Source: Amycolatopsis bartoniae
GTDB taxonomy: Bacteria; Actinomycetota; Actinomycetes; Mycobacteriales; Pseudonocardiaceae
DNA: 64,000 bases
Assembly: GCF_014191255.1 (NCBI RefSeq)
Contig: NZ_JACHWH010000003.1
Span: forward strand, 129,501-193,500
Direction: 5' to 3'
Shown: positions 1 through 64,000 of the stretch, piece after piece
Numbering within the stretch: the stretch's first letter is position 1
Layout of the letters: every line of letters begins with the position of its first letter
The notes under the pieces: generated by a model
Database searches by the model: none
Seen by the model: the letters and a program-made list of their open reading frames with translations, nothing else
Told to the model about the DNA's origin: nothing
Translations under genes and position numbers: made by a program

Positions 1-858
1 CGCCTGCGGCAGGAACCCGTCGTACGGGAAGTCGGTGCCGAGCAGGAGCAGCAGGTCCGCCTCGTGCATGGCCTCGTAGCAGGCGCCGTAGCCGAGCAGC
101 CCGCTCATGCCCACGTCGTACGGGTTGTCGAACTGGATCCATTCCTTGCCGCGCAACGAATGCCCGACGGGAGAATGGAGCTTGCCCGCCAGCTCCATGA
201 CTTCGGCGTGCGCGCCCCGCGTGCCCGCGCCGCAGAACAACGTGACCTTCTCGGCCCGGTTGAGCGCGTCCGCGAGCGCGTCGACCTGGCTGGGCGGCGG
301 CGTCAAGGTGGCCCGTTCGGTGACGAACTGGCTCGTGCCCGTCGGCACCTCGGACTCCAGGTGCGCCACGTCGCCGGGCAGCACGATCACCGACACCTCG
401 CCGCGGGTGATCGCGTGCTGGACCGCGATCCGCAGCACGCGCGGCATCTGGCCCGGCGTGGTGATCTGCTCGCAGTAACCGCTGCAGTCGACGAACAGCC
501 GCTCCGGGTGAGTTTCCTGGAAGAACTGCGTGCCGACCTGCGTGGCCGGGATGTGCGAGGCCAGCGCGAGCACGGGCACGCCCGAGCGGTTCGCGTCGTA
601 GAGGCCCTGCACCAGGTGCGTGTTGCCGGGGCCGCAGCTGCCCGCGCACACGGCGAGCCGCCCGGTCAGCTCCGCCTCGGCGGCCGCGGCGAACGCGCCC
701 GCCTCCTCGTTGCGCACGTGCACCCATTCGATGCCCTCGGTGCGCCGGATCGCGTCCACGATGGGGTTGAGGCTGTCGCCCACCACGCCGTAGATCCGGG
801 ACACGCCAGCCTGGACGAGCACCTGCACGAACTGTTCGGCGACAGTGGGACGCGCCAT
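1..858 (-). CDS. poxB: Thiamine pyrophosphate-dependent enzyme, PoxB-like (partial)
   Basis: The first 286 residues are present; the 3' end lies beyond the left window edge. The ATG at 858 opens a typical N-terminal TPP-binding (PYR) domain of the acetolactate synthase/pyruvate oxidase superfamily, with YGVVGDSLN near residue 23 and RNEEAGAF near residue 49, whose first Glu is the expected cofactor-activating residue. AGSCGPGNTH and a central domain (from about residue 185, FCGAGTRGA) follow. The overall pattern resembles pyruvate dehydrogenase (quinone), which oxidises pyruvate to acetate and CO2 at the membrane. It lies 65 bp downstream of the acyl-CoA gene unit on the same strand and may have its own promoter. 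Acetolactate synthase-like or oxalyl-CoA decarboxylase-like alternatives cannot be excluded without the C-terminus. Confidence 0.85.
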   Translation of the reverse strand, partial: MARPTVAEQFVQVLVQAGVSRIYGVVGDSLNPIVDAIRRTEGIEWVHVRNEEAGAFAAAAEAELTGRLAVCAGSCGPGNTHLVQGLYDANRSGVPVLALASHIPATQVGTQFFQETHPERLFVDCSGYCEQITTPGQMPRVLRIAVQHAITRGEVSVIVLPGDVAHLESEVPTGTSQFVTERATLTPPPSQVDALADALNRAEKVTLFCGAGTRGAHAEVMELAGKLHSPVGHSLRGKEWIQFDNPYDVGMSGLLGYGACYEAMHEADLLLLLGTDFPYDGFLPQA

Positions 859-923
859 GGGGGAACCCTCGCTCTCTTCGCTGGACTCCCCGATTCTGGT
901 GCCGCGAAGGGGTTCGCGCAGGG

Positions 924-2015
924 TCAGGCGCCCCAGTCGGTGACGACCGTCTCGGTGTCCGCGCCCGGGATGGGCGGTGGTGCCGGTTTCGCCGCGGCTG
1001 TGCGGGAAAACCGCGGCGCGGGCGCGGCCTGGGGCACGCCGTCGACGGTGATCACCGACTCGCGGGCGGCCAGGTGCGGATGCCGCTGGACCTCATCGAA
1101 GGACAGCACCGGCGTCACGCACGCGTCGGTGCCCTCGAAGACCGCCATCCACTCGTCACGGGTCCGGCGCACGATGACCTCGGTGAAGCGGGCGCGCAGG
1201 ATCCCCCAGTTCTCGCGGTCGTCCTGCGCGGGCAGGTCCTCGTCCGCCAGGCCGAGCCCACGCAGGAACTCGGCGTAGAACTGCGGCTCCAGCGCGCCCA
1301 CGGCGAGGTACCGCCCGTCGGCGCAGGTGTAGGTGTCGTAGTAGGGCGCGCCGCCGTCGAGGAGGTTCACGCCCCTCGCGTCCGCCCAGCGGCCCGACGC
1401 GAGGAAGCCCCACGTCATCTGCAGCAGCACGCCCGTCCCGTCGATCATCGCCGCGTCCACGACCTGCCCGCGCCCGGACCGCTGCCGCTCCCACAGCGCG
1501 GCGAGCACCCCGGCGACGAGGAACAGCGAGCCGCCGCCGAAGTCGCCGACGAGGTTCAGCGGCGGCACCGGCCGTTCACCGGCGCGGCCGATCGCGTGCA
1601 GCGCGCCGGTGAGGGAGATGTAGTTGATGTCGTGCCCGGCGCGCGGCGCGAGCGGACCGTCCTGGCCCCAGCCGGTCATCCGGCCGTAGACCAGGCCCGG
1701 GTTGCGGTCGAGGCACTCGTCCGGCCCGACACCGAGGCGTTCGGCGACCCCCGGCCGGAACCCTTCGAGCAGCACGTCGGCCTTCGCCACGAGCCGCAGC
1801 ACGAGGTCGCGGCCCTCGGCGGTCTTGAGGTCGGCGGCGACGGAGCGGCGGTTGCGCAGCAGCGCGTCGCCCGCCCCGCCGGTCGGGTCGGCCGACCGCG
1901 GCCGTTCGACACGCGCGACGTCCGCGCCGAGGTCGGCGAGCACCATCGCGGCGTGCGGGCCGGGGCCGATGCCCGCCAGCTCCACCACGCGCAGTCCCGC
2001 GAGCGGCCCCGCCAT
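924..2015 (-). CDS. CaiB/BaiF family CoA transferase, alpha-methylacyl-CoA racemase-like
   Basis: A family III CoA-transferase fold protein of 363 residues, close to the usual 360 for actinobacterial alpha-methylacyl-CoA racemase (Mcr). [11 protein letters not shown] and [10 protein letters not shown] carry the His and Asp (near residues 128 and 158) that act as the acid/base pair in Mcr. [12 protein letters not shown] and [14 protein letters not shown] are family signatures. It probably epimerises 2-methylacyl-CoA so that branched chains can enter beta-oxidation. The ATG at 2015 shares its A with the TGA of tesB, so the two are translationally coupled. A GTG one codon upstream (2018) is the alternative start. 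Confidence 0.9.
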
Positions 2016-2857
2016 CACGAGTCCCTGCGGGCGTGGATGAGCCCCTCCTGCGCGGCGGACGCGATCAGCGTGCCCTCGCGGGAGAAGAACCGGCCTTCGG
2101 CGAGCCCCCGCAGGTCACCGACTGCCGGGCTGCTCTTGGCGTAGTAGATCCAGTCGTCGAAGCGGACCTCGTTGTGGAACCACAGCACGTGGTCGAGTGA
2201 CGTGAGGCCCTTGATGTCGGTGCGCATGGTGGGGCGCAGGATCGACGAGACGAAGGTCAGGTCGCTGAAGTAGGTGAGCACCGCCGCGGCGCTCACCCTG
2301 TCGTCGACCTTGCCCGCCCGCGGCCGGAACCACAGGTCGTCGATGAAGCGCGCGTAGTCATCCCCTTCGCTGGTCGCCGGGCGCACGTCGAACACGTCGT
2401 ACGGCTCCACCTGCCAGTTCGTCGGACGCCGCGGGTCGAACGGCGAGCACTCCTCCGGGTCCGGTGCCTGCGGCGCGCTCACCTGGTGGGTGGTGCCGGA
2501 GTGGTCCGTGGTGAACGAGCACTCCAGGCACAGGATCGGCTCGCCGTGCTGGATCGCGGTGACCCGGCGGCGGCGGAAGTTGCGGCCGTCCTGCAGCCGG
2601 TCGACGCGGAACACGACGCGCGCGCCCGTGTCGCCGGGCCGCAGGAAGTACGCGTGCAGCGAGTGCGGCGCGGTCTCGGGCGGCGCCGTCCGCTCCGCCG
2701 CCACCAGGGCCTGCGCGCACACCTCGCCGCCGAACAGCCGGCCGCCGGGCGCCCCGGTCGACCGGCTGCGGAAGATGTCGAGCTCGATCGGTTCGAGGTC
2801 GAGGACGTCGAGCAGCGGCGCGAGCCCCTCAGGGGCCGCGGGAACAGACTCTGCCAT
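2015..2857 (-). CDS. tesB: Acyl-CoA thioesterase II (TesB family)
   Basis: A 280-residue double-hotdog thioesterase that hydrolyses acyl-CoA to free acid and CoA. Visible signatures are [12 protein letters not shown] near residue 40, [12 protein letters not shown] near 65 and SLDHVLWFH near 219, the last typical of the TesB C-terminal hotdog. Length matches the family (about 280-290). It lies 8 bp after the crotonase gene and overlaps the start of the CoA racemase gene, so the three form one transcription unit for fatty or branched acyl-CoA turnover. Confidence 0.93.
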
Positions 2858-2865
2858 CAGCTTCC

Positions 2866-3630
2866 TTACTCACCGCGCCACACCGGAGCGCGCTTTTCCG
2901 CGAAGGCCCGGGCGCCTTCGCGGGCGTCAGCCGATTCAAACACAGGACGGACCAGTGCCTGCTGCGCAGTGAAAGCCTCGTCACTGCGCCAGTCCGCGGA
3001 ACGCGTGATGATCTCCTTGCTCACCTGGACCGCGAGCGGGGCGTTGGCGGTGATCCGCTCCGCGAGCGCGAGCGCGCCGTCGAGTGCTTCGCCGGGGGCG
3101 ACGAGGCGGTTGACCAGGCCGTACCGGTGGGCCTCGGGCGCGGGGAAGAAGTCGCCGGTCAGCGCGTACTCCATCGCGATCTGCCGCGGGATGCGCTGCG
3201 GCAGCCGCAGCAGGCCGCCCGCGCCCGCGACGAGCCCGCGCTTGACCTCGGGGATGCCGAACTGCGCGTCCTCGGCGGCCACCACCAGGTCGCACGCCAG
3301 CGCCAGTTCGCAGCCGCCCGCGAGCGCGTACCCCTCGACGGCGGCGATCATCGGCTTCTTCGGCGGGCGCTCGGTCATCCCGGCGAGGCCGCGGCCGGGG
3401 ATCGACACGGCCTCGCCGCGCAGGAACGCCTTGAGGTCCATGCCCGCGGAGAACGTGCCGCCCTCGCCGGTCAGCACGCCCACAGCCAGGTCCCGGCGTT
3501 CGTCGAGCTGGTCCAGCGCCGCGGCGACGCCTTCGGTGACCGCGGCGTCGATCGCGTTGCGCGCCTGCGGCCGGTTGATCGTGATCACCAGCACCGGGCC
3601 GCGTTCGGTGACCCGTACTTCGTCCGGCAT
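2866..3630 (-). CDS. Enoyl-CoA hydratase/isomerase (crotonase)
   Basis: A 254-residue crotonase. The ATG at 3630 was chosen because an AAAGGA ribosome site precedes it and the protein then begins MPDEVRVTERG, as is normal; the frame stays open upstream but that part has no family similarity. SAGMDLKAF (about 61-69) and the GGCELALACD segment (about 105-114) form the oxyanion hole. Glu108 and Glu128 (in FGIPEVKRG) match the two catalytic glutamates of enoyl-CoA hydratase, so true hydratase activity is plausible. First gene of the crotonase-tesB-racemase unit; its promoter should lie in 3631-3861. Confidence 0.92.
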   Translation of the reverse strand: MPDEVRVTERGPVLVITINRPQARNAIDAAVTEGVAAALDQLDERRDLAVGVLTGEGGTFSAGMDLKAFLRGEAVSIPGRGLAGMTERPPKKPMIAAVEGYALAGGCELALACDLVVAAEDAQFGIPEVKRGLVAGAGGLLRLPQRIPRQIAMEYALTGDFFPAPEAHRYGLVNRLVAPGEALDGALALAERITANAPLAVQVSKEIITRSADWRSDEAFTAQQALVRPVFESADAREGARAFAEKRAPVWRGE

Positions 3631-3861
3631 GGGGAGTCCTTTCGTCGGTGTGTTCGTTCCGATCTCACTCGAAGGAGTGATCCCTGTCGACGCGCGTCCC
3701 GAACCGGCGTGGCCGCCCTCTCTCTGACTGGCACAAGGTGCGGCGGCGACTTCGGCGCCGGTGTGCCTGGGCGTGCCGGGCCGAACGCGCAGCCCCCCGA
3801 GCGATCGGACCCGGCACGCCCTGCCATTCTCGCTGGTCACCGCCGTTCGCGCGGATGATCG

Positions 3862-4461
3862 TCAGCCGAACGGGCGGAACGGGTGCTGCTCGCCGGGCTC
3901 CTGCACCAGCCGCGCGAAGGTGTCGATCAGGACGAACGGCGGTTCCTCCGTCGCCGGCATGTGCCGGATGGCGGGATAGACCTCCTCGTCGATCATCACC
4001 GGCTGGGAGGTCTGCAGCACCGCGGGTTCGCCGTCGGCGTCGAGGGTGAGCACGACGGCAGTCCCGTCGGCCAGCCGCATGATCGTGGTGCCGAGGCTGT
4101 CGCCCTGGGGCGGCGTGAACCGCGCGCCGGTGCCCGCGTAGAGGCCGCGCAGCTCGGGGTCGAGGTGCTGCCACTGGCCCTGCGCCCCCGCCACCAGCCG
4201 CGGGTCGCCCGTCGCCACGAGCTCCTCGCGCACGGCGTCCACCACCTGCCGCACGGGCGCCTCCGGGTCGACCGGCTCGATCACCTCGTAGAGCAGGAAG
4301 CGGGTCTCGCCGGGGCCGGGTGGCAGCAGGAACAGGTGCAAGAGGGTGAAGTGCTCGTCCGCCGTCCGGGTGGTGCCGAGCAGGGTGCGCACGAGCAGCC
4401 CGCGCAACCGGGCGGCTCGTTCCTCGTCCATCGCCGCCAGGCTCGGCGCCAGGGATCGCAC
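3862..4461 (-). CDS. Hypothetical protein
   Basis: A 199-residue soluble protein with no family that I recognise. It is rich in acidic and hydrophobic residues, with no signal peptide or clear membrane segment. The start is a GTG at 4461; an ATG at 4431 (protein beginning MDEERAARL) is an equally good choice. Codon use is ordinary for the region. It is divergent from the lipoprotein gene at 4563 and separated from the acyl-CoA unit by 231 bp. Confidence 0.65.
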   Translation of the reverse strand: MRSLAPSLAAMDEERAARLRGLLVRTLLGTTRTADEHFTLLHLFLLPPGPGETRFLLYEVIEPVDPEAPVRQVVDAVREELVATGDPRLVAGAQGQWQHLDPELRGLYAGTGARFTPPQGDSLGTTIMRLADGTAVVLTLDADGEPAVLQTSQPVMIDEEVYPAIRHMPATEEPPFVLIDTFARLVQEPGEQHPFRPFG

Positions 4462-4562
4462 CCCCGCACCCTACAAAGCGCACTCTTGGTGAGGATCGTC
4501 ACACCTGTTAGTGGGTCGCCCGGAACGGGGGCACTCCGTGCGGACTGGACGAAGGAGGAAAC

Positions 4563-5459
4563 ATGCGCACAGCGTTGGGGGCGGCCGCGGGAGCCGCGCT
4601 GGTGGCGGCCGGTCTGGCGGTTTCGGCCTGCTCGTCGAACGGGAACTCGACGACGACGGCGGCCCAGGAGCAGCCGGCGTCACCGGGTCAGGTGGTCGCC
4701 GCGGCGTACACCAAGACGACGGACGCCAAGACGGCGAAGACCGCGATGACGACCCAGATCACCGCCGCGGGCCAGACGGTGCCCGTCAGCGCGTCGGGTG
4801 TCATCGACTTCGCGGGCAACACGGCGCAGCTGACCGAGACCCTGCCGAACGGGGCCGGCAACGCCGAGGCCCGGTTCCTCAACGGCGTGGTGTACCAGCA
4901 GCTGCCCGCGAACCTGGGGGCAGCGCTGTCCGGCGGGAAGCCGTGGATCTCGATCGACGCCAACAAACTGGCCCAGCAGCAGTACGGGGCGTCGCTGAGC
5001 GACCTGCAGGGCCTGAACGTGTCGGACCCGAGTGACGCGCTGGGCTACCTGCGCGGCGCGGGCGACCAGGTGCGCGAGATCGGGCCGGACACCGTGGACG
5101 GCACGCCGACGAAGCACTACGACGTGACGCTGGACCTGGACAAGGCGGCGGCGGGGCGGTCGCCGCAGGCGCAGCAGGCGACCCAGCGGCTGGAGCAGCA
5201 GCTGGGCTCGCACACGCTGCCGGCGCAGGTGTGGGTCGACGACCAGGGCCGGCTGCGGAAGCTGGTGATGGACGAGAAGATCACCCCGCAGACGACCGCC
5301 GCGCAGAACGGCGCCTCGACGGGCCCGGTGACGGTCTCGATCACGGAGACGTTCTCGGACTTCGGGACGCCGGTGACCGTGACGGCGCCGCCCGCGGACC
5401 AGGTGGCGGACGTGACCGACCGGGTCCTGCAGGCGCAGGGGCAGACCGGCGGCCGGTAG
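4563..5459 (+). CDS. LppX/LprG-like lipoprotein
   Basis: A 298-residue exported lipoprotein. A hydrophobic signal peptide ends in the lipobox LAVSAC, with Cys23 as the lipid-modified residue, followed by an Asn/Thr-rich linker. The rest resembles the LolA/LppX/LprG-type half-barrel fold that binds lipids in actinobacterial envelopes: a TTKTA-like repetitive strand region, SGVIDFAGN near residue 80, and WVDDQGRLRKLVMD near 222. A perfect ribosome site (GAAGGAGGAAAC) sits directly before the ATG. Monocistronic; convergent with the D-Ala-D-Ala dipeptidase gene. The ligand cannot be told from sequence. Confidence 0.8.
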   Translation: MRTALGAAAGAALVAAGLAVSACSSNGNSTTTAAQEQPASPGQVVAAAYTKTTDAKTAKTAMTTQITAAGQTVPVSASGVIDFAGNTAQLTETLPNGAGNAEARFLNGVVYQQLPANLGAALSGGKPWISIDANKLAQQQYGASLSDLQGLNVSDPSDALGYLRGAGDQVREIGPDTVDGTPTKHYDVTLDLDKAAAGRSPQAQQATQRLEQQLGSHTLPAQVWVDDQGRLRKLVMDEKITPQTTAAQNGASTGPVTVSITETFSDFGTPVTVTAPPADQVADVTDRVLQAQGQTGGR

Positions 5460-5469
5460 TTTTCGTGAG

Positions 5470-6117
5470 TTACGGCCCGCTGTCCGGTTCGGGCAGCGGG
5501 CCGTAGCACGTCCGGGTGGCGCCGGTGGTGTGTGCCCAGTAGCGCTCGCCGTAGGACCAGTGCCACCACTCGGTGGGGTAGTTCACCAGGCCGGCGGCGG
5601 TGAGGGCCTCGCCCAGCAGGTCGCGGTTGCGCCGTGCCTCCGCGGAGATCTTGTCGGAGGCGGTGAAGCAAGCGCTTGCACTGCGTTCGGGATCGGCGTT
5701 GACCTCGGTGCCCATATCGAGCTCCTCACCGGTCTCGGTGACGAGCGTGAGGTCGACCGCGCCGCCGGTGCAGTGGGGCGCGACCTCGGGCGGTGACACG
5801 TACTTGCTGGCCTCGACGTGCCGGCGCTCGTCCGTCCACTCGGGATGGAGCTCGCGCAGTTCGTCGCGGTAGCCGGTGAAGTACTGCTGTTGCAGCGCGG
5901 GGGAGCGGTAGCCCTCGACGACCAGCAGCCGCAGCCCCCTGGGCAGCGAGGCCTGCGCGGCGAGCAGGCGCCGCAGGAGCCCGTCCCGCAGGAGCGGCGA
6001 CATGGCGGGCGAGCGCGGCCCGAACCGCAGCCCGCCGGGAAAGACAAGGGGTTCGCCGTTCTCCCCCACAGGCACGGCGGCGATCACGGGGTCCGACAGC
6101 AGGATCATGGGCTTCAT
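5470..6117 (-). CDS. vanX: D-alanyl-D-alanine dipeptidase (VanX-like)
   Basis: A 215-residue M15D zinc dipeptidase that splits D-Ala-D-Ala. Zinc ligands are visible at His115 and Asp122 (HCTGGAVDL) and at His186 in the EWWHWSYG motif, with Glu183 as the general base and Arg71 in EGYRSP. No signal peptide, so it acts in the cytosol. VanH and VanA partners are absent nearby, which argues for dipeptide recycling rather than a glycopeptide-resistance cassette. Start at 6117 (MKPM); the second ATG at 6108 is also possible. Its last codons form a strong hairpin shared with the convergent lipoprotein gene. It lies 44 bp downstream of the SEFIR gene on the same strand. Confidence 0.92.
   Translation of the reverse strand: MKPMILLSDPVIAAVPVGENGEPLVFPGGLRFGPRSPAMSPLLRDGLLRRLLAAQASLPRGLRLLVVEGYRSPALQQQYFTGYRDELRELHPEWTDERRHVEASKYVSPPEVAPHCTGGAVDLTLVTETGEELDMGTEVNADPERSASACFTASDKISAEARRNRDLLGEALTAAGLVNYPTEWWHWSYGERYWAHTTGATRTCYGPLPEPDSGP
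5471..5505. terminator. Hairpin between convergent lipoprotein and vanX genes
   Basis: A perfect 12-bp inverted repeat (TACGGCCCGCTG and CAGCGGGCCGTA) with an 11-base loop begins 12 bases after the lipoprotein stop codon. It lies inside the final codons of vanX (GPLPEPDSGP). It could serve as a bidirectional terminator; neither side has a clear U-tract. Confidence 0.6.
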
Positions 6118-6161
6118 GGTGCCGCGTGGTGCTCGGCGAAGCCCAGCCTGCTTTGGCAGGA

Positions 6162-7364
6162 CTAGCGTCGCTTCAGCCGGGAGATCAGGCGAGCGGTCAG
6201 CTCGTCCGCGATGATCTCGGGAAACCGCTGGAGGTCGTCGAACCGCACCGCTTCCTCCGGTTCGACACGGACAACCTCGGGCCCCATGTGGATACTGTGA
6301 CTGCTCGATGAAGCAGCGTCGCTCAGCTTGGCGAAGGTGAGGATGCCTAGGGGATCCATTCCCACTGCGAGCGCGATCTCTTCCGGCGCGGGAAGCTCGA
6401 TCTCGGCCAGCAGGGCGAGCCGCTCGACGAGTGTACGGACGAGGTCCTCCTCGTCGAGCACTCGGACGGGCGACACGGAGGGAAGGGCGAACCAGCAAGA
6501 GCGCTGCCCTGCTCGCGTCACGGCGATCCCTGCTTCGCCGAGACGCCAGTCGGTCGAGTAGGCCCACACCGCCCGGTCGGTGGAGTTCGCCTGCAGAGAT
6601 TGCTCCGGGGTGAACAGGGCCTTGGTCCTGCCGAGCGCGGCGAGTTCGGGCCGGAGGGTGTCCAGCCGCCGGACGGGAAGTCGCGAGGGTGAGCCCACAG
6701 GCACCAGATGAAGTTCGACCATCGATCCCTGGGGCCGGTAGTAGTCGGTCACCAGGTCCCGTCGCCAGAGCGCCGGTGCCGGGGCAGGTAGTTCTCGCCA
6801 AACTGGTTCCCCCGCAACCGGAGCCGGTGACCGTGGTGGCAGCACCGGAGGAGAACCCAGCGGCGGGAGCACGTGGCCAGGTTGTCCCGTCAGCATCCGC
6901 AGCAGGTCCTCGGCCCCTTCGACGGTGAAGGACTCGACCGGATACCGGGTGGCGGCCTGGGGCTGGAGGAACCTCGGAATCTCCGTGACATGGTGCCCGG
7001 GCAGCAACACCGGGACGATCTTGGGCAGCCACTTCTCCCGGTCTTCCTGCAACAGGTCGCGCAACGTGGCCGCCTCCGACTGGCCGCCCCGGTTCTTGTT
7101 CGCGGAACCGTTGCCGTCTCCGATTTCGAGGTATCCGGCGGACGCGATCACCAGGATGTAGTCGGCAGCGAGCATCTCCCGGTTCGCCCACGCGTACCAG
7201 TCCTGCCGTGCCGGACCGGCCCACTGGTCGAAGGCCACGTCGATCCCACAGCTTCTCAGGAAGATCGCGAACTCGAGCACCTGCTGCTTGTGCCGCTCGG
7301 AGTCGTGGATGTACGAGAGGAACACTCTCGTCACGATCGTCCGCGTTCCTTCGGCCGAGTGCAT
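6162..7364 (-). CDS. SEFIR-domain protein, putative immune or signalling effector
   Basis: A 400-residue protein with an N-terminal SEFIR domain (about residues 11-150), the TIR-like fold shared with IL-17 receptors. Diagnostic features are RVFLSYIHDSERHKQQV at the start, GIDVAFDQW and DWYAWANREM in the middle, and ADYILVIASAGYL. A proline-rich linker follows (about 165-200). The C-terminal half (about 205-400) matches nothing I know. Bacterial SEFIR proteins are known or suspected in anti-phage defence and NAD-linked cell-death pathways; that role here is inference. Two 60-base lines (6181 and 7081) each count 39 GC of 60, clearly below neighbouring genes, suggesting acquired DNA. No partner gene is obvious. 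Confidence 0.85.
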   Translation of the reverse strand: MHSAEGTRTIVTRVFLSYIHDSERHKQQVLEFAIFLRSCGIDVAFDQWAGPARQDWYAWANREMLAADYILVIASAGYLEIGDGNGSANKNRGGQSEAATLRDLLQEDREKWLPKIVPVLLPGHHVTEIPRFLQPQAATRYPVESFTVEGAEDLLRMLTGQPGHVLPPLGSPPVLPPRSPAPVAGEPVWRELPAPAPALWRRDLVTDYYRPQGSMVELHLVPVGSPSRLPVRRLDTLRPELAALGRTKALFTPEQSLQANSTDRAVWAYSTDWRLGEAGIAVTRAGQRSCWFALPSVSPVRVLDEEDLVRTLVERLALLAEIELPAPEEIALAVGMDPLGILTFAKLSDAASSSSHSIHMGPEVVRVEPEEAVRFDDLQRFPEIIADELTARLISRLKRR

Positions 7365-7457
7365 GGTCAGAATCCTTTTGCCAGGGCCGGAAGTGCGGCC
7401 GTCCGTTGCGGAAACGGTAGCAACCGGCCCCGACAGAACGCCGTCACGCGGCCCCCG

Positions 7458-7775
7458 TCACTGGGTCTTCTTCACCCACTCCTCGACCTCCGGCGTGACC
7501 GGGTCGGCGACGTCGCCCTGTTCCGGGTGCTTCTCCACGAACGCGGCCACCAGCGGGCACACCGGGACGAGCCGCTTGCCGCTCGTGCGCACGTCCGCCA
7601 GTGCCTCGGTCACCAGCACGTTGCTCAGCCCGCGTCCGCCGAAGGCCGGGAAGACCTCGGTGTGGTAGACGACCCGCTGCCCGCCGCGGTCGGCGTATTG
7701 CGCGAACCCCGCCAGCTCCCCGTCGACCGTCAGCTCGTAGCGGCTCTTCTGGTCGTTCTGCTTTACCTCGTTCAT
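7458..7775 (-). CDS. Small GNAT-like N-acetyltransferase (YjdJ/Gcn5-like type)
   Basis: A 105-residue single-domain protein of the short Gcn5-related acetyltransferase family (YidJ/Yjdj type). It reads as a beta hairpin (YELTVDGELAGFAQY), then HTEVFPAFGGRGLSNVLV, which is the acetyl-CoA pyrophosphate-binding segment (G-R-G-L), and a conserved VPVCPLVAAFVEKHPE tail typical of this subfamily. Substrate unknown. It lies 36 bp after the ArsR-type regulator gene on the same strand and may be cotranscribed with it. Confidence 0.85.
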   Translation of the reverse strand: MNEVKQNDQKSRYELTVDGELAGFAQYADRGGQRVVYHTEVFPAFGGRGLSNVLVTEALADVRTSGKRLVPVCPLVAAFVEKHPEQGDVADPVTPEVEEWVKKTQ

Positions 7776-7811
7776 CGAGTCCCTTCCGACGTCTCGTGTC
7801 CAGTGTGAGCC

Positions 7812-8327
7812 CTACTCGGCCAGCTGGTGCAGCACGATCAGCCCACCGTGGGCGGGGCTGCCGAGGCGCTCGCCGTCCGTCGCGACGTACTCGTCGACCA
7901 CCGACTGGATGCGCCGGCCCAGTTCGGCGGCGTCGTCGGCGGACAGGTGCAGCGCGAACCGGACGAACATCCGCACCGACTCCGGGCCCGCCGCGCGCAG
8001 TTCCTCCTGCACCGCCTCGACCGGGGCGAACGCGGCCTCCGCTCCGGCCCCCGGCGGGTCGTCGAGCCACCACGAGCGGGCCTTCGCGCGGTAGGGCTTC
8101 TCCAGCGCGCCACCGGTTCCCGTCCGCACCGGCGCCGGTTCCAGCAGGCCCGCCGCCGCGAGCTGCCGCACGTGGTAGAGCACCGTGCCGGGGTCCCGGC
8201 CGAGCCGCTCGGCCAGCTGCTTGTTCGTCAGCTCCCGCTGCCAGCACAACCGCAGGATCCGCAGCCGGAGGGGATGCGCAAGCGCTTTCAGCTCGCGCTC
8301 GTTCGCGGGACGGTGCGGCAGTGCCAT
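7812..8327 (-). CDS. ArsR-family winged-helix regulator
   Basis: A 171-residue regulator starting at the ATG at 8327 (MALPHRPANEREL); the open frame further upstream runs through the operator and is not used. The DNA-binding domain (about 8-80) contains LKALAHPLRLRILRLC and RLGRDPGTVLYHVRQLAAAGLL, a classic ArsR/HTH-20 pattern without obvious metal-binding cysteines. The C-terminal part is like that of drug-sensing DUF-type ArsR proteins. It is divergent from the MFS exporter gene, with a perfect palindrome at 8341-8362 between them, so it probably represses that exporter and itself. Confidence 0.88.
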   Translation of the reverse strand: MALPHRPANERELKALAHPLRLRILRLCWQRELTNKQLAERLGRDPGTVLYHVRQLAAAGLLEPAPVRTGTGGALEKPYRAKARSWWLDDPPGAGAEAAFAPVEAVQEELRAAGPESVRMFVRFALHLSADDAAELGRRIQSVVDEYVATDGERLGSPAHGGLIVLHQLAE

Positions 8328-8340
8328 AGGCGCACGGTAG

Positions 8341-8362
8341 TCGATGGAGTTTTCTCCATCGA
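8341..8362. promoter_or_regulatory. Palindromic operator between ArsR regulator and MFS gene
   Basis: A perfect inverted repeat with 9-bp arms (TCGATGGAG and CTCCATCGA) around TTTT. An additional half-site (TTCTCCATC) follows at 8370-8378. It lies 13 bp from the regulator start and covers the most upstream ATG of the exporter frame, as expected for an autorepressor site. Confidence 0.7.
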
Positions 8363-9664
8363 TGTGGGATTCTCCATCAGTGGGGTTCCGGTGGCTGTGG
8401 ACGTCGTCGGCGATGTCGAACCTCGCGGACGGCGTGCTGAAGGTCGGGCTGCCGCTCGTGGCGGTGGGCCAGACGCGCTCACCGGTGCTGATCGCCGGGC
8501 TGACGTTCGCGTTCACCGTGCCGTGGCTGCTGTTCGCGTTGCCCGCCGGCGCGCTCGCCGACCGCTGCGACCGCCGCCGGCGCGCTCGCCGACCGCTGCG
8601 ACCGCCGCCGGCTGATGCTCGCCGCGAACCTCGTCCGGGCCGGGCTGCTCGCGGCGCTCGTGCTCGCGACGCTGTCGTCGGCCACCTCGATCTGGCTGCT
8701 CTACGTGGTCGCGTTCGGCGCGGGAACAGCTGAGACCTGTTACGACACCGCGGCGCAGGCGATCGTCCCGCAGCTGGTCGCGCCCGAACGGTTGTCGCGC
8801 GCGAACGGGCGTCTGTACGCCGCCGAGCTGACCGCCAACGAGCTTGTCGGGCCGCCGCTCGCCGGGTTCCTGGTCGCCGCGGGAGTGCTCACCGTCGTCG
8901 TGGCCCCGGCACTGCTGTGGCTGCTGGCGGTCGCGGCGCTGCTGTTCGTCCGCGGCGCCTTCCGCGTCGACGCGGGAAAACCGCGAGTCGCCGAGGGCCT
9001 GCGGTTCGTGTGGCGGCACCGGGTTCTGCGGACGTTCACGGTGGTGGTCGGGGTGTTCAACTTCGCCAGCAGCGGCACGCAGGCGATCCTCGTCCTGTAC
9101 GTCGTGGGGCCGGGCTCGGTGCTGGGGCTGGATGAGCGGGCCTACGGCTGGCTCGTCACCGCGCCTGCCGCCGGCAGCCTGCTCGGTGCGGTCTTGGCCG
9201 AACGCGTGGAACGCCGTTTCGGCCGTGCCCGTCCGTTGCTCGTCTCCTTCGGCTGCGCCGCGGCCACGCTCGCCGTGCCCGCGTTCGCGCCCGATCCCTT
9301 CGCGATCGCCGCGGCGTACTTCCTTTGTGGCGCAACGCTGATCATCGCCAACGTCGTCACCGTCTCGCTGCGGCAGACCCTCGCGCCCGCGGAGTTGCTG
9401 GGGCGCGTCGGCAGCTCGCACCGGCTCGTCGCCTACGGGACCAAACCCCTGGGCGCGCTCGCGGCCGGTGCGCTGGCACCGGCGCTCGGGTTGCGCGGCA
9501 CCTTCGCCGTGCTGGGGTTGCTCGCCCTCGCCGCCTCGGCGCCGCTCCTGCGGCTGCGCGAGGACGAACTCCTCAGCCCACCTCCAGTTTCGCCGCCCCC
9601 AGGCGCAGGACGCCGTCGTCCAGCGGGGTGCACCGGACGCCGCCGTGGCCGCGGAGGGCCTTGA
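8344..9664 (+). pseudogene. MFS exporter, frameshifted by a 31-bp tandem duplication
   Basis: An MFS transporter of the EntS-like drug/siderophore exporter type, with NLADGVLKVGLPLVAV near the start and LPAGALADRCDRRR as the loop 2-3 motif. Reading is intact to about 8590 but then shifts, because a 31-base unit (8550-8580) is repeated exactly at 8581-8611. Removing one copy restores one frame of 429 residues continuing MLAANLVRAGLL. ATG 8344, ATG 8362 or GTG 8380 could be the start, the last placing it after the operator. The second part (from 8615) may be made alone but would lack the first helices. A related intact exporter lies at 23946-25160. The frame runs 92 bp into the convergent MOSC gene. 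Confidence 0.85.
8543..8612 (+). repeat. 31-bp tandem duplication inside MFS gene
   Basis: Period-31 repetition holds across 70 bases (about 2.3 copies), with two exact units at 8550-8580 and 8581-8611. The unit length is not a multiple of three, so it breaks the reading frame. Slippage could add or remove a copy. Confidence 0.95.
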
Positions 9665-10073
9665 ACGCGCCGGGGGCCAGGACGGCGTCCATCCACGCGC
9701 ACGGGTGAGCCGGGCGGTGCGCCTGGAAACGCACCGGGCCGTCGCCGGAGTCGAGGCTGAACACCGCGCCCGCCTGCCCGCGCCGCGCGGCGAGGTCGTC
9801 GACCGGGAAGCCGCGCAGCACGATGTTGCGCCGCGCCAGCAACGGGTCCGGCCGGCCCAGCCCGTCCAGCGACTCGGCGGCGAACACGGTCACCGCCGCG
9901 GTGCGGTGCGCGGGGCGGTTGAAAAAGCGGTCTCCGACCAGGCCGAGACCCGCGCGCACGGTCACGGACTCGACACCGGCACCCGCGGGATCGGGGCGCG
10001 GCCCGTCCGCCGGGCGGCCCTCGAAGGCGTGCACCGGCGAGACGAGCAGCGCCACGATCTCGACCTCGGCCAC
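9573..10073 (-). CDS. MOSC domain-containing protein
   Basis: A 166-residue stand-alone MOSC (molybdenum cofactor sulfurase C-terminal) protein. VTVRAGLGLVGDRFF near residue 37 and HPCAWMDAV near 125, holding the conserved Cys, are the hallmark elements. Such small proteins are thought to bind sulfurated metal ligands or molybdopterin-type cofactors; the exact role is unknown. It lies 16 bp after the LysE-type exporter gene and is probably cotranscribed. Its 3' end overlaps the convergent broken MFS frame. Confidence 0.9.
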   Translation of the reverse strand: MAEVEIVALLVSPVHAFEGRPADGPRPDPAGAGVESVTVRAGLGLVGDRFFNRPAHRTAAVTVFAAESLDGLGRPDPLLARRNIVLRGFPVDDLAARRGQAGAVFSLDSGDGPVRFQAHRPAHPCAWMDAVLAPGAFKALRGHGGVRCTPLDDGVLRLGAAKLEVG

Positions 10074-10089
10074 CTCCCCACGGTACGGC

Positions 10090-10698
10090 TCAGGCGGTGG
10101 CCAGCAGCGTGCCGCCGACGGTGAGCATCGTCGCCGCGACCAGCCCGTCCAGCAGCCGCCACGACGACGGGCGCGAGAAGAACCCGGTGAGCAGGCGCGC
10201 GCCGAAACCGATCGCCACGAACCAGCACAGGCTCGCCAGCGCCGCGCCCAGGCCGAACTCCCAGCGCAGGCTCCCGTGCGTCGCGGCGACGGACCCGAGC
10301 AGCAGCACGGTGTCGAGGTAGACGTTCGGGTTGAGCCAGGTCATCGTCAGGCATGTCAGCGCGGCCCGGCGGCCGGACACCGCCGTACCGACGGTGGTCA
10401 GTGCGGCGGGTCGGAACAACCGGCGCGCGGCCAGCAGCCCGTAGCAGATCAGGAACAGGCCGCCGACGATCCCGACCACGGTCAGCGCGGTCGGCCGCGC
10501 CCGCACGAGCGAGCCGACCCCGGCGACACCGAGCGCGATCAGGATCGCGTCCGACGCCGCGCAGATCGTGACCACCAGCGGGACCGACTCGCGGCGGATG
10601 CCCTGCCGCAGCACGAACGCGTTCTGGGCCCCGATGACGACGATGAGCGAGAGACCGGTGCCGAACCCGGAGGCGACGGCGAGCAGAAGCGGTGGCAC
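10090..10698 (-). CDS. LysE/ArgO family amino acid exporter
   Basis: A 202-residue inner-membrane protein with about six hydrophobic segments. The N-terminal signature GLSLIVVIGAQNAFVLRQGI and the central TWLNPNVYLDTVLLLG are diagnostic for LysE/ArgO exporters of basic amino acids. It is divergent from a LysR-type gene 66 bp away, the standard arrangement for lysE-lysG or argO-argP, so export is probably induced by high Lys or Arg. Confidence 0.93.
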   Translation of the reverse strand: MPPLLLAVASGFGTGLSLIVVIGAQNAFVLRQGIRRESVPLVVTICAASDAILIALGVAGVGSLVRARPTALTVVGIVGGLFLICYGLLAARRLFRPAALTTVGTAVSGRRAALTCLTMTWLNPNVYLDTVLLLGSVAATHGSLRWEFGLGAALASLCWFVAIGFGARLLTGFFSRPSSWRLLDGLVAATMLTVGGTLLATA

Positions 10699-10764
10699 GC
10701 CTCCGAGGTTATGGACGGGCTTGTCAACAGTCCAGCTAAGGATTCTTACGTATCATTAGCGCTC
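10699..10764. promoter_or_regulatory. Divergent lysE/lysR-type control region
   Basis: A 66-base spacer unusually rich in A and T for this genome (GATTCTTACGTATCATTA near 10741-10758). It should hold both promoters and the LysR-type binding site; no exact boundaries can be given. Confidence 0.45.
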
Positions 10765-11661
10765 GTGACGTTACCGCTGGATCAGGTCCGCACGTTGCTC
10801 GCCGTCGTCGACGAGGGCACCTTCGACGCGGCCGCGGCGGCGCTGCACGTCACGCCGTCCGCAGTGAGCCAGCGGGTGAAGGCGCTGGAGCAGGGCACCG
10901 GCCGGGTCCTGCTGCTGCGCACGAAACCCGTGCGGCTGACCGAATCCGGGGAGGTCGTGGTGCGGCTGGCCCGCCAGCTGGCGCAGCTGGAACGCGACGC
11001 GCGGCGGGAGCTGGGACTGGCGCACGCGGGGGAGCCGGCGACGCTGCCGATCGCGGTGAACGCGGACTCGCTGGCCACCTGGTTCCTGCCCGCGCTCACC
11101 CGCGTGCCGCCGGAGCTGCGCATCTGCTTCGAGCTGCACCGCGAGGACGAGGAGCACACGACGACGCTGCTGCGGGAGGGGCTCGTGATGGCGGCGGTGA
11201 CGTCGTCGCCGGACCCGGTGCAGGGCTGCTCGGTGACCGCGCTCGGGTCGATGCGCTACCTGCCGTCGGCGAGCCCGGACTTCGCCGCCACCTGGCTGGA
11301 CCGGCCACTGCGCGACGCACTCGGCGAGGTTCCGGTGGTCGTGTTCGACCGGCGCGACGGCCTGCAGGACAGGTTCGCGCGCGACCTGACCGGCCGGGAC
11401 GCCGGCCCGCTGCGGCACTACGTCCCGTCGTCGGAGGGGTACGTCGACGCGGTCGCGGCGGGCATGGGGTGGGGGCTGGTGCCGAGCGCGCAGGCGGAAC
11501 CGCGGCTGCGGAACGGCACGCTGGTGCTGCTCGATTCCGGACGCGTGATCGACGTGCCGCTGTACTGGCAGCAGTGGAAGCTGCACTCCCCGGCGCTGGC
11601 CGCCGCGGCGGACGCGGTGCGAGAGGCGGCACGGGAGTCGCTGACTGCTCCATCCGGATGA
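10765..11661 (+). CDS. LysR-family regulator, LysG/ArgP type
   Basis: A 298-residue LysR regulator starting at GTG 10765. The N-terminal winged helix reads LDQVRTLLAVVDEGTFDAAA and TPSAVSQRVKALEQ, and the effector domain begins near residue 90 (LPIAVNADSLATWFLPAL), characteristic of the ArgP/IciA/LysG subfamily that senses lysine or arginine. The frame is open far upstream but only this part is coding. Being divergent from the LysE/ArgO exporter gene, it is very likely its activator. Confidence 0.92.
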   Translation: MTLPLDQVRTLLAVVDEGTFDAAAAALHVTPSAVSQRVKALEQGTGRVLLLRTKPVRLTESGEVVVRLARQLAQLERDARRELGLAHAGEPATLPIAVNADSLATWFLPALTRVPPELRICFELHREDEEHTTTLLREGLVMAAVTSSPDPVQGCSVTALGSMRYLPSASPDFAATWLDRPLRDALGEVPVVVFDRRDGLQDRFARDLTGRDAGPLRHYVPSSEGYVDAVAAGMGWGLVPSAQAEPRLRNGTLVLLDSGRVIDVPLYWQQWKLHSPALAAAADAVREAARESLTAPSG

Positions 11662-11664
11662 CAA

Positions 11665-11698
11665 CCGCAGAGGAGCATTTGCAGAGAACTCTCTGCGG
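11665..11698. promoter_or_regulatory. Nested palindromes upstream of ArsR-type gene
   Basis: Two inverted repeats share this stretch: CCGCAGAG (11665-11672) with CTCTGCGG (11691-11698), and GCAGAGA (11681-11687) with TCTCTGC (11690-11696). They lie 15 bp before the ArsR-type start codon and overlap where a promoter is expected, so an autoregulatory operator is likely. Confidence 0.6.
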
Positions 11699-11712
11699 TC
11701 TACGGTCCGGTC

Positions 11713-12294
11713 ATGGCCGCTGGACCACAGCCGAGGATGGACAAGCGGATGCTGCGCGCGCTCGCGCACCCGCTCCGGCTCCGGCTGCTCGACCTGCTCC
11801 GAGCCGACGGCCCCGCCACGGCGACCGGGCTGGGGCGTCGCGTGGGGGAGAGCTCCGGCACCACCAGCTGGCACCTGCGCCAGCTCGCCGAAGCCGGGCT
11901 CGTCGTCGAGGACACCGGACGCGGCAGCAGGCGCGAACGGTGGTGGCGGGCGGCGCAGGAGCGATTGCACATGCGCGCCAAGGACTTCATCGACGACCCC
12001 GAGCTGGCGGGGCCGCTCGACGCCTACCTGCACGCCCTCGTCGAGCAGCGGTACCAGGCGGAGACCCGGTTCGTCGCCGAGCTGCCCGAATGGATCGAGG
12101 ACTGGCACGACAAGGCGACCTTCAGCGACGGGCGCCTCTCGCTGACTCCGGACGAGGCGGCAGCGCTGAGCGACGAGATCCTGCAGGTCGTCGAGCGCTA
12201 CCGGCGGGACCGCCGTCCCGATGACGCCACGGTGGTCTTCCACTGGGCGGCGTTCCCCCGGCGGTCCTTCCCCGGCGAAGCCGACAATGACTAG
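11713..12294 (+). CDS. ArsR/HTH-20 family transcriptional regulator
   Basis: A 193-residue winged-helix regulator. LRALAHPLRLRLLDLL (about 14-29) and SGTTSWHLRQLAEAGLV are the recognition region. The longer C-terminal part (YRRDRRPDDATVVFHW) is typical of the HTH-20 subgroup that often pairs with MFS exporters in actinomycetes. No metal-binding Cys pair is visible. Palindromes at 11665-11698 suggest autorepression. A tiny open frame overlaps its stop codon; no exporter gene follows. Confidence 0.88.
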   Translation: MAAGPQPRMDKRMLRALAHPLRLRLLDLLRADGPATATGLGRRVGESSGTTSWHLRQLAEAGLVVEDTGRGSRRERWWRAAQERLHMRAKDFIDDPELAGPLDAYLHALVEQRYQAETRFVAELPEWIEDWHDKATFSDGRLSLTPDEAAALSDEILQVVERYRRDRRPDDATVVFHWAAFPRRSFPGEADND

Positions 12295-12466
12295 GGGGCC
12301 GACGATGGTGCACTTCCTGATGGCCGAAGCGCTGGTGCACGACCGGGAGCGGGAGCTGCGCCGGACCGCGGCGCGCCCGCGCACGACGCTCGCCGCGCGG
12401 CGGCGCCGGTTCGGCTGGAAGCTCGTCGACGTCGGGCTCAGGCTCGCGCTCAGCCCGCAGCGCTGA
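12287..12466 (+). CDS. Small basic protein coupled to the ArsR gene
   Basis: A 59-residue frame whose ATG overlaps the last 8 bases of the regulator gene. A second ATG at 12305 gives 53 residues (MVHFLMAEAL). It is Arg-rich, with a predicted helix (ALVHDRERELRRTAARP) followed by a basic stretch. Small proteins of this kind often follow regulators in actinomycetes. No function is known. Confidence 0.5.
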   Translation: MTRGPTMVHFLMAEALVHDRERELRRTAARPRTTLAARRRRFGWKLVDVGLRLALSPQR

Positions 12467-12654
12467 CCACTGTGGACTCTGGGTCCAGCATCTTGACGCG
12501 ATTTTGTGTGTGCGAAAGGTCACCGGGCAACGCGTTGTCAGCCTTTCGAGCGGACGGCTAGCCTTCCGCCGTACCGACGCGGCACGGGTGCCGCCGTCTC
12601 TGGCCGTTTCTGGCGTTCATCCTCCATCGTCGCAGCTCGAGTCTGGAGAGGACT

Positions 12655-14019
12655 GTGCAGTTCACCGAGCTTTCCGGTTATCGCGTCCGTCCCGGCGCTT
12701 GCACGGTGTTGCGTCCGTTCCTCCGGCCGGGCGGCACGAACGTGGTCGCCGACCCCCGGCCCGCGGCCTACGTCCAGGAGGCCCACCTCCGCGTCGCCCA
12801 CGCCCGCCGGGCCGCGGGTGAGGCCGCGGCGTCCTGGCTCGGCACCGCCTTCGAGCTGCCCGGCCGACCCGACATCGCCGCGCTGCAACGGGCTCTGCTC
12901 GGCTGGATCGACCGGCACGAGACGCTGCGCAGCGTCCTGTCCTGCACCGAGGACGGCGTCTTCCGCAGGACGCTGCCGCCGGGTGAGGTGGGACTGGCCA
13001 GGCAGGACCTCGGCCGCTTCGACACCGGTGAGCTGGCTTCCCGGCTGGAGGACCTCTTCGACGCCGAGACCGACCCCCTCACGTGGCCTTCGTACGTCTT
13101 CGCCGTGGTGTCCCACGACGACTCGTTCACCGTCTACGTGAGCCTCGATCACTCCAATGTGGACGGATACAGCGTCCTCATGATCGCGCGGGAGGTCAGC
13201 GACCTGTACCGCGCGGAGACCTCCGGCAGTCCCGTGGCGCTCGGCTCCGTCGGCAGCTACGTCGACTTCGCCAGCGCCGAACGGCGTTCGGCGCGCCGGG
13301 TGCTCGCCGACCACCAGGCGGTCGCCGCGTGGCGGAACTTCCTGCTGTCGCACGGCGGCGAACTGCCCGCCTTCCCGGTGTCACTCGGGGCCGCGCCGCA
13401 GACCGGCACCTGCCGGATGCTGCTGGACGCCGAAGAGGCGTCCGCGCTCGAAGCCCGCAGCCGCGCGCACGGCGGCTCGTTCATGACCGGGAGCCTCGCG
13501 TGCCTGGCGCTGGCGGCCAGGGCCGAATGCGGGAGCGGGGTGTTCGGCGCGCTGATGTCGATGCACACCCGCAGCGCGGTGGAGTGGGCCGAGTCGCTGG
13601 GCTGGTACGTCGGGCTCGTGCCACTGCGCGTCGCCGTCGGCCCGGCGGATGACTTCCCGGGCGTGCTCGCCGCGGTGACCGCGCAGACCCGCGCGGCGAA
13701 GACCATGGCGGCGATCCCGTTCGAGCGCATCGCCGAACTGCTCGGCCGCGACCTCACGCCCCGTTTCGTACTGTCCTACATGGACCTGCGCCGGGTGCCG
13801 GGCGCCGACCGGTGGGCCGACTGGAAGGCCGCCGCGTTGCGCTCGCGCAGCCCGCACGCGGACGAGGTCTACCTGTGGCTGATCCGGTCGCACGAAGGAC
13901 TGCGGCTTTCCGCGCGGTATCCGGACACCCCGGCGGCGCGGACCGTGCTGGCGCGTTACTTCGACCGCGTGGCCGGGGTGCTGCGCGCGTCCGCGCCCGT
14001 GCCGCAGCCGGCCGGATGA
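12655..14019 (+). CDS. PapA-like acyltransferase (condensation-domain protein) 1
   Basis: A 454-residue stand-alone condensation-fold protein resembling mycobacterial PapA1/PapA2 acyltransferases that esterify trehalose lipids. The catalytic HxxxDG motif is seen as DHSNVDGYS with His166 and Asp170. N-terminal LSGYRVRPG, central FELPGRPDIAALQ and C-terminal YPDTPAARTVLARYF match the Pap layout. The start is GTG 12655 behind GGAGAGGA. No signal peptide, carrier protein or adenylation domain is nearby. It is followed 16 bp later by a paralogue, so the two probably act on the same lipid or metabolite; donor and acceptor are unknown. Confidence 0.85.
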   Translation: MQFTELSGYRVRPGACTVLRPFLRPGGTNVVADPRPAAYVQEAHLRVAHARRAAGEAAASWLGTAFELPGRPDIAALQRALLGWIDRHETLRSVLSCTEDGVFRRTLPPGEVGLARQDLGRFDTGELASRLEDLFDAETDPLTWPSYVFAVVSHDDSFTVYVSLDHSNVDGYSVLMIAREVSDLYRAETSGSPVALGSVGSYVDFASAERRSARRVLADHQAVAAWRNFLLSHGGELPAFPVSLGAAPQTGTCRMLLDAEEASALEARSRAHGGSFMTGSLACLALAARAECGSGVFGALMSMHTRSAVEWAESLGWYVGLVPLRVAVGPADDFPGVLAAVTAQTRAAKTMAAIPFERIAELLGRDLTPRFVLSYMDLRRVPGADRWADWKAAALRSRSPHADEVYLWLIRSHEGLRLSARYPDTPAARTVLARYFDRVAGVLRASAPVPQPAG

Positions 14020-14035
14020 GGAAGGGGACGCACCG

Positions 14036-15415
14036 ATGCTGATGACGACGATCACCGGCTACCGGCCCGAGCCCGGCAGGCTGGTGGAGTTCCGGGCGAC
14101 GGCGGCGGCCGACCGGGTCACCGGGGAACCGCTGTCGTACCTGCAGGAGAACCACGTGCGGCGGCTGCTGGCGAACCGGGCGGCGGGCCGGGCGCAGTCG
14201 CCGTGGCTGGCGACGGTGTTCGACCTGCCGGGGGAGTTCCGGCCGGACGCGATGACGGCGGCGCTGGAGAAGTGGCTCGAACGGCATCCGAGCCTGCTCA
14301 CGTACTTCTCCCTCGGCGACGGTGGGCTGCGGCGGCACACCGTGGTCCCGGCGGGCCTGGAAACCGTTGCGGTGGGCGAGGTCGCGGACATTCCCGGCTA
14401 CCTGCACGAGCGGTTCGACGAGGGCACGGATCCCCTGAGCTGGCCGCCGTTCGTCGCGGGCGCGATCGTGCGCGAGGACAGTGCGACGGTCTACTACGCC
14501 GTGGACCACAGCCACACCGACGGCTATTCGGTGATGCTGGTGTTCGCGGAGCTGCGAGCGCTGTACGAGGCCGAAGTGACGGGCATTCCGGCGGTGCTGC
14601 CCGAAGTAGGATCCTATGTGGACGCTTGTGTGCAGGAGCGCGCGCTGGCCGCGGAGCTGACGCTGGAGTCGCCGGAAGCGCGTCAGTGGCTGGACTTCTG
14701 GCTTTCCGGGCCGCCGCCCGCGTTTCCGCTGGAGCTCGACGTCGAGCCGGGACGGTTCTACTCCAGCGCCGCGCTGGACGCCGACGTGTTCGACGCGGCC
14801 GAGGCGGAGCGGTTTTCCCGCGCCTGCAAGGAAAATGGGGCGGGTTTCTCAGCGGGATGGCTGACGGCGCTGGCGATCACGGCGTACGAGCTGGCCGGGG
14901 TGGAGCAGCATCGCGGGCTGGCGGTGGTGCACACGCGGGACGAGCCGCGGTGGCAGTCGGCGCAGGGCTGGTTCATCAACCTGGGGCCGGTGGCGTTCCC
15001 GGTGGCGGGGCGCGAGTTCGGGTCGGTGGTGGCCGGCGCGCAGGCGGCGTTCGACCGGGCGCAGAGCCTGGCGCGGGTGTCGCTGCTGCGGGTCGCGGAG
15101 CTGCTGCCGGGCCTGGACCCGCAGGGGGACGCGGCCGCCGTGCCGCCGATGGTGTCCTATTTGGACATGCGGCACGCGCCGGGCGCACGGGAGTGGGCGT
15201 CGTCGAACGTGACGGCGCTGGTGGGCCCCGGCCAGACGGCGGACGTATCGATGTGGCTGAACCGCCTCGCCGAGCGGACGTACCTGAAGGCGCAGTACCC
15301 GGACACACCGGCAGCGCGCACGGCGGTGCCCCGGTACGTGACGCACCTGGTGGAGGTGCTGCGCGAGATCGCCCGCACAGGCGGTTACCGGCTCAAGCAC
15401 CCGGCGTGGTTGTGA
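14036..15415 (+). CDS. PapA-like acyltransferase (condensation-domain protein) 2
   Basis: A 459-residue paralogue of the preceding gene. It shares GYRPEPGRLVEF at the N-terminus, VFDLPGEF near residue 61, the catalytic motif VDHSHTDGYS (His158, Asp162), and VSMWLNRLAERTYLKAQYPD near the C-terminus. The last resembles the PapA2 sequence around its C-terminal strand. It starts at ATG 14036 (or ATG 14042) behind GAGGAAGGGG. The pair looks like an old tandem duplication with clear divergence, as in PapA1/PapA2 where each adds a different acyl group. The acyl source is not encoded in the window. Confidence 0.85.
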   Translation: MLMTTITGYRPEPGRLVEFRATAAADRVTGEPLSYLQENHVRRLLANRAAGRAQSPWLATVFDLPGEFRPDAMTAALEKWLERHPSLLTYFSLGDGGLRRHTVVPAGLETVAVGEVADIPGYLHERFDEGTDPLSWPPFVAGAIVREDSATVYYAVDHSHTDGYSVMLVFAELRALYEAEVTGIPAVLPEVGSYVDACVQERALAAELTLESPEARQWLDFWLSGPPPAFPLELDVEPGRFYSSAALDADVFDAAEAERFSRACKENGAGFSAGWLTALAITAYELAGVEQHRGLAVVHTRDEPRWQSAQGWFINLGPVAFPVAGREFGSVVAGAQAAFDRAQSLARVSLLRVAELLPGLDPQGDAAAVPPMVSYLDMRHAPGAREWASSNVTALVGPGQTADVSMWLNRLAERTYLKAQYPDTPAARTAVPRYVTHLVEVLREIARTGGYRLKHPAWL

Positions 15416-15428
15416 GCCTGGAAACCGC

Positions 15429-16661
15429 TCACCGCAGCGGAAAACCCAGTGCCCGCCCGCCTTCGCGGAGTTCCTCCCGGGCGTCCGGGTGGGCGACGTG
15501 GTCCACGATCTCCTGCGCCTGGCTCACGGCGTCCCGGCCCCAGATCGTCGCCGTGCCCTGTTCGCTCACGATGTAGCTGTGCTGGAACGACGTGACCGGG
15601 CCGGTGAGGCGCGGCACCACCGTCGACACGTCCGCCTTCGGGTGCCACGACGGCAGCGCGATGATCGCGTGCCCGCCCGGTGAATGCAGCGCCCCGACGA
15701 CGAAGTCCGTCTGCCCGCCGAAGCCCGAGTACACCACCCCGCGCACGCGCCCGGCGTTCGCCTGCGCGTAGAGATCCACCTGCAGCGCGCTGTTGACCGA
15801 AACGAGCGCCGGCTGCCGCGCGATCAGGCCCGGATCGTTCGTCTTCTCCGTGCGCAGCATCCGCACCCGCGGGTTGCGGTCGACCCAGTCGTACAGCTCG
15901 GCGCTGCCGAACACGAACGAAGCCGTCACCGGCACCGACGGATCCAGCGCACCGGCTTTCTCCAGCGCCGGCACACCGTCGCTGAACATCTCCGACCACA
16001 CCTTCAGCCCGCGCCGTCCGGTGAGCGCGGCCAGCGTCGCGTCCGGCACCGCGCCGATGCCGAGCTGCAGCGTCGCCCCGTCGGGCACCAGCTCCGCCAC
16101 CCGCGCACCGATCCGCGCCGACACCTCACCGGGAGGACGCGGGACCGGGCTCGCCAGCGGTTCGTCGACCTCGACGGCGTAGTCGACCTCGTCCAGCGTC
16201 AGCACGGCGTCGCCGAAGGTGTAGGGCATCCGCGGGTTCACCTGCGCCACCACGAGACCGCCGCGCGCCCGCACCGCCTCCACGGCGGCGGGCAGGAGGT
16301 TCACCTCGGTGCCGAGCGAAACCGTGCCGTCGCGGGGCACGGACGTGTGCAGCAGCACCACATCGGGCGGCAGCGTTTCCTTGAGCAGCTGCGGAACCAG
16401 CGACAGCCGCGACGGGAAGTACCGCAGCCCGGGCTTCCCGCGCATCCCCGGGCCGACGAACGGTGTCTCCAGCGTGACTCCGTCGCGGTCCGGGATGCCG
16501 CGCTGCGCGTTGAGCATGAAGAGCCGGTACTCGCCGACGGCCGAGTCGAGGATCGCGAGGGTGCGCGCCGGGGTCGCGAAGTTGCCCGCCGCCACCACCC
16601 GCGGCACCCCGGGCACCCCGGCGAGGGTCGCGGCCAGCTGGGACTCGGAGATCGTGCGCAC
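15429..16661 (-). CDS. Acetyl-CoA hydrolase/4-hydroxybutyrate CoA-transferase family protein
   Basis: A 410-residue class I-type CoA-transferase of the Cat1/AbfT group. LQLGIGAVPDATL (about 198-210) binds CoA, and Glu224 in WSEMFSDGV is at the position of the catalytic glutamate that forms the glutamyl-CoA intermediate. The C-terminal half has YSGFGGQTDFVVGALHSPGG, also a family signature. It would move CoA between acetyl-CoA and a short acid. GTG start at 16661, 9 bp after the M20 amidohydrolase gene, so the two are cotranscribed. The substrate acid is unknown. Confidence 0.88.
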   Translation of the reverse strand: MRTISESQLAATLAGVPGVPRVVAAGNFATPARTLAILDSAVGEYRLFMLNAQRGIPDRDGVTLETPFVGPGMRGKPGLRYFPSRLSLVPQLLKETLPPDVVLLHTSVPRDGTVSLGTEVNLLPAAVEAVRARGGLVVAQVNPRMPYTFGDAVLTLDEVDYAVEVDEPLASPVPRPPGEVSARIGARVAELVPDGATLQLGIGAVPDATLAALTGRRGLKVWSEMFSDGVPALEKAGALDPSVPVTASFVFGSAELYDWVDRNPRVRMLRTEKTNDPGLIARQPALVSVNSALQVDLYAQANAGRVRGVVYSGFGGQTDFVVGALHSPGGHAIIALPSWHPKADVSTVVPRLTGPVTSFQHSYIVSEQGTATIWGRDAVSQAQEIVDHVAHPDAREELREGGRALGFPLR

Positions 16662-16670
16662 GTCCCATTC

Positions 16671-17837
16671 TTACCGCTCGGCGGCGGCGCGCCGGTGGAA
16701 CTCCGCCCAGGCGGCGTCGTGGGCGCCGGTCAGCACGTCCACCGCCGTCCTGGCGAGGGCCTTAGCCGCCGCGAGCAGCACCGTCCGGCCGCGTTCGCTC
16801 GCCGCGGCGGCCGCGAACTCCGGCGTGTGGTCCGACTGCTCCGGGCCGGTGATCGCGACGAACGGGTGAATCGCGGGCAGGCTCGTGCTGATGTTGCCGA
16901 TGTCCGACGAGCCCAGGAACACCCCCGGCTCCGGCTCGGTCATCGGGATCCCCAGCTCCCCGAGGTGCCTGCCGAACGCGTCCGACAACACCGTGTTGTT
17001 GCGGAAGTGCGCGTACCCCTCCCGCGGCCGCTCGACCGACACCGTCGTGCCCGTGGCCCGCGCGACGCCCTCGGCGGCCTCCCGCACCTGCTCGGCCAGG
17101 CGGTCCAGCGCCGCCGTCGTCAGGCCGCGCAGTCCGAACCGGCCCTCGGCGAGGTCCGGCACGATGTTCGTCGCCTCGCCACCCTGGGTGATGATGCCCT
17201 GCACGTGCGATCCGGGCGGCAGGCGCCGCTGCAGCACGGCCAGCACGGTGAACAACTGGATCAACGCGGCCAGCGCGTCGATGCCCTCCGTCGGGTTCCC
17301 CGTCGGATGCGCGGCGCGGCCGTGGAAGGTGACCGTCAGCTCGGCCTGCGCGGTCAGCGGCGCCCACGACCAGCTGTGCACCCCGGGGTGGAACATCAGC
17401 GCCGCGTCGACGCCGTCGAACACCCCGGCCGCCAGCTCCAGCACCTTCCCGCCGCCGCCCTCCTCGGCCGGCGTCCCGACGGCGAGCACCGTGCCCGGCA
17501 CGTCCGCCTGGCGGGTCGCGAGCGCGGCGCCGAGGGAGGCCGCCGCGATGAGGTTGTGCCCGCACGCGTGCCCGAGCCCCGGCAGCGCGTCGTACTCCAG
17601 CAGCAGCGCGACACGCGGCTCGCCGGTTCCGGCGCGGCCCGCGAAAGCCGTCGGCAGGCCCGCGATCCCGCGGTCCACGGCGAACCCGCCCTGCAGGAGC
17701 TCCTCGGACAGCCGCGCGGCCGCGCGGTGCTCGTCGAACGCCAGCTCCGGATCGCGGTGCAGGGTCAGCGCCACGTCCCACAGCCGCTCCGCCAGCCCGT
17801 CGACCGCCTCGTCCACCCGTGCGTACCAGTCAGCCAT
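16671..17837 (-). CDS. M20D family amidohydrolase/peptidase
   Basis: A 388-residue metal-dependent amidohydrolase of the M20D (AbgB/IAA-amino acid hydrolase) type. Metal-binding signatures are GHACGHNLIAA (His90, Cys92, His94) and GTPAEEGGGGK near residue 121, with FHPGVHSWSW and GRAAHPTGNPTEG of the lid domain further on. It would hydrolyse an N-acyl or aminobenzoyl-type amide. Cytosolic, with no signal peptide. Followed immediately by the CoA-transferase and divergent from the PLP decarboxylase-like gene 62 bp away. Confidence 0.88.
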   Translation of the reverse strand: MADWYARVDEAVDGLAERLWDVALTLHRDPELAFDEHRAAARLSEELLQGGFAVDRGIAGLPTAFAGRAGTGEPRVALLLEYDALPGLGHACGHNLIAAASLGAALATRQADVPGTVLAVGTPAEEGGGGKVLELAAGVFDGVDAALMFHPGVHSWSWAPLTAQAELTVTFHGRAAHPTGNPTEGIDALAALIQLFTVLAVLQRRLPPGSHVQGIITQGGEATNIVPDLAEGRFGLRGLTTAALDRLAEQVREAAEGVARATGTTVSVERPREGYAHFRNNTVLSDAFGRHLGELGIPMTEPEPGVFLGSSDIGNISTSLPAIHPFVAITGPEQSDHTPEFAAAAASERGRTVLLAAAKALARTAVDVLTGAHDAAWAEFHRRAAAER

Positions 17838-17899
17838 GGCCTCCGGCTACCCCCGCCGCCGCGGTTTGATCCACTGCCTCCGCGGGCATTTCCCCGGGT

Positions 17900-19354
17900 A
17901 TGGACCACAGTCGTGCACCGGTGCTGGAAGCGTTGCGGGCGTTCCAGGAGGGCGGGTTCGTCCCGTTCAACCCGCCCGGGCACAAGCAGGGCCGCGGCGT
18001 CGAAAAGCGGGTGCTGGACACGGTCGGGGAAAGCGTCTTCACCTCCGACGTGATCTCCGTGAACGGCCTCGACGACCGCCTCTCGCGCCTCGGCGTGCTG
18101 TCGGAGGCGCAGGAGCTGATGGCCGACGCCGTCGGCGCCGAGCACACTTTCTTCTCCACCTGCGGCAGCTCACTGTCGGTCAAGAGCGCGATGCTGGCCG
18201 TCGCGGGGCCGCACGAGAAGCTGCTCGTCGCGCGGCACGCCCACAAGTCGGTCATCGCCGGGCTCATCGTCAGCGGCGTGCAGCCGGTGTGGGTCGACCC
18301 GCGCTGGGACGCCGAACGCCACCTGTCGCATCCGCCCGGCGTGGACGAGGTGCGCGCGGCGTTCGAGTCCGAACCGGACGCCAAGGGCCTGCTGCTCGTC
18401 ACCCCCACCGACTACGGCACGTGCGGGGACATCAAGGCGATCGCGGACCTGTGCCACGAGCGGGACCGGACGCTGATCGTGGACGAGGCGTGGGGCGCGC
18501 ACCTGCCCTTCCACGACGACCTGCCGCCGTGGGCGATGAACGCGGCCGCGGACCTGTGCGTCACGAGCGTGCACAAGATGGGCTCGGCCGTCGAGCAGAG
18601 CTCCGTGTTCCACCTGCAGGGCGACCGCGTCGACCCGGCCGTGCTCAAGGCACGCGAGGACCTGCTCGGCACCACCAGCGCCTCGTCGCTGGTGTACGCG
18701 ACGCTCGACGGCTGGCGGCGGCAGATGGTGCAGCACGGCGACGAGCTGCTGAGCGCCGCGCTACGGCTGGTGCGGTCGGTGCGGGCGCGGATCGGCGAGC
18801 TGGACGGGCTCGCGGTGATGGGGGAGGAGTTCCGTGAGCACGCGAGCTCCTACGACCCGCTGAAGGTGGTAGTCGACGTGTCCGGCCTCGGCATCAGCGG
18901 CTACCAGGCGACGGACTGGCTGCGGGAGCACCGCCACGTCACCGTCGGGCTGTCGGACCACCGGCGGCTCGTCGCGCAGTTCACGTACGCCGACCGCGAG
19001 GAGACCGCGACCGCACTCGTCGACGCGCTGGAGGCGCTGGTCGCGGCGGCGGAGCGGCTGCCCGAGCCGAAGCCGGTCGACCTCCCGACGCCGGACGAGC
19101 TGCGGCTGCACACCGCGATGCTGCCGCGTGACGCGTTCTTCGGCCCCGCCGAGCAGGTACCGGCGGAACAGGCGGCCGGGCGGGTCGCGGCGGAGATGCT
19201 GACCCCGTACCCGCCCGGCGCCCCGGCCGTGGTGCCCGGCGAGGTGCTGACCAAGGACGTGTTGTCCTACCTGCGTTCCGGCCTGGCGGCGGGGATGTCG
19301 GTGCCGGACGCGGCGGACTCGTCGCTGGAGACCATCAGGGTGGTGGCGCGCTGA
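17900..19354 (+). CDS. PLP enzyme of the Orn/Lys/Arg decarboxylase fold
   Basis: A 484-residue fold-type I PLP enzyme like the major Orn/Lys/Arg decarboxylase domain. FNPPGHKQG (about 23-31), FFSTCGSSLSVKSA, VDEAWGAHLPF (Asp195) and SVHKMGSAVEQ with the PLP-binding Lys226 are clear. The C-terminal domain ends LTPYPPGAPAVVPGE, which is diagnostic. It lacks the N-terminal response-regulator-like wing domain of the E. coli inducible enzymes. The probable reaction is decarboxylation of a basic amino acid to a polyamine precursor; which one cannot be told. Its end overlaps the convergent 2H-phosphoesterase gene by 20 bp. Confidence 0.88.
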   Translation: MDHSRAPVLEALRAFQEGGFVPFNPPGHKQGRGVEKRVLDTVGESVFTSDVISVNGLDDRLSRLGVLSEAQELMADAVGAEHTFFSTCGSSLSVKSAMLAVAGPHEKLLVARHAHKSVIAGLIVSGVQPVWVDPRWDAERHLSHPPGVDEVRAAFESEPDAKGLLLVTPTDYGTCGDIKAIADLCHERDRTLIVDEAWGAHLPFHDDLPPWAMNAAADLCVTSVHKMGSAVEQSSVFHLQGDRVDPAVLKAREDLLGTTSASSLVYATLDGWRRQMVQHGDELLSAALRLVRSVRARIGELDGLAVMGEEFREHASSYDPLKVVVDVSGLGISGYQATDWLREHRHVTVGLSDHRRLVAQFTYADREETATALVDALEALVAAAERLPEPKPVDLPTPDELRLHTAMLPRDAFFGPAEQVPAEQAAGRVAAEMLTPYPPGAPAVVPGEVLTKDVLSYLRSGLAAGMSVPDAADSSLETIRVVAR

Positions 19355-19802
19355 CCGGACGCCAGCCGGTGGCGGTGTTTTCGACGAACAGCGGCCCGAC
19401 GACCTCGCTCCGCACGGGCAGCAGGTCCCGCACGAGCGCGGTGATTTCGTCCGCGCGGGCGCCGAGGGCCAGCGTCACGTGGGCGGCGGGTGCCTCGCCG
19501 TAACGGCCGCCGTACGGGGTCGCGCGGGGGAAGGCGTCCCGCAAGCGGGCGAGCACGGGGTCCAGCTCCGGGACGGCGAGCCCGACGAACCCGTCCTCGC
19601 CGGTGAGAATCTCCTCGCAGGTGACGACGGGAGGCAGGGCCGATGTCAACCGGGTGACTTCGGCGACGGCTTCCGGCGGCGGCCCGGGGTACAGCAGCGA
19701 GACGTGCGCCGGCAGTGCTCTGACCAGCGAGGGAGCGTGTGCGCGGACGGCGTCGAGCACGGGTTCGGCGCCGGGGAGCAGGACGACGATCGCGGTGGGA
19801 AT
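19335..19802 (-). CDS. 2H phosphoesterase (2'-5' RNA ligase family), probable ATT start
   Basis: A small 2H-superfamily protein with the two hallmark motifs, AHVSLLYP (His33, Ser35) and AHVTLALG (His108, Thr110), in a 155-residue product. Members act on 2'-5' or cyclic phosphates of RNA or nucleotides; the substrate here is unknown. The only ATG/GTG/TTG start (GTG 19760) would remove the first beta strand. The expected beginning, xPTAIVVLLPGAEP, starts at an ATT codon (19802-19800) with a good GGGAAGGAAG ribosome site 5-6 bases upstream. An ATT start, or a mutated or miscalled ATG, is therefore the best reading. Confidence 0.75.
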   Translation of the reverse strand: MPTAIVVLLPGAEPVLDAVRAHAPSLVRALPAHVSLLYPGPPPEAVAEVTRLTSALPPVVTCEEILTGEDGFVGLAVPELDPVLARLRDAFPRATPYGGRYGEAPAAHVTLALGARADEITALVRDLLPVRSEVVGPLFVENTATGWRPVSAPPP

Positions 19803-19902
19803 CGGAGCTTCCTTCCCTCGTTCCGGGCAGGGTGTCGTATCAATGGGTATCGGTTAGGTGACGTTACGTGTCCGCCGGGTTCGTCCGGTCTTACCGTGGA
19901 GT

Positions 19903-20259
19903 ATGACCCAGAACTCGTCTTTGGCAGTGCTTCGTCAAGCCGAGTTGAACCAGCTGCTGATGGAGGTCCGTCGTCGTCAGGTCGACCCGGACGTGCTGGT
20001 CACGGAGCTGGATCTGCTCGGGGACGAGCTGTTTTCGCGCCGCGTGAGCCCCGCCGAGCGGCGGCGTTCGCTGGCGCTGGTGATCCTCGGGATCCTGACC
20101 GGGATCCTGCTCGTGGGCGTGCTCGCGCTGGCGTTGCTGAGCCAGCCCATTCCCGACCTGCTGTCCGGCCTCGCGGGCAGCGGACTGGGCGCGATCGCGG
20201 GCATCCTGACGTCCTCGCCCGCCACGGCGGACAGCCCGAAGGCGGGGAGCCCGGTGTAG
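19903..20259 (+). CDS. Small membrane protein of unknown function
   Basis: A 118-residue protein beginning MTQNSSLAVL. A charged helical N-terminal half (QLLMEVRRRQVDPDVLVTEL) is followed by two hydrophobic stretches (about 57-77 and 83-100), so it is probably membrane-anchored with a cytosolic N-terminus. I do not recognise a family. The ATG at 19903 was chosen because the upstream extension has no coding character. Followed by the tandem-repeat block. Confidence 0.65.
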   Translation: MTQNSSLAVLRQAELNQLLMEVRRRQVDPDVLVTELDLLGDELFSRRVSPAERRRSLALVILGILTGILLVGVLALALLSQPIPDLLSGLAGSGLGAIAGILTSSPATADSPKAGSPV

Positions 20260-20280
20260 GCGTGGAGTGCTGGGGTCGGC

Positions 20281-20895
20281 CAGCGGGCCGGGTCGGCGAG
20301 GGGGCATGCGGCGCCGGGGTTCCTTGTGGTGCTTCGGTGTCCGGCGGGTCCGGCGGGCGGGCACCGGCAGGGCGCTCAGTCCAGTCAGTGGGCCGGGTCG
20401 GCGAGGGTGTGCGGTGCCCGGGGCGGGGATGTGTTGTGGCGCTTGGGTGTGGCGGTCCGGCGGGCAGGAGGCGCCGCCACCGGTGGGGCGCTCAGCCCAG
20501 CCCATGGGCCGGGTTGGCGAGGGTGCGGAAGGCGGTGCCCGGGGCCGGGGTGCGTTGTGGCCCTTCGGGATTCGGCGGGTCCGGCAGGCAGAAAGCGCCG
20601 CCACCGGTGGGGCGCTCAGCCCAGCCCATGGGCCGGGTTGGCGAGGGTGTGGGATGCGGTGCCCCGGGCGGGGATCGTTGTGGCCCTTCGGGATTCGGCG
20701 GGTCCGGCAGGCAGGAGGCGCCGCCACCGGTGGGGCGCTCAGCCCAGCCCATGGGCCGGGTTGGCGAGGGTGTGGGATGCGGTGCCCCGGGCGGGGATCG
20801 TTGTGGCCCTTCGGGATTCGGCGGGTCCGGCAGGCAGAAAGCGCGCCACCGGCGGGGCGCTCAACCCAGCCAGCGGGCCGGGTCCGCCAGCAGAC
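20281..20895. repeat. Block of ~105-124-bp tandem repeats
   Basis: Five full units plus the start of a sixth, beginning at about 20281, 20386, 20503, 20627, 20750 and 20871. Each opens with (C)ATGGGCCGGGTTGGCGAG or a variant. The two units at 20627 and 20750 are almost identical; the outer ones are more diverged. The sixth unit start coincides with the 3' end of the ROK gene, whose terminal LADPARWLG codons are echoed as LANPAHGLG in the others. No convincing gene is present; the frames that remain open are GC-driven. Probably expanded from the end of the ROK gene, or a small intergenic repeat family. Confidence 0.85.
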
Positions 20896-22030
20896 CCGCC
20901 AGTTCCCGGAACGCCGCGCCCGTCGCGCCGGGGGCCGGGATGGCCTGGGCCGCTTCGATCTTCGGCGGGGTCCAGCGGGCGGACAGCACCCGGGTCCGCA
21001 GCTGCTCCTCCAGGTCGTCGCGCAGCAAATCAGCCAGGTGGGCCAGGTGCCCGCCGAGGACGACGGTCGGGATGTCGAGCACGTTCACCACCCCCGCGAG
21101 CGCCACCCCGAGTGCCCGCGCGCCCGTGGCGACCGCCGCCAGCGCACGCTCGTCCCCGGCCGCCGCCCGGGCCGCCAATTCCGCCGGGTGCGCCAGGCCC
21201 GCCACCGCGAGCAGCGCGTCGCGACCGGCGTACGTCTCCAGGCAGCCCGTCGACCCGCACCGGCACTCCGGGCCCGCCGGGTCGACCGTCACGTGCCCGA
21301 TCTCGCCCGCCCAGCCGTGCCGCCCCGCCATCACGCGACCGCCGAGCACCGCCGCCCCGCCGATGCCGATCTCACCCGAAAGGTAGATGAAGTCCGGAAA
21401 GGCGCCGGGCCGCCCCGGCGCCGTCTCCGCCACCGTGTGCGCCGCGAGGCTCGCCTCGTTGTCCACGTGCAGGCCCAGCCCCTCGGGCACCGCACCCCGC
21501 AACAACGGCTCCGGCCGCACGTCCGACCAGCCGAGGTTCGGCGCCCTCAGCAACAACCCTGTCTCCGTCGCCACCAGGCCGGGCAGCGCGAGCCCCGCCC
21601 CGGTCAGCGTCACCTCCCGGGGCAGGCCGTCGAGCACCTCGCGGCACAGCCGCCCCAGCCGCGCGAGCGTCGAAGCCGGGTCGCTGCCCACGAAGTCGTC
21701 CTGTTCGAGCGCCTCGCCCACCACGTGCCCCCGCAGGTCGAGCACGCGCACCGCGAGGAACCCCGCGTTCACCTGCAGGCCGAGCGCGGCGAAGCGCGCG
21801 CCCGGCACGAGCGGGGTGGCGGGACGGCCGCGGCCGGCGGCGGCCGGCTCGGTCTCGGCCAGCACACCGCCCGCCACGAGCTCGTCGACGAGGCGGGACG
21901 CCGTCGCCCTGGTCATCGACGTGGCGGCGGCGACGTCCGCCCGGGACGGCGGGAGCGCCGCCGCGCACACGGTACGAGCGACGAGGCCGAGGTTCGTGGC
22001 CCGCAACGTCGACTGCCGCGCACTCGTCAC
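20861..22030 (-). CDS. ROK family regulator/sugar kinase homologue (XylR-like)
   Basis: A 389-residue ROK protein. An N-terminal winged helix (about 1-70: SRADVAAATSMTRATASRLVDELVAGG) precedes the kinase-like fold, which holds the ROK zinc site CRCGSTGCLE and the sugar-binding HVDNEASLAAH and GRHGWAGEIGH. GTG start at 22030, 4 bp after the xylA stop codon, so it is cotranscribed with xylA and most likely represses it in the absence of xylose. The last codons are the apparent source of the repeat block. Confidence 0.9.
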   Translation of the reverse strand: MTSARQSTLRATNLGLVARTVCAAALPPSRADVAAATSMTRATASRLVDELVAGGVLAETEPAAAGRGRPATPLVPGARFAALGLQVNAGFLAVRVLDLRGHVVGEALEQDDFVGSDPASTLARLGRLCREVLDGLPREVTLTGAGLALPGLVATETGLLLRAPNLGWSDVRPEPLLRGAVPEGLGLHVDNEASLAAHTVAETAPGRPGAFPDFIYLSGEIGIGGAAVLGGRVMAGRHGWAGEIGHVTVDPAGPECRCGSTGCLETYAGRDALLAVAGLAHPAELAARAAAGDERALAAVATGARALGVALAGVVNVLDIPTVVLGGHLAHLADLLRDDLEEQLRTRVLSARWTPPKIEAAQAIPAPGATGAAFRELAGLLADPARWLG

Positions 22031-22034
22031 CGGC

Positions 22035-23210
22035 TCACCCTATGAGGTGTTCGAGCGCGAGGTTCTGCAGCCGGACGAACCCGAAGTCGCGCTCGGCGGC
22101 CTTCTCCGGGTCGAAGTCGTCGTCGGTGGCGAGGAACGCTTCGACGCTTTCGCCCGGCGCGAGCGTCGGCGTCGCCAGGTCGTACACGCCCGCATACGTC
22201 ATCGCTTCCCGCACCCGCGGGTCCGCCCGGAACGCCTTCGCCTTGTCCGCCAGCATCAGGTACGTCGACATGCAGGCGCGCGCGGATTCCCAGACACCGT
22301 CGAGGAACTCGGTGCGCGAGGGCTTGTAGTCGAAGTGCCGCGGACCGGTGTAGCGGGGGCCGTCGGGGTAGCCGGGGAAGCCGTTCTCGATCAGGTCGAC
22401 GGTGAAGAACGCGGAGATCAGGTCGCCGTGCCCGAACACGAGGTCCTGGTCGTACTTGAGGCCGCGCTGCCCGTTGAGGTCGATGTGGAAGAGCTTGCCG
22501 CTCCACAGCGCCTGCCCGAGCGCGTGCGTGTAGTTCAGGTTCGCCATCTGCTCGTGCCCGGTCTCGGGGTTGAGGCCGACGATGTCACCGTGCTCCAGCT
22601 GCGCGATCAGCGCGAGCGCGTGCCCGACGGTCGGCAGGAAGATGTCGCCGCGCGGCTCGTTCGGCTTCGGCTCCAGGCCGATGCGCAGGCCGTAGCCCTG
22701 CGACTTGATGTATCCGGCGACGGTGTCGAGGCCCTCCTTGTAGCGCTCGAACGCGGCGTAGACGTCCTTCGAGCCGTCGTACTCCGCGCCCTCGCGCCCG
22801 CCCCACATGACGAACGTCGTGGCGCCCATGTCGGCGGCGAGGTCGACCGCGCGCAGGATCTTGCGCAGCCCGAACCGCCGGACGGCGCGGTCGTTCGAGG
22901 TCAGCCCGCCGTCCTTGAACACGGGGTGGCTGAAAGTGTTGGTGGTGACCATCTCGATGACGAGCCCGGCCTTGTCGGCGGCGTCCTTGAGCCGCCCGCT
23001 GATGCGACGGCGCGTGGCGTCGTCGGCGTCGAACGGGAAGACGTCGTTGTCGTGGAAGGTGATTCCCCACGCGCCCAGCTCGGCGAGCTTGTCGGAGTAC
23101 TCCCACGGGTCGAGTGCGGGGCGGCTGGGGCCGCCGAAGGGGTCGGTACCGGTCCAGCCGACGGTCCACAGGCCGAACGAGAACTTGTCTTCAGGGGTGG
23201 GCGACCGCAT
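22035..23210 (-). CDS. xylA: Xylose isomerase
   Basis: A 391-residue class I xylose isomerase (D-xylose to D-xylulose), the usual length for actinomycetes. Visible signatures: [15 protein letters not shown] at the start, HDNDVFPFD with the catalytic His, [15 protein letters not shown], the metal-binding Glu in [12 protein letters not shown], and [15 protein letters not shown] near residue 245. The ATG at 23210 has AGGAGCAACG before it; the frame is open slightly further upstream but without family similarity. No xylulokinase or ABC transporter gene is adjacent. AT-rich sequence upstream (TAAGTTACATGG, near 23240) probably holds the promoter and ROK operator. Confidence 0.96.
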
Positions 23211-23285
23211 CGTTGCTCCTCCATTTTGTTTTTCCATGTAACTTATTCGCGGACGCGGAGGAGCGTCAAGGGGGCCAGCCCGGGT

Positions 23286-23891
23286 TCAGCGGCGGACGAC
23301 TCCCACGATCGAGCCGATCAGGGCGATCACGCCGCTGAAGAGGAAGAAGTAGTACCCGACGGACGTGCTGTCCGGGTTCGCCTCGCCGCCGGTCAGCCAG
23401 AACACCGCGCCCAGGACCATGAGCACCGACAGGACGAGCGCGATCGCGCCGAGCGGCCGGTGGCTGCGCATCGGCACGAACATCACCGCGCCGAGCAGGA
23501 GCGCCAGCGCGCCGCCGACGAGGACCGTCCACACGCCGATCTGGATCAGCGTGCTCTCGCTCGCGCTCGCCCCGAGGGCGCTCGCCTGCCCCGCGAGCTC
23601 GGCGATGTCCATGCCGTTGACGTGGACGTTCGAGAAGGAGGAGTCGATCCACGGCAGGAAGAACTGCAGCACCCCGAACAACCCGCCGAGGTCGAGCAGC
23701 ACCCCGGCGAAGATGTTCGGCCGCGACGGCGTCTGCGGCGCGCCCCACTGGCCCTGCGGACCGTACGGGCCGTACCCGTACTGCGTGGGCTGGCCGTACT
23801 GCGGCGGCTGCTGCCCGTACTGGGGCTGCTGCCCGTAGGGCTGGCCGTACTGGTTCTGGTTCCACTGCGGCGGCTGGTTCGGATACGTCAC
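23286..23891 (-). CDS. Membrane protein with a Tyr/Gln/Pro-rich N-terminus
   Basis: A 201-residue protein. Residues 1-57 are a low-complexity cytosolic tail of YGQ/PQYGQ repeats. Four hydrophobic segments follow (about 60-80, 115-138, 145-165 and 175-198), with an extracytoplasmic loop around SSFSNVHVNGMD. Such Q/Y/P-rich tails are common in actinobacterial membrane proteins and may mediate assembly. No function is known. It lies 75 bp upstream of xylA and 54 bp downstream of the MFS gene, same strand. Confidence 0.75.
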   Translation of the reverse strand: MTYPNQPPQWNQNQYGQPYGQQPQYGQQPPQYGQPTQYGYGPYGPQGQWGAPQTPSRPNIFAGVLLDLGGLFGVLQFFLPWIDSSFSNVHVNGMDIAELAGQASALGASASESTLIQIGVWTVLVGGALALLLGAVMFVPMRSHRPLGAIALVLSVLMVLGAVFWLTGGEANPDSTSVGYYFFLFSGVIALIGSIVGVVRR

Positions 23892-23945
23892 GGTGACCCC
23901 CCTCGGAAACGGTACCCAGCGGATCGTACTGCTCCGGACCGACAG

Positions 23946-25160
23946 TCAGGCGCGGCTCGGCTCGGTGGTTCCGCCGAGCGTGAAGCCCCGCACCAGCAGC
24001 ACGGCGACCCCGGCCAGCACGATCTGCGCCACGCCCGAAACCACGAACGTCGCGCTCGCGCTGCCCGCCAGCCGGGTCAGCGCGCCACCGAGCAGGGCGC
24101 CCACGGGCACCGCGCCCCACACCACCGTGCGCCACGCGCCCAGCACCCGGCCGAGCAGCTCGCCGGGCACCAGCGCGTGCCGGGCCGTGGCGAGCACGAC
24201 GTTGACCGCCACCACGGCCGCGGCGAACAACCCGAAGCCCAGCGCCCCCGCGAGCACGTCGCGCACCAGGCCCATCGCGAGGAACCCGAGCCCGCCGGCC
24301 AGGATTCCGCACAGCAGCACCGGAACGCGGCCGGTCCGCCGCACCAGCCACGGGGTCGCGGCGGCACCGGCCAGCCCGCCGAGCCCGCCGACGAAGCTGA
24401 ACACGCCGAACGCCGCGTCGCTCAGCCCCAGGTCCTCCAGCGCGTAGAGCACGAGCTGCGCCTGCGCGAGCTCACTCGTCACGCTGATCAGCCCGGCGAT
24501 CAGCACCAGGCGCAGCAGCAGCGGGTTGCGCGCGAGCCAGCGCAGGCCGTCGGCGAGGTCGGTGCGCAGTTTGACCGCGGCGGCGGGCGTGCTCGGGCGG
24601 AAACCGCCCGCGAGTCCGAGCAGCAGCGCCGCCGCGATGGCGAACCCCGCCGAGCTGAGCAGGAACGGCAGCAGCGCGAACAGGGCGAACGTGGCACTGC
24701 CGACCGGTCCGCCGAGGAACGTCTGCCCCAGGATCTCCGCGGCCTGGAACCGGCTGTTGGCCCCTTCGAGCCGGTCCCGCTCGACGACGGCGGGGATCAC
24801 GGCGTTCGCCGCGCTCTCGGCGACCGTCTCGGCCGCGCCCAGCAGCAGGGCGGCGAGGTAGACGAGCCAGATGGACAGCGTGCCGGTGCCGACCAGCACC
24901 GCCGTGAGCAGGACGACCACGGCCCGCACGAGGTTCGCCAGCACCATCGCGCGGCGCCGGTCGACGCGGTCCACCAGCGCACCCGCGACGGTGCCCACCA
25001 GCAGCCACGGCACGAACTGGGTCGCCGACAACGCGCCGATCTGGACCGGGTCACGGGTGAGCGTGGTGGCCAGCAGGGGGAAGGCGACCTTGCCGATGCC
25101 GTCCGCGAGGTTGCCGGTGCCCGCCGAACCGAGCAGCCACCAGACCCCTCGACCGGACAA
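23946..25160 (-). CDS. MFS transporter (EntS-like exporter)
   Basis: A 404-residue twelve-helix MFS protein of the same group as the broken gene at 8344: GTGNLADGIGKVAFPLLA at the N-terminus, GALVDRVDRRRAMVLANLVRA as the loop 2-3 motif, then ANSRFQAAEILGQTFLG. The start is TTG at 25160; no ATG or GTG in frame gives the complete first helix. Probably exports drugs or small metabolites. No local regulator is seen, and the gene is divergent from nothing recognisable. Confidence 0.88.
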   Translation of the reverse strand: MSGRGVWWLLGSAGTGNLADGIGKVAFPLLATTLTRDPVQIGALSATQFVPWLLVGTVAGALVDRVDRRRAMVLANLVRAVVVLLTAVLVGTGTLSIWLVYLAALLLGAAETVAESAANAVIPAVVERDRLEGANSRFQAAEILGQTFLGGPVGSATFALFALLPFLLSSAGFAIAAALLLGLAGGFRPSTPAAAVKLRTDLADGLRWLARNPLLLRLVLIAGLISVTSELAQAQLVLYALEDLGLSDAAFGVFSFVGGLGGLAGAAATPWLVRRTGRVPVLLCGILAGGLGFLAMGLVRDVLAGALGFGLFAAAVVAVNVVLATARHALVPGELLGRVLGAWRTVVWGAVPVGALLGGALTRLAGSASATFVVSGVAQIVLAGVAVLLVRGFTLGGTTEPSRA

Positions 25161-25282
25161 CGATCATCCCCAGCAGTGGACAACTTTTGGTGATCGTGTC
25201 ATCACGGTCCGTCGGAGTCCAGCCGAACGGCGCAGGATCCGCTGGTCGAAGGACCCGGACAGTGCTGGATGGAGTAACCCGG

Positions 25283-25318
25283 CGGGCGGGAGACGCCGTG
25301 CCCGGAGTCTCCCGCCCG
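25283..25318 (-). terminator. Hairpin after the secreted RNase gene
   Basis: A perfect 12-bp inverted repeat (CGGGCGGGAGAC and GTCTCCCGCCCG) with a 12-base loop lies 8 bases beyond the stop codon of the ribonuclease gene. There is no U-tract, as is usual for GC-rich actinomycetes. Confidence 0.65.
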
Positions 25319-25326
25319 GTCCGGTT

Positions 25327-25713
25327 TCACACGATGCGGTAGAAGTTCACGTAGTGGTCGGGGGTGTACCACACGACGCCGGTGGTCACGTCACGCACGA
25401 TGCGCTCCGCGTCCCGCGAGGCGCCCTTCGCGCGCGGGTTGACGTCGTACTCGTAGAAGCTGTCGCCGGCGGGCAGCTCGCCCTCGCGGTTCTGGAACAC
25501 GCCACCGGTGTAGTTGTACTGGCCGTAGGGCCACGCGTACCAGCCGGCCGAGCGCGGGAAGCCGAGCTGGCTCCAGCCGTTGTAGGCGGTCTTGGCGGCC
25601 GAGCAGCCGGACACGGTGCAGGAGCTGTAGACGCTGGCCTCGGCCGGGGTGACCAGTACCGTGGCCGACAGCGCGAACAGCAGGCCGAACACCGACAGGA
25701 ACTTTCGCAGCAC
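25327..25713 (-). CDS. Secreted guanyl-specific ribonuclease (RNase Sa/T1 family)
   Basis: A 128-residue precursor. A signal peptide (hydrophobic core about 5-20, cleavage after AEA at 26) leaves a mature protein of about 100 residues, the size of RNase Sa. The guanine-binding/catalytic segment GVFQNREGELP (about 71-81), Glu88 in FYEYD, Arg100 and Arg104, and His120 in TPDHYVNF line up with Glu54, Arg65, Arg69 and His85 of RNase Sa. Two cysteines near residues 32 and 37 may form a disulfide. It would cleave RNA 3' of guanosine outside the cell. No barstar-like inhibitor gene is adjacent. Confidence 0.9.
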   Translation of the reverse strand: MLRKFLSVFGLLFALSATVLVTPAEASVYSSCTVSGCSAAKTAYNGWSQLGFPRSAGWYAWPYGQYNYTGGVFQNREGELPAGDSFYEYDVNPRAKGASRDAERIVRDVTTGVVWYTPDHYVNFYRIV

Positions 25714-25900
25714 GAGTGAACCTCCGGGAGACGGGGGAACAGGGCGCCCCCATCATCGGCGGCGGATTTTGCCCTGATCAAGCCGTGCCGGGTGAACTTC
25801 CGACGAAAGTTCTGCCGCGGGCGGCGGCCACTGTCCCGCCTGGATTTCAGATCGTGGACGACTTTGACCGCCATTCGGCGTCGTTGCTCTACTCCTTTCC

Positions 25901-27043
25901 GTGGCCGACAACCAATCCCTTTCCCGAGAACCGCTGAAATTCGCCTACTGGGTCCCGAACGTGAGTGGCGGGCTCGTCACGAGCAAGATCGAACAACGCA
26001 CCGACTGGGGTTACGAGTACAACAAGGAACTCGCCGTCCTCGCCGAGCGCAACGGTTTCGAGTACGCCCTCACGCAGGTCCGCTACACCGCCAGCTACGG
26101 CGCCGCCTACCAGCACGAGTCCACCGGCTTCAGCCTCGCGCTCCTGCTGGCGACGCAACGGCTCAAGGTCATCGCGGCGATCCACCCCGGACTGTGGCAT
26201 CCGGGTGTGCTCGCGAAGTTCGTCGCGAGCGCCGACGTGCTCTCCGGCGGCCGTGCCGCGGTGAACGTGGTGAGCGGCTGGTTCAAGGACGAGTTCACGA
26301 ACCTGGGCGAACCGTGGCTCGAACACGACGAACGCTACCGCCGTTCCGAGGAGTTCATCCGCGTGCTGCGGGAACTGTGGACCAGCGACTCCGCCGAGTT
26401 CCGCGGGGACTTCTACCGCATCCACGACTTCGACATCAAGCCCAAACCGGAAACCGGGCCCGGCCGTCCGCATCCCGAGATCTTCCAGGGCGGCAACTCC
26501 ACCGCGGCGCGCAAGCTCGCCGGGCGCGTGTCCGACTGGTACTTCAGCAACGGCAAGGACTTCGACGGGTTCACCGAGCAGGTCGAGGAGGTGCGGGGCT
26601 ACGCCGCGGAGAACGGACGGACCGTCCGGTTCGGACTGAACGGGTTCGTCATCGCCCGCGAATCCGAGCGCGAGGCGAAGGACGTGCTGCGGGAGATCGT
26701 GGAGAAGGCCGACACCGAGGCCGTCGAAGGGTTCCGCGGCGCCGTCCAGCAGGCGGGAAGGTCCACTTCGGACAAGAAGGGCATGTGGGCCGATTCGGAG
26801 TTCCAGGACCTGGTGCAGTACAACGACGGGTTCCGCACTGGCCTGATCGGTACACCCGAGCAGATCGCCGACCGCGCGATCGAGTACAAGCGCCGCGGCG
26901 CGAACCTGCTGCTGCTGGGTTTCCTGCACTACCTGGAAGACGTCGAGTACTTCGGCAGGCACGTGCTGCCGGTGATCCGTGAGAAGGAACAGGAGCTGGA
27001 CCGCAGCTCCGCCACCCCCGAGCCGATTGGGAGCCTGTCATGA
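25901..27043 (+). CDS. sfnG: Dimethylsulfone monooxygenase (SfnG-like)
   Basis: A 380-residue FMN-dependent luciferase-like monooxygenase. FAYWVPNVSGGLVTSKIEQ at the N-terminus, ALTQVRYTASYG, the HPGLWHPGVLAKF segment and GRAAVNVVSGWF are characteristic of SfnG, which oxidises dimethylsulfone to methanesulfinate with FMNH2. GTG start at 25901. Its stop codon overlaps the ATG of the acyl-CoA-dehydrogenase-like gene, so the two are translationally coupled. A flavin reductase must come from elsewhere. The pair is expected to be expressed under sulfur starvation. Confidence 0.9.
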   Translation: MADNQSLSREPLKFAYWVPNVSGGLVTSKIEQRTDWGYEYNKELAVLAERNGFEYALTQVRYTASYGAAYQHESTGFSLALLLATQRLKVIAAIHPGLWHPGVLAKFVASADVLSGGRAAVNVVSGWFKDEFTNLGEPWLEHDERYRRSEEFIRVLRELWTSDSAEFRGDFYRIHDFDIKPKPETGPGRPHPEIFQGGNSTAARKLAGRVSDWYFSNGKDFDGFTEQVEEVRGYAAENGRTVRFGLNGFVIARESEREAKDVLREIVEKADTEAVEGFRGAVQQAGRSTSDKKGMWADSEFQDLVQYNDGFRTGLIGTPEQIADRAIEYKRRGANLLLLGFLHYLEDVEYFGRHVLPVIREKEQELDRSSATPEPIGSLS

Positions 27044-28224
27044 CCACCACCGAGGACTGGATCCGCACCGCGCGGGAGGTCGCGGCGAAGCTCGCCGTGG
27101 ACGCCGTCGAGCGCGACCGGGCGAACGAGACGCCCTACCAGGAGGTCCAGCTGCTCAAGGACAGCGGGCTGGTCACGCTGCTCGGGCCCGTCGAGCACGG
27201 CGGCGGCGGGCAGACGTGGGAGACCGCGTACCGCGTGATCCGCGAGGTCGCCCGCGGCGACGGGTCGATCGGGCAGCTGCTGGGCTACCACTACCTGTGG
27301 GCGTGGGCGGCGCGCCTCGTCGCGACCGACGAGCAGATCGCCGTCGTTGAGGAGCTGTACACGCGGGACAAGCTGTTCTTCGGCGGCGCGGTCAACCCGC
27401 GGGACTCGGACCTGACCATCACCGAGGACGGCGACGAACTGGTCTACCGAGGGCACAAGTCGTTCTCCACCGGCAGCAAGGTGTCCGACCTGACCGTGCT
27501 GGAGGGCGTGCTCGAAGGCACCGGGGACCACGTCTTCGCCATCGTCCCGTCGAAGCAGGAGGGCATCGTCTTCCACGACGACTGGGACAACATCGGGCAG
27601 CGGCTCACCGAGTCCGGGAGCGTGACCATCAACGACGTGCGGGTGCCCTGGTCCAGCGCGGCCGGGTACGTCGACAAGAAGTTCCGGCCGCTGACGTACA
27701 ACACGCTCAACGTGCCCACCATCCAGCTGGTGTTCACGAACTTCTACCTCGGCATCGCCCAGGGCGCGCTCGACACGGCGCTGGCGTACACGCGGGACAA
27801 CACCCGGGCCTGGCCCTACGGCGGGGACAACAAGGAGTCGGCGGGCGAGGAGTGGTACATCCTCGACGGCTACGGGGACCTGCAGGCCAAGCTGTGGGCG
27901 GCGGAGGCGCTCACCGACAAGGTGGGCGCGGAGATCTCGCAGGTGCTGCACGCGCCGCGCGAGGAGCTGACGCCCGAGGCGCGCGGCGAGGTGGCGGTGC
28001 GGATCGCGGCGGCGAAGCAGCGGGTGATCGACACCGGGCTGGAGATCGGCACGCGGATCTTCGAGCTGACCGGTGCGCGGGCCAGTGCCACGAAGTACGG
28101 GCTGGACCTGTTCTGGCGCAACCTGCGCACGCACTCGCTGCACGACCCGGTGGCCTACAAGCGGCGCGAGGTCGGGGCCTACGCGCTGCTCGGCCAGCTG
28201 CCGGAGCCGACCTGGTACACGTGA
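27040..28224 (+). CDS. Acyl-CoA-dehydrogenase-like flavin monooxygenase (SfnC/DszC type)
   Basis: A 394-residue protein of the acyl-CoA dehydrogenase fold. Signatures include ARGDGSIGQLLGYHY (about 73-87), FFGGAVNPRDSDL, HKSFSTGSKVSD and the C-terminal LFWRNLRTHSLHDPVAYK, typical of the DszC/SfnB/SfnC group in which the flavin activates oxygen for sulfur oxidation rather than dehydrogenating acyl-CoA. Coupled to sfnG by an ATGA overlap; together they probably release sulfite from dimethylsulfone- or alkylsulfone-type compounds. A hairpin lies just after the stop. Confidence 0.87.
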   Translation: MTTTEDWIRTAREVAAKLAVDAVERDRANETPYQEVQLLKDSGLVTLLGPVEHGGGGQTWETAYRVIREVARGDGSIGQLLGYHYLWAWAARLVATDEQIAVVEELYTRDKLFFGGAVNPRDSDLTITEDGDELVYRGHKSFSTGSKVSDLTVLEGVLEGTGDHVFAIVPSKQEGIVFHDDWDNIGQRLTESGSVTINDVRVPWSSAAGYVDKKFRPLTYNTLNVPTIQLVFTNFYLGIAQGALDTALAYTRDNTRAWPYGGDNKESAGEEWYILDGYGDLQAKLWAAEALTDKVGAEISQVLHAPREELTPEARGEVAVRIAAAKQRVIDTGLEIGTRIFELTGARASATKYGLDLFWRNLRTHSLHDPVAYKRREVGAYALLGQLPEPTWYT

Positions 28225-28232
28225 GGCGAAGG

Positions 28233-28272
28233 CCGCGGCTGCCGGTGTCCACTGTGGACCCGGCGGCCGCGG
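28233..28272 (+). terminator. Hairpin after the sfnG operon
   Basis: A nearly perfect inverted repeat (CCGCGGCTGCCGG to the complementary CCGGCGGCCGCGG) with its centre at the palindrome TCCACTGTGGA. It starts 8 bases after the stop of the acyl-CoA-dehydrogenase-like gene and probably ends that transcript; no U-tract. Confidence 0.55.
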
Positions 28273-28410
28273 TGCGTCACGTGGGCTGCGCCCGGAGTGC
28301 CCGATCTGCTCGGTTCGGCCGGTCTCGCCGCCGCGGGCGATGCCAAGAGTTCGCCGAACCTTCGCCGGGTGGTCTTGTTTTCCGCCCGGAGCGCTGACGA
28401 GACTGTCCGC

Positions 28411-30411
28411 ATGACCGACCTCAACCGCCGCCGGTTCCTCCAGGTGGCCGGCGGTACCGCGGCCGCGACGATGCTCACGGACAGCATCGCCCGCGCTGCC
28501 GCCATCCCGGCGAACTTCCGCACCGGCACGCTGCGCGACGTCGAACACGTCGTCGTGCTGATGCAGGAGAACCGGTCCTTCGACCACTACTTCGGTTCGC
28601 TGCGCGGAGTCCGCGGCTTCGGCGACCCGCGGCCGGTGACGCTCCCCAGCGGCAAGCCGGTCTGGTACCAGTCGGACGGCCAGCGCGACATCCTGCCGTT
28701 CCGGCCGCAGGTCAAGGACCTCGGCCTGCAGTTCGTCCAGGACCTGCCGCACGGCTGGAACGACACGCACGCCGCCTGGCACGACGGGCGCTACGACCAG
28801 TGGGTGCCCGCGAAGTCGAGCACCACCATGGCGTACCTGACGCGCGAGGACATCCCGTTCCACTACGCGCTCGCCGACACGTTCACCATCTGCGACGCCT
28901 ACCACTGCTCGTTCATGGGGTCCACGGACCCCAACCGGTACTACCTGTGGACCGGCTACACGGGCAACGACGGCAAGGGCGGCGGCCCGGTCATCGGCAA
29001 CGACGAGGCCGGCTACAGCTGGACGACCTACCCCGAGCGGCTGGAGCAGGCCGGGGTGTCGTGGAAGATCTACCAGGACGTCGGGGACGGGCTCGACGCC
29101 GCCGGTTCGTGGGGCTGGATCCCCGACGCCTACCGCGGCAACTACGGCGACAACTCGCTGCTGTACTTCGACCAGTACCGCAAAGCGCAACCGGGAAACC
29201 CGTTGTACGACAAGGCGCGCACCGGTACGGACGCCAAGAACGGCGACGGCTTCTTCGACGTGCTGAAGGCCGACGTCAAGGGCGGGCGGCTGCCGCAGGT
29301 GTCGTGGGTCGTGGCGCCGGAGGCGTTCACCGAGCACCCGAACTGGCCCGCGAACTACGGCGCCTGGTACGTCTCGCAGGTCCTCGACGCGCTCACCGCC
29401 TCGCCCGAGGTGTGGAGCAAGACGGCGTTGTTCATCACCTACGACGAGAACGACGGGTTCTTCGACCACGTCGTCCCGCCGTACCCGCCCGCGTCCGCCG
29501 ACCAAGGTGCGTCCACAGTGGACACGCAGTTCGAGATCCTGAACGGGGTGCCGTACGGGCTCGGGCAGCGGGTGCCGATGCTCGTCGTGTCGCCGTGGAG
29601 CAAGGGCGGCCGCGTGTGCTCGGAGGTCTTCGACCACACGTCGATCATCCGGTTCCTGGAGCGCCGCTTCGGCGTGCGTGAGCCGAACATCTCGACGTGG
29701 CGCCGTTCGGTGACCGGTGATTTGACGTCGGCGTTCGACTTCTCCCGCCGGGAGACGGTGGTCCCGCCCCTGCCCTCGACGGCGGCGTACGAGCCGCCGG
29801 ACCGCGACCGGCACCCGGACTACGTGCCGACGCCGCCCGGAACCCCGGCCCTGCCCCGGCAGGAGGCGGGGCGCAGGCCCGCGCTGCCGCTGCCGTACGA
29901 CCTGGCGGCCGACGGCAAGCTCTCCGGCGGGCGGTTCACGGTGGACTTCGCGAACAACGGCAAGGCGGGGGCGTGCTTCTACGTGACCTCCCCTGGCGCG
30001 GGCCCGCGCAGCTACACGGTGGGCGCGGGCGGGCGGCTGTCGGCGGCCTGGGACGTGACGGGCGCGTACGACTACACCGTCCACGGCCCGAACGGCTTCT
30101 TCCGCCGGTTCGCGGGGCAGGGGAGTGGCGTCGAGGTGACCGCCCGCGCGGCCGGGCAGGACCTCGGACTGGTCCTGACCAACGGCGGCAAGGACGCGGT
30201 GTCCGTGACGGTCGCGGTGGCGCCCGGTTACGGCCCCGCACGTGACGCGGAGTACCGCCTGCGGCCGGGCGCCCGGGTCGTGCACGTCGTGCGCACGGCG
30301 GAGGGCTGGTACGACGTGTCGGTCACCGCGGGCAGCACGGTCCGCCGCCTCGCGGGCCACCTCGAGACCGGCCGCATCACCCTCACCGACCCCGGTTTCG
30401 GGGCCCGCTGA
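28411..30411 (+). CDS. Phosphocholine-specific phospholipase C, Tat-exported
   Basis: A 666-residue phosphoesterase-family phospholipase C. The N-terminus carries a twin-arginine signal (NRRRFLQVAGG) ending near residue 31. The catalytic region holds VLMQENRSFDHYFGSLRGVRG (metal-binding Glu and nucleophile region), SFMGSTDPNRYY, YDENDGFFDHVVPP and FDHTSIIRFLERRFG, as in PlcN/PlcC enzymes. Two beta domains (from about 500) end the protein. It would be exported folded and cleave the phosphocholine head group of phospholipids, supplying phosphate or virulence-like activity. ATG 28411 is chosen because it begins the Tat signal. Followed by a strong terminator. Confidence 0.93.
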   Translation: MTDLNRRRFLQVAGGTAAATMLTDSIARAAAIPANFRTGTLRDVEHVVVLMQENRSFDHYFGSLRGVRGFGDPRPVTLPSGKPVWYQSDGQRDILPFRPQVKDLGLQFVQDLPHGWNDTHAAWHDGRYDQWVPAKSSTTMAYLTREDIPFHYALADTFTICDAYHCSFMGSTDPNRYYLWTGYTGNDGKGGGPVIGNDEAGYSWTTYPERLEQAGVSWKIYQDVGDGLDAAGSWGWIPDAYRGNYGDNSLLYFDQYRKAQPGNPLYDKARTGTDAKNGDGFFDVLKADVKGGRLPQVSWVVAPEAFTEHPNWPANYGAWYVSQVLDALTASPEVWSKTALFITYDENDGFFDHVVPPYPPASADQGASTVDTQFEILNGVPYGLGQRVPMLVVSPWSKGGRVCSEVFDHTSIIRFLERRFGVREPNISTWRRSVTGDLTSAFDFSRRETVVPPLPSTAAYEPPDRDRHPDYVPTPPGTPALPRQEAGRRPALPLPYDLAADGKLSGGRFTVDFANNGKAGACFYVTSPGAGPRSYTVGAGGRLSAAWDVTGAYDYTVHGPNGFFRRFAGQGSGVEVTARAAGQDLGLVLTNGGKDAVSVTVAVAPGYGPARDAEYRLRPGARVVHVVRTAEGWYDVSVTAGSTVRRLAGHLETGRITLTDPGFGAR

Positions 30412-30415
30412 AAAC

Positions 30416-30470
30416 ACGCCGTTCCGGCGGCCGGGGTGCGCGCCCCGCCGCCGGAACGGCGTTTTTCTTT
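30416..30470 (+). terminator. Rho-independent terminator after phospholipase C gene
   Basis: A perfect 15-bp inverted repeat (ACGCCGTTCCGGCGG at 30416 and its complement ending at 30462) with a GC-rich loop, followed by a TTTTCTTTT run. This is the clearest intrinsic terminator in the window. Confidence 0.9.
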
Positions 30471-30952
30471 TGGGCGGAGGGGCGGGGCTCGTGACGGTGT
30501 TCGCGTGGCTGCTGCCTGCCGCTTGCTGTGCGCTGACCGCTGTCGCGCCCGCCTGCGCCGCCGCTCGCCGCCGACCATCCGCGTAGGCCGCCGCCGCACT
30601 GACGCATTGCCACCGCTGTCCGCGCCCCTGCCTGCCATCACCGGCCGCCATCACCGGCCGCCGCCATCACCGGCCGCCGCCGCTGCCGTCGTCGCGGCCG
30701 CCTCGCCACCACTGCCGCCGCGCCGCGCGCTGCCACTGCCGCCACCACCGGCCGCCGCCTGCCGCGACCGTTCACCGCTGCCGTCGTCCGCGCCCGCCCG
30801 CCGCGTCCGCCCGCCACGCTGCCGCTGGGCACCCCGCCGCTTCCCGGCATCTCGCCGCCCGGCACCTCACCCTCGGCGCCCCGGCACTTCCCAGCCCTCT
30901 CACCTCGCCACGTTCCTCGCCGACCGGTCAAGTGGGACAAGTCACCACCCAC
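30471..30952. other. Low-complexity intergenic region, no gene seen
   Basis: About 480 bases without a credible gene. The plus strand is strongly C-rich (CCGCC and CACCGG runs) and includes three near-copies of GCCATCACCGGCCGCC at about 30634, 30647 and 30663. Frames that stay open here give low-complexity Arg/Pro/Ala products on both strands. It may be a degenerate gene remnant or long leader; nothing more specific is visible. Confidence 0.6.
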
Positions 30953-31000
30953 TTGGTTGCCACATGCAACTAGCGCGCTATAGTTGTATGTGGCAACCAA
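30953..31000. promoter_or_regulatory. MarR promoter with overlapping operator
   Basis: An 18-bp inverted repeat with one mismatch (arms 30953-30970, TTGGTTGCCACATGCAAC, and 30983-31000) brackets a promoter-like pair, TTGCCA (30957-30962) and TATAGT (30979-30984), 16 bases apart. A repressor bound here would block RNA polymerase. It precedes the MarR-MFS unit, so autoregulation by that MarR protein is the natural reading. Confidence 0.8.
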
Positions 31001-31015
31001 CTGGAGGTGGTGAAG

Positions 31016-31504
31016 GTGGGGGACAGCGGCGACAAGGCCGTCGCGCTGATGCGGGAGCTCCGCACCGCCGCGCAGCTGCAGCACGCGTGGCTCACCCAGT
31101 CCTGGCAGCACGCGGGCACGTCCCTGCACCCGGCGGCCGTGACAGTGCTGTCGGAGCTGGGCCGCCACGGCGAGTGCCGCCCGTCGGACCTCGCGAAGCG
31201 CAAGATGGTCGACGTCTCGGTGATCAGCAGGCAGATCGCGCAGCTCGCGGCCGCCGGGCTGGTCGAGCGCCGTCCCGCGCCGGAGGACGGGCGGGCCAGC
31301 CTGGTGCGCATCTCGGCCGCCGGCCGTGCCCAGCTGGAGCGCTGGCGCGACCAGTACCTCGAGTACGTGGGCCGCGCGCTGGGCGACTGGACCGAGGACG
31401 AGCTGGAGTCCCTCACCACCCGGTTGACGCTGATGAACCAGGGTCTGCGCGACGCGCTCGTGCCGGCCGTCTGCCCGCCGCAGGCGGGGGAGCAAAGGAA
31501 GTGA
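31016..31504 (+). CDS. MarR family transcriptional regulator
   Basis: A 162-residue MarR regulator. LHPAAVTVLSELGRHGECRPSDLAKRK and DVSVISRQIAQLAAAGLVERR form the winged helix, followed by the wing PEDGRASLVRIS. In-frame GTG codons occur at 31007, 31010 and 31016; 31016 is preferred because GGAGG lies eight bases upstream. It overlies its own operator region and precedes the MFS-Ig fusion gene by only 5 bp, so it probably controls this exporter in response to a transported compound. Confidence 0.9.
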   Translation: MGDSGDKAVALMRELRTAAQLQHAWLTQSWQHAGTSLHPAAVTVLSELGRHGECRPSDLAKRKMVDVSVISRQIAQLAAAGLVERRPAPEDGRASLVRISAAGRAQLERWRDQYLEYVGRALGDWTEDELESLTTRLTLMNQGLRDALVPAVCPPQAGEQRK

Positions 31505-31509
31505 GCCCG

Positions 31510-33807
31510 ATGAGTTCCGCGGCACAAGCCGAGCAGATGACGCCCCGCCAGATCGCGAGAGCGTTCTCCGGTCTGCTCCTGGCCCTGCTGGTCGCCGTCC
31601 TGTCGTCCACGATCGTGTCGAACGCGCTGCCGACGATCCTGGCCGACCTGAACGGTTCCCAGAGCCAGTACACGTGGGTGGTCACCGCCACCCTCCTGGC
31701 CTCGACGGCGAGCACCCCGATCTGGGGCAAACTGTCGGACCTGTTCAGCAAGAAGATGCTCTACCAGCTGGCGATCGTGATCTACACGGCCGGCTCGGTG
31801 CTCGGCGGCATCTCGCAGTCCATGCCCGAGCTGATCGCGTTCCGCGCGGTGCAGGGGCTGGGCCTCGGCGGCCTGCAGGCGCTGGTGCAGGTCGTGATCG
31901 CGGCGATGATCTCGCCCCGCGACCGCGGCCGCTACAGCGGTTACATCGGCGCCGTCTTCGCGCTCGGGACCGTCTCCGGCCCGCTGCTGGGCGGCCTGAT
32001 CGTGGACTCGCCGCTGGGCTGGCGCTGGTGCTTCTGGATCACGGTGCCGATCGCGGTGCTCGCGTTCATCGTGCTGGGCAAGACGTTGCACCTGCCCGTC
32101 GTCAAGCAGCAGGTGAAGATCGACTGGCTGGGCGCGACCCTGCTCGTCGGCGGTGTCTCGCTGCTGCTGATCTGGGTTTCGCTCGCGGGCGGCAGCTTCG
32201 CGTGGTGGTCGGTGTCGAGCCTGCTGTACGTCCTGGGCGGCGTGGCGGCGCTGGCGCTGGCGGTGTTCGTCGAGTCCCGCGTGAGCAATCCCGTGGTGCC
32301 GCTGCGGCTGTTTCGCGGGCGGACGTTCACGCTCGCGGTGCTCGGCAGCCTCGCCGTCGGCACGGCGATGTTCGGCGGCGCGGTGTTCCTCGGGCAGTAC
32401 TACCAGCTCGCCCGCGGCTACTCGCCCACGCACGCCGGGCTCATGACGGTCCCGATGATGCTCGGGCTGTTCCTGTCCTCGACCATCGCCGGACAGGTCA
32501 TCTCCCGCACCGGCCGGACGAAGTCGTGGATGGTCGGCGGCGCGGTGCTGCTGGTGGCGAGCCTGTTCCTGCTCAGCACGGTCGACCACGACACGAACCT
32601 CGTGCTGATGGGCTGCTACCTGGCGCTGCTGGGCCTCGGCGTCGGCGCGCTCATGCAGAACCTCGTGCTCGTCGTGCAGAACACCGTGGCGATGAAGGAC
32701 ATGGGCTCGTCGTCCTCGGTTGTCACGTTCTTCCGCTCGCTCGGTGGTGCGGCCGGTGTCTCCGCGCTGGGCGCCCTGCTGGCGGCGAAGGTGAGCGACC
32801 ACGTGTCGAGCGCACTGGCCGGGCTGGGGATCAGCGGCGGGACACAGAGCAGTGGCGGCAGCCTGAACGTTGGCGCGCTGCCCGAGCCGATCCAGAGCAT
32901 CGTGCGCGCGGCGTACGGCGACAGCATCGGTTCGGTGTTCTTCGCCGGTGCCATCATCGCGGTGGTGACGCTGCTCGCGGTGCTGTTCATCAAGGAAGTG
33001 CCGCTGCGGCGCAGCATCGACCTGACCGAGGGCGCTCCGGCGGTGGCGGGCACGGGGATCTCCGGTGTGGTGAGCACGCCGTCGGGTCGCCCGCTCGCCG
33101 GTGCCGCGCTGACCCTGACCGACGCGACGGGGCAGCAGGTGGCCCGCGCGGTGAGCGGCGAGGACGGCCGGTACGAGCTGACCGCGGCGCCGAACAGCAG
33201 CTACGTGCTGATCGCGTCGGCGGGGCGGTACCAGCCGAGCGCCACGGGGATCACGGTCAACGGGCAGGCGGTGCGCCGGGACGTCAAGATGACCGGGGCC
33301 GGCGGGCTCGGTGGCGTGGTCCGCTCGCGGGGTGGGCAGCCGGTCGGCGGGGCCACGCTGGTGCTGACCGACTTCCGGGGCGAGGTCGTCGCGTCGGTGG
33401 TCACCGGTGGCGACGGCTGGTACCACGTGGAGGACCTGCCGGGCGGTACGTACACCCTGACCGTGGCCGCGCCCGCCCACCGGCCCACCGCTGCCGCCGT
33501 GTCCACTGTGGACGGCGAGGAGGCGGTGCACGACGTGGAGCTGGACAGCGCCGCGGAGCTGGCGGGCGTGGTGCGGACGGGCCGCGGGCGCCCCGTGCCG
33601 GAGGCGCAGGTGACCCTGCTCGACGTGGCGGGCGAGGTGGTCGCGACGACGTACTCGGACGAGGAGGGCCGCTACCGCTTCCCGGACGTCCCGGCGGGCG
33701 ACTACACCCTCGTGACGTCCGGCTTCGCCCCGGTGAGCGCACCGCTGGCGGTCCGCCCCGGACGGCTGGTGTCGCGCGACGTGGAGGTGGGCCACGCGAC
33801 GGCGTGA
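31510..33807 (+). CDS. MFS drug exporter (DHA2/EmrB type) fused to three Ig-like repeats
   Basis: A 765-residue protein. Residues 1 to about 500 form a 14-helix DHA2 transporter: VLSSTIVSNALPTILADL as TM1, WGKLSDLFSKK loop motif, and GPLLGGLIVD in TM5. From about 517 three tandem repeats of about 83 residues follow (517-599, 600-683, 684-765), each a carboxypeptidase-regulatory-like beta-sandwich with a GxVxxxxGxPV start and a GRYxxxxxPxGxYTL-like core. The tail follows the last helix and should lie in the cytosol if the N-terminus does. A normal EmrB is about 500 residues, so the tail is a real fusion. ATG 31510 preferred over GTG 31501 for ribosome-site spacing. Confidence 0.9.
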   Translation: MSSAAQAEQMTPRQIARAFSGLLLALLVAVLSSTIVSNALPTILADLNGSQSQYTWVVTATLLASTASTPIWGKLSDLFSKKMLYQLAIVIYTAGSVLGGISQSMPELIAFRAVQGLGLGGLQALVQVVIAAMISPRDRGRYSGYIGAVFALGTVSGPLLGGLIVDSPLGWRWCFWITVPIAVLAFIVLGKTLHLPVVKQQVKIDWLGATLLVGGVSLLLIWVSLAGGSFAWWSVSSLLYVLGGVAALALAVFVESRVSNPVVPLRLFRGRTFTLAVLGSLAVGTAMFGGAVFLGQYYQLARGYSPTHAGLMTVPMMLGLFLSSTIAGQVISRTGRTKSWMVGGAVLLVASLFLLSTVDHDTNLVLMGCYLALLGLGVGALMQNLVLVVQNTVAMKDMGSSSSVVTFFRSLGGAAGVSALGALLAAKVSDHVSSALAGLGISGGTQSSGGSLNVGALPEPIQSIVRAAYGDSIGSVFFAGAIIAVVTLLAVLFIKEVPLRRSIDLTEGAPAVAGTGISGVVSTPSGRPLAGAALTLTDATGQQVARAVSGEDGRYELTAAPNSSYVLIASAGRYQPSATGITVNGQAVRRDVKMTGAGGLGGVVRSRGGQPVGGATLVLTDFRGEVVASVVTGGDGWYHVEDLPGGTYTLTVAAPAHRPTAAAVSTVDGEEAVHDVELDSAAELAGVVRTGRGRPVPEAQVTLLDVAGEVVATTYSDEEGRYRFPDVPAGDYTLVTSGFAPVSAPLAVRPGRLVSRDVEVGHATA

Positions 33808-33819
33808 TCCCCGCGGTGT

Positions 33820-33855
33820 GGAACCGGCCCGGCGCGGTGGCGCCGGGCCGGTTCC
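33820..33855 (+). terminator. Strong hairpin after the MarR-MFS operon
   Basis: A perfect 16-bp inverted repeat (GGAACCGGCCCGGCGC and its complement) with a GGTG loop lies 13 bases after the stop codon. No U-tract. Confidence 0.8.
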
Positions 33856-33928
33856 GTCTGGGGGTGCCGTGGCGTGGTGGCGCAGTGGGGCGCCGTCCCG
33901 CGGCGCTCCTGCTGCCGGTGGGGTTGGG

Positions 33929-34099
33929 TAAGCGCTTTCCGCGCCTCCGGGCTGCCCTGGAAGCGCTTTCTCGCGGCGCGGCGCCCTTGTAAGCGCTTTC
34001 TCAGGCCAGGAGGTGGCGCCGCCACCGCGATCCCGAACCAGCAGGGAACCCCGGGGAGGGCCTGCTCGCCCTCGCCACCGACCGCTGGTAAGCGCTTTC
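33929..34099. repeat. Cluster of four AAGCGCTTTC elements
   Basis: The 10-mer AAGCGCTTTC occurs at 33930, 33961, 33991 and 34090 in an otherwise empty convergent intergenic stretch (33856-34097). The first three are 30-31 bases apart and the fourth about 99 bases on. Its core AAGCGCTT is palindromic and like a LacI/GalR half-operator. The fourth copy includes the stop codon of the PPOX gene. Function unknown. Confidence 0.7.
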
Positions 34100-34757
34100 A
34101 GTACAGCTCGTGCCGGTAGGAGTGCTCCAGCATCGCGCCGATTTCGCCGAGGTGGTCGCCGAGCGTGCCGGCCATCTTCGCGGCGCTCTCGGCGACCATC
34201 AGGGACCCGAGGTCGCCGCCGAGGGTGACTGCCTCCGCGAGGCCTCGCTGGTCGCCCTCCCACAGCTTCGCCCGGACCACCGCCTTGCCGCACTGCGAGA
34301 ACACCTCACGCACCCGGACAACCGTCGCCAGCACGGCCGGTTTACCCTCCGCGCTCAGCATGCCCAGCAGCTCCGGGTCGTCGGTGACGAACGCGTCCCC
34401 GTTCACACGCACCGCCTCGCGCAGGCCCGGCACGAGGAACATCAAACCCACCGCCGGGTTCCGGCTGAGGTTCTCGAACGAGTCGGCGAGCTTGTTGCCC
34501 GGCCGGTCGGGCACGGCCAGCGTCCACGGATCGAGCACCCGCACCGAACCCGGCGGGTCACCCCGCGGGCTGCAGTCCAGCTGCCCGTTCTCGTCGCAGG
34601 TCGACACCACGAAGAACGTGCTGTGCGCGATGAACCGGGTGGCGAACTCACCCAGGTAGGACGACTTCTTCTCCGCGATGAACGGCATCGGGTGACCGAT
34701 GACCTCGCGCACGCGCGTCAGGTCGATCGGCTGGTAACGGTCGGCGGCGGTGCTCAC
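34098..34757 (-). CDS. PPOX-type FMN flavoprotein (MSMEG_1061 family)
   Basis: A 219-residue pyridoxamine-5'-phosphate oxidase-fold protein. AHSTFFVVSTCDENGQLDCSPRGD (about 44-67) and PDRPGNKLADSFENLSRNPAVGLMFL (about 83-108) are the FMN-binding elements of the MSMEG_1061 group. It probably acts as a flavin- or F420-dependent reductase of unknown substrate. It lies 14 bp after the PDR-type oxidoreductase gene, so is the third gene of the iron-box operon. Confidence 0.87.
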   Translation of the reverse strand: MSTAADRYQPIDLTRVREVIGHPMPFIAEKKSSYLGEFATRFIAHSTFFVVSTCDENGQLDCSPRGDPPGSVRVLDPWTLAVPDRPGNKLADSFENLSRNPAVGLMFLVPGLREAVRVNGDAFVTDDPELLGMLSAEGKPAVLATVVRVREVFSQCGKAVVRAKLWEGDQRGLAEAVTLGGDLGSLMVAESAAKMAGTLGDHLGEIGAMLEHSYRHELY

Positions 34758-34771
34758 GATGACTGCTCCTC

Positions 34772-35713
34772 TCAGACGTCGAGCACGAGACGGGGACTGA
34801 CGGCCCGGGACACGCAGAGGTACATCCGGTCCCCGGCGGCTCTGTCCTGTTCGGACAGAATGTCGTCACGGTGTTCGGGAACCCCTTCCAGAACACGGGT
34901 TTCGCACGTGCCGCACACGCCTTCACGGCACGATCCGGCCACGGGCAACCCGGCGTCCTGCAGCGCGCCGAGGATGCTGCGGTCCGGCGGCACGGTGACG
35001 GTGCGGTTCGAGCGGGCGCACACCACCTCCACCGCGGTGTCCGGCCGGGGCGGCTTCGGCCGGGGCCGGAAGCGTTCGAGGTGCAGCGCGCCGGGACGCC
35101 AGTGCGCGCACGCCTTTTCGACCGCGGTGAGCAGCGGCTCCGGACCGCAGGCGTAGACGTCGGTGTCCTCGCGCGGCTGCCCGAGCCACTCGTCGAGCGG
35201 GATCAGCCCGGCCTCGTCCTCCGGGTACACCGACACGTGGTCGCCGTAGGGCCGCAGCTCGTCGAGGAACGCCATCGACGCGGCGCGCCGCCCGCCGTAC
35301 AGCAGGTGCCACGGCACGCCCCACTCGGCGGCCTGGTGCACCATCGGCAGGATCGGCGTGATCCCGATGCCGCCCGCGACGAACAGGTGCGCGGCCGCGC
35401 GGGAGAACCCGAAGTTGTCCCGCGGCGCCCGCACCCGCACCGGCTGGCCGGGCCGCAGGAACGCGTGCACGTACTCCGAACCGCCCCGGCTGGCGCGCTC
35501 GCGCAGCACGCCGATGCGGTAGCACGAGCGGTCTTCCGGTGAACCGCAGAGCGAGTACTGCCGCGCGATTCCCGTGGGCAGCACGAGTTCGATGTGCGCG
35601 CCGGGCCGCCACGGCGGCAGCGGCCCGCCGCGGGGGTCGGCCAGTTCGACCGACACCACGCCGGCGGCCTCCCACCTCAGCTGCCGCACGATGGTGTCGA
35701 GTTCCGTGATCAT
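34772..35713 (-). CDS. PDR/VanB family flavin reductase with C-terminal 2Fe-2S domain
   Basis: A 313-residue phthalate-dioxygenase-reductase-type protein: flavin-binding barrel (RQYSLCGSP about 51-59), NAD-binding domain (HLFVAGGIGITPI about 108-120, VYACGPEPLL about 186) and a plant-type ferredoxin domain with CREGVCGTCETR near residue 264 and a final Cys near 298. It passes electrons from NAD(P)H via FMN to the iron-sulfur cluster. No oxygenase component is adjacent. It lies 28 bp downstream of the truncated siderophore-interacting protein gene and behind an iron box, so a role in ferric-chelate reduction is possible. Confidence 0.9.
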   Translation of the reverse strand: MITELDTIVRQLRWEAAGVVSVELADPRGGPLPPWRPGAHIELVLPTGIARQYSLCGSPEDRSCYRIGVLRERASRGGSEYVHAFLRPGQPVRVRAPRDNFGFSRAAAHLFVAGGIGITPILPMVHQAAEWGVPWHLLYGGRRAASMAFLDELRPYGDHVSVYPEDEAGLIPLDEWLGQPREDTDVYACGPEPLLTAVEKACAHWRPGALHLERFRPRPKPPRPDTAVEVVCARSNRTVTVPPDRSILGALQDAGLPVAGSCREGVCGTCETRVLEGVPEHRDDILSEQDRAAGDRMYLCVSRAVSPRLVLDV

Positions 35714-35741
35714 GGATGTTTTCCTTTCCGTACAGGGGTTT

Positions 35742-36266
35742 TCAGCCGGGCGCCGACCAGCCGCGCCGCCAGTAGCCGACGAAGGCGATGGCGGACTTCG
35801 GCACGCCGCGTTCCCGGTTGAGGAACCGGCGGGCGCCCGTCACCAGCCCGCTCTCGCCCGCGATCCACGCGTAGTCCGGAGCCGGCAGCGCGGCGTGCGT
35901 GAGCTCGGCGAGGGCCGGCTGACCCGGCCGGGCGCCGTTCTCGCGAACCAGCCACTGAACGTCCACTCCGGACGGTGCGCCGACCTCGCGGACGTCGGAT
36001 TTCGCGGGGACTTCGAGGAACACCGTCACCACCAGGTCCGCGGGCGCGGACTCCAGGACCGCCAGCGCCGCGGGAACCCCGCTCTCGTCGGCCGCGATCA
36101 GCTGCCGGGCGCCGGACTGGTCGCGCCCGGGTGGTGGGAAACCGGCCAGTTCCGGCTCGCCCAGCGTGATCGTGACGAAGTGCTCCGACGTGCGCTCGTT
36201 GCGCACGACCTCCGCGCGCAGCAGCCGCCGGGTGGCGGGTGCCTGGCGCTGGGGCAGCAGGGACAT
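35742..36266 (-). CDS. Siderophore-interacting protein homologue with internal deletion
   Basis: A 174-residue member of the SIP (ViuB-like ferric-siderophore reductase) family, where 250-280 residues are usual. The N-terminal strand region (RAEVVRNERTSEHFVTITL) and the C-terminal NAD(P)H-binding half (LIAADESGVPAALAVLE, then YAWIAGESGLVTGARRFL and the signature FVGYWRRG) are present. About 90-100 residues that should hold the flavin-binding barrel (the RxYTxR region) are missing between GFPPPGRDQ and SGARQLIAAD. The frame stays open, so a shortened protein may be made. ATG 36266 follows an iron box directly. First gene of an operon with a flavoreductase. Confidence 0.82.
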   Translation of the reverse strand: MSLLPQRQAPATRRLLRAEVVRNERTSEHFVTITLGEPELAGFPPPGRDQSGARQLIAADESGVPAALAVLESAPADLVVTVFLEVPAKSDVREVGAPSGVDVQWLVRENGARPGQPALAELTHAALPAPDYAWIAGESGLVTGARRFLNRERGVPKSAIAFVGYWRRGWSAPG

Positions 36267-36282
36267 GGCCGCCGCCTTTCCT

Positions 36283-36297
36283 GTTAGGCTCACCTAA
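36283..36297 (-). promoter_or_regulatory. Iron box (DmdR/IdeR-type operator)
   Basis: On the minus strand this reads TTAGGTGAGCCTAAC, a close match to the actinobacterial iron-box consensus TTAGGTTAGGCTAACCTAA. It ends 16 bases before the SIP start codon, so iron-loaded DmdR/IdeR should repress the SIP-PDR-PPOX operon. Confidence 0.8.
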
Positions 36298-36299
36298 GA

Positions 36300-36315
36300 G
36301 AAACGGTACTGTTTC
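36300..36315. promoter_or_regulatory. Inverted repeat, probable TetR operator
   Basis: GAAACGGTACTGTTTC has 5-bp outer arms (GAAAC and GTTTC) and a near-palindromic centre. It abuts the iron box and resembles sites of AcrR-like TetR regulators. The TetR gene at 36364-36936 is the obvious candidate to bind it. Confidence 0.6.
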
Positions 36316-36363
36316 GTACTCTTAGTTGGCAAGCGCCTGCTGAGAATCCGCTGAAAGCGCAGG

Positions 36364-36936
36364 TCAGGGCTGGGTGAACAGGGGCACGACGACCTCGTCG
36401 ACGAAACGCACGAGGTACTCGTCGGTGAGCGGCTCCTGCTGCGGCAGGAGCTGGTTGGTCATGATGCCTTCGCACAGCGGGTGGAGCCAGGCCAGGTCGG
36501 CACCGGGGCGGATGCCGGCGCCGCCGCGCCAGCGGTCGGCCAGGCCCAGCCACATGCTGTCGTGTGGACCCGCGATCTGGCGCTGCATCTCCTCCGACAG
36601 CGCCTCGTCCCGGCGGCTGGCCTCGACGAGGAACTGCAGCGCCGCGAGGTTGTCGTCGAGCCAGCGCTTGACGAGCCGCAGGCCGAACAGCACGTCCTCG
36701 CGGAAGTCGCCGTGCTCGGGCAGTTCGAACGGGACCGGGATGCGCCGCCGCACGGCGGCGACGAGCAGCTCGGGTTTGCTGGCCCAGCGGCGGTAGAGCG
36801 TCGCCTTGGAGGCACCGGACCGGGCGGCCACCGCGTCGACCGTCACGCGGTCGAAGCCCTGCTCCATCATGAGCTCGAAGGCGACGGCGAGGATCTCGTC
36901 CTCTCGTTCGGGGGAGAGGCGGGAACGGGGCGGCAT
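36364..36936 (-). CDS. TetR family transcriptional regulator
   Basis: A 190-residue TetR regulator beginning at ATG 36936 (MPPRSRLSPE). The helix-turn-helix reads VTVDAVAARSGASKATLYRRWASKPELL (about 29-56). The C-terminal ligand domain resembles the group with a TetR_C_16-like helical fold (WLHPLCEGIMTNQLL). The open frame further upstream has no support. It lies 97 bp upstream of the SIP operon in the same direction, with a palindrome in that gap. Confidence 0.9.
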   Translation of the reverse strand: MPPRSRLSPEREDEILAVAFELMMEQGFDRVTVDAVAARSGASKATLYRRWASKPELLVAAVRRRIPVPFELPEHGDFREDVLFGLRLVKRWLDDNLAALQFLVEASRRDEALSEEMQRQIAGPHDSMWLGLADRWRGGAGIRPGADLAWLHPLCEGIMTNQLLPQQEPLTDEYLVRFVDEVVVPLFTQP

Positions 36937-37180
36937 CGCGGGAAGCCTAACAGCGCGGACGCATGCCTTGCCCGATCGGCTCGCGGGCCGTTCCCTTCCC
37001 GAGCCTCCACCGCCCGGAAACCGGCTCTTCCGCTGCCGGCCAACCACCGGAACCAGCGTCGTCCGCGACCGTGATCGAAGCGGGCCGGGCGGGGGCCGAG
37101 CGGGTCTGAGACCGGCGCTCGGTCACCTTGCCGGGTGCGCCTCGGCCGCGGAAGCTCGCGGCCGAGGCGGCGAGCGAGCC

Positions 37181-38041
37181 CTACTCCCGCACCTGGCCGA
37201 CCCCGGCCCAGTAGAACGGGCGCACCGACTCAGCCTTCAGCTTCGGGAACAGCGTCTCCACCGCGTCGGGGCGCCAGTCCGTCAGGTGGACGATCCCGGG
37301 CGGGACGAGGTCCATCCCGTCGAACCAGGACTCGAACTCCGCCCGGTCCCGCAGCCACGCCGGGTTCTGCGTGTTGCGGTAGGACTCCGCCAGCGCACTG
37401 ATCTGCGCGGCGCCCTCGGCCGGGGCGTCGTCGGTGGTGATGTGGCTCGCCGCCCACCAGCTGCCGGGCGCGAGCTTGCGGCGGTAGCGCGCGACGATGC
37501 CCGGCACGTCGTCCCCGCCGCCCACGAAGTGCAGCACCGACACCATCAGCACGCACACCGGCTTCGAGAAGTCGATCAGCTTCCGCGTGACGGGGCTGGC
37601 GAAGATGTCCTCCGGGTCACGCAGGTCCGCGCGCACAACGCCCGCCCACTTCGTGATGCCCTGCCGGTCCAGGATGATCTCCGAGTGCGCCACCGCGACG
37701 GGCTCGTAGTCGACGTACACCACCCGCGCTTCCTCACCCGGCGCGTGCTCGCGCACGATCTCGTGCACGTTCCCCACCGTCGGCACGCCGGAACCGAGGT
37801 CGAGGAACTGCCGGATCCCCGCGTCCAGCGCGGCCCGCACGACGCGGCCCAGCCACTGCCGGTTGGACATCGCCAGCGGTTTGATCAGCGGGAACTGCCG
37901 GTCCGCCTTCTCCCCGAAGATCTGGTCCACCACGTAGTTGGTGGTACCGCCGAGGTACCAGTCGTAGATCCGCGCGGAGCTCGGCTTGTCCAGGTCGACC
38001 TGTCTGGGTGCTTCCGGCGCGTGTTCGGCGTTGCTGGTCAC
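37181..38041 (-). CDS. SAM-dependent methyltransferase, SAV2177/Methyltransf_19 family
   Basis: A 286-residue protein of the actinomycete-specific family formerly DUF574. Family signatures: KPSSARIYDWYLGGTTNY near residue 19, FLDLGSGVPTVGNVHEI (SAM-binding motif I, about 79-95), VVYVDYEPVAVAHS, and ADLRDPEDI. Substrate unknown; genomes often hold many copies. The GTG start at 38041 overlaps the LacI stop codon (GTGA), with GGAG upstream, so it is cotranscribed with the LacI gene, though a functional link to the catabolic operon is not evident. Confidence 0.9.
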   Translation of the reverse strand: MTSNAEHAPEAPRQVDLDKPSSARIYDWYLGGTTNYVVDQIFGEKADRQFPLIKPLAMSNRQWLGRVVRAALDAGIRQFLDLGSGVPTVGNVHEIVREHAPGEEARVVYVDYEPVAVAHSEIILDRQGITKWAGVVRADLRDPEDIFASPVTRKLIDFSKPVCVLMVSVLHFVGGGDDVPGIVARYRRKLAPGSWWAASHITTDDAPAEGAAQISALAESYRNTQNPAWLRDRAEFESWFDGMDLVPPGIVHLTDWRPDAVETLFPKLKAESVRPFYWAGVGQVRE

Positions 38042-39138
38042 TTCCGCTCCTCGCGGGCTAGGTCCTCCTGAGGGGAAGCAGGATAGCGTGCCGTCGATTC
38101 GCGGACGACGAGCTTCGCCTTCAGCTGCACGTGCTGCGGCGAACGGTTCGCCGACCCGGCCAGGCGGTCGAGCAGCTGCCTGCCCGCGCGGGCCCCGAGG
38201 TCGTACGTCGGCTGCTCCACGATCGTCAGTTCCGGGCGCACCAACGTGGTCCACGGCTCGTCGTCGAACCCGACCAGCGACAGGTCCGCCGGCATCGACA
38301 ACCCCCTGTCCTGCGCCGCGCGGTAGGCGCCGGACGCGAGCACGTTGTCGGTGCACAGCACGGCCGTCGGTGGTACCGCCGAATCGAGCAATGAAGTCAT
38401 GGCGTCGTAAGCGGATTCCCGCTCGTAGCGCGCCGGGGCCACCAGCCGCTCGTCGATCTCGATGCCCGCCGCCTGCAGGGCCCGCACGTACCCGCGAAGC
38501 CGGACGGCGCTGGGAAAGAGGCCGCGACGGCGGCTGCCCGAGCGGACGCGCGCGAGCTGGTCGCCCGCCTCCGTGATCACGCCGATCCGCCGGTGCCCCA
38601 GCTCCAGCAGGTGCGCCACCGCCTCCGCGGCCGCGTGCTCGTTGTCGATCGTGATGGTGTCGGCGTCGGGCACCCCGGTGACCTGCCGGTCGAGCAGCAC
38701 GACGGGCACGCCGACGTCCATGGCGTGCTTGAGGTGCGCCCCGTCGCCGGGCTGCGCCGCGGCGACGATCATCCCGTCCACGCGTTTCTCCGACATCACG
38801 GTGACCGCGCGCTGCTCGGCCTCCCGCGTGCCGCCCGTGTTGGCGAGCAGCACCTCGAAGCCCGCGGGCGAGGTCACGTCCGTGATGCCCCGCAGCGCGG
38901 TGGCGAAGAACGGGTTCGCGACATCGGTGACCACCACGCCGATCGTCTGCGTCGAACCGGTGACCATGCTGCGCGCCAGCCCGTTGGTGCGGTACCCGAG
39001 CTCGGCCGCGGCGGCGAGCACGCGCTCCCGGGTGCGGTCGCTGACCTGCCCGTAACCGCCGAGCGCGCGCCCCGCGGTCGCGGTGGACACGCCCGCCGCC
39101 CGCGCCACGTCGATCAGCGACGCACCGTGCGTGCTCAC
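38038..39138 (-). CDS. LacI family transcriptional regulator
   Basis: A 366-residue LacI/GalR regulator. The N-terminal domain SLIDVARAAGVSTATAGRALGG and hinge YRTNGLARSMVTG are followed by a periplasmic-binding-protein-like core (IGVVVTDVANPFFATALRGI, VDGMIVAAAQ, SLVGFDDEPWTTLVRPELT). GTG start at 39138. It is divergent from the hydantoinase/GGT operon; two perfect 14-bp palindromes between them are the likely operators, making this its repressor. The inducer is probably the operon's substrate. Confidence 0.93.
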   Translation of the reverse strand: MSTHGASLIDVARAAGVSTATAGRALGGYGQVSDRTRERVLAAAAELGYRTNGLARSMVTGSTQTIGVVVTDVANPFFATALRGITDVTSPAGFEVLLANTGGTREAEQRAVTVMSEKRVDGMIVAAAQPGDGAHLKHAMDVGVPVVLLDRQVTGVPDADTITIDNEHAAAEAVAHLLELGHRRIGVITEAGDQLARVRSGSRRRGLFPSAVRLRGYVRALQAAGIEIDERLVAPARYERESAYDAMTSLLDSAVPPTAVLCTDNVLASGAYRAAQDRGLSMPADLSLVGFDDEPWTTLVRPELTIVEQPTYDLGARAGRQLLDRLAGSANRSPQHVQLKAKLVVRESTARYPASPQEDLAREERK

Positions 39139-39200
39139 CCGGCAGCCTCCTCGGTCACGGGCCTTTTACGGCCCAGGTCTTGACCGAGAGTACTACCGGC

Positions 39201-39214
39201 TGAGAACCTTCTCA
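39201..39214. promoter_or_regulatory. LacI-type operator 1
   Basis: TGAGAACCTTCTCA, a perfect inverted repeat with 6-bp arms and a 2-bp centre, in the gap between the LacI gene and hyuA. Confidence 0.85.
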
Positions 39215-39236
39215 TCCAACAGCTACTGAGAAGGTT

Positions 39237-39250
39237 CTCATTCCTGGAGC
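39237..39250. promoter_or_regulatory. LacI-type operator 2
   Basis: TGAGAAGGTTCTCA is the reverse complement of operator 1, centred 36 bases away and 13 bases before the hyuA start codon. Two sites on one promoter suggest cooperative or looped repression. Confidence 0.85.
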
Positions 39251-39262
39251 GAGGCCCAGCAC

Positions 39263-41308
39263 ATGACACTTCGGATCGGTGTCGACACCGGTGGCACGTT
39301 CACCGACGTCTGCGCCCTGGACGAGCAGACCGGCCGCTTCTTCGTGCGCAAGGTCGCCAGCACGCCCGACGACCCCGGCCGCGCCATCGTGACGGGGGTT
39401 TCGCAGCTGCTCGACGAGATGGGCGGGCGCGACCTCGGCGAGGTCGGCTACTTCGCCCACGGCACCACGGTGGGCACGAACGCGCTGCTCACCGGGCGCG
39501 GGGCGCGCACCGGCCTGCTCACCACGGCCGGGTTCCGCGACCTGCTGGAGCTGGGCCGTGGCCGGCGGCCGTCGCTGTACGACCTGCAGGCCGACAAGCC
39601 CGCCGCGCTGGTGCCGCGCGACCGCAGGCTGGAGGTGGCCGAGCGCGTGAGGCACGACGGCCGGGTCGAGCGCGCGCTCGACGAGGACGAGGTTCGCGCG
39701 CTGGCCCGCCGGCTGCGGGAGCAGGGCGTCGAGTCGGTCGCCGTCTGCTTCCTCTACAGCTTCGTGCACCCCGGGCACGAGCGGGCGGTGGAGCGGATCC
39801 TCGCCGAGGAGCTGCCCGGCGTGCACGTCTCGGTGTCCTCCGCCGTGCTGCCCGAGTTCCGCGAGTACGAGCGACTGTCCACAGTGGTCGTCAACGCCTA
39901 CATCGGACCGGTCGTGGCGCGCTACCTCGCGCGGCTGCGGACGAGGCTGGCCGAGCTCGGCCTGCGGGCGACGCCGCACGTGACCCAGTCCAACGGCGGC
40001 ATCATCCCGTTCGAGGCCGCCGAGCGGATGCCGTCGCGCATGGTGCTGTCCGGCCCGAGCACGGGCGTGGTCGGCGCGGCCGAGATCGCCCGCGCCGCGG
40101 GATTTCCGGACGTCATCACGTTCGACGTGGGCGGCACGTCGTCGGACGTCTCCCTCGTGCAGGACGGCGTGCCGAAGGCGGCCAACGGCACGGAGATCGA
40201 CGGCAGGCCCGTGCGGGCGCCGATGCTCGACATCCACACCGTCGGCGCCGGCGGCGGTTCGATCGCGTGGATCGACGCGGGCGGCGCGCTCAAGGTCGGC
40301 CCGGGCAGCGCAGGGGCTGACCCCGGTCCGGCCTGCTACGGCCGCGGCACCGAACCCACCGTCACCGACGCGAACGTGGTGCTGCGGGTGCTCAACCCCG
40401 AGTACCTGCTGGACGGGCAGATGAAGATCGACGCCGAGGCCGCGCGGACCGCGGTGTCCACTGTGGCCGGTCCACTCGGGATGGACGTGCTCGAAGCCGC
40501 GCAGGGCGTCATCCGCGTCGTCACCGCGAACATGGCCCGCGCGATCCGGGTCATCTCCGTGCAGCGCGGCTACGACCCGCGCGACTACGTGCTGGTGCCC
40601 TTCGGCGGAGCGGGCCCGCTGCACGCCGTCCGGCTCGCGCGGGAGCTGGGCATGAAAACGGTGCTGGTGCCCGAAACCCCCGGCGCGCAGTGCGCCGCCG
40701 GGCTGCTGATGACCGACATCCGCGCGGACTTCCTGCGGACCCACCTCACCGCGCCGGAGGAGTCCGTGGTGGCGGAGGTGTTCGCCGAGCTGGCGGAGTC
40801 GGCGACGGCGTGGCTGGCCGGGGAGGGCGTGCCCGCGGAGCACCGCCGCACCGAGCGGTGGGCCGAAATGCGGTACGCGGGCCAGAACTACGAGCTGCCC
40901 GTGCCGGTGCCCGAAGGGGAGGTCACCGCCGACACGATCACCCAGCTGACCAAGCGGTTCGCGGCCGAGCACGAGCGGCTCTACGGCTACTCCACGGCCG
41001 AGGACGAGGTCCAGGTGGTCACGTTCCGGCTGCGGGCGGTCGGCGAGGTCGCGCGGGCCGAGCTGCACCGCACGCCGCTCGGCGACGCCGACGCGAGCGC
41101 GGCCGTCCGCGCCACGCGAGAGGTCTACCTGCCCGAAAGCGACGGCTTCACCGAATGCCCGGTGTACGACCGGCGGCTGCTCGCGCCGGGGCACCGGATC
41201 GAAGGCCCGGCGGTCGTCGAGCAGATGGACACCACCACCCTGCTGCTGCCCGGGGACGTGGCCGTGGTCGACGAGCTGCGCAACCTGATCGTGGCGGTGG
41301 GCGAATGA
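39263..41308 (+). CDS. hyuA: Hydantoinase/oxoprolinase subunit A family protein
   Basis: A 681-residue ATP-dependent hydantoinase/acetophenone carboxylase-type subunit. RIGVDTGGTFTDVCALDE at the N-terminus is the ATP-binding phosphate loop of the actin-like fold; FAHGTTVGTNALLTG (about 71-85), SNGGIIPFEAAERMPSRMVLSGP and FDVGGTSSDVSLV follow. With the B subunit it opens cyclic amides such as 5-oxoproline or hydantoins at the cost of ATP. First gene of the LacI-controlled operon, directly after operator 2. The exact ring substrate is not readable. Confidence 0.93.
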   Translation: MTLRIGVDTGGTFTDVCALDEQTGRFFVRKVASTPDDPGRAIVTGVSQLLDEMGGRDLGEVGYFAHGTTVGTNALLTGRGARTGLLTTAGFRDLLELGRGRRPSLYDLQADKPAALVPRDRRLEVAERVRHDGRVERALDEDEVRALARRLREQGVESVAVCFLYSFVHPGHERAVERILAEELPGVHVSVSSAVLPEFREYERLSTVVVNAYIGPVVARYLARLRTRLAELGLRATPHVTQSNGGIIPFEAAERMPSRMVLSGPSTGVVGAAEIARAAGFPDVITFDVGGTSSDVSLVQDGVPKAANGTEIDGRPVRAPMLDIHTVGAGGGSIAWIDAGGALKVGPGSAGADPGPACYGRGTEPTVTDANVVLRVLNPEYLLDGQMKIDAEAARTAVSTVAGPLGMDVLEAAQGVIRVVTANMARAIRVISVQRGYDPRDYVLVPFGGAGPLHAVRLARELGMKTVLVPETPGAQCAAGLLMTDIRADFLRTHLTAPEESVVAEVFAELAESATAWLAGEGVPAEHRRTERWAEMRYAGQNYELPVPVPEGEVTADTITQLTKRFAAEHERLYGYSTAEDEVQVVTFRLRAVGEVARAELHRTPLGDADASAAVRATREVYLPESDGFTECPVYDRRLLAPGHRIEGPAVVEQMDTTTLLLPGDVAVVDELRNLIVAVGE

Positions 41309-41328
41309 ACGACGCAGGAGGAAACCCG

Positions 41329-42957
41329 ATGCAGGATCCCGTGCTGGTGGAGGTGATCGGCTCGGCGCTGTCGTCCATTGTGGAGGAAATGGGTGAGACG
41401 CTGGTGCGCGCCGCGTACTCCACCAACATCAAGGAGCGCCGCGACTGCACCGCGTCGGTGTTCGACGCGTGCGGCCGGATGCTCGCGCAGGACGAGGGCG
41501 GCTCGCCGCTGCACCTGGGCTCGCTGATGGGCATCGTCGACGAGATCACACGCCGCTACCCGGCGGGCACGATCGACGAGGGCGACACGTTCATCGGCAA
41601 CGACCCGTTCACCGGCGGCGGCTCGCACCTGCCGGACATCGTGCTGGTCTCGCCGGTGTTCACCGCCGGCGAGATCACCGCGTGGGTCGCGAACCTGGCG
41701 CACCACGCCGACTTCGGCGACCGCGGGCACGCGCACATCTTCCAGGAGGGCCTGCGCATCCCGCCGGTGCGGCTGATGCGCCGGGGCGAGCTGCAGACCG
41801 ACCTGTTCGAGCTGATCCTGCTCAACTGCCAGGTGCCGCACGAGCGCCGCGCCGACCTGCGGGCGCAGATCGCCGCGAACCGGCTCGCCGTCACCCGGTT
41901 CACCGAGCTGGCCGGGCGTTACGGTCGGGACACGCTGGTCGCCGCGAGCGAGGCGCTGCTGGACTACACCGAGCGGCGCACCCGCGCCGCGATCGCCAAG
42001 GTGCCGGACGGCACGTACGCGTTCACGGACCGCTTCGACTGCCCGGAACTGGACGAGGAGCTCGATCTCGGGGTGACCGTGACGGTCACCGGGGACGAGG
42101 CCGTCTTCGACTTCACCGCGCCACCCCAGGTCCGCGCGAGCGTGAACGTGGTCTGGACCGCCCTGCACGCGGCCGTCTACTACTCGCTCAAGACGCTGGT
42201 TGACCCCGACATCGTGCCCAACGCGGGGTTGCACCGGCCGGTCACGATCAACGCCCCGCGGGCCTCGGTGCTCAACTGCGTCGAACCCGCAGCCGTCAAC
42301 GGCCGCAGCGAGACCTGCCAGCGCGTGGTCGACCTGATCCACGGCGCGCTCGCCGCCGCGGTCCCCGAGACGGTCACCGCCGCGAGCAACGGCGCGAACA
42401 CCGGCGTGCACTTCTCCGGTGTGGACAGCCGGACCGGCCGCTACTTCGTCTACCTGGAGACGATCGGTGGCGGCTGCGGTGCGCGGCTGGGCAAGGACGG
42501 CATGGACGGCGTGCAGGTGCACATGACCAACACCAGCAACCTGCCGGTGGAGGCGCTGGAGACCGAGTACCCGCTGGTGGTCGAGGAGTACGCGCTCATC
42601 GACGGCTCCGGGGGCGACGGGCGCACGCGTGGCGGCATGGGCATCCGGCGCACCGTGCGCGTGGAGGAGGCCGACGTGCACTTCTGGCTCGACACCTCAC
42701 GGCAGCGCTCGCGCCCGTGGGGGTTGTTCGGCGGTGAGCCGGGGGAGCGGGCCGGAATGGAGCTTTCCAAGGGGGCGCAACCGATCGAGCACGGCTACAC
42801 CAGGCTCCAGCCGGGCGACCGCGTGTCGGTGCTGACCGCGGGCGCGGGTGGTTACGGGCCACCGTCCGAACGGGACGCCGAGCGGGTGCGGCGGGATGTG
42901 GCCGAGGGCCGCATCTCCGCCGAGCGGGCCCGCGAGGTGTACGGGGTGGAGTCGTGA
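41329..42957 (+). CDS. hyuB: Hydantoinase/oxoprolinase subunit B family protein
   Basis: A 542-residue B subunit. Signatures are GEMGETLVRAAYS-like residues near 20, STNIKERRDCTASVFD, the IGNDPFTGGGSHLPDIVLV block (about 89-107) and NGRSETCQRVVDLIHGAL. ATG 41329 is chosen because AGGAGGAAA lies just before it; an in-frame ATG at 41305 lacks a site. The last bases overlap the Gfo/Idh/MocA gene by 4 bp. It pairs with hyuA to make the ATP-dependent ring-opening enzyme. Confidence 0.93.
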   Translation: MQDPVLVEVIGSALSSIVEEMGETLVRAAYSTNIKERRDCTASVFDACGRMLAQDEGGSPLHLGSLMGIVDEITRRYPAGTIDEGDTFIGNDPFTGGGSHLPDIVLVSPVFTAGEITAWVANLAHHADFGDRGHAHIFQEGLRIPPVRLMRRGELQTDLFELILLNCQVPHERRADLRAQIAANRLAVTRFTELAGRYGRDTLVAASEALLDYTERRTRAAIAKVPDGTYAFTDRFDCPELDEELDLGVTVTVTGDEAVFDFTAPPQVRASVNVVWTALHAAVYYSLKTLVDPDIVPNAGLHRPVTINAPRASVLNCVEPAAVNGRSETCQRVVDLIHGALAAAVPETVTAASNGANTGVHFSGVDSRTGRYFVYLETIGGGCGARLGKDGMDGVQVHMTNTSNLPVEALETEYPLVVEEYALIDGSGGDGRTRGGMGIRRTVRVEEADVHFWLDTSRQRSRPWGLFGGEPGERAGMELSKGAQPIEHGYTRLQPGDRVSVLTAGAGGYGPPSERDAERVRRDVAEGRISAERAREVYGVES

Positions 42958-43997
42958 TCCGCGCCGCGGTGGCCGGGTTCGGCGTGTCCGGGCGGGTCTT
43001 CCACGCCCCGTTCCTGGAGCACGACGCCGCCTACTCGCTCGACTTCATCGTCACCGGCAACCCCGGCCGCGCGAAGCAGGCCGCGGAGAAGTATCCGAAC
43101 GCGACTGTCCTTTCCGGACCAGCCGAGCTGTTCGACCGGGCGGCGGAGATCGACCTGGTGGTCCTCGGTACGCCGCCGGGCACCCACGCGAAACTGGCCA
43201 CCGCCGCCCTCGACGCCGGGCTGCACGTGGTGGTGGACAAGCCGTTCGTGCCCTCCAGCGAACAGGGCACGGCGCTCGTCGAGCACGCCCGCCGCGCGGG
43301 CCGCGTGCTGACGGTGTTCCAGAACCGCCGCTGGGACGGCGACTTCCGGACGGTACGGAAACTCGTCGACAGCGGCGAGCTGGGCGAGGTGCACACGTTC
43401 GAGTCGCGGTTCGAGTGGTGGAAGCCGCAGGGCCCGCGCGACTGGAAGGCCCGCACGACGGCGGCCGAGGGCGGCGGCATCCTGTTCGACCTCGGCACCC
43501 ACCTGGTCGACCAGGCCGTGCAGCTGTTCGGCCCGGTGGAGCGGGTGTGGGCGGACCTCGCGCGCCTCGGTCCCGGCGAAGCCGAGGACGACGCGCTCGT
43601 CGTGCTGGGCCACGCGAACGGCACGCGCTCGCGGCTGTCCATGTCCGGGCTCGCCGCCCTGCCCGCGCCGCGGTTCCACGTGCTCGGCTCGAAGGCCGGG
43701 TACACGAAGTGGGGCCTGGACCCGCAGGAGTCCGCGCTGGCGGCCGGAGCCCGGCCGGGCGACGACGGTTTCGGCGTGGAGCCAAGGGAAAACTGGGGCA
43801 CGCTCGGCGTCCGCGGCGACACGCGGCCGGTCGAGCCGGAACGCGGCGACTACGGCGAGTTCTACCGGCTCCTGGCGCCCGCGCTCGCGGGCGAGGGTGA
43901 GCCGCCGGTGGACCCGGCCGACGCGGTGGACGTCCTGCGAATTCTCGAACGGGCGCACGCCCGGACCGACACGGAGGAGGGGGAGCTTTCCCGATGA
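42954..43997 (+). CDS. Gfo/Idh/MocA family oxidoreductase
   Basis: A 347-residue NAD(P)-dependent oxidoreductase. An N-terminal Rossmann fold (AGFGVSGRVFHAPFL, then VVLGTPPGTHAKLATAAL) precedes the conserved VVDKPFVPS loop with its active-site Lys, near residue 97. The C-terminal alpha/beta domain has GGGILFDLGTHLVDQAVQLFG. Likely oxidises a sugar-like or cyclic alcohol/hydroxy acid. GTG start overlapping hyuB by 4 bp; overlaps the next gene by 4 bp as well. Confidence 0.9.
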   Translation: MIRAAVAGFGVSGRVFHAPFLEHDAAYSLDFIVTGNPGRAKQAAEKYPNATVLSGPAELFDRAAEIDLVVLGTPPGTHAKLATAALDAGLHVVVDKPFVPSSEQGTALVEHARRAGRVLTVFQNRRWDGDFRTVRKLVDSGELGEVHTFESRFEWWKPQGPRDWKARTTAAEGGGILFDLGTHLVDQAVQLFGPVERVWADLARLGPGEAEDDALVVLGHANGTRSRLSMSGLAALPAPRFHVLGSKAGYTKWGLDPQESALAAGARPGDDGFGVEPRENWGTLGVRGDTRPVEPERGDYGEFYRLLAPALAGEGEPPVDPADAVDVLRILERAHARTDTEEGELSR

Positions 43998-45094
43998 GCG
44001 AAGGCAAGCACGTCGTGGTGGTGGGCGGCGGGATTCTCGGCGTCTCCACGGCCACGCACCTGCGGCGCGACGGCGTTCCGGTGGTGCTGGTGACCGAGGG
44101 CGAGCTGGCGGACGGCGCCTCCGGGCGTTCGCTGTCGTGGCTGAACTCCGCGGGCTCGCGCTCGGCGGCTTACCACGCGCTGCGCGTCACCGGGATCGAC
44201 CGCTACCGCACGCTGTTCGCGGCCGATCCCACCCGCGAGTGGCTGCGGTTCGACGGCGCCCTGCACTGGTCGGCCGACCGGAACGCGATGGAGCAACGGC
44301 ACCGCGCCGAGACCGCCCACGGGTACGACTCGAAGCTGGTGCCGCCCGCCGAGGCGGAGCCGGCCCTCGACCCCGCGGCGGTTCCGGACGTGGCCGTGCA
44401 CAATCCCGGTGAGGGCTGGGTTTCTCTGCCGCACCTGATCGAGCACCTGGCCGCGGAGTTCACCCGGCTCGGCGGCCGGATCGTGACCGGTGCGGGCAAG
44501 GCGAGCGTGACCACCGCCGGGGGAGTGGCGACGGGAGTCGTCACCGCGAGTGGCGAGCGGTTCGAGGCCGGCGCCGTCGTCGTGGCCTGCGGCGCGGCGA
44601 CTCCCGCGGTGGTGGGCGAACTAGGAGTGTCCATTCCGGACTCGTCGCCGCTGTCGATGCTGGTGGTCACCGAACCGGCCGGGACTGCGCTGTCCGCCGT
44701 GCTGAACACCCCGCGGGTCTGCCTGCGCCCCAACCCCGGGCACACGATCGCGATGGACCAGGACTGGTACACCGACCGGATCGCCGAGGCACCCGACGGC
44801 ACCTGCACCATCGACGAGTCCGTGGTCAAGGAACTGACCGCCGAGGCGTCCGCCCTGCTGGACGGGGACGTGGAGCTGACCGCCGCGTCGTGGAAGCTCG
44901 GCCGCAAACCCGTGCCCGGCGACGGCGAACCGGTGTTCGGCGAGCTCGCCGAGGTGCCGGGGTGTTTCGTCGCCTTCACCCACTCCGGCGCCACGCTCGG
45001 CCTCATCGCCGGGGAGCTGCTGGCCGGCGAGATCCGCACCGGCACCCGCCACCCGATGCTCGACCCCTTCCGCCCGGAACGCTTCCGGCACTGA
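43994..45094 (+). CDS. FAD-dependent oxidoreductase (DadA/DAO type)
   Basis: A 366-residue D-amino-acid-oxidase-fold flavoprotein. The dinucleotide-binding motif VVVVGGGILGVSTATHL starts at about residue 8, and the C-terminal GCFVAFTHSGATLGLIAGELLA completes the FAD site. Probably oxidises the alpha-carbon of an amino acid or imino acid released by upstream steps (proline-, sarcosine- or glutamate-like). Overlaps the preceding gene by ATGA. Confidence 0.9.
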   Translation: MSEGKHVVVVGGGILGVSTATHLRRDGVPVVLVTEGELADGASGRSLSWLNSAGSRSAAYHALRVTGIDRYRTLFAADPTREWLRFDGALHWSADRNAMEQRHRAETAHGYDSKLVPPAEAEPALDPAAVPDVAVHNPGEGWVSLPHLIEHLAAEFTRLGGRIVTGAGKASVTTAGGVATGVVTASGERFEAGAVVVACGAATPAVVGELGVSIPDSSPLSMLVVTEPAGTALSAVLNTPRVCLRPNPGHTIAMDQDWYTDRIAEAPDGTCTIDESVVKELTAEASALLDGDVELTAASWKLGRKPVPGDGEPVFGELAEVPGCFVAFTHSGATLGLIAGELLAGEIRTGTRHPMLDPFRPERFRH

Positions 45095-45118
45095 CCCCGC
45101 TGACTCCGAGGAGAACCG

Positions 45119-46462
45119 TTGACCGACCACGACATCCGGGAGACCGAGCTGCCCGAACCACCCGCCACGGACCTGCGCACGCGCCGCCGGGTCCTGCTGT
45201 CCGCGATGCTCGGCAACGTCGTCGAGTACTACGACTTCGGCCTCTACGGCACGCTGGCGGTCGTCATCTCCCACCAGTTCTTCCCCGCCGGGGACGCCAC
45301 CGCCGCGCTGCTGTCGACCTACGCGGGGCTCGTGCTGTCGTACGCGCTGCGGCCGGTGGCGGCCATGGTGCTGGGCCCGCTGGCCGACCTGCGCGGCCGC
45401 CGGTTCGTGCTGCTGCTGACGATCGCGGTGATGAGCGCCGGGACCGCCGGGATCGGCGTGCTGCCCACCTACGCCGCGATCGGCATCGCGGCACCGGTGA
45501 TCCTGCTGCTGTGCCGGCTGTTGCAGGGCGTCGGCGCGAGCGTCGAGTACACCACGGCGGCCAACTTCATCTTCGAGCACGAGCACGGCAACCGGCGCAA
45601 CTACCTCGCCGGGCTGAGCGTGGCGTCCACCTCGATCGGCCCGCTGCTGGCGACGCTGGTGTCCTATGTGGTCATCGCGGTGCTGCCGGCGGAGGCGTTC
45701 GACGACTGGGGCTGGCGGATCCCGTTCCTGCTGGCCGTGCCGATGGCGCTGGTCGGCATCTACATCCGGCGGCACGTGGAGGAAACGCCGCAGTTCCGGG
45801 AGATGGCCGCGCTCGCCGACGAGGGCAAGGTCAAGCAGACGCCGTTCCGCACGGCCGTGCGGGAGCACTGGGGCGTGATGCTGCGGGCGATCGGGCTCGG
45901 CGCCGGGCAGCGGGTGGGCTCGTTCGTCATCCAGGCGTACTTCGTCACGGCGATGGTCAAGGCCGGGTTCGCGGAGAACAACGCGCTGCTGGCGTCGCTG
46001 CTGACCTACGCGATCGGGCCGGTGCCCGCGATCTGGGGCGGTAAGCTCGCCGACCGGGTCGGGGCGAAGATCCCGCTCGTCGTGGGCTACGGGCTCTTCG
46101 TGGTGCTGACCGTGCCGACGTTCCTGGCCATCGGCTCGGGCTCGCTCTGGCTGGCCGTGGTCGCGGTGGTGGCGTTCACGTTCATCAACAACTTCGTCGG
46201 GGCCCCGCTCACCACCGCGTACGTGATGAGCTTCCCGGCGGAGGTGCGGGCCAGCGCGTCCGCGTTGAACTACAACATCGGCACCACGGCACTGGGTTCG
46301 ACCGCCGGGCTGATCGCGGTGTGGCTGTTCGACCTGACCGGCACCAACGCCACGTTCGGCTGGTACATGACCGGGTTCTGCGTGCTGTCGATCCTCGTGG
46401 CGCTGTTCGCGATGCCCCACTCGGTGGACGAGCAGCGGAACAAGTCGCTGGCGGGGTCCTGA
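45119..46462 (+). CDS. MFS transporter of the metabolite:H+ symporter (MHS) type
   Basis: A 447-residue twelve-helix symporter. The MHS signature MLGNVVEYYDFGLYGTLA lies in TM1, then GPLADLRGRRFVLLLTI as loop 2-3 motif, and RRHVEETPQFREM after TM6, as in ProP/ShiA/KgtP. It likely imports the substrate of the operon (an organic acid, betaine or pyroglutamate-type compound). TTG start at 45119 behind GAGGAGAA; its TGA shares a base with the ATG of the gamma-glutamyltransferase gene. Confidence 0.9.
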   Translation: MTDHDIRETELPEPPATDLRTRRRVLLSAMLGNVVEYYDFGLYGTLAVVISHQFFPAGDATAALLSTYAGLVLSYALRPVAAMVLGPLADLRGRRFVLLLTIAVMSAGTAGIGVLPTYAAIGIAAPVILLLCRLLQGVGASVEYTTAANFIFEHEHGNRRNYLAGLSVASTSIGPLLATLVSYVVIAVLPAEAFDDWGWRIPFLLAVPMALVGIYIRRHVEETPQFREMAALADEGKVKQTPFRTAVREHWGVMLRAIGLGAGQRVGSFVIQAYFVTAMVKAGFAENNALLASLLTYAIGPVPAIWGGKLADRVGAKIPLVVGYGLFVVLTVPTFLAIGSGSLWLAVVAVVAFTFINNFVGAPLTTAYVMSFPAEVRASASALNYNIGTTALGSTAGLIAVWLFDLTGTNATFGWYMTGFCVLSILVALFAMPHSVDEQRNKSLAGS

Positions 46463-48042
46463 TGGACCGGCGGACCGCCGGCGAGCTCGCGCGCCGGGCC
46501 GCCTACGGGCGGAAGGAGCCCGTCGAGGCCCGGCGCGGGATGGTCGTCACCTCGCACCCGCTCGCCGTCCGCTCCGGGCTCGACGTGCTGCGGGAAGGCG
46601 GCACGGCGTGCGACGCGGCCCTCGCCGCGGCGGCCACGCAGCTGGTCGTCGAGCCGCACATGACGGCGCTGACCGGCGGCCTGGAGCTGCTGTACTGGGA
46701 CGCGGGCACCGGCGGCGCGAGCTACCTCAACGGCAACGTCGCCGCGCCGCTCGCGCCACTGCCGGGGTTCACCGGCGCCGACCTCACCACCGGCCGGGGC
46801 GTGCCGGTGCCCGGCTGGTGGCCGGCGTTCCGTGCCGCGCACGAGCGGTTCGGCGGCGTGCCGCGGGCGCGGTTGCTGCGGGACGCGATCTTCCTGGCGC
46901 GGGACGGGTTCGCGGTGCACCCGTACCTGTTCGGCGAGGTGTACGCGCATCGCGCCGAGCTGGGCTGCCACGAGCAGGGGCGGGAGGCGTTCCTGCCCGG
47001 TGGCAGCCTGCTCGGGCCGGGGGAGACGCTGCGGCAGGAGCGGGTGGCGCGCACGCTGGAACGGCTGCGGGACGAGGACCTGGACTACTACCTCGGGGAC
47101 TTCGCGCGGGCGGTCAGCGCCGAATGCCGCCGCGGCGGCGGGGTGCTCACCCGCGAGGACTTCGCCGCGTACCAGGCCCGGTGGCACACCCCGCTGCGTG
47201 GCACCTACCGGGACGTGGAGATCGTCGCGTCCGCCCCGCCCGACGACGGGGGCTGCCAGCTGATCGAGGCGCTGAACCTGCTGGAGCTGACGGACCTGCC
47301 GTCGTGGGGACCGTCCTCAGTGGACACGCTGGACCTGCTGGTGGCCGTGCACAACGAGGTCTACTACGCCCCACCTCGCACGGCCGCCACCGACGTGGAA
47401 GCGTTGCTGTCGAAGGACTACGCGGCCCGCCGTCTGGAGCGGCTGGGCTCTGCGCCGTCCCCGGCCGCGGTCCCCTCGCCGGGAACGATCCACGTGACGG
47501 TGGTGGACGAGCAGGGCAACGTCGCCTCGGTCACGCACTCGCACATGGCGTCACCGTGGGTGAACGGGCTGTTCGCCGAGGGCTGCCAGCTCTCCGGGGG
47601 CGGCTCGTTCTTCCAACGCGGCATGCCGTGGCCGGGCGAGCGGGCGACGGTGTACCTCGCGCCGAACCTGGTGCTGCGGAACGGGGTTCCGGTGCTCGCA
47701 TCGGGTTCGCCGTCGGTGTCACTGGTCGCGTGCGTGCTGCAGAACCTCGTGAACCTCGTGGACTTCGGCCTGTCCATCGAGGAGTCCGTGGCGGCACCGC
47801 GGTTCGGGGTGCGCCCGCACGAGCCGTCCGCGGGCTGGCTGCCGGGGGTGACCCTGGAGCACGGCTTCGACCCGGCGGTGGAGCGCGAGTTCCGGCGGCG
47901 CTGCGGTGAGCGGGGGTTGTGGCTCAAGGACCTCGGCCCGTGGCATTCGCTGACGGGCAACTTCGAGGGCGTGGTGCTTTCGGGCGGGGTGCTGCGGTCC
48001 TGTGCGGACCCGCGGCGGAACGGGGCGGCTGAGGGTTTCTAA
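46462..48042 (+). CDS. ggt: Gamma-glutamyltransferase family protein
   Basis: A 526-residue Ntn-hydrolase of the gamma-glutamyltransferase family. GMVVTSHPLAVRSGLDVLREGGTACDAALAAA at the start (about 27-58) and the precursor cleavage site with the nucleophile Thr in PGTIHVTVVDEQGNVAS (near residue 342) are visible; the usual second Thr of the TTH motif is Ile here. GMPWPGERATVYLAPN is less canonical than in true Ggt, so a cephalosporin-acylase- or oxamate-like substrate is possible. No signal peptide, unlike classic periplasmic Ggt. Last gene of the operon; it may generate gamma-glutamyl or pyroglutamate units for the hyuAB enzyme. Confidence 0.87.
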   Translation: MDRRTAGELARRAAYGRKEPVEARRGMVVTSHPLAVRSGLDVLREGGTACDAALAAAATQLVVEPHMTALTGGLELLYWDAGTGGASYLNGNVAAPLAPLPGFTGADLTTGRGVPVPGWWPAFRAAHERFGGVPRARLLRDAIFLARDGFAVHPYLFGEVYAHRAELGCHEQGREAFLPGGSLLGPGETLRQERVARTLERLRDEDLDYYLGDFARAVSAECRRGGGVLTREDFAAYQARWHTPLRGTYRDVEIVASAPPDDGGCQLIEALNLLELTDLPSWGPSSVDTLDLLVAVHNEVYYAPPRTAATDVEALLSKDYAARRLERLGSAPSPAAVPSPGTIHVTVVDEQGNVASVTHSHMASPWVNGLFAEGCQLSGGGSFFQRGMPWPGERATVYLAPNLVLRNGVPVLASGSPSVSLVACVLQNLVNLVDFGLSIEESVAAPRFGVRPHEPSAGWLPGVTLEHGFDPAVEREFRRRCGERGLWLKDLGPWHSLTGNFEGVVLSGGVLRSCADPRRNGAAEGF

Positions 48043-48108
48043 CGGTACTGAGGTCCGTTTTGTGAGGCCCCGTGGCGCGGGCAATGGGGGAACCGGTATC
48101 TTCCCAAT

Positions 48109-48128
48109 TAAGTCAGCTGACTGACTTA
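48109..48128. promoter_or_regulatory. Palindromic operator before second MFS-Ig gene
   Basis: TAAGTCAGCTGACTGACTTA: perfect 8-bp arms (TAAGTCAG and CTGACTTA), with a nested perfect 12-bp palindrome AGTCAGCTGACT at 48111-48122. It lies 15 bases before the start codon. No regulator gene is adjacent, so the binding protein is encoded elsewhere. Confidence 0.7.
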
Positions 48129-48143
48129 GACGGGAGCCCCCTG

Positions 48144-50336
48144 ATGACCCCCTCCTCTGCCACCGGCGTGCGGCCCAACGCCGTCGTCGCGGTGCTCGCC
48201 TTCGGCGGGATCGTGGTCTCGCTGATGCAGACCCTCGTGATCCCGCTGGTCCCCGAACTGCCGAAGCTGCTCAACGCCTCGCCGTCGGACGCGACGTGGG
48301 CGATCACCGCCACGCTGCTGGCCGCCGCCGTCGCCACGCCGACCGTCGGGCGGCTCGGCGACATGTACGGCAAGCGCCGCATGCTGCTGTTCAGCATCGT
48401 GATGCTGGTGGCGGGCTCGGTGCTGTGCGGGCTGTCGAGCAGCCTCTGGCCCATGGTCGCCGGCCGCACGCTGCAGGGGCTGGCCTCCGGCGTGATCCCG
48501 CTGGGCATCAGCATCATGCGCGACGAGCTGCCCGCTGAACGGCTCGGCAGCGCGATCGCGCTGATGAGCGCCTCGCTCGGCGTCGGCGGTGCGCTCGGCC
48601 TGCCCGCCGCCGCGCTGATCGCCGACAACTTCGACTGGCACGTGCTGTTCTGGACCGCCGCCGTCCTCGGCGTGGTCGCCGGCGTGCTCGTGCTGTCGCT
48701 GGTGCCGGAGTCGCACGTGCGCACCGGCGGCCGGTTCGACGTGCCGGGCGCACTCGGCATGTCGGTCGCGCTGCTGGCCCTGCTGCTGGGGATCTCCAAG
48801 GGCGCCGACTGGGGCTGGGGCAGCGGCCGCACGTTGGGCCTGTTCGCCGTCGCCGTCGTCGTGCTGCTGGTGTGGGGCTGGTGGGAGCTGCGCACCCGGC
48901 AGCCGCTGGTGGACCTGCGCACCACCGCGCGCCGCCAGGTGCTGCTGACCAACATCGCGTCCGTGGTGTTCGGGTTCGCGATGTTCGCGACGTCGCTGGT
49001 GGTGCCGCAGCTGCTGCAGCTGCCGAAGGCGACCGGTTACGGGCTCGGGCAGACCATGCTCACGGCCGGTCTGGTGCTGGCACCGAACGGTCTGGTGATG
49101 ATGGTGGTGGCGCCACTGTCGGCGAAGGTGTCCCGGGCCAGGGGCCCGAAGGTGACGCTGATGATCGGCGCGTTCGTGGTGGCCGTCGGGTACGTCCTGT
49201 CGACCGTGATGATGGGCTCGGTCTGGCAGCTGCTGATCGCCACGTGCGTCATCGGTGCGGGCATCGGGTTCGCCTACGGGGCGCTGCCCGCGCTGGTGAT
49301 GGGCGCGGTGCCGGTGTCGGAGACGGCCGCGGCCAACAGCCTCAACACCCTGATGCGCTCGATCGGCACGTCGGTGGCGAGCGCCGTCGCGGGCGTGATC
49401 CTCGCGCACCTGACGACGAGGCTCGGCCCGGTGAACGTGCCGTCCCAGGGCGGTTTCCGCGTGGTGCTGGTGATCGGCGCGGCCGCCGCGGTGGTGGCGC
49501 TGCTGATCGCCGCCTTCCTGCCCGCCCGGAAACAAGCGGCTGCCGCTCCCGCGGCGCCTGCTGCCTCTCGGGTGCCGTCGCCGGGGGAGCTGACGGGGCA
49601 GCTGCGGACCGAGGGCGGTGCCGCCCTGTCGCACGGCGTGGTGACGGTGACGCGTCCGGACGGCGGGCAGGTCAGTCGCGCCCGGGCGGACGCCGAGGGG
49701 CGCTACGCCGTGTCGGGGCTGCCTTCGGGCTCGTACACGGTGATCGTCACGGCGAGCGGGTTCCAGGCGGAGGTCGCGCGGGTGTCGCTCAACGGTTCCG
49801 GTGTGGTGCGGGACTTCGCGCTCAGCGGCGACGGCGTCGTGACGGGGTTCGTGCGCGCGGCCGACGGGAGCCCGGTGAGCGGGGCGACCGTGACCGCGAC
49901 GGGGGCCGCGGGCGAGGTGCTCGGCAGCACGGTTTCGGGCCAGGACGGCGGTTTCCACCTCGCGGGGTTGCCGAGGGGGGAGACGACCGTCGTGGCGCAG
50001 CCGCCGAACCGCCGCCCGCGGGCGGTGCCGGTGGTGGTCGGCGGCGCGGAGCCGGCGGTGGCGGAGCTGGTCGTGGACGCGAACGGGCTGCTGAGCGGCA
50101 CGGTCACCGGCCCGGACGGTGACAGCATCGCGGAGGCCACGGTGACGATCACCGACGCGGCGGGCACGGTCGTCGCGACGACGGTCACCAAGGCGGACGG
50201 CCGGTACGAGCTGTCCTACCCGGAGCCCGGTGAGTACACGGTGGTCACGAGCCTCTACACGCCGACCGTCCAGCAGGTGAGCCTGACGGCAGGCCGGCCG
50301 GCGACGGTGGACGTGGACCTGGAGACGACGAGCTGA
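48144..50336 (+). CDS. MFS drug exporter (DHA2/EmrB type) fused to three Ig-like repeats, second copy
   Basis: A 730-residue protein with the same plan as the gene at 31510. A DHA2 transporter occupies about residues 1-465 (SLMQTLVIPLVPELPKLL in TM1, GRLGDMYGKRRMLL loop motif, GIGFAYGALPALVMG). An Ala/Pro-rich linker precedes three 82-83-residue carboxypeptidase-regulatory-like repeats (about 483-565, 566-648, 649-730), each with a GxVxxxxGxP-type start and a DGRY/DGGF core. The transporter halves of the two genes are only moderately similar while the tail plan is identical. ATG 48144 follows a palindromic operator; convergent with the AraC gene 3 bp away. Confidence 0.9.
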   Translation: MTPSSATGVRPNAVVAVLAFGGIVVSLMQTLVIPLVPELPKLLNASPSDATWAITATLLAAAVATPTVGRLGDMYGKRRMLLFSIVMLVAGSVLCGLSSSLWPMVAGRTLQGLASGVIPLGISIMRDELPAERLGSAIALMSASLGVGGALGLPAAALIADNFDWHVLFWTAAVLGVVAGVLVLSLVPESHVRTGGRFDVPGALGMSVALLALLLGISKGADWGWGSGRTLGLFAVAVVVLLVWGWWELRTRQPLVDLRTTARRQVLLTNIASVVFGFAMFATSLVVPQLLQLPKATGYGLGQTMLTAGLVLAPNGLVMMVVAPLSAKVSRARGPKVTLMIGAFVVAVGYVLSTVMMGSVWQLLIATCVIGAGIGFAYGALPALVMGAVPVSETAAANSLNTLMRSIGTSVASAVAGVILAHLTTRLGPVNVPSQGGFRVVLVIGAAAAVVALLIAAFLPARKQAAAAPAAPAASRVPSPGELTGQLRTEGGAALSHGVVTVTRPDGGQVSRARADAEGRYAVSGLPSGSYTVIVTASGFQAEVARVSLNGSGVVRDFALSGDGVVTGFVRAADGSPVSGATVTATGAAGEVLGSTVSGQDGGFHLAGLPRGETTVVAQPPNRRPRAVPVVVGGAEPAVAELVVDANGLLSGTVTGPDGDSIAEATVTITDAAGTVVATTVTKADGRYELSYPEPGEYTVVTSLYTPTVQQVSLTAGRPATVDVDLETTS

Positions 50337-50339
50337 GGC

Positions 50340-51269
50340 TCAGGGCAGCGACGGCGCTCCCACGGCCTCGGCGTCGGCCCGCAGGCGGGCGGCGTCCTGG
50401 CCCGGGGGAGCGCCGAACAGCCGGCGGTACTCGCGGGTGAACTGCGAAGGGCTGTCGTAGCCCACGAGGTGGCCCACGCCCGCCACGTCGCCGGGGCGGG
50501 CGAGCAGCAGGGTGCGCGCCTCCTGCAGCCGGATGCGTTTCTGGAACTGCAGGGGGCTCAGCGCCGTCACCGCGCGGAAGTGCCGGTGGAACGCGGACGC
50601 GCTCAGCCCCGCCAGACGCGCCAGGTCCTCGATCCGCAGCGGCTCCGCGTAGTGCTCGCGGATCCACCGGATCGCCCGGTTCACGTGCCCCAGCCCGCTC
50701 TCGGCCAGCCCGATCTGCCGCACCACGCCCCCGAGCGGACCGGTCAGCAGCCGCCACAGGATCTCGCGCTCCAGCAGCGGCGCGAGCACCCGCACGTCCG
50801 CCGGGCGGTCGAGCAGGCGCACCAGCCGGGCCACCGCGTCGAGCAGGTCCTCGTCCGCGTCGCAGGTGCCCATCGCCGGCACCCCGGCCGCCCGTGGCGC
50901 GGGCGGCACGTCCGGCAACAGCGCCGAGATCGCGGCCGGGCGGAGCACCAACCCCAGTCCCAGCGCGGGTTTCCGCGGACTCGCGTCGAGGAAGTGCCCG
51001 GTGACCGGCAGATCCGTGGTGACAACGAGGCACTGCCCCGCCCGGTACTCGTACACCCGGTCGCCGAGCAGGAGCCGCTTGCCGCCCTGCGCCATCACCA
51101 CCAGCAGTGGCTCGGTCAGCGAATGGTGCTGCTCGGAACTGTCCACTCTGGACAGCAGTAACCCGGGAACCGGCGTGCGCATGTCCGGCCGGGCATGGGC
51201 CGCGACGGCGTCGCGGATCTCGGTGAGAAGCACGAGTCCGATCGTGGCGAATCGAACAGGATCGTGCAA
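50340..51269 (-). CDS. AraC family transcriptional regulator
   Basis: A 309-residue AraC-type regulator with an N-terminal AraC_N-type cupin (PLLVVMAQGGKRLLLGDRVYEYRAGQCLVV, about 54-83) and a C-terminal double helix-turn-helix (IEDLARLAGLSASAFHRHFRAVTALSP and VGHLVGYDSPSQFTREYRRLFG). It is divergent from the aldo-keto reductase gene 46 bp away, the usual arrangement for regulators of AKR or short-chain dehydrogenase genes; it probably activates that gene in response to an aldehyde or drug. Confidence 0.92.
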   Translation of the reverse strand: MHDPVRFATIGLVLLTEIRDAVAAHARPDMRTPVPGLLLSRVDSSEQHHSLTEPLLVVMAQGGKRLLLGDRVYEYRAGQCLVVTTDLPVTGHFLDASPRKPALGLGLVLRPAAISALLPDVPPAPRAAGVPAMGTCDADEDLLDAVARLVRLLDRPADVRVLAPLLEREILWRLLTGPLGGVVRQIGLAESGLGHVNRAIRWIREHYAEPLRIEDLARLAGLSASAFHRHFRAVTALSPLQFQKRIRLQEARTLLLARPGDVAGVGHLVGYDSPSQFTREYRRLFGAPPGQDAARLRADAEAVGAPSLP

Positions 51270-51315
51270 GAGCCGGACAGTATCGGTCTACCCCCGCCGG
51301 CCGGATCGCGGTTGT

Positions 51316-52407
51316 ATGAATCCCATGCCACTCGACCACTACCTCACCCTCGGCCGGTCCGGACTGCGGGTGAGCCCGTTCGCCCTCGGCGCGATGACCT
51401 TCGGAGAGGATCCCGGCGGTGCCGGATCCAGCGTCGAGGAGTCGGAGAAGATCCTCTCCGCGTACCTCGACCGCGGCGGGAACTTCATCGACACCGCCAA
51501 CATCTACACCAACGGCCACTCCGAAAAGATCCTCGGCGACCACTTCGCCGCCCGCCCCGGCAGCCGCGACCACGTGGTGCTCGCGTCGAAGTTCTTCACC
51601 AACCTCTTCCCCGGCGACCCCAACGGCGGCGGCGCGGGCCGCGCGTCCATCCTCGCGCAGCTGCACGAAAGCCTGCGGCGCCTGCGCACCGACCACCTCG
51701 ACCTCTACTGGTTGCACAACTGGGACCGGCACACCCCGATCGAGGAAACCCTGCGCACCCTCGACGACCTGGTGCGCGCCGGCAAGATCCGGTACCTCGG
51801 CTTCTCCAACACCCCGGCGTGGGTGACCGCGCAGGCCCAGACCCTGACGCTGCTGCGGGGCTGGACGCCGCTGATCGCGTTGCAGGTCGAGTACTCGCTG
51901 CTCGCCCGCACGGTCGAGGGCGAGCTGGCGCCGCTCGCGCGGGACCAGGGGATGGCGCTGGTGCCGTGGAGCCCGCTCAAAAACGGCTTCCTGTCGGGGA
52001 AGTACCGCCGTGGCGGGGAAGTCACCGACTCCGCGCGCGCGGCGTTCGTCGGCGGGCCGAGCGAGAAGGAGTTCGACGTCATCGAGGCGGTCGCGGCGAT
52101 CGCAGGGGAACTCGGCACGACTCCGGCGGCCGTGTCGATGGCGTGGTTGCGCGCCCGCGAGGGCACGGTGGTACCGATCGTCGGCGCGCGGCGCCTGGAA
52201 CACCTGGAAGGCAACCTCGCGGGCCTGGACGTGCAGCTCACCGCCGAGCACCTGCGGACGCTGGACGAGATTTCCGCGCCGGAGCTGAACTACCCCGCGA
52301 ACATGCACGGCGCGCTGGCCGCGATGCTCCAGTTCGCAGGCGCCACTGTGGACGGTTATGAGTCCACTGTGTACCCGCCGCTTACGCAGAGTACTGTGCG
52401 GTACTGA
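51316..52407 (+). CDS. Aldo-keto reductase
   Basis: A 363-residue NADPH-dependent aldo-keto reductase of the bacterial YajO/AKR11-like group. TLGRSGLRVSPFALGAMTFG at the N-terminus; the catalytic tetrad is readable as Asp/Tyr in FIDTANIYTNGHSE, Lys in VVLASKFFTN and His in LYWLHNWD. The C-terminal GARRLEHLEGNL segment contacts NADPH. Start at ATG 51316 or 51325. Reduces an unknown aldehyde or ketone; regulated by the divergent AraC protein. Confidence 0.93.
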   Translation: MNPMPLDHYLTLGRSGLRVSPFALGAMTFGEDPGGAGSSVEESEKILSAYLDRGGNFIDTANIYTNGHSEKILGDHFAARPGSRDHVVLASKFFTNLFPGDPNGGGAGRASILAQLHESLRRLRTDHLDLYWLHNWDRHTPIEETLRTLDDLVRAGKIRYLGFSNTPAWVTAQAQTLTLLRGWTPLIALQVEYSLLARTVEGELAPLARDQGMALVPWSPLKNGFLSGKYRRGGEVTDSARAAFVGGPSEKEFDVIEAVAAIAGELGTTPAAVSMAWLRAREGTVVPIVGARRLEHLEGNLAGLDVQLTAEHLRTLDEISAPELNYPANMHGALAAMLQFAGATVDGYESTVYPPLTQSTVRY

Positions 52408-52475
52408 GTTACGCCCTCGGCGAAAGCGTTTCCGCGGCACCGGCAGGCCGTCTACGGTGAGGCTGAGGAGGGGCC

Positions 52476-53288
52476 ATGGAAACGATCACCGGCACCGCGG
52501 CCGGAGTGCCGTTCACGGCGCTGCCCCCGGCCGGAGGCGGCCGGGCGCCGCTCGTCGTGACGTGGCACATGCTCGACGCGCCACGCACGGACGCGGCTTT
52601 CGCGGCGGCGTTGCCCATGGCCGGGGTGCCCGCGTGGCGGGTCCACCTGGGCATGCCGATGTGCGGCGCGCGGATGGTCGACGGTCGCCTCGACGCCGCC
52701 GTCGAGCTCGCCAGAAAGGACGCCTTGAGGGCGTTCCTCGCGCCGTTCGTCCACCAGGCCGCCGAGGAGTTCCCCGCCGCGCTCGCGTCGGTGCGCGAGC
52801 AGCTGCCGGTCGACGACGAGCCGATCGGCATCCTCGGTGCGTCCCTCGGCGGCGCCGTCGCGCTGCAAGTCCTCACGGCACAACGGATTCCGGTACGCGC
52901 GGTCGCGCTGGTCAACCCGGCCGTGCGGATCCGGCCCGTCGTCGGGCTCGTCGAGGGCCTCGCCGGGCACCCGTACCGGTGGACTCCCGAGGCCGACGAG
53001 GTCGCCGCGGACCTGGACTTCGTTGCCCGGGCCGGAAACCTCACCGCACCACCGCCGCTGCTGCTCGTCATCGGGGAGAAGGACCACCCGGAACTCCGCG
53101 CGGACGCGGTCACCCTGGTCGAGGCGCTGCGGGAGAACTCCCCACGCCCCAGCGAAATCGAGCTGGTCGCCGTACCGGAGCTGGCCCATCCGCTGGCCGC
53201 GGAACCGGGCCTGGAACCGGCTCCGCAGCTGCCGACGACCAAAGCGGTTGACGAAATCCTGACGGAATGGTTCTCCCGCAGGCTCTAG
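52476..53288 (+). CDS. Alpha/beta hydrolase
   Basis: A 270-residue alpha/beta-hydrolase. The nucleophile elbow is GASLGG (Ser near residue 121), preceded by the oxyanion-loop region PLVVTWHMLDAP. The acid is probably Asp in LLVIGEKDHPEL, and the final His lies in ELAHPLA. Cytosolic; substrate unknown. It begins 68 bp after the aldo-keto reductase and could share its transcript, though an AT-rich stretch before it may be a promoter. Confidence 0.85.
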   Translation: METITGTAAGVPFTALPPAGGGRAPLVVTWHMLDAPRTDAAFAAALPMAGVPAWRVHLGMPMCGARMVDGRLDAAVELARKDALRAFLAPFVHQAAEEFPAALASVREQLPVDDEPIGILGASLGGAVALQVLTAQRIPVRAVALVNPAVRIRPVVGLVEGLAGHPYRWTPEADEVAADLDFVARAGNLTAPPPLLLVIGEKDHPELRADAVTLVEALRENSPRPSEIELVAVPELAHPLAAEPGLEPAPQLPTTKAVDEILTEWFSRRL

Positions 53289-53320
53289 AACCGTAGGTGA
53301 GCCAACCGGCGCCGCGAGCC

Positions 53321-55261
53321 TCAGCACCTCGCCTGCATCCCGGCCCAGTCGGCGTGGTCCGCGAAGTTGCCGTCGCCTCCGCTGGTGGTCACCAGCTTCA
53401 GCTCCCGCGCCCCGCGCACGTTCAGCACCGCCCGCGGCGGGTGGTCGCCCGCGTGCAGCAGGCCGCTGTCGAACAGGAGGTGGCCGTCGGCGTAGACCTG
53501 GAAGCGCGCGGTGCCCTTGATGTTGTGCGGGCCGGGCCACGTCATGCCCAGCACCTCGTCGTCGACGCCCGCCGTGAACCCGAAAGTGCGGCAGCGGCCC
53601 CCGAGGTAGTACGCGACCTGCGCCGACGCGTAGGTGCCCAGCCCGGTCCCGAACCGCTGTCCGGCGAGGGTCAGGGTGCCGCCCGTGCAGTCGCCGCAGA
53701 AGTCGTCCGGGCCGAACGAGTGGTCCACCTTCATCGGCAGGTACCACCCGTTGTCCGTCTGCAACCGCGGATGGTCCGACAGCGCGACGACGCCACTCGG
53801 CGGCGCGGGCGGCACCACGACCTGCGCGGTCGAACGGTAGGTCACCCCGCCCACCGTCGCGCTCAGCCCCAGCGTCGCGTTCGCGGGACCGGTCACCTCG
53901 AACCGCGCGGTCACCGGCTTCCCGGCGAGCGACACCACGCCGTCCTGCCGCAGCAACCGCACCCGCCAGCCCGGCGGAGCATCCACCGTGACACGATCAA
54001 CCCGAAGCGGCACGACGCTTTCGTTGCGCACCGACACCGTCACCGGCTGCCCGGCCACGAACCCGGTGTCCGTCGACAAAGTGACCTGCGGTGGAGTCCA
54101 CTGTGGACGTGAAGAAACCCGGTACAACACCACCCCGTGCGGCGGAACCTCCGCCGAAATCCCGCCGAGCGTCGACGTCTCCGTGTGCTGCCACAGATCC
54201 CGCAGCACGTAGCCGGACGAAAACGGCAGTCCTGCGGAGCGCGCGTCGGTGCGGATCTCCGTGCTCGTCGCGCCCCGGTTGAACAGGGCCACGGCCACGT
54301 CCCCGTTCGCGAGCCGCCTGGTCCAGACCTCCCGGTCGCCGTCGCTGCTCAGCCGGTCTCCCGGCGCCCCCAGCGGATCCTGGTCGACCGCGATCACCTC
54401 CCGGTTGCCGAGCAGGTCCAGCGTCGACTGGTCCGCCGTGCGCACGTCGTCGCCCAGCAGCAGTGGCGCGGCCAGGACGGACCACAGACTCAGGTGCGCG
54501 CGGTACTCCTCCGTGCTCATCCCGCCGTTGCCGACCTGCAGCATGTCGGGATCGTTCCAGCCCGCGCCGGGCCCCGCCCGCGACGACAGTCCGGCCTCCT
54601 CCTCGGCGTTGCGCAGCATCGAGGACCACTGGTCGTCGATGTCGGCGGAGGTGCGCCACAGGTCGGCCGGGTGCGAGGGCCACGTCCACGGGTTGCCGTG
54701 CCGGGACACGCCCAGCACCACGCTGCGCCCCGTCGCGTCGAGGGCCGCGCGGAACTGCGAGGTCAGCTGGTACGGGTCGCCCTGCGCGCCGCACCAGTCG
54801 AGCTTGACGTAGTCGGCGCCCCAGGCCGCGAAGTCGCGCGCGTCCTGCTCGTAGTGCCCGCCGCTGGCGGGACGGCCCTCGCAGGTCTTGTCACCGGCCG
54901 CGGTGTAGATGCCGAACAGCAGGCCGCGCGCGTGCACGTAGTCCGCCAGCGCCGCCATGCCGGACGGAAACGCGACGGGATCGGCCTGCAGGTGACCGCC
55001 GGTGTCACGGCCGGCGGCCCAGCAGTCGTCGACGTTGACGTACCGGTAGCCCGCGTCCCGCAGCCCGGTCCGGACCAGCGCGTCGGCGGTCTCCCGCACG
55101 ATCGTTTCCGTTATCCCGCAACGGAAACTGTTCCAGTCGTTCCAGCCCATCGGCGGGGTGGCGAGCCGCACGGGCGTCGCCGAAACCGGGGCGGCGGGCA
55201 CCAGCACGAGCGTGACCCCGCTCAGGACGACCATGCTCCAGCGCACGAGACGAGCGAACAT
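53321..55261 (-). CDS. Secreted GH27 alpha-galactosidase with NEW3 and NPCBM domains
   Basis: A 646-residue precursor with a Sec signal peptide ending near residue 28 (PVSA). The GH27 barrel (about 30-310) begins LATPPMGWNDWNSF; the nucleophile Asp lies in YVKLDWCGA (near 151) and the acid/base Asp in GAGWNDPDMLQVG (near 221). A C-terminal beta domain, a NEW3-type domain (about 405-475, VAGQPVTVSVRNES) and an NPCBM carbohydrate-binding domain (about 490-646) follow. It removes terminal alpha-galactose (or beta-L-arabinopyranose) from extracellular plant polysaccharide. The start is 9 bp downstream of the GntR/YtrA gene on the same strand. Confidence 0.94.
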   Translation of the reverse strand: MFARLVRWSMVVLSGVTLVLVPAAPVSATPVRLATPPMGWNDWNSFRCGITETIVRETADALVRTGLRDAGYRYVNVDDCWAAGRDTGGHLQADPVAFPSGMAALADYVHARGLLFGIYTAAGDKTCEGRPASGGHYEQDARDFAAWGADYVKLDWCGAQGDPYQLTSQFRAALDATGRSVVLGVSRHGNPWTWPSHPADLWRTSADIDDQWSSMLRNAEEEAGLSSRAGPGAGWNDPDMLQVGNGGMSTEEYRAHLSLWSVLAAPLLLGDDVRTADQSTLDLLGNREVIAVDQDPLGAPGDRLSSDGDREVWTRRLANGDVAVALFNRGATSTEIRTDARSAGLPFSSGYVLRDLWQHTETSTLGGISAEVPPHGVVLYRVSSRPQWTPPQVTLSTDTGFVAGQPVTVSVRNESVVPLRVDRVTVDAPPGWRVRLLRQDGVVSLAGKPVTARFEVTGPANATLGLSATVGGVTYRSTAQVVVPPAPPSGVVALSDHPRLQTDNGWYLPMKVDHSFGPDDFCGDCTGGTLTLAGQRFGTGLGTYASAQVAYYLGGRCRTFGFTAGVDDEVLGMTWPGPHNIKGTARFQVYADGHLLFDSGLLHAGDHPPRAVLNVRGARELKLVTTSGGDGNFADHADWAGMQARC

Positions 55262-55270
55262 GGCTCGACT

Positions 55271-55645
55271 CTATTGCTCCTGGTAGGCCGCGCGCACCGC
55301 TTCGGCCGCGGCGTCGGCGTCAGCGCCGAGTTCACGGGCGAAAGCGGCGTAGCGCGAGGCGGCTTCCCGCAGCAGCGCGGTCTGGTCGGGCGGGCTCGCG
55401 GGCTCGGCGATCACCGTGCCCCGGGCACCGCCGGTGCTCACCCAGCCCTCGGTCTCCAGTTCGCGGTACGCGCGCGCCACCGTGCCCGCCGCGAGGCCGA
55501 GGTCCCGCGCGAGCTGCCGGATCGGCGGCAGGCGCGTGCCGGGCCGCAGGGTCCCGGCCTGGGCGAGCCGGACGATCTGGTCGCGTACCTGCCGCCAGGG
55601 GGCCACCCCGCTCGCGGTGTCGACGACGACGCGCAGTCCGCTCAC
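55271..55645 (-). CDS. GntR family regulator, YtrA subfamily
   Basis: A 124-residue short GntR protein: winged helix (PWRQVRDQIVRLAQAGTLRPGTRLPPIRQLARDLGLAAGTVARAYRELE, about 16-65) plus only two or three helices of C-terminal extension, as in YtrA. GTG start at 55645 overlaps the stop codon of the membrane-protein gene (GTGA). A perfect palindrome upstream of that gene (56366-56389) is the likely operator, giving autoregulation. YtrA regulators usually control a membrane or ABC transporter gene next to them. Confidence 0.9.
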   Translation of the reverse strand: MSGLRVVVDTASGVAPWRQVRDQIVRLAQAGTLRPGTRLPPIRQLARDLGLAAGTVARAYRELETEGWVSTGGARGTVIAEPASPPDQTALLREAASRYAAFARELGADADAAAEAVRAAYQEQ

Positions 55646-56352
55646 CGCGCCGTCTCGGCCACCCGGGGTGAGGGGCTCGCGATGGCTATCGCCGCGACCA
55701 GGCTCGCCACGAGGACGAGTGCGAGACCGGCGCTCATCCCCATGTCCCGCGAGGGAAGGGTGGCGGGCGCGATGATGGCCAGCCCGGTGGCCACCCGCGC
55801 GCTGCGGACCCGCAGCACGAGGTCCACCTTGACGTCCCCGACGGCCGGACGGCGCAGTGCCAGCGCGATGATCACCCCGGCGGCCAGCGCGGCGGCGATC
55901 GTCACGCCGAGCACGAGCCAGTCCAGGGTCACGACGGCGTGCACCGTCTGGCCGGCGGTCGAGATCGCCAGCAGCACGAGCGCCCACGCAGGCACGAGGT
56001 CGACCACGCGCCGGGTGACCAGGCTCGCCTCGCGCCGCCGTTCCCGCGACGGCCGCAACGCCAGCAGCTCACCGAGGAGACCGCCGGGCAGCAGGGTCCA
56101 CGCGATCACCCACAGCGACCCGCCGCCGCGGCCGATCGCCAGCGGCAGCACGAAGAACAGCAACGGGTACCAGAACCGGCGGCGCCGCAGGTACCGCACC
56201 GTCTCGGCCACGTCGCGTTCGCCGGGGTCCTCGACGCCCCACTTCTTCAGCAGCCGCCGGCCCTGGCGCTCACCCGGCCACAGCACGATGAGCAGCACCA
56301 GACCGAACAGGCCCAGCACCACCGCGGTCACGAGCACGTTGTCCCAGGGCAT
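55642..56352 (-). CDS. Membrane protein cotranscribed with GntR/YtrA regulator
   Basis: A 236-residue protein with about seven hydrophobic segments (for example near 5-26, 60-78, 80-95, 118-138, 143-165 and 205-225) separated by Arg-rich loops such as RPSRERRREASLV. I do not recognise a named family; DUF1648-like or YtrA-associated integral proteins have this look. It overlaps the following GntR gene by 4 bp, and the upstream palindrome puts it under that regulator's control. Possibly involved in envelope-stress or antibiotic sensing. Confidence 0.75.
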   Translation of the reverse strand: MPWDNVLVTAVVLGLFGLVLLIVLWPGERQGRRLLKKWGVEDPGERDVAETVRYLRRRRFWYPLLFFVLPLAIGRGGGSLWVIAWTLLPGGLLGELLALRPSRERRREASLVTRRVVDLVPAWALVLLAISTAGQTVHAVVTLDWLVLGVTIAAALAAGVIIALALRRPAVGDVKVDLVLRVRSARVATGLAIIAPATLPSRDMGMSAGLALVLVASLVAAIAIASPSPRVAETAR

Positions 56353-56365
56353 CGGCGCGCCTCCT

Positions 56366-56389
56366 CTTGTATCAAGTTAATGATACAAG
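56366..56389. promoter_or_regulatory. GntR/YtrA-type operator
   Basis: A perfect inverted repeat with 9-bp arms (CTTGTATCA and TGATACAAG) and a 6-bp spacer, 13 bases before the start codon of the membrane-protein gene. The TGTATCA-type half site is AT-rich against the background and typical of YtrA-family targets. Confidence 0.85.
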
Positions 56390-56420
56390 ATGGGCGGCCA
56401 GTCCGTCGAGGTGCGGGCTG

Positions 56421-57437
56421 CTACAGCGACGCGGTCACCACTTCCGCGTGCGGCGGTGTGTCCAAACAGGACTGTGGTTCGCCCCGCAGGTGCTGGTCGA
56501 AGAAGGCCCGGACGTAGCAGCGGGTGAGTTCCGAGACGCGGGCGGCGGGCAGGGTGGCGGGCCCGAGACCCAGACCGGCCTGTTCGGCGAGCAGTGCGAG
56601 GTCGGTGAAGGAGGCGTGGGCGGCGCCGGCGACCGTGAACCAGCGTTTCCAGCCGGTCAGCTGGTGCCACGCGTCCTCCCACGTGGCCGCGGCGGGTCCA
56701 CTGCCCGGGGTGTACTGGGATTCGCGGCCCAGGAACAGGAACGGCCGGGACAGGCCGGGCGGCACGCTGTGTACGGTGCCGTCGATGCCGATCGCGGCCT
56801 GGAGCCGGAGTTCGACGGCGAGGGCGGTGAGCGCGCTCGCCCCACCGGCGGAGTGGCCCGCCATGCCGATGCCGGACGGGGCGAGCGTGCGGGTCAGCTC
56901 GTCGAGGACGAAAGAGACGTCGGCGGCGCGGCCGGTCGCCAGCTTGTCCCAGAACGCCTCGTCCCGCCGGAAGTTCCGGGCCTGGCAGGTTGCCACGCGG
57001 CCATCCGGGAAGGTGGTCGCGACGCTCTCGTGGGTGTGCTCGATCGCGGCGACGACGTACCCGTGGCTCGCGAGGTCCTCGGCCAGACCGGTGAGGGTGG
57101 CGCGGGGTTTCGTGAAGCCGGGGGAGAGCAGGACGAGGGGCCGCTCGCGGTCGGCGAGCGGTGGCGCGTCGGCGAAGGCGTGGGTGCGCGTCGTGCTCAG
57201 GATGTCGCGGGGCACGTCCGGGATGCCGGTCAGCAGGTGCTCCGACTCCACCGGGGTGAGGTACGCGGTCCGCCGTTCTCCGGCCGCGGGCGCCGGGTAC
57301 CAGAGGGTGACCATGAGCTCCCGTGGGCGTTCCGGCACCCACGGATCGGGGCGCGCGGAGTCCACCAGGTGCAGCGGCGTGGCCCCGACCGGATGGGGGC
57401 CGGTCGGCTCGGGCAGGCGGAGCGCTGTGGGGTGCAT
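56421..57437 (-). CDS. Alpha/beta hydrolase, PAF-acetylhydrolase/dienelactone hydrolase-like
   Basis: A 338-residue serine hydrolase. HPVGATPLHLVDSARPDPW and RELMVTLWYPA match the N-terminus of platelet-activating-factor acetylhydrolase-like lipases of actinomycetes. VLLSPGF (oxyanion) and the nucleophile elbow GHSAGG (Ser near residue 199) are followed by IDGTVHSV and a His in AAHASFTD (near 276). No signal peptide is apparent at ATG 57437; upstream extension is unsupported. Substrate is probably an ester or short-chain phospholipid. Divergent from the F420-type oxidoreductase gene. Confidence 0.87.
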   Translation of the reverse strand: MHPTALRLPEPTGPHPVGATPLHLVDSARPDPWVPERPRELMVTLWYPAPAAGERRTAYLTPVESEHLLTGIPDVPRDILSTTRTHAFADAPPLADRERPLVLLSPGFTKPRATLTGLAEDLASHGYVVAAIEHTHESVATTFPDGRVATCQARNFRRDEAFWDKLATGRAADVSFVLDELTRTLAPSGIGMAGHSAGGASALTALAVELRLQAAIGIDGTVHSVPPGLSRPFLFLGRESQYTPGSGPAAATWEDAWHQLTGWKRWFTVAGAAHASFTDLALLAEQAGLGLGPATLPAARVSELTRCYVRAFFDQHLRGEPQSCLDTPPHAEVVTASL

Positions 57438-57573
57438 GGTCGTCGAGTGTGGGCGCGCTGCGCCGGGCCTGCATCGGGGAAGAACCCTGAGTTCTGCGGT
57501 GATACGCGAAGCGCATCGCTCCTTGCGGAACATTCATTGGACTCCGCGTGGTGCCCGGCCCGAGGGTGGTGTC

Positions 57574-58428
57574 ATGAGCACACTAGGAACGACCGGGGTT
57601 TTCCTGCCGGTCCCGTTCACCGGCGCGGTACCCCTCGCGCGGCAGCGGGAGGCCGCCGTCCGGCTGGAACGGGCGGGGTACGGCACGATCTGGACCAACG
57701 AGACCGTCGGCGGCAAGGACGCGCTGGTGCAGCTGGCGGTGCTGCTGGCCGCGACCGAGCGGGTGGCGTTCGCGACCGGTATCGCCAACATCTGGGCCCG
57801 CGAACCCGAGATCGCGCACGGCGGCGCGGCACTGCTCGCCGACGCCTTCCCGGGCAGGTTCGCGCTCGGGCTGGGCGTCGGCTACGCGCAGCAGGCGGAG
57901 GCCACCGGGCGTGAGTACGGCAGTCCGGTCGAGACGATGCGAAACTATTTGTCGCGAATGGACGGTCCGATGATGCCGCCCGCCGCGGACGCCCAGTACC
58001 CGAGAATTCTCGGCGCGAACGGCCCCAAGATGCTGGCGCTGGCGGCGGAGCGGGCCGACGGCGTGCTGCCCGCCGGGCTGCCGCCGGAGTTCACCGCGGA
58101 GGTGCGGAAGCTGCTCGGCCCGGACAAGCTCGTGGTCGTCGCCCTCACCGCGGTGCCGGGCGACCGGGAACACGCCAAGGCGGCGGTGTCGATGCGGCTC
58201 GGCATGCCCTGGTTCACGAAAGCGATGGCACGACTGGGATATTCGACCGACGACGTCGACGGGGTGGTCGACGCGACCGTCGCGTACGGCGGACCGGAGT
58301 CGATCGGCGCCAAGGTGCGAGAGCACCTCGCGGCGGGCGCCGACCACGTCACCCTGATGCCGGTGCTGGAGGGCGAGTTCCTCGACGCGGTCACCCAGCT
58401 GGAACACCTCGCCCCGGCGCTGCCCTGA
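57574..58428 (+). CDS. LLM class F420-dependent oxidoreductase (TIGR03620-like)
   Basis: A 284-residue luciferase-like oxidoreductase of the group typified by MSMEG_4141. GYGTIWTNETVGGKDALVQLAVLLAAT (about 29-55) and ATGIANIWAREPEIAHGGAALL (about 60-81) followed by FALGLGVG are signatures. Expected to use coenzyme F420H2 or FMN in the cytosol; substrate unknown. ATG 57574; the divergent hydrolase gene begins 136 bp away. Confidence 0.9.
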   Translation: MSTLGTTGVFLPVPFTGAVPLARQREAAVRLERAGYGTIWTNETVGGKDALVQLAVLLAATERVAFATGIANIWAREPEIAHGGAALLADAFPGRFALGLGVGYAQQAEATGREYGSPVETMRNYLSRMDGPMMPPAADAQYPRILGANGPKMLALAAERADGVLPAGLPPEFTAEVRKLLGPDKLVVVALTAVPGDREHAKAAVSMRLGMPWFTKAMARLGYSTDDVDGVVDATVAYGGPESIGAKVREHLAAGADHVTLMPVLEGEFLDAVTQLEHLAPALP

Positions 58429-58464
58429 CCCCCTCGTCCGCCTGTACCGGACGGTTCTTCGGCG

Positions 58465-59661
58465 TCAGCCGAACGTCTCGTCCAGTGCCGTGGCCAGGTC
58501 CGTGAGCAGGTCGTCCGTGTCCTCCAGCCCGACGGAGAACCGCAGGTGCCCGAAGCGGCGGAACTGCTCGGGATAGCGCGCCACGCGCGGGCCTTCGGTG
58601 CCGACGTGCACGATCAGCGACTCGTCGTGGCCCAGCGACACCGCGGACGTGATCACCCGCAGGTTCGCGACGAACCGGTTCTGCACGTCCGGGCCGCCGT
58701 CGACCGCGAACGCCAGCATCGCGCCGTAGCCGGTGAACTGGCGCGTGGCCAGCTCGTGCTGGGGATGAGACGGGAGGCCGGGATACGCCACGTACGCGAC
58801 GCGCGGGTCGGCCTCCAGCATCGGCGCGATGCGGGCGGCCGAGGTCACCTGCTGCCGCAGCCGCAGCGGCAGGGTGACCGAACCGCGCGTGATCAGCCAC
58901 GCGTTGAAGGGCGAAATCACGCCGCCGACGTCGACCATCGCCTCCGCCTTGACCGGCGCCAGCAGCTCGCGCGAGCCGATGACCGCGCCGCCCATCGCGT
59001 CGCCGTGCCCGTTGATGTACTTCGTGAGCGAGTGGACCACAAGGTCGGCGCCGTCGGCGAGCGGCCGGTACAGCGGCGGCGGGGTGAACGTGGAGTCCAC
59101 GACGAGCAGCGCACCCGCGTCGTGGGCCAGCTCCGCGACCGCCGCGATGTCGGCGACCTTGGTGGTGGGGTTGGCGATCGTCTCGGTGTGCACCAGCCGG
59201 GTGTTCGGGCGCAGCGCGGCCTTCACGGCGTCGGGGTCGGTGATGTCCACGAAGGTCGCCTCGATGCCGTAGCGGGCCGGGAGCAGCTCGGCGAACAGGC
59301 GCCACGTGGCCTCGTACGTCACGTCGGACACGACGATGTGGTCGCCGGTGCGCAGGTACGTGAAGAACACCGCGTGCAGCGCGGCCACCCCGGACGCGAA
59401 CACCACGGCGTCCTCGCCGCCCTCCAGCGCGGCCAGCTTCCGCTGCAGCCCCAGCTGGTTCGTGCCGGAGTTGCGTGTGTAGAGCGGGACGTCGGTGCCC
59501 GACCAGCTGAGCGCGGACGGGTCCTCGGGCAGGCCGTAGGAGTTGGCCATCACGATCGGCGTGCGGATCGGGCCGGTGCCGGAGGTCTCGTTGCCGGCGT
59601 GCACGGCCTGCGTGCCGAACGCGAGGGTGGCGGGCTCGTGGCGGTCGGGTCGGGGAGTCAC
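58465..59661 (-). CDS. Trans-sulfuration PLP enzyme (cystathionine gamma-synthase/lyase family)
   Basis: A 398-residue Cys/Met-metabolism PLP enzyme. TQAVHAGNETSGTGPIRTPI at the N-terminus, YTRNSGTNQLGLQRKLAALEGGEDAVVFASGVAA (about 61-94), VVDSTFTPPP and VHSLTKYINGHGD, whose Lys (near 206) binds PLP, are conserved. Candidate reactions are gamma-elimination or replacement on cystathionine, homocysteine or methionine. GTG start overlaps the stop of the TetR gene (GTGA), so regulator and enzyme are cotranscribed. Confidence 0.92.
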   Translation of the reverse strand: MTPRPDRHEPATLAFGTQAVHAGNETSGTGPIRTPIVMANSYGLPEDPSALSWSGTDVPLYTRNSGTNQLGLQRKLAALEGGEDAVVFASGVAALHAVFFTYLRTGDHIVVSDVTYEATWRLFAELLPARYGIEATFVDITDPDAVKAALRPNTRLVHTETIANPTTKVADIAAVAELAHDAGALLVVDSTFTPPPLYRPLADGADLVVHSLTKYINGHGDAMGGAVIGSRELLAPVKAEAMVDVGGVISPFNAWLITRGSVTLPLRLRQQVTSAARIAPMLEADPRVAYVAYPGLPSHPQHELATRQFTGYGAMLAFAVDGGPDVQNRFVANLRVITSAVSLGHDESLIVHVGTEGPRVARYPEQFRRFGHLRFSVGLEDTDDLLTDLATALDETFG

Positions 59662-60263
59662 GCCGTCATTGGATCACGTCCCGCGAGGAAGTCGTCCACG
59701 ATGCGGACGCAGAACTCGCGGTCGCTCGGCCTGCCGGTGATCAGCGCGTTGAACATCAGCGGGCCGACCAGCTGCGCGGCGGCGACGTCGATGTCGCGTC
59801 CGGACGGCGGCAGGCAGTCGGCGAGCACCGCCTCGAACGGGCCGCGGTAGCGCTCGATGATGTGCTCGCGCAGCGCGGTGAGCCGCGACTGGTCGTCGGC
59901 GCCGGACGGCACCCCCGACAGCCCGAGCGTGGACAGCCAGACCACCGCGGCGACGGTGGGCGCCTGGTCGATCTGGTCGGCCTGGGCGAGCACGAGCTGC
60001 AGCAGCCGGTCGCGCGGGGAGGCGTCCGGATCGGGCAGCCGCAGCGGCGGCAGCAGCTCCTGGAACGCGGCGGCCAGCAGCTCGGCGCTGGTGGGGAAGT
60101 GCCGGTAGAGCGTGGACCGCGCCACGCCGCTGCGCGCGGTGACCGCGTCGATCGTGACCTGCCGGACGCCGCCTTCGGACAGCAGGGCGACGGCCGCGGA
60201 CAGGATCGCCGAACGGGACCGGTCGAGCCGGGGGTCGCGCCGGTCGAAGTGCTGGGCGGTCAC
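59658..60263 (-). CDS. TetR family transcriptional regulator
   Basis: A 201-residue TetR protein: HTH segment VTIDAVTARSGVARSTLYRHFPTSAELLAAA (about 37-66) and a C-terminal domain with PLMFNALITGRPSD. GTG start at 60263. Divergent from a DHA2 exporter gene 97 bp away, so it probably represses that exporter and its own operon, which includes the trans-sulfuration enzyme. Confidence 0.92.
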   Translation of the reverse strand: MTAQHFDRRDPRLDRSRSAILSAAVALLSEGGVRQVTIDAVTARSGVARSTLYRHFPTSAELLAAAFQELLPPLRLPDPDASPRDRLLQLVLAQADQIDQAPTVAAVVWLSTLGLSGVPSGADDQSRLTALREHIIERYRGPFEAVLADCLPPSGRDIDVAAAQLVGPLMFNALITGRPSDREFCVRIVDDFLAGRDPMTA

Positions 60264-60287
60264 GTCCGGATTCTCCCTCCTCCGCCG

Positions 60288-60341
60288 CGAAACCGAGAAA
60301 CGAGACTACCAGTCCTGCTACGCTACCGATGGTTTCGTTTC
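60288..60341. promoter_or_regulatory. Probable TetR control region
   Basis: CGAAACC (60288-60294) pairs with GGTTTCG (60331-60337) and GAAACGA (60297-60303) with TCGTTTC (60335-60341): two widely spaced half-sites of a GAAAC-type TetR operator in the gap between the regulator and the exporter. Exact operator limits are unclear. Confidence 0.45.
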
Positions 60342-60360
60342 CCCGTCGGAACGAGGTGGC

Positions 60361-61884
60361 ATGAGGGCAGGGCCCAGTACCGGCTCCGTCGAGGTGCCCG
60401 CGCTCTCCCCGGCCCGCCGGGCCTGGACGGTCGGCGTCATGTGCACCGCGGTGGCGCTGGTGATCGCGATGGTCACGATCGTCAACACCGCGCTGCCCGC
60501 GCTGGCCGCCGACACCGGCGCGAGCCAGGCGCAGCAGACCTGGATCGTCGACGGGTACACGCTCGTGCTGGCCGCGCTCGTGCTGCCGATGGGCGCGCTC
60601 GGGGACCGCTACGGCCGCCGCGGTGTGCTCGTCATCGGGCTGGTCGTCTTCGCGCTGAGCTGCGCGGCGCCGCTGTTCGCCGTGTCGTCGGCCTGGCTGG
60701 TCGCGGCGCGGGCGCTCACCGGGCTGGGCGCGGCGATGATCATGCCCGCCACGCTGTCGATCATCAACGCGAGCTTCCCGCCGGAACGGCGCGGCCGCGC
60801 GATCGGCATCTGGGCCGCGGTGGCCGGCGTCGGCGGCCTGGGCGGGCTGGTGTTCGCCGGGCTGCTCCTGCAGCACTTCACGTGGCACTCGGTGTTCGTC
60901 GGGCCCGCCGTGCTGTCGGTCGTGCTGGCGGTCGCCTGCGCCACGGTGCCGACCTCGAAGGAGGCCGAGCGGCGGCGGTTCGACGTCGCCGGCGCCGTGC
61001 TCAGCGCGCTCGCGGTCGGGTCGCTGGTGTTCGGCATCCTGCGCGTCGCGGACCTGGGCTGGGGCAACGCGACGGTCCTGGGCACGATCGCCGCCGGACT
61101 CGTGCTGGGCGGGGTCTTCGCGTGGTTCGAGTCGCGCCACGACGCGCCGTTGCTGGACGTGCGGCTGTTCACCAACGCCGCGTTCGCGACCGGTTCGGTG
61201 TCGGTCACCGTGCAGTTCACGGCCGCGTTCGGGTCGCTGTTCGCGCTGGCGCAGTACCTCCAGCTGGTGCAGGGGTACTCGCCGCTGAAGTCCGGGCTGG
61301 TGCTGTGGCCGATCGCGGTGTCGTTGTTCCCGCTGTCGCTGGCATCGGCATACTTCGCCCGCAAGCTGGGGCTGCGCACGCTGACGTGCGCCGGGCTGCT
61401 GATCGTGATCGCCGGGGTGCTGCTGCTGGGGCGGCTCACGGCGGAAAGCGGTTACCCGGAGCTGGCGGTCGCGGTGTGCGTGCTGGGCGGCGGCCTCGGG
61501 CTGACCGCGCCTCCGGCCACCAGTGCGATCCTCGACAACGTGCCGCCGGGCAAGTACGGCGTCGCGTCCGCGGTCAACGACGCGACGCGGGAAGTCGGTG
61601 CGGCACTGGGGATCGCGCTCGCGGGCAGCGTGCTTTCGGCCAGCTACACCGGTTCCATGCACGCCTCGGCGGCGGCGCTCGCGCCCGGCGCGCGGGAGGC
61701 CGCGGAGGGTTCGCTGGCCGGTGCGCTGGCCGTCGCGGAACGGTCCGGTCCGGCGGGCGGGGCGCTGGCGGAGGCCGCGCGGGCCGCGTTCGCGGACGGC
61801 ATGTGGTACAGCCTGCTGGCGCTGGCGGGCATCGTGGCCGCGGGTGCGGTGGCGGCGGTGGTCCTCGGCAGGCGGGCGGGCTGA
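60361..61884 (+). CDS. MFS transporter, DHA2 (QacA/EmrB-like) drug exporter
   Basis: A 507-residue 14-helix exporter without the Ig tail seen in the two other DHA2 genes here. TM1 VTIVNTALPALAADTG, QQTWIVDGYTLVLAALVLPMGALGDRYGRRGVL (loop 2-3 motif), and GIWAAVAGVGGLGG in TM5 are typical. Near the end SAVNDATREVGAALGIALAG is the TM13 signature. ATG 60361, divergent from its likely TetR repressor; convergent with the second TetR gene (2-bp gap). Confidence 0.93.
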   Translation: MRAGPSTGSVEVPALSPARRAWTVGVMCTAVALVIAMVTIVNTALPALAADTGASQAQQTWIVDGYTLVLAALVLPMGALGDRYGRRGVLVIGLVVFALSCAAPLFAVSSAWLVAARALTGLGAAMIMPATLSIINASFPPERRGRAIGIWAAVAGVGGLGGLVFAGLLLQHFTWHSVFVGPAVLSVVLAVACATVPTSKEAERRRFDVAGAVLSALAVGSLVFGILRVADLGWGNATVLGTIAAGLVLGGVFAWFESRHDAPLLDVRLFTNAAFATGSVSVTVQFTAAFGSLFALAQYLQLVQGYSPLKSGLVLWPIAVSLFPLSLASAYFARKLGLRTLTCAGLLIVIAGVLLLGRLTAESGYPELAVAVCVLGGGLGLTAPPATSAILDNVPPGKYGVASAVNDATREVGAALGIALAGSVLSASYTGSMHASAAALAPGAREAAEGSLAGALAVAERSGPAGGALAEAARAAFADGMWYSLLALAGIVAAGAVAAVVLGRRAG

Positions 61885-61886
61885 AC

Positions 61887-62504
61887 TCAGCCGGTGCGGT
61901 CGGTGTGCGCGCTGCTGGGCGTGGGCCAGTCACCGGTGGTGTCGTATGTCAGTCCATTGAGGACGGTGTGGACCACGCGTTCGGTCTGGCGGCCGGCGTC
62001 GTCGAGGTGCACGAGCCCGTCGGCGAGCAGCACGGCCAGCCCGTGCACCGCGGGCCAGTACACGAAGTCCGCGCCCTCGCGGGCTTTCGCCGGGAGCCCG
62101 CCGCTCTCGACGAGCCGGTCGAGTCCGGCGATCAGGACGTCGTGCGGGTGCACCGCGTCGCTCGACCACTCCGGGCGCGTGCCGAACGCGAGCCGCGCCA
62201 CGGCGGGGTCTTCGACGGCCCAGCGCACGTAGGCGCGGCCGAGCGCCACCAGTCCTTCGCGGGGATCGGACGCGTTCTCGCACGCGTGCGCCAGGCGTTC
62301 GCCGAGCCGGGCGAGCACCCGGCCGGACAGGGCGCGCACCAGCGCGTCCCGGGACGCGAAGTGGTGGTAGGCGGCGCTGGGGCTGACGCCCACGCGTGCC
62401 GACGCCTCCCGCAGTGACCAGCCGTCGGCGCCGCGTTCGCGCACGAGCTCCTCCGCCGCGTCGAGCAGGGCCTCGCGGAGGTCTCCGTGGTGGTACTTCG
62501 TCAC
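61887..62504 (-). CDS. TetR family transcriptional regulator
   Basis: A 205-residue TetR regulator with the N-terminal signature YHHGDLREALLDAAEELV, helix-turn-helix WSLREASARVGVSPSAAYHHFASRDAL (about 29-55) and a TetR_C_13/WHG-like C-terminal domain (LAFGTRPEW, WPAVHGLAVLLADG). GTG start at 62504. Divergent from the MBL-fold hydrolase gene, with a pair of 17-bp direct repeats between them as likely binding sites. Confidence 0.92.
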   Translation of the reverse strand: MTKYHHGDLREALLDAAEELVRERGADGWSLREASARVGVSPSAAYHHFASRDALVRALSGRVLARLGERLAHACENASDPREGLVALGRAYVRWAVEDPAVARLAFGTRPEWSSDAVHPHDVLIAGLDRLVESGGLPAKAREGADFVYWPAVHGLAVLLADGLVHLDDAGRQTERVVHTVLNGLTYDTTGDWPTPSSAHTDRTG

Positions 62505-62515
62505 CGGGCGATCTT

Positions 62516-62571
62516 AACGCTGCTCAGATCGGTGCTAGGCTGACAGCGAATCTCAACACTGTTCAGATCGG
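62516..62571. promoter_or_regulatory. Pair of direct repeats, probable TetR binding sites
   Basis: AACGCTGCTCAGATCGG (62516-62532) and AACACTGTTCAGATCGG (62555-62571) match at 15 of 17 positions and are 39 bases apart start to start. Both lie in the 76-bp gap between the TetR gene and the MBL-fold gene, one near each start codon. Confidence 0.7.
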
Positions 62572-62580
62572 AGTCGTGTC

Positions 62581-63474
62581 GTGAGTGAAACCCCTGAGCT
62601 GCCCGACGGCCCGGCGCCGGTCGTGAGCGGGGAGCCGGTCGAGGTGGCCGAAGGCGTCTTCGTCATCCCCGACGGCCGCGTGGAGCTGGTGCCGAACGTC
62701 GGCATCGTCGTGGGGCGCGACGCCGCGCTGGTCGTCGACACCGGGCTGGGGCCCCGCAACGGCGCCACCGTGCTGTCGCAGGCGCGGCGGCTCGCGGGCG
62801 ACCGGCGGCTGTACCTGACCGTGACGCACTTCCACCCCGAGCACGGCTTCGGCGCGCAGGTGTTCAAGGGTGCCGCGACGATCGTCTACAACGCCGCCCA
62901 GCGCGAGGAACTGCGCCGGAAAGGCGCGGGGTACGTGCAGATGTTCTCGGGGCTGAACCCGGCCGTCGCGGCGGAGCTGCGGGACGTCGAGCTCGTGGCG
63001 CCGGACGTCGTCTTCGACCGGGAGGCGGAGCTGGACCTGGGCGGCCGGAAGGTGGTGCTGCGCCACGTCGGCCCGGCACACACCGCGTCCGACCAGGTGG
63101 TGCTCGTCGACGACCGGGTCCTGTTCGGCGGTGACCTGCTGGAGAACGGCATCTTCCCCATCGCGCCGTACTTCCCGCCGCACGACGTCGAGGTGGACGT
63201 CGCGGGGTGGATCGCCGTGCTCGGCGAGCTGCTCGCGCTGGCGCCGGAGGTCGTCGTGCCCGGCCACGGCGAGGTCACCGGGCCCGCGTTGATCCGGGAG
63301 GTGCGGGACTACCTGGCGCACGTGCGCGGGGAGGCGGTCCGGTTGCGCGAGGCCGGAGTGGCTGTGGACGAAGCGGCTGCCGCGGTGGAGAAGGACGCGC
63401 TGGAGCGGTGGGGCACCTGGGAGCGGCCGGAGTGGGTCGGGCTCGCCGTGCGGGCCTGTTACGCCGCGGAGTGA
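62581..63474 (+). CDS. MBL-fold metallo-hydrolase
   Basis: A 297-residue metallo-beta-lactamase-fold protein. The metal motif is THFHPEHGFG (near residue 81), where the usual Asp of HxHxDH is Glu. HVGPAHTASDQ (near 162), LFGGDLLENG and VVPGHGEVTG supply the remaining ligands. Similar proteins include lactonases, thioesterases and quinoprotein-linked hydrolases; the substrate is unknown. GTG start at 62581, controlled presumably by the divergent TetR. Followed 12 bp later by the S4-domain gene. Confidence 0.87.
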   Translation: MSETPELPDGPAPVVSGEPVEVAEGVFVIPDGRVELVPNVGIVVGRDAALVVDTGLGPRNGATVLSQARRLAGDRRLYLTVTHFHPEHGFGAQVFKGAATIVYNAAQREELRRKGAGYVQMFSGLNPAVAAELRDVELVAPDVVFDREAELDLGGRKVVLRHVGPAHTASDQVVLVDDRVLFGGDLLENGIFPIAPYFPPHDVEVDVAGWIAVLGELLALAPEVVVPGHGEVTGPALIREVRDYLAHVRGEAVRLREAGVAVDEAAAAVEKDALERWGTWERPEWVGLAVRACYAAE

Positions 63475-63486
63475 CAGAATGCGACC

Positions 63487-63852
63487 GTGGACTCGACTCG
63501 GGTGGACCGCTGGCTGTGGGCGGTGCGGCTGACCAAGACCCGGCCGGACGCGGCGGCCGCCTGCCGGGGCGGGCACGTGCGCGTCAATGACCGCCCGGCG
63601 AAGCCCGCGACGATGGTGTCGCCCGGTGACGAGATCCGGGCGCGCGTGGGGGACCGGACGCGGATCGTCGAGGTGGTGCGGGTGATCCAGAAGCGGGTGG
63701 GCGCGGCCGACGCGGCCACGTGCTACCTCGACCGCACCCCGGCGCCGCCACCCGAGGTGGTGGTGCCGGTCGCGCGCCGGGAGCGTGGCGCGGGCCGTCC
63801 GACGAAGCGGGACCGCCGGGTGCTGGACCGGTTCCGCTCCGGGCGGTTGTGA
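63487..63852 (+). CDS. RNA-binding S4 domain protein (Hsp15-like)
   Basis: A 121-residue protein: S4 RNA-binding domain (about 4-50: VDRWLWAVRLTKTRPDAAAACRGGHVRVND) followed by a strand-rich part and a basic tail (GRPTKRDRRVLDRFRSGRL). It matches the Hsp15 family, which binds stalled 50S subunits carrying peptidyl-tRNA. GTG start at 63487. Lies 12 bp after the MBL-fold gene, so may be cotranscribed, although a functional link is not evident. Confidence 0.92.
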   Translation: MDSTRVDRWLWAVRLTKTRPDAAAACRGGHVRVNDRPAKPATMVSPGDEIRARVGDRTRIVEVVRVIQKRVGAADAATCYLDRTPAPPPEVVVPVARRERGAGRPTKRDRRVLDRFRSGRL

Positions 63853-63854
63853 CC

Positions 63855-64000
63855 TCAGTAGGGCGCCAGGTGTTGTCCGGCGTACTCGCGGAAGGCGCTG
63901 ACCAGCCCGTTGTGGTCGTCTGACCGGGTGGCGAGGACGACGTGGGCGGGCTCGACGTCCTCGATCGGGACCGAGGTGAGGTCCGGGCGCAGCCCGGCGG
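63855..64000 (-). CDS. LysR-type regulator, C-terminal end (partial)
   Basis: Only the last 47 codons are inside the window; the gene continues past the right edge. The visible sequence, including PAHVVLATRSDDHNGLVSAF and ending REYAGQHLAPY, is typical of the final strand and helix of a LysR substrate-binding domain. The stop codon is 2 bases from that of the convergent S4-domain gene. Identity is provisional on so little sequence. Confidence 0.6.
   Translation of the reverse strand, partial: AGLRPDLTSVPIEDVEPAHVVLATRSDDHNGLVSAFREYAGQHLAPY

Follow-up and report, generated by a model that had tools for sequence, protein, structure and literature searches.

A LacI-controlled operon of Amycolatopsis bartoniae predicted to break down glutamine-derived Amadori compounds and their lactam

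Gene content and operators of the locus

We analyzed a 64,000-nt stretch of Amycolatopsis bartoniae DNA, hereafter the window (GCF_014191255.1, NZ_JACHWH010000003.1, positions 129,501 to 193,500, forward strand); all coordinates are those of the window. A divergent LacI gene is followed by twin operators and by six genes in the order HyuA, HyuB, Gfo/Idh, FAD oxidase, MHS transporter and GGT-fold protein (Table 1). Pfam placed the six genes and the LacI gene in the families named by an earlier sequence-only reading of this DNA. That reading had also described 4-bp or 1-bp overlaps, which holds for three or four of the five junctions: the overlap is 4 bp at HyuB/Gfo-Idh and at Gfo-Idh/FAD oxidase and 1 bp at MHS/GGT. 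A 4-bp overlap of HyuA and HyuB requires that HyuB start at ATG 41305, and the ATG at 41329, which has AGGAGG ahead of it, leaves a 20-bp gap after HyuA. The FAD oxidase and MHS genes are separated by 24 bp, and the MHS gene has its own AGGAG. Related genomes keep the same gene order.

Table 1. Predicted features of the operon and its control region
Feature	Position	Strand	Basis
LacI-family repressor gene, divergent	38038..39138	-	Pfam LacI + Peripla_BP_3
Operator copy 1, TGAGAACCTTCTCA	39201..39214		predicted site
Operator copy 2, TGAGAAGGTTCTCA, 26 bp from copy 1	39227..39240		predicted site
HyuA, ATP-binding subunit, hydantoinase/oxoprolinase/caprolactamase type; predicted lactam-activating	39263..41308	+	Pfam
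HyuB, metal-binding subunit; alternative start 41305	41329..42957	+	Pfam Hydantoinase_B, 573 bits
Gfo/Idh/MocA oxidoreductase; predicted reductase of sugar dicarbonyl	42954..43997	+	Pfam
SocD-like FAD oxidase, DAO superfamily; predicted amadoriase	43994..45094	+	Pfam DAO
MHS-family MFS symporter, TTG start; predicted importer	45119..46462	+	TIGR00883, 303 bits (cut-off 443)
GGT-fold Ntn hydrolase, Thr342 nucleophile retained, acyl pocket rebuilt; predicted gamma-amidase	46462..48042	+	Pfam

The twin LacI operators, which had been noticed before, are the sole sites of their kind in the genome. The operator pattern TGAGAANNTTCTCA occurs exactly twice in 7.76 Mb, both times at the twin operators, and the reversed control pattern does not occur, indicating that the operators are more than a chance match. 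Among six other locus-bearing genomes, TGAGAANNTTCTCA was found twice in five and once in one (control pattern, 0). Twin sites were present upstream of both main module types described below, in 18 of the 20 actinobacterial loci tested, and were absent in the other two, both from Microbacterium. A search for a sigma-70-type promoter gave no match in 38900-48300, a scan that tells little for an actinobacterium, and the sigma-70/terminator scan of the operon region was uninformative. The six genes behind LacI and the twin operators are one real operon, and its earlier description as a single LacI-controlled unit of import and breakdown is supported.

Predicted functions of the encoded proteins

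The FAD oxidase is 51% identical over 354 aa to an oxidase whose gene adjoins repABC on pAtC58, the plasmid to which the available text of PMC4231840 assigns the santhopine genes socR/socABCD. Similarly, the oxidase and Gfo/Idh are 64% and 58% identical, respectively, to an adjacent pair on a plasmid of Arthrobacter StoSoilB13, where Gfo/Idh lies directly ahead of the SocD-like oxidase as in Amycolatopsis. The StoSoil isolates originate from santhopine-treated soil and harbor soc genes, and santhopine was degraded by strains of this kind (PMC8262997, in excerpt). Against the Gfo/Idh of pAtC58, the Amycolatopsis protein reaches only 26% identity over 128 residues. The AF2 model of the oxidase was closest to the flavin-containing opine dehydrogenase 7fgp (TM 0.90), with fructosyl peptide oxidase at rank 43 (TM 0.78). 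Sequence matches to fungal fructosyl peptide oxidases were weak (E from 7.6e-5), and the sarcosine oxidase model TIGR01377 gave only 18.8 bits. A restricted literature search on amadoriase/SocD returned nothing. At E <= 1e-90, the oxidase was found in 2 of the 396 phylum genomes sampled. By sequence, the oxidase and Gfo/Idh are homologues of the known Amadori (santhopine) catabolic pair, and the oxidase is a predicted amadoriase (fructosyl amine oxidase). Amadoriases convert a fructosyl amino acid to the amino acid, glucosone and H2O2.

HyuA scored 517 bits against N-methylhydantoinase, its best PDB match, and 412 bits against the 6yra chain named 5-oxoprolinase, compared to 304, 237, 236 and 155 bits against acetophenone/acetone carboxylase chains. 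By bit score, HyuA is thus closer to the hydrolases than to the carboxylases, and we rejected an acetone/acetophenone carboxylase identity. This supports the view, already taken in the sequence-only reading, that HyuAB is of the ATP-dependent ring-opening kind. HyuA carries the ATP motifs for phosphate and adenosine (DTGGTFTD, DVGGTSSD and ADPGP), which are kept wherever the stretch aligned, in 21 to 23 of the 23 loci. In HyuB, alignment to N-methylhydantoinase and 6yra placed Asp39, His100, Asp103 and His125 (His126) at the CapB metal positions (Asp-His-Asp-His; PMC8453981, in excerpt), and these are kept in 22/22 aligned loci. Both subunits scored under the cut-off of 1000 bits of the curated models (603 for HyuA against NF050156 CapA and 262 for HyuB against CapB). 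We predict fructosyl-5-oxoproline as the substrate. For 5-oxoprolinase, the same excerpt gives a proposed mechanism in which an iminol tautomer is phosphorylated; because an N-substituted lactam can form no such tautomer, HyuAB would need a different activation. As a control, we inspected the five other HyuAB loci of the same genome, and the partner genes were absent within 18-20 kb of them.

The last gene had been read as an ordinary gamma-glutamyltransferase, which our analysis does not support. The fold is that of E. coli GGT (2e0w, TM 0.80/0.84), and the catalytic Thr at the autoprocessing site is kept in every one of the 31 subfamily rows, which represent 28 distinct proteins. However, the score with the GGT model TIGR00066 was 193.7 bits (cut-off 357.85). 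In E. coli GGT, we take R114, N411, Q430, D433, S462 and S463 to bind the alpha-amine and alpha-carboxylate of glutamate and G483-G484 to be the oxyanion glycines. These six positions are N, A/C, G, F, V/I and Y in 31/31 rows, the R114 position being the least certain of the alignment, and the Gly-Gly pair is S-V in every row. Based on the score and these replacements, a glutathione-type GGT was rejected. Loss of the pocket for a free gamma-glutamyl group is compatible with any N-substituted substrate and does not discriminate among such substrates; we predict a gamma-amidase acting on the gamma-amide of fructosyl-glutamine. At E <= 1e-100, the protein was found in 6 of the 298 genomes of the order sampled and in 1 of 396 phylum genomes, the Amycolatopsis genome itself. 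None of the 10 plasmid matches listed for the subfamily exceeded 33% identity.

Related loci, proposed pathway and other candidate substrates

With the GGT-like protein alone as query, we recovered 28 loci, of which 24 were kept (59-89% identity) and 4 set aside (28-30%). HyuA was present in 23 of the 24, the exception (L016) starting at a contig edge, HyuB in 22 and an MHS homologue in 21. An Amadori-type module accompanied them in 23 loci. This was a SocD-like oxidase module in 8 loci (Gfo/Idh in 7 of them, L016 being cut by the contig edge), a SIS + PfkB pair (FrlB/FrlD-like deglycase and kinase) in 13, and SIS, PfkB and oxidase together in the 2 Microbacterium loci; the FrlD-like kinase and FrlB-like SIS are thus present in 15 of the 24. 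A Brevibacterium locus (L031) harbored HyuAB and GGT and lacked an Amadori module on its 15-kb contig. The curated models nearest to SIS and PfkB were fructoselysine-6-P deglycase and fructoselysine 6-kinase, both under cut-off, and the nearest PDB chain to SIS was a putative fructose-amino-acid-6-P deglycase (6.6e-50). An FrlB-type SIS gene was absent from six genomes with a locus of the A. bartoniae type (best E 3e-17, versus 1e-97 in Microbacterium) and from the A. bartoniae genome (best E 5.9e-16, a 639-aa frame), and the operon contains neither kinase nor SIS. Strict mutual exclusion of the two modules was rejected, since both Microbacterium loci contain both, and is further weakened by a distant FAD oxidase (30-34%) beside LacI in 7 of 10 actinobacterial SIS loci.

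Because homologues of the santhopine pair lie in the operon and FrlB/FrlD-like enzymes in its relatives, the nitrogen of the substrate is very likely sugar-linked, and Amadori catabolism by the operon is well supported. The sequence-only reading had foreseen a cyclic or amide compound, which stands, and had missed the sugar. Amadori compounds form wherever sugars meet amino acids, and those derived from glutamine can close to lactams. We propose, at about even odds, that the operon imports N-fructosyl-glutamine (santhopine) and the lactam N-fructosyl-5-oxoproline and converts both, probably via fructosyl-glutamate, to glutamate and sugar. The Amadori compound would enter through the MHS symporter. 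HyuAB would spend ATP to open the gamma-lactam ring of fructosyl-5-oxoproline, a step proposed because neither an amine oxidase nor an FrlB-type enzyme can remove the sugar from a lactam nitrogen. The cytoplasmic GGT-fold enzyme would be acylated on its Thr by open-chain fructosyl-glutamine, through the gamma-amide, with release of ammonia (or an amine); FraE is thought to act likewise on fructose-asparagine. The SocD-like oxidase would then yield glutamate, glucosone and H2O2 from fructosyl-glutamate, and Gfo/Idh would reduce the glucosone to a hexose. The substrate or an intermediate would free LacI from the twin operators. SocD-type enzymes may also accept fructosyl-glutamine directly, and the GGT-like step would therefore not be strictly required. 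A restricted literature search found nothing on the lactam in foods. More tentatively, and at slightly less than even odds, we suggest that the whole family is a pathway dedicated to the lactam form of an Amadori compound. A HyuAB would open fructosyl-5-oxoproline at the expense of ATP, and a GGT-fold Ntn hydrolase, converted from gamma-glutamyl transfer to an amidase of N-glycated glutamine, would act beside it. Both would feed an exchangeable deglycation module, either the oxidative SocD + Gfo/Idh or kinase + FrlB, with a single conserved LacI operator in control.

The same Amadori operon could have a glycated gamma-glutamyl peptide or amide as its natural substrate, such as N-fructosyl-glutathione or a fructosyl gamma-glutamyl dipeptide. 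In that case, the GGT-fold enzyme would take off the peptide part, and HyuAB would clear fructosyl-5-oxoproline formed by cyclisation. The presence of a GGT-fold enzyme is in agreement with this, as are the peptide-type ABC importers of Microbacterium, whose binding protein scores against the glutathione-binding GsiB among others, and the peptidase-M20 genes adjoining HyuA in Brevibacterium. However, MHS symporters, the prevailing importers of these loci, are a family for small solutes, and the altered GGT pocket is neutral here. We consider such a substrate rather unlikely.

A sugar-free, opine-type N-substituted amino acid lactam (pyronopaline-like), degraded by lactamase, flavin amine dehydrogenase and carbonyl reductase, appears quite improbable. 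It would agree with the opine dehydrogenase-like fold of the oxidase and with FAD oxidoreductase and SDR genes beside HyuAB, found in five of six plasmid regions examined around HyuA matches; the Terrarubrum region contains an SDR, but the GMC oxidoreductase listed there belongs to another family. Nevertheless, the two plasmid FAD proteins compared share only about 25-29% identity with the Amycolatopsis oxidase, and SIS + PfkB under the same operator in relatives point to a sugar.

Still less probable is the substrate of the sequence-only reading, an unglycated gamma-glutamyl amide, hydantoin or 5-oxoproline, from which the GGT-like enzyme would free a gamma-glutamyl or oxoproline unit for opening by HyuAB, the oxidase taking the released amine. 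The closest PDB matches of HyuA would suit it, but FrlB/FrlD-like genes or a SocD homologue in 23/24 loci and the replaced glutamate-binding residues throughout the GGT subfamily argue against it. Finally, the best PDB match of HyuA would suggest a creatinine/N-methylhydantoin pathway, in which HyuAB serves as N-methylhydantoinase and the FAD oxidase acts on sarcosine. This was rejected as extremely improbable, since Pfam revealed neither a carbamoylase nor a creatinine deaminase in the operon and the oxidase follows SocD, with a low sarcosine oxidase score.

To our knowledge, bacterial deglycation as understood from frl, fra and soc concerns amines and does not extend to a nitrogen held within an amide ring. 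The present locus family is a concrete candidate for freeing that nitrogen in an Amadori lactam, and likely represents a new specificity for two enzyme families mislabelled by automatic annotation as hydantoinase and gamma-glutamyltransferase. It also offers a clean natural case of two unrelated deglycation modules exchanged under the same operator. If our proposal is true, this is an unrecognised nutrient pathway, open to direct test, whose relatives keep the core genes and swap the likely sugar-removing enzymes.

Comparison with known systems

The earlier statement that no such pathway had been described holds for the whole combination in the literature searched; however, both halves have been described separately. 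The soc operon (pAtC58, Arthrobacter) and the Amycolatopsis operon share a divergent LacI, Gfo/Idh followed by a DAO-family oxidase, and twin palindromic operator-like sites with a common TGAGA half-site. The TGAGAANNTTCTCA sites differ from the TGAGACCGGTCTCA-like soc sites by 2-3 mismatches, and the repressor is 43% identical to the LacI beside pAtC58-type soc genes. We nevertheless term the operon soc-like, because the ABC importer SocAB is replaced by an MHS symporter; furthermore, neither HyuAB nor a GGT-like gene is among the soc genes listed.

The kinase + SIS deglycase pair of frl (fructoselysine) and of Salmonella fra (fructose-asparagine) is of the kind found in the operon's relatives. 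In fra, an amide hydrolase, the asparaginase FraE, is coupled to deglycation (PMC4072780, in excerpt). Unlike frl and fra, the Amycolatopsis operon harbors an oxidase and Gfo/Idh, and amide and ring opening are predicted for the GGT-fold enzyme and HyuAB.

The lactam opine of chrysopine tumours is fructosyl-5-oxoproline. The chrysopine-type Ti plasmid pTiChry5 carries a HyuA-HyuB-SIS-fructoselysine 6-kinase row with a SocD homologue nearby and, like the Amycolatopsis locus family, thus joins HyuAB directly to Amadori-type deglycation genes. It differs in its ABC importer and in identity (HyuA 46%, SIS 27% to the Streptomyces type, LacI 39%), and no GGT-like gene was found in the 31 kb shown. 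At 46% for HyuA, direct common descent of the two HyuAB sets is unsupported, and sequence comparison suggests that pTiChry5 is probably a separate joining. On other Ti plasmids, HyuAB has been proposed as the opener of lactam opines (excerpts of PMC6733357 and PMC8554961).

Compared to true GGT, the Amycolatopsis protein has replaced glutamate-binding residues and oxyanion Gly-Gly, and its N terminus shows no visible hydrophobic signal stretch. It shares fold and Thr nucleophile with the repurposed enzymes LmbA (6j3a) and HpxW (5hft), which act on substrates other than gamma-glutamyl compounds. Similarly, HyuAB has the two-subunit layout and the ATP and metal motifs of CapAB, N-methylhydantoinase and 5-oxoprolinase, but differs from CapAB-type hydrolases in scoring under the CapA and CapB cut-offs and in its proposed substrate, an N-glycosylated lactam.

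The operon and its relatives

Gene and Pfam analysis bore out the positions at which the sequence-only reading had placed seven genes and twin operators in the window. Its claim that the six genes behind the operators overlap by 4 bp or 1 bp is certain at three of five junctions (4, 4 and 1 bp), but a 24-bp gap separates the oxidase and MHS genes, and HyuA/HyuB overlap only with the earlier of two HyuB starts. The flanking genes belong to other units: by Pfam, a TetR, SIP, Fer2/NAD-binding and PNPOx set lies upstream on the minus strand, and an MFS gene and an aldo/keto reductase lie downstream.

A synteny scan of one genome per species returned 28 loci. The GGT-like protein was the sole query, so the search itself could not have imposed the partner-gene associations. 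Four loci (L034 and L036-L038, 28-30% identity) lacked every partner gene at a threshold of E 1e-10 and were excluded. The 24 retained loci (59-89% identity to the GGT-like protein) come from Amycolatopsis, Pseudonocardia, Prauserella, Streptomyces, Streptosporangium, Actinoallomurus, Microbacterium, Brevibacterium, Sphingomonas, Pseudoxanthomonas and Luteimonas. HyuA is present in all but L016, which begins at a contig edge (23 loci), HyuB in 22 (all except L016 and L020, at contig edges), MHS in 21 (missing from L017, L021 and L031) and LacI in 20, GntR-UTRA replacing it in L018-L020 and L016 lying at a contig edge. An Amadori-type module, consisting of a SocD-like FAD oxidase, usually with Gfo/Idh, of an FrlB-like SIS protein with an FrlD-like PfkB protein, or (in Microbacterium) of oxidase, SIS and PfkB together, accompanies 23 of the 24. 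As a control, the five other HyuAB loci of the window genome (18-20 kb each) contained no homologue of the oxidase, Gfo/Idh, GGT-like, LacI, MHS, SIS or PfkB proteins at E 1e-8. The GGT-like protein itself is rare (6/298 genomes of the order, 1/396 of the phylum). We consider it highly probable that this operon family serves Amadori catabolism.

Features noted in the window, the related loci and the comparison sets
Sequence	Position	Feature
Window	48144-50336	MFS transporter whose C-terminal end has three carboxypeptidase-regulatory-like domain matches (Pfam); unusual fusion
L019 (Pseudoxanthomonas)	10001-13220	GGT-like gene tandemly duplicated; altered pocket in both copies
L020 (Luteimonas)	8392-11611	GGT-like gene tandemly duplicated; altered pocket in both copies
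L030 (Streptomyces)	11731-15079	Second LacI-SIS-PfkB set immediately 3' of the operon
L031 (Brevibacterium)	3018-5710	Two M20 peptidase/amidohydrolase genes immediately ahead of HyuA
L063 (pTiChry5)	2882-8566 and 14941-22455	HyuA-HyuB-SIS-fructoselysine 6-kinase, SocD homologue, second SIS-PfkB pair, then Xaa-Pro peptidase genes
Klebsiella (20) and Raoultella (2) plasmids, records H5-H26		SocD-like oxidase homologues at ~58% identity
Alignment rows P0216-P0221, P0223, P0225, P0226, P0231, P0236, P0240, P0244, P0245		Ser-type sister rows of the GGT-like protein (A1)

Two predicted deglycation modules and a common operator

SIS and PfkB genes join the core in 13 of the 24 loci. Five SIS/PfkB proteins compared with NCBIfam (ten queries) had fructoselysine-6-phosphate deglycase and fructoselysine 6-kinase as top models, none of them reaching its curated threshold (430 bits, against 82-112 observed, for the deglycase; 247, against 189-197, for the kinase). 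For the Streptomyces SIS protein, the best solved structure was a putative fructose-amino-acid-6-phosphate deglycase (6.6e-50).

Both genes are absent from the window's clade, which carries Gfo/Idh and the FAD oxidase in seven loci and the oxidase in L016. No FrlB-type SIS protein was found in six oxidase-type genomes, the window's included: the best match scored 3e-17, compared with 1e-97 and 4e-99 in Microbacterium, and the best SIS matches were frames of 352-780 aa resembling GlmS or other SIS proteins. In both Microbacterium loci (L039, L040), oxidase, SIS, PfkB and HyuA are consecutive; Brevibacterium L031 has no oxidase, SIS or PfkB gene within its contig. In the GGT-like protein tree, the oxidase-type rows form a single clade (100/98), requiring 1 change vs 6.9 in shuffles, consistent with a single module exchange.

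The operator TGAGAANNTTCTCA has two sites genome-wide, both of them the operon's twin operators. Outside L016, L018-L020 and L031, 20 actinobacterial loci were compared. In 18 of them, eight of oxidase type (window included) and ten of SIS type, the stretch separating LacI from the operon's first gene holds two copies of TGAGA-A-NN-T-TCTCA, spaced 22-26 bp; this predicted operator is common to both module types. A single mismatch occurs in one L015 copy, L032 has a third copy, and neither Microbacterium locus examined yielded the operator. Three soc loci, by comparison, carry twin TGAGACCGGTCTCA-like sites (2-3 mismatches).

Lactam and amide as possible entry steps

In the full model, to which we give about even chances, HyuAB would open the lactam fructosyl-5-oxoproline, the GGT-fold enzyme would remove the gamma-amide of fructosyl-glutamine, and the oxidase and Gfo/Idh would deglycate. 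The ATP and metal motifs of HyuAB are intact throughout its relatives, and sequence scores grouped HyuA with hydrolases. Fructosyl-5-oxoproline is present in chrysopine-type tumours. On the chrysopine-type plasmid pTiChry5, HyuAB adjoins SIS and fructoselysine 6-kinase genes. Because identity to the loci described here is only 46% for HyuA and 27-30% for the SIS protein, these sequences suggest that HyuAB was recruited into an Amadori pathway more than once. Opines are known to cyclise into lactams (PMC4192606), and HyuAB has been proposed to open those of succinamopine and rideopine on other Ti plasmids (PMC6733357, PMC8554961). One point speaks against HyuAB opening the N-fructosyl lactam: 5-oxoprolinase has been discussed as working through an iminol (PMC8453981), a mechanism that requires an N-H, which this lactam lacks. 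Five further plasmid loci (L064-L068) carry HyuAB pairs (HyuA 56-58% identical to the window's) beside SDR and FAD-binding oxidoreductase genes, possibly a general lactam-opine cassette.

The GGT-like protein retains the processing-site Thr in 31/31 subfamily rows, or 28 distinct proteins (L003 and L051 are both the window's protein; L052 repeats L022, and L055 repeats L016). In these rows, E. coli R114, N411, Q430, D433, S462, S463, G483 and G484 are replaced by N, A/C, G, F, V/I, Y, S and V. The GGT fold is seen in the protein's AF2 model (pLDDT 93.9; TM 0.80/0.84 to 2e0w). Judged from the replaced residues, the lost alpha-amine site fits an amine-substituted substrate, but would suit others as well. 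A mostly metagenomic sister group (~50% identity) has Ser for Thr at the nucleophile position (G-S-N-H; 14/61 aligned proteins). In the fra locus, the amide hydrolase FraE accompanies a deglycation module (PMC4072780), and by analogy the same arrangement here points to the amide of glutamine as the candidate target, the weakest step of the model.

Relation to santhopine catabolism and other known systems

The window's FAD oxidase matched 262 plasmid records at E 1e-20, chiefly from Rhizobium, Agrobacterium and Klebsiella. Its closest structure (model pLDDT 93) is the flavin-containing opine dehydrogenase 7fgp (TM 0.90, 27% identity), fructosyl peptide oxidase being more distant (TM 0.78, rank 43). 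On pAtC58, the oxidase homologue adjoins repABC; farther out come Gfo/Idh, ABC genes and then LacI in divergent orientation. In this plasmid, socR and socABCD, adjoining repABC, encode santhopine (deoxyfructosyl-glutamine) catabolism (PMC4231840). Gene order suggests that the oxidase is SocD and Gfo/Idh is SocC. The pair on the Arthrobacter StoSoilB13 plasmid is 64% (oxidase) and 58% (Gfo/Idh) identical to the window's. Every isolate from santhopine-treated soil (StoSoil) had soc genes, and isolates with them degraded santhopine, StoSoilB13 being unnamed in the main text (PMC8262997). We found no earlier mention of the gene combination in open-licence papers, but each of its halves has been described on its own.
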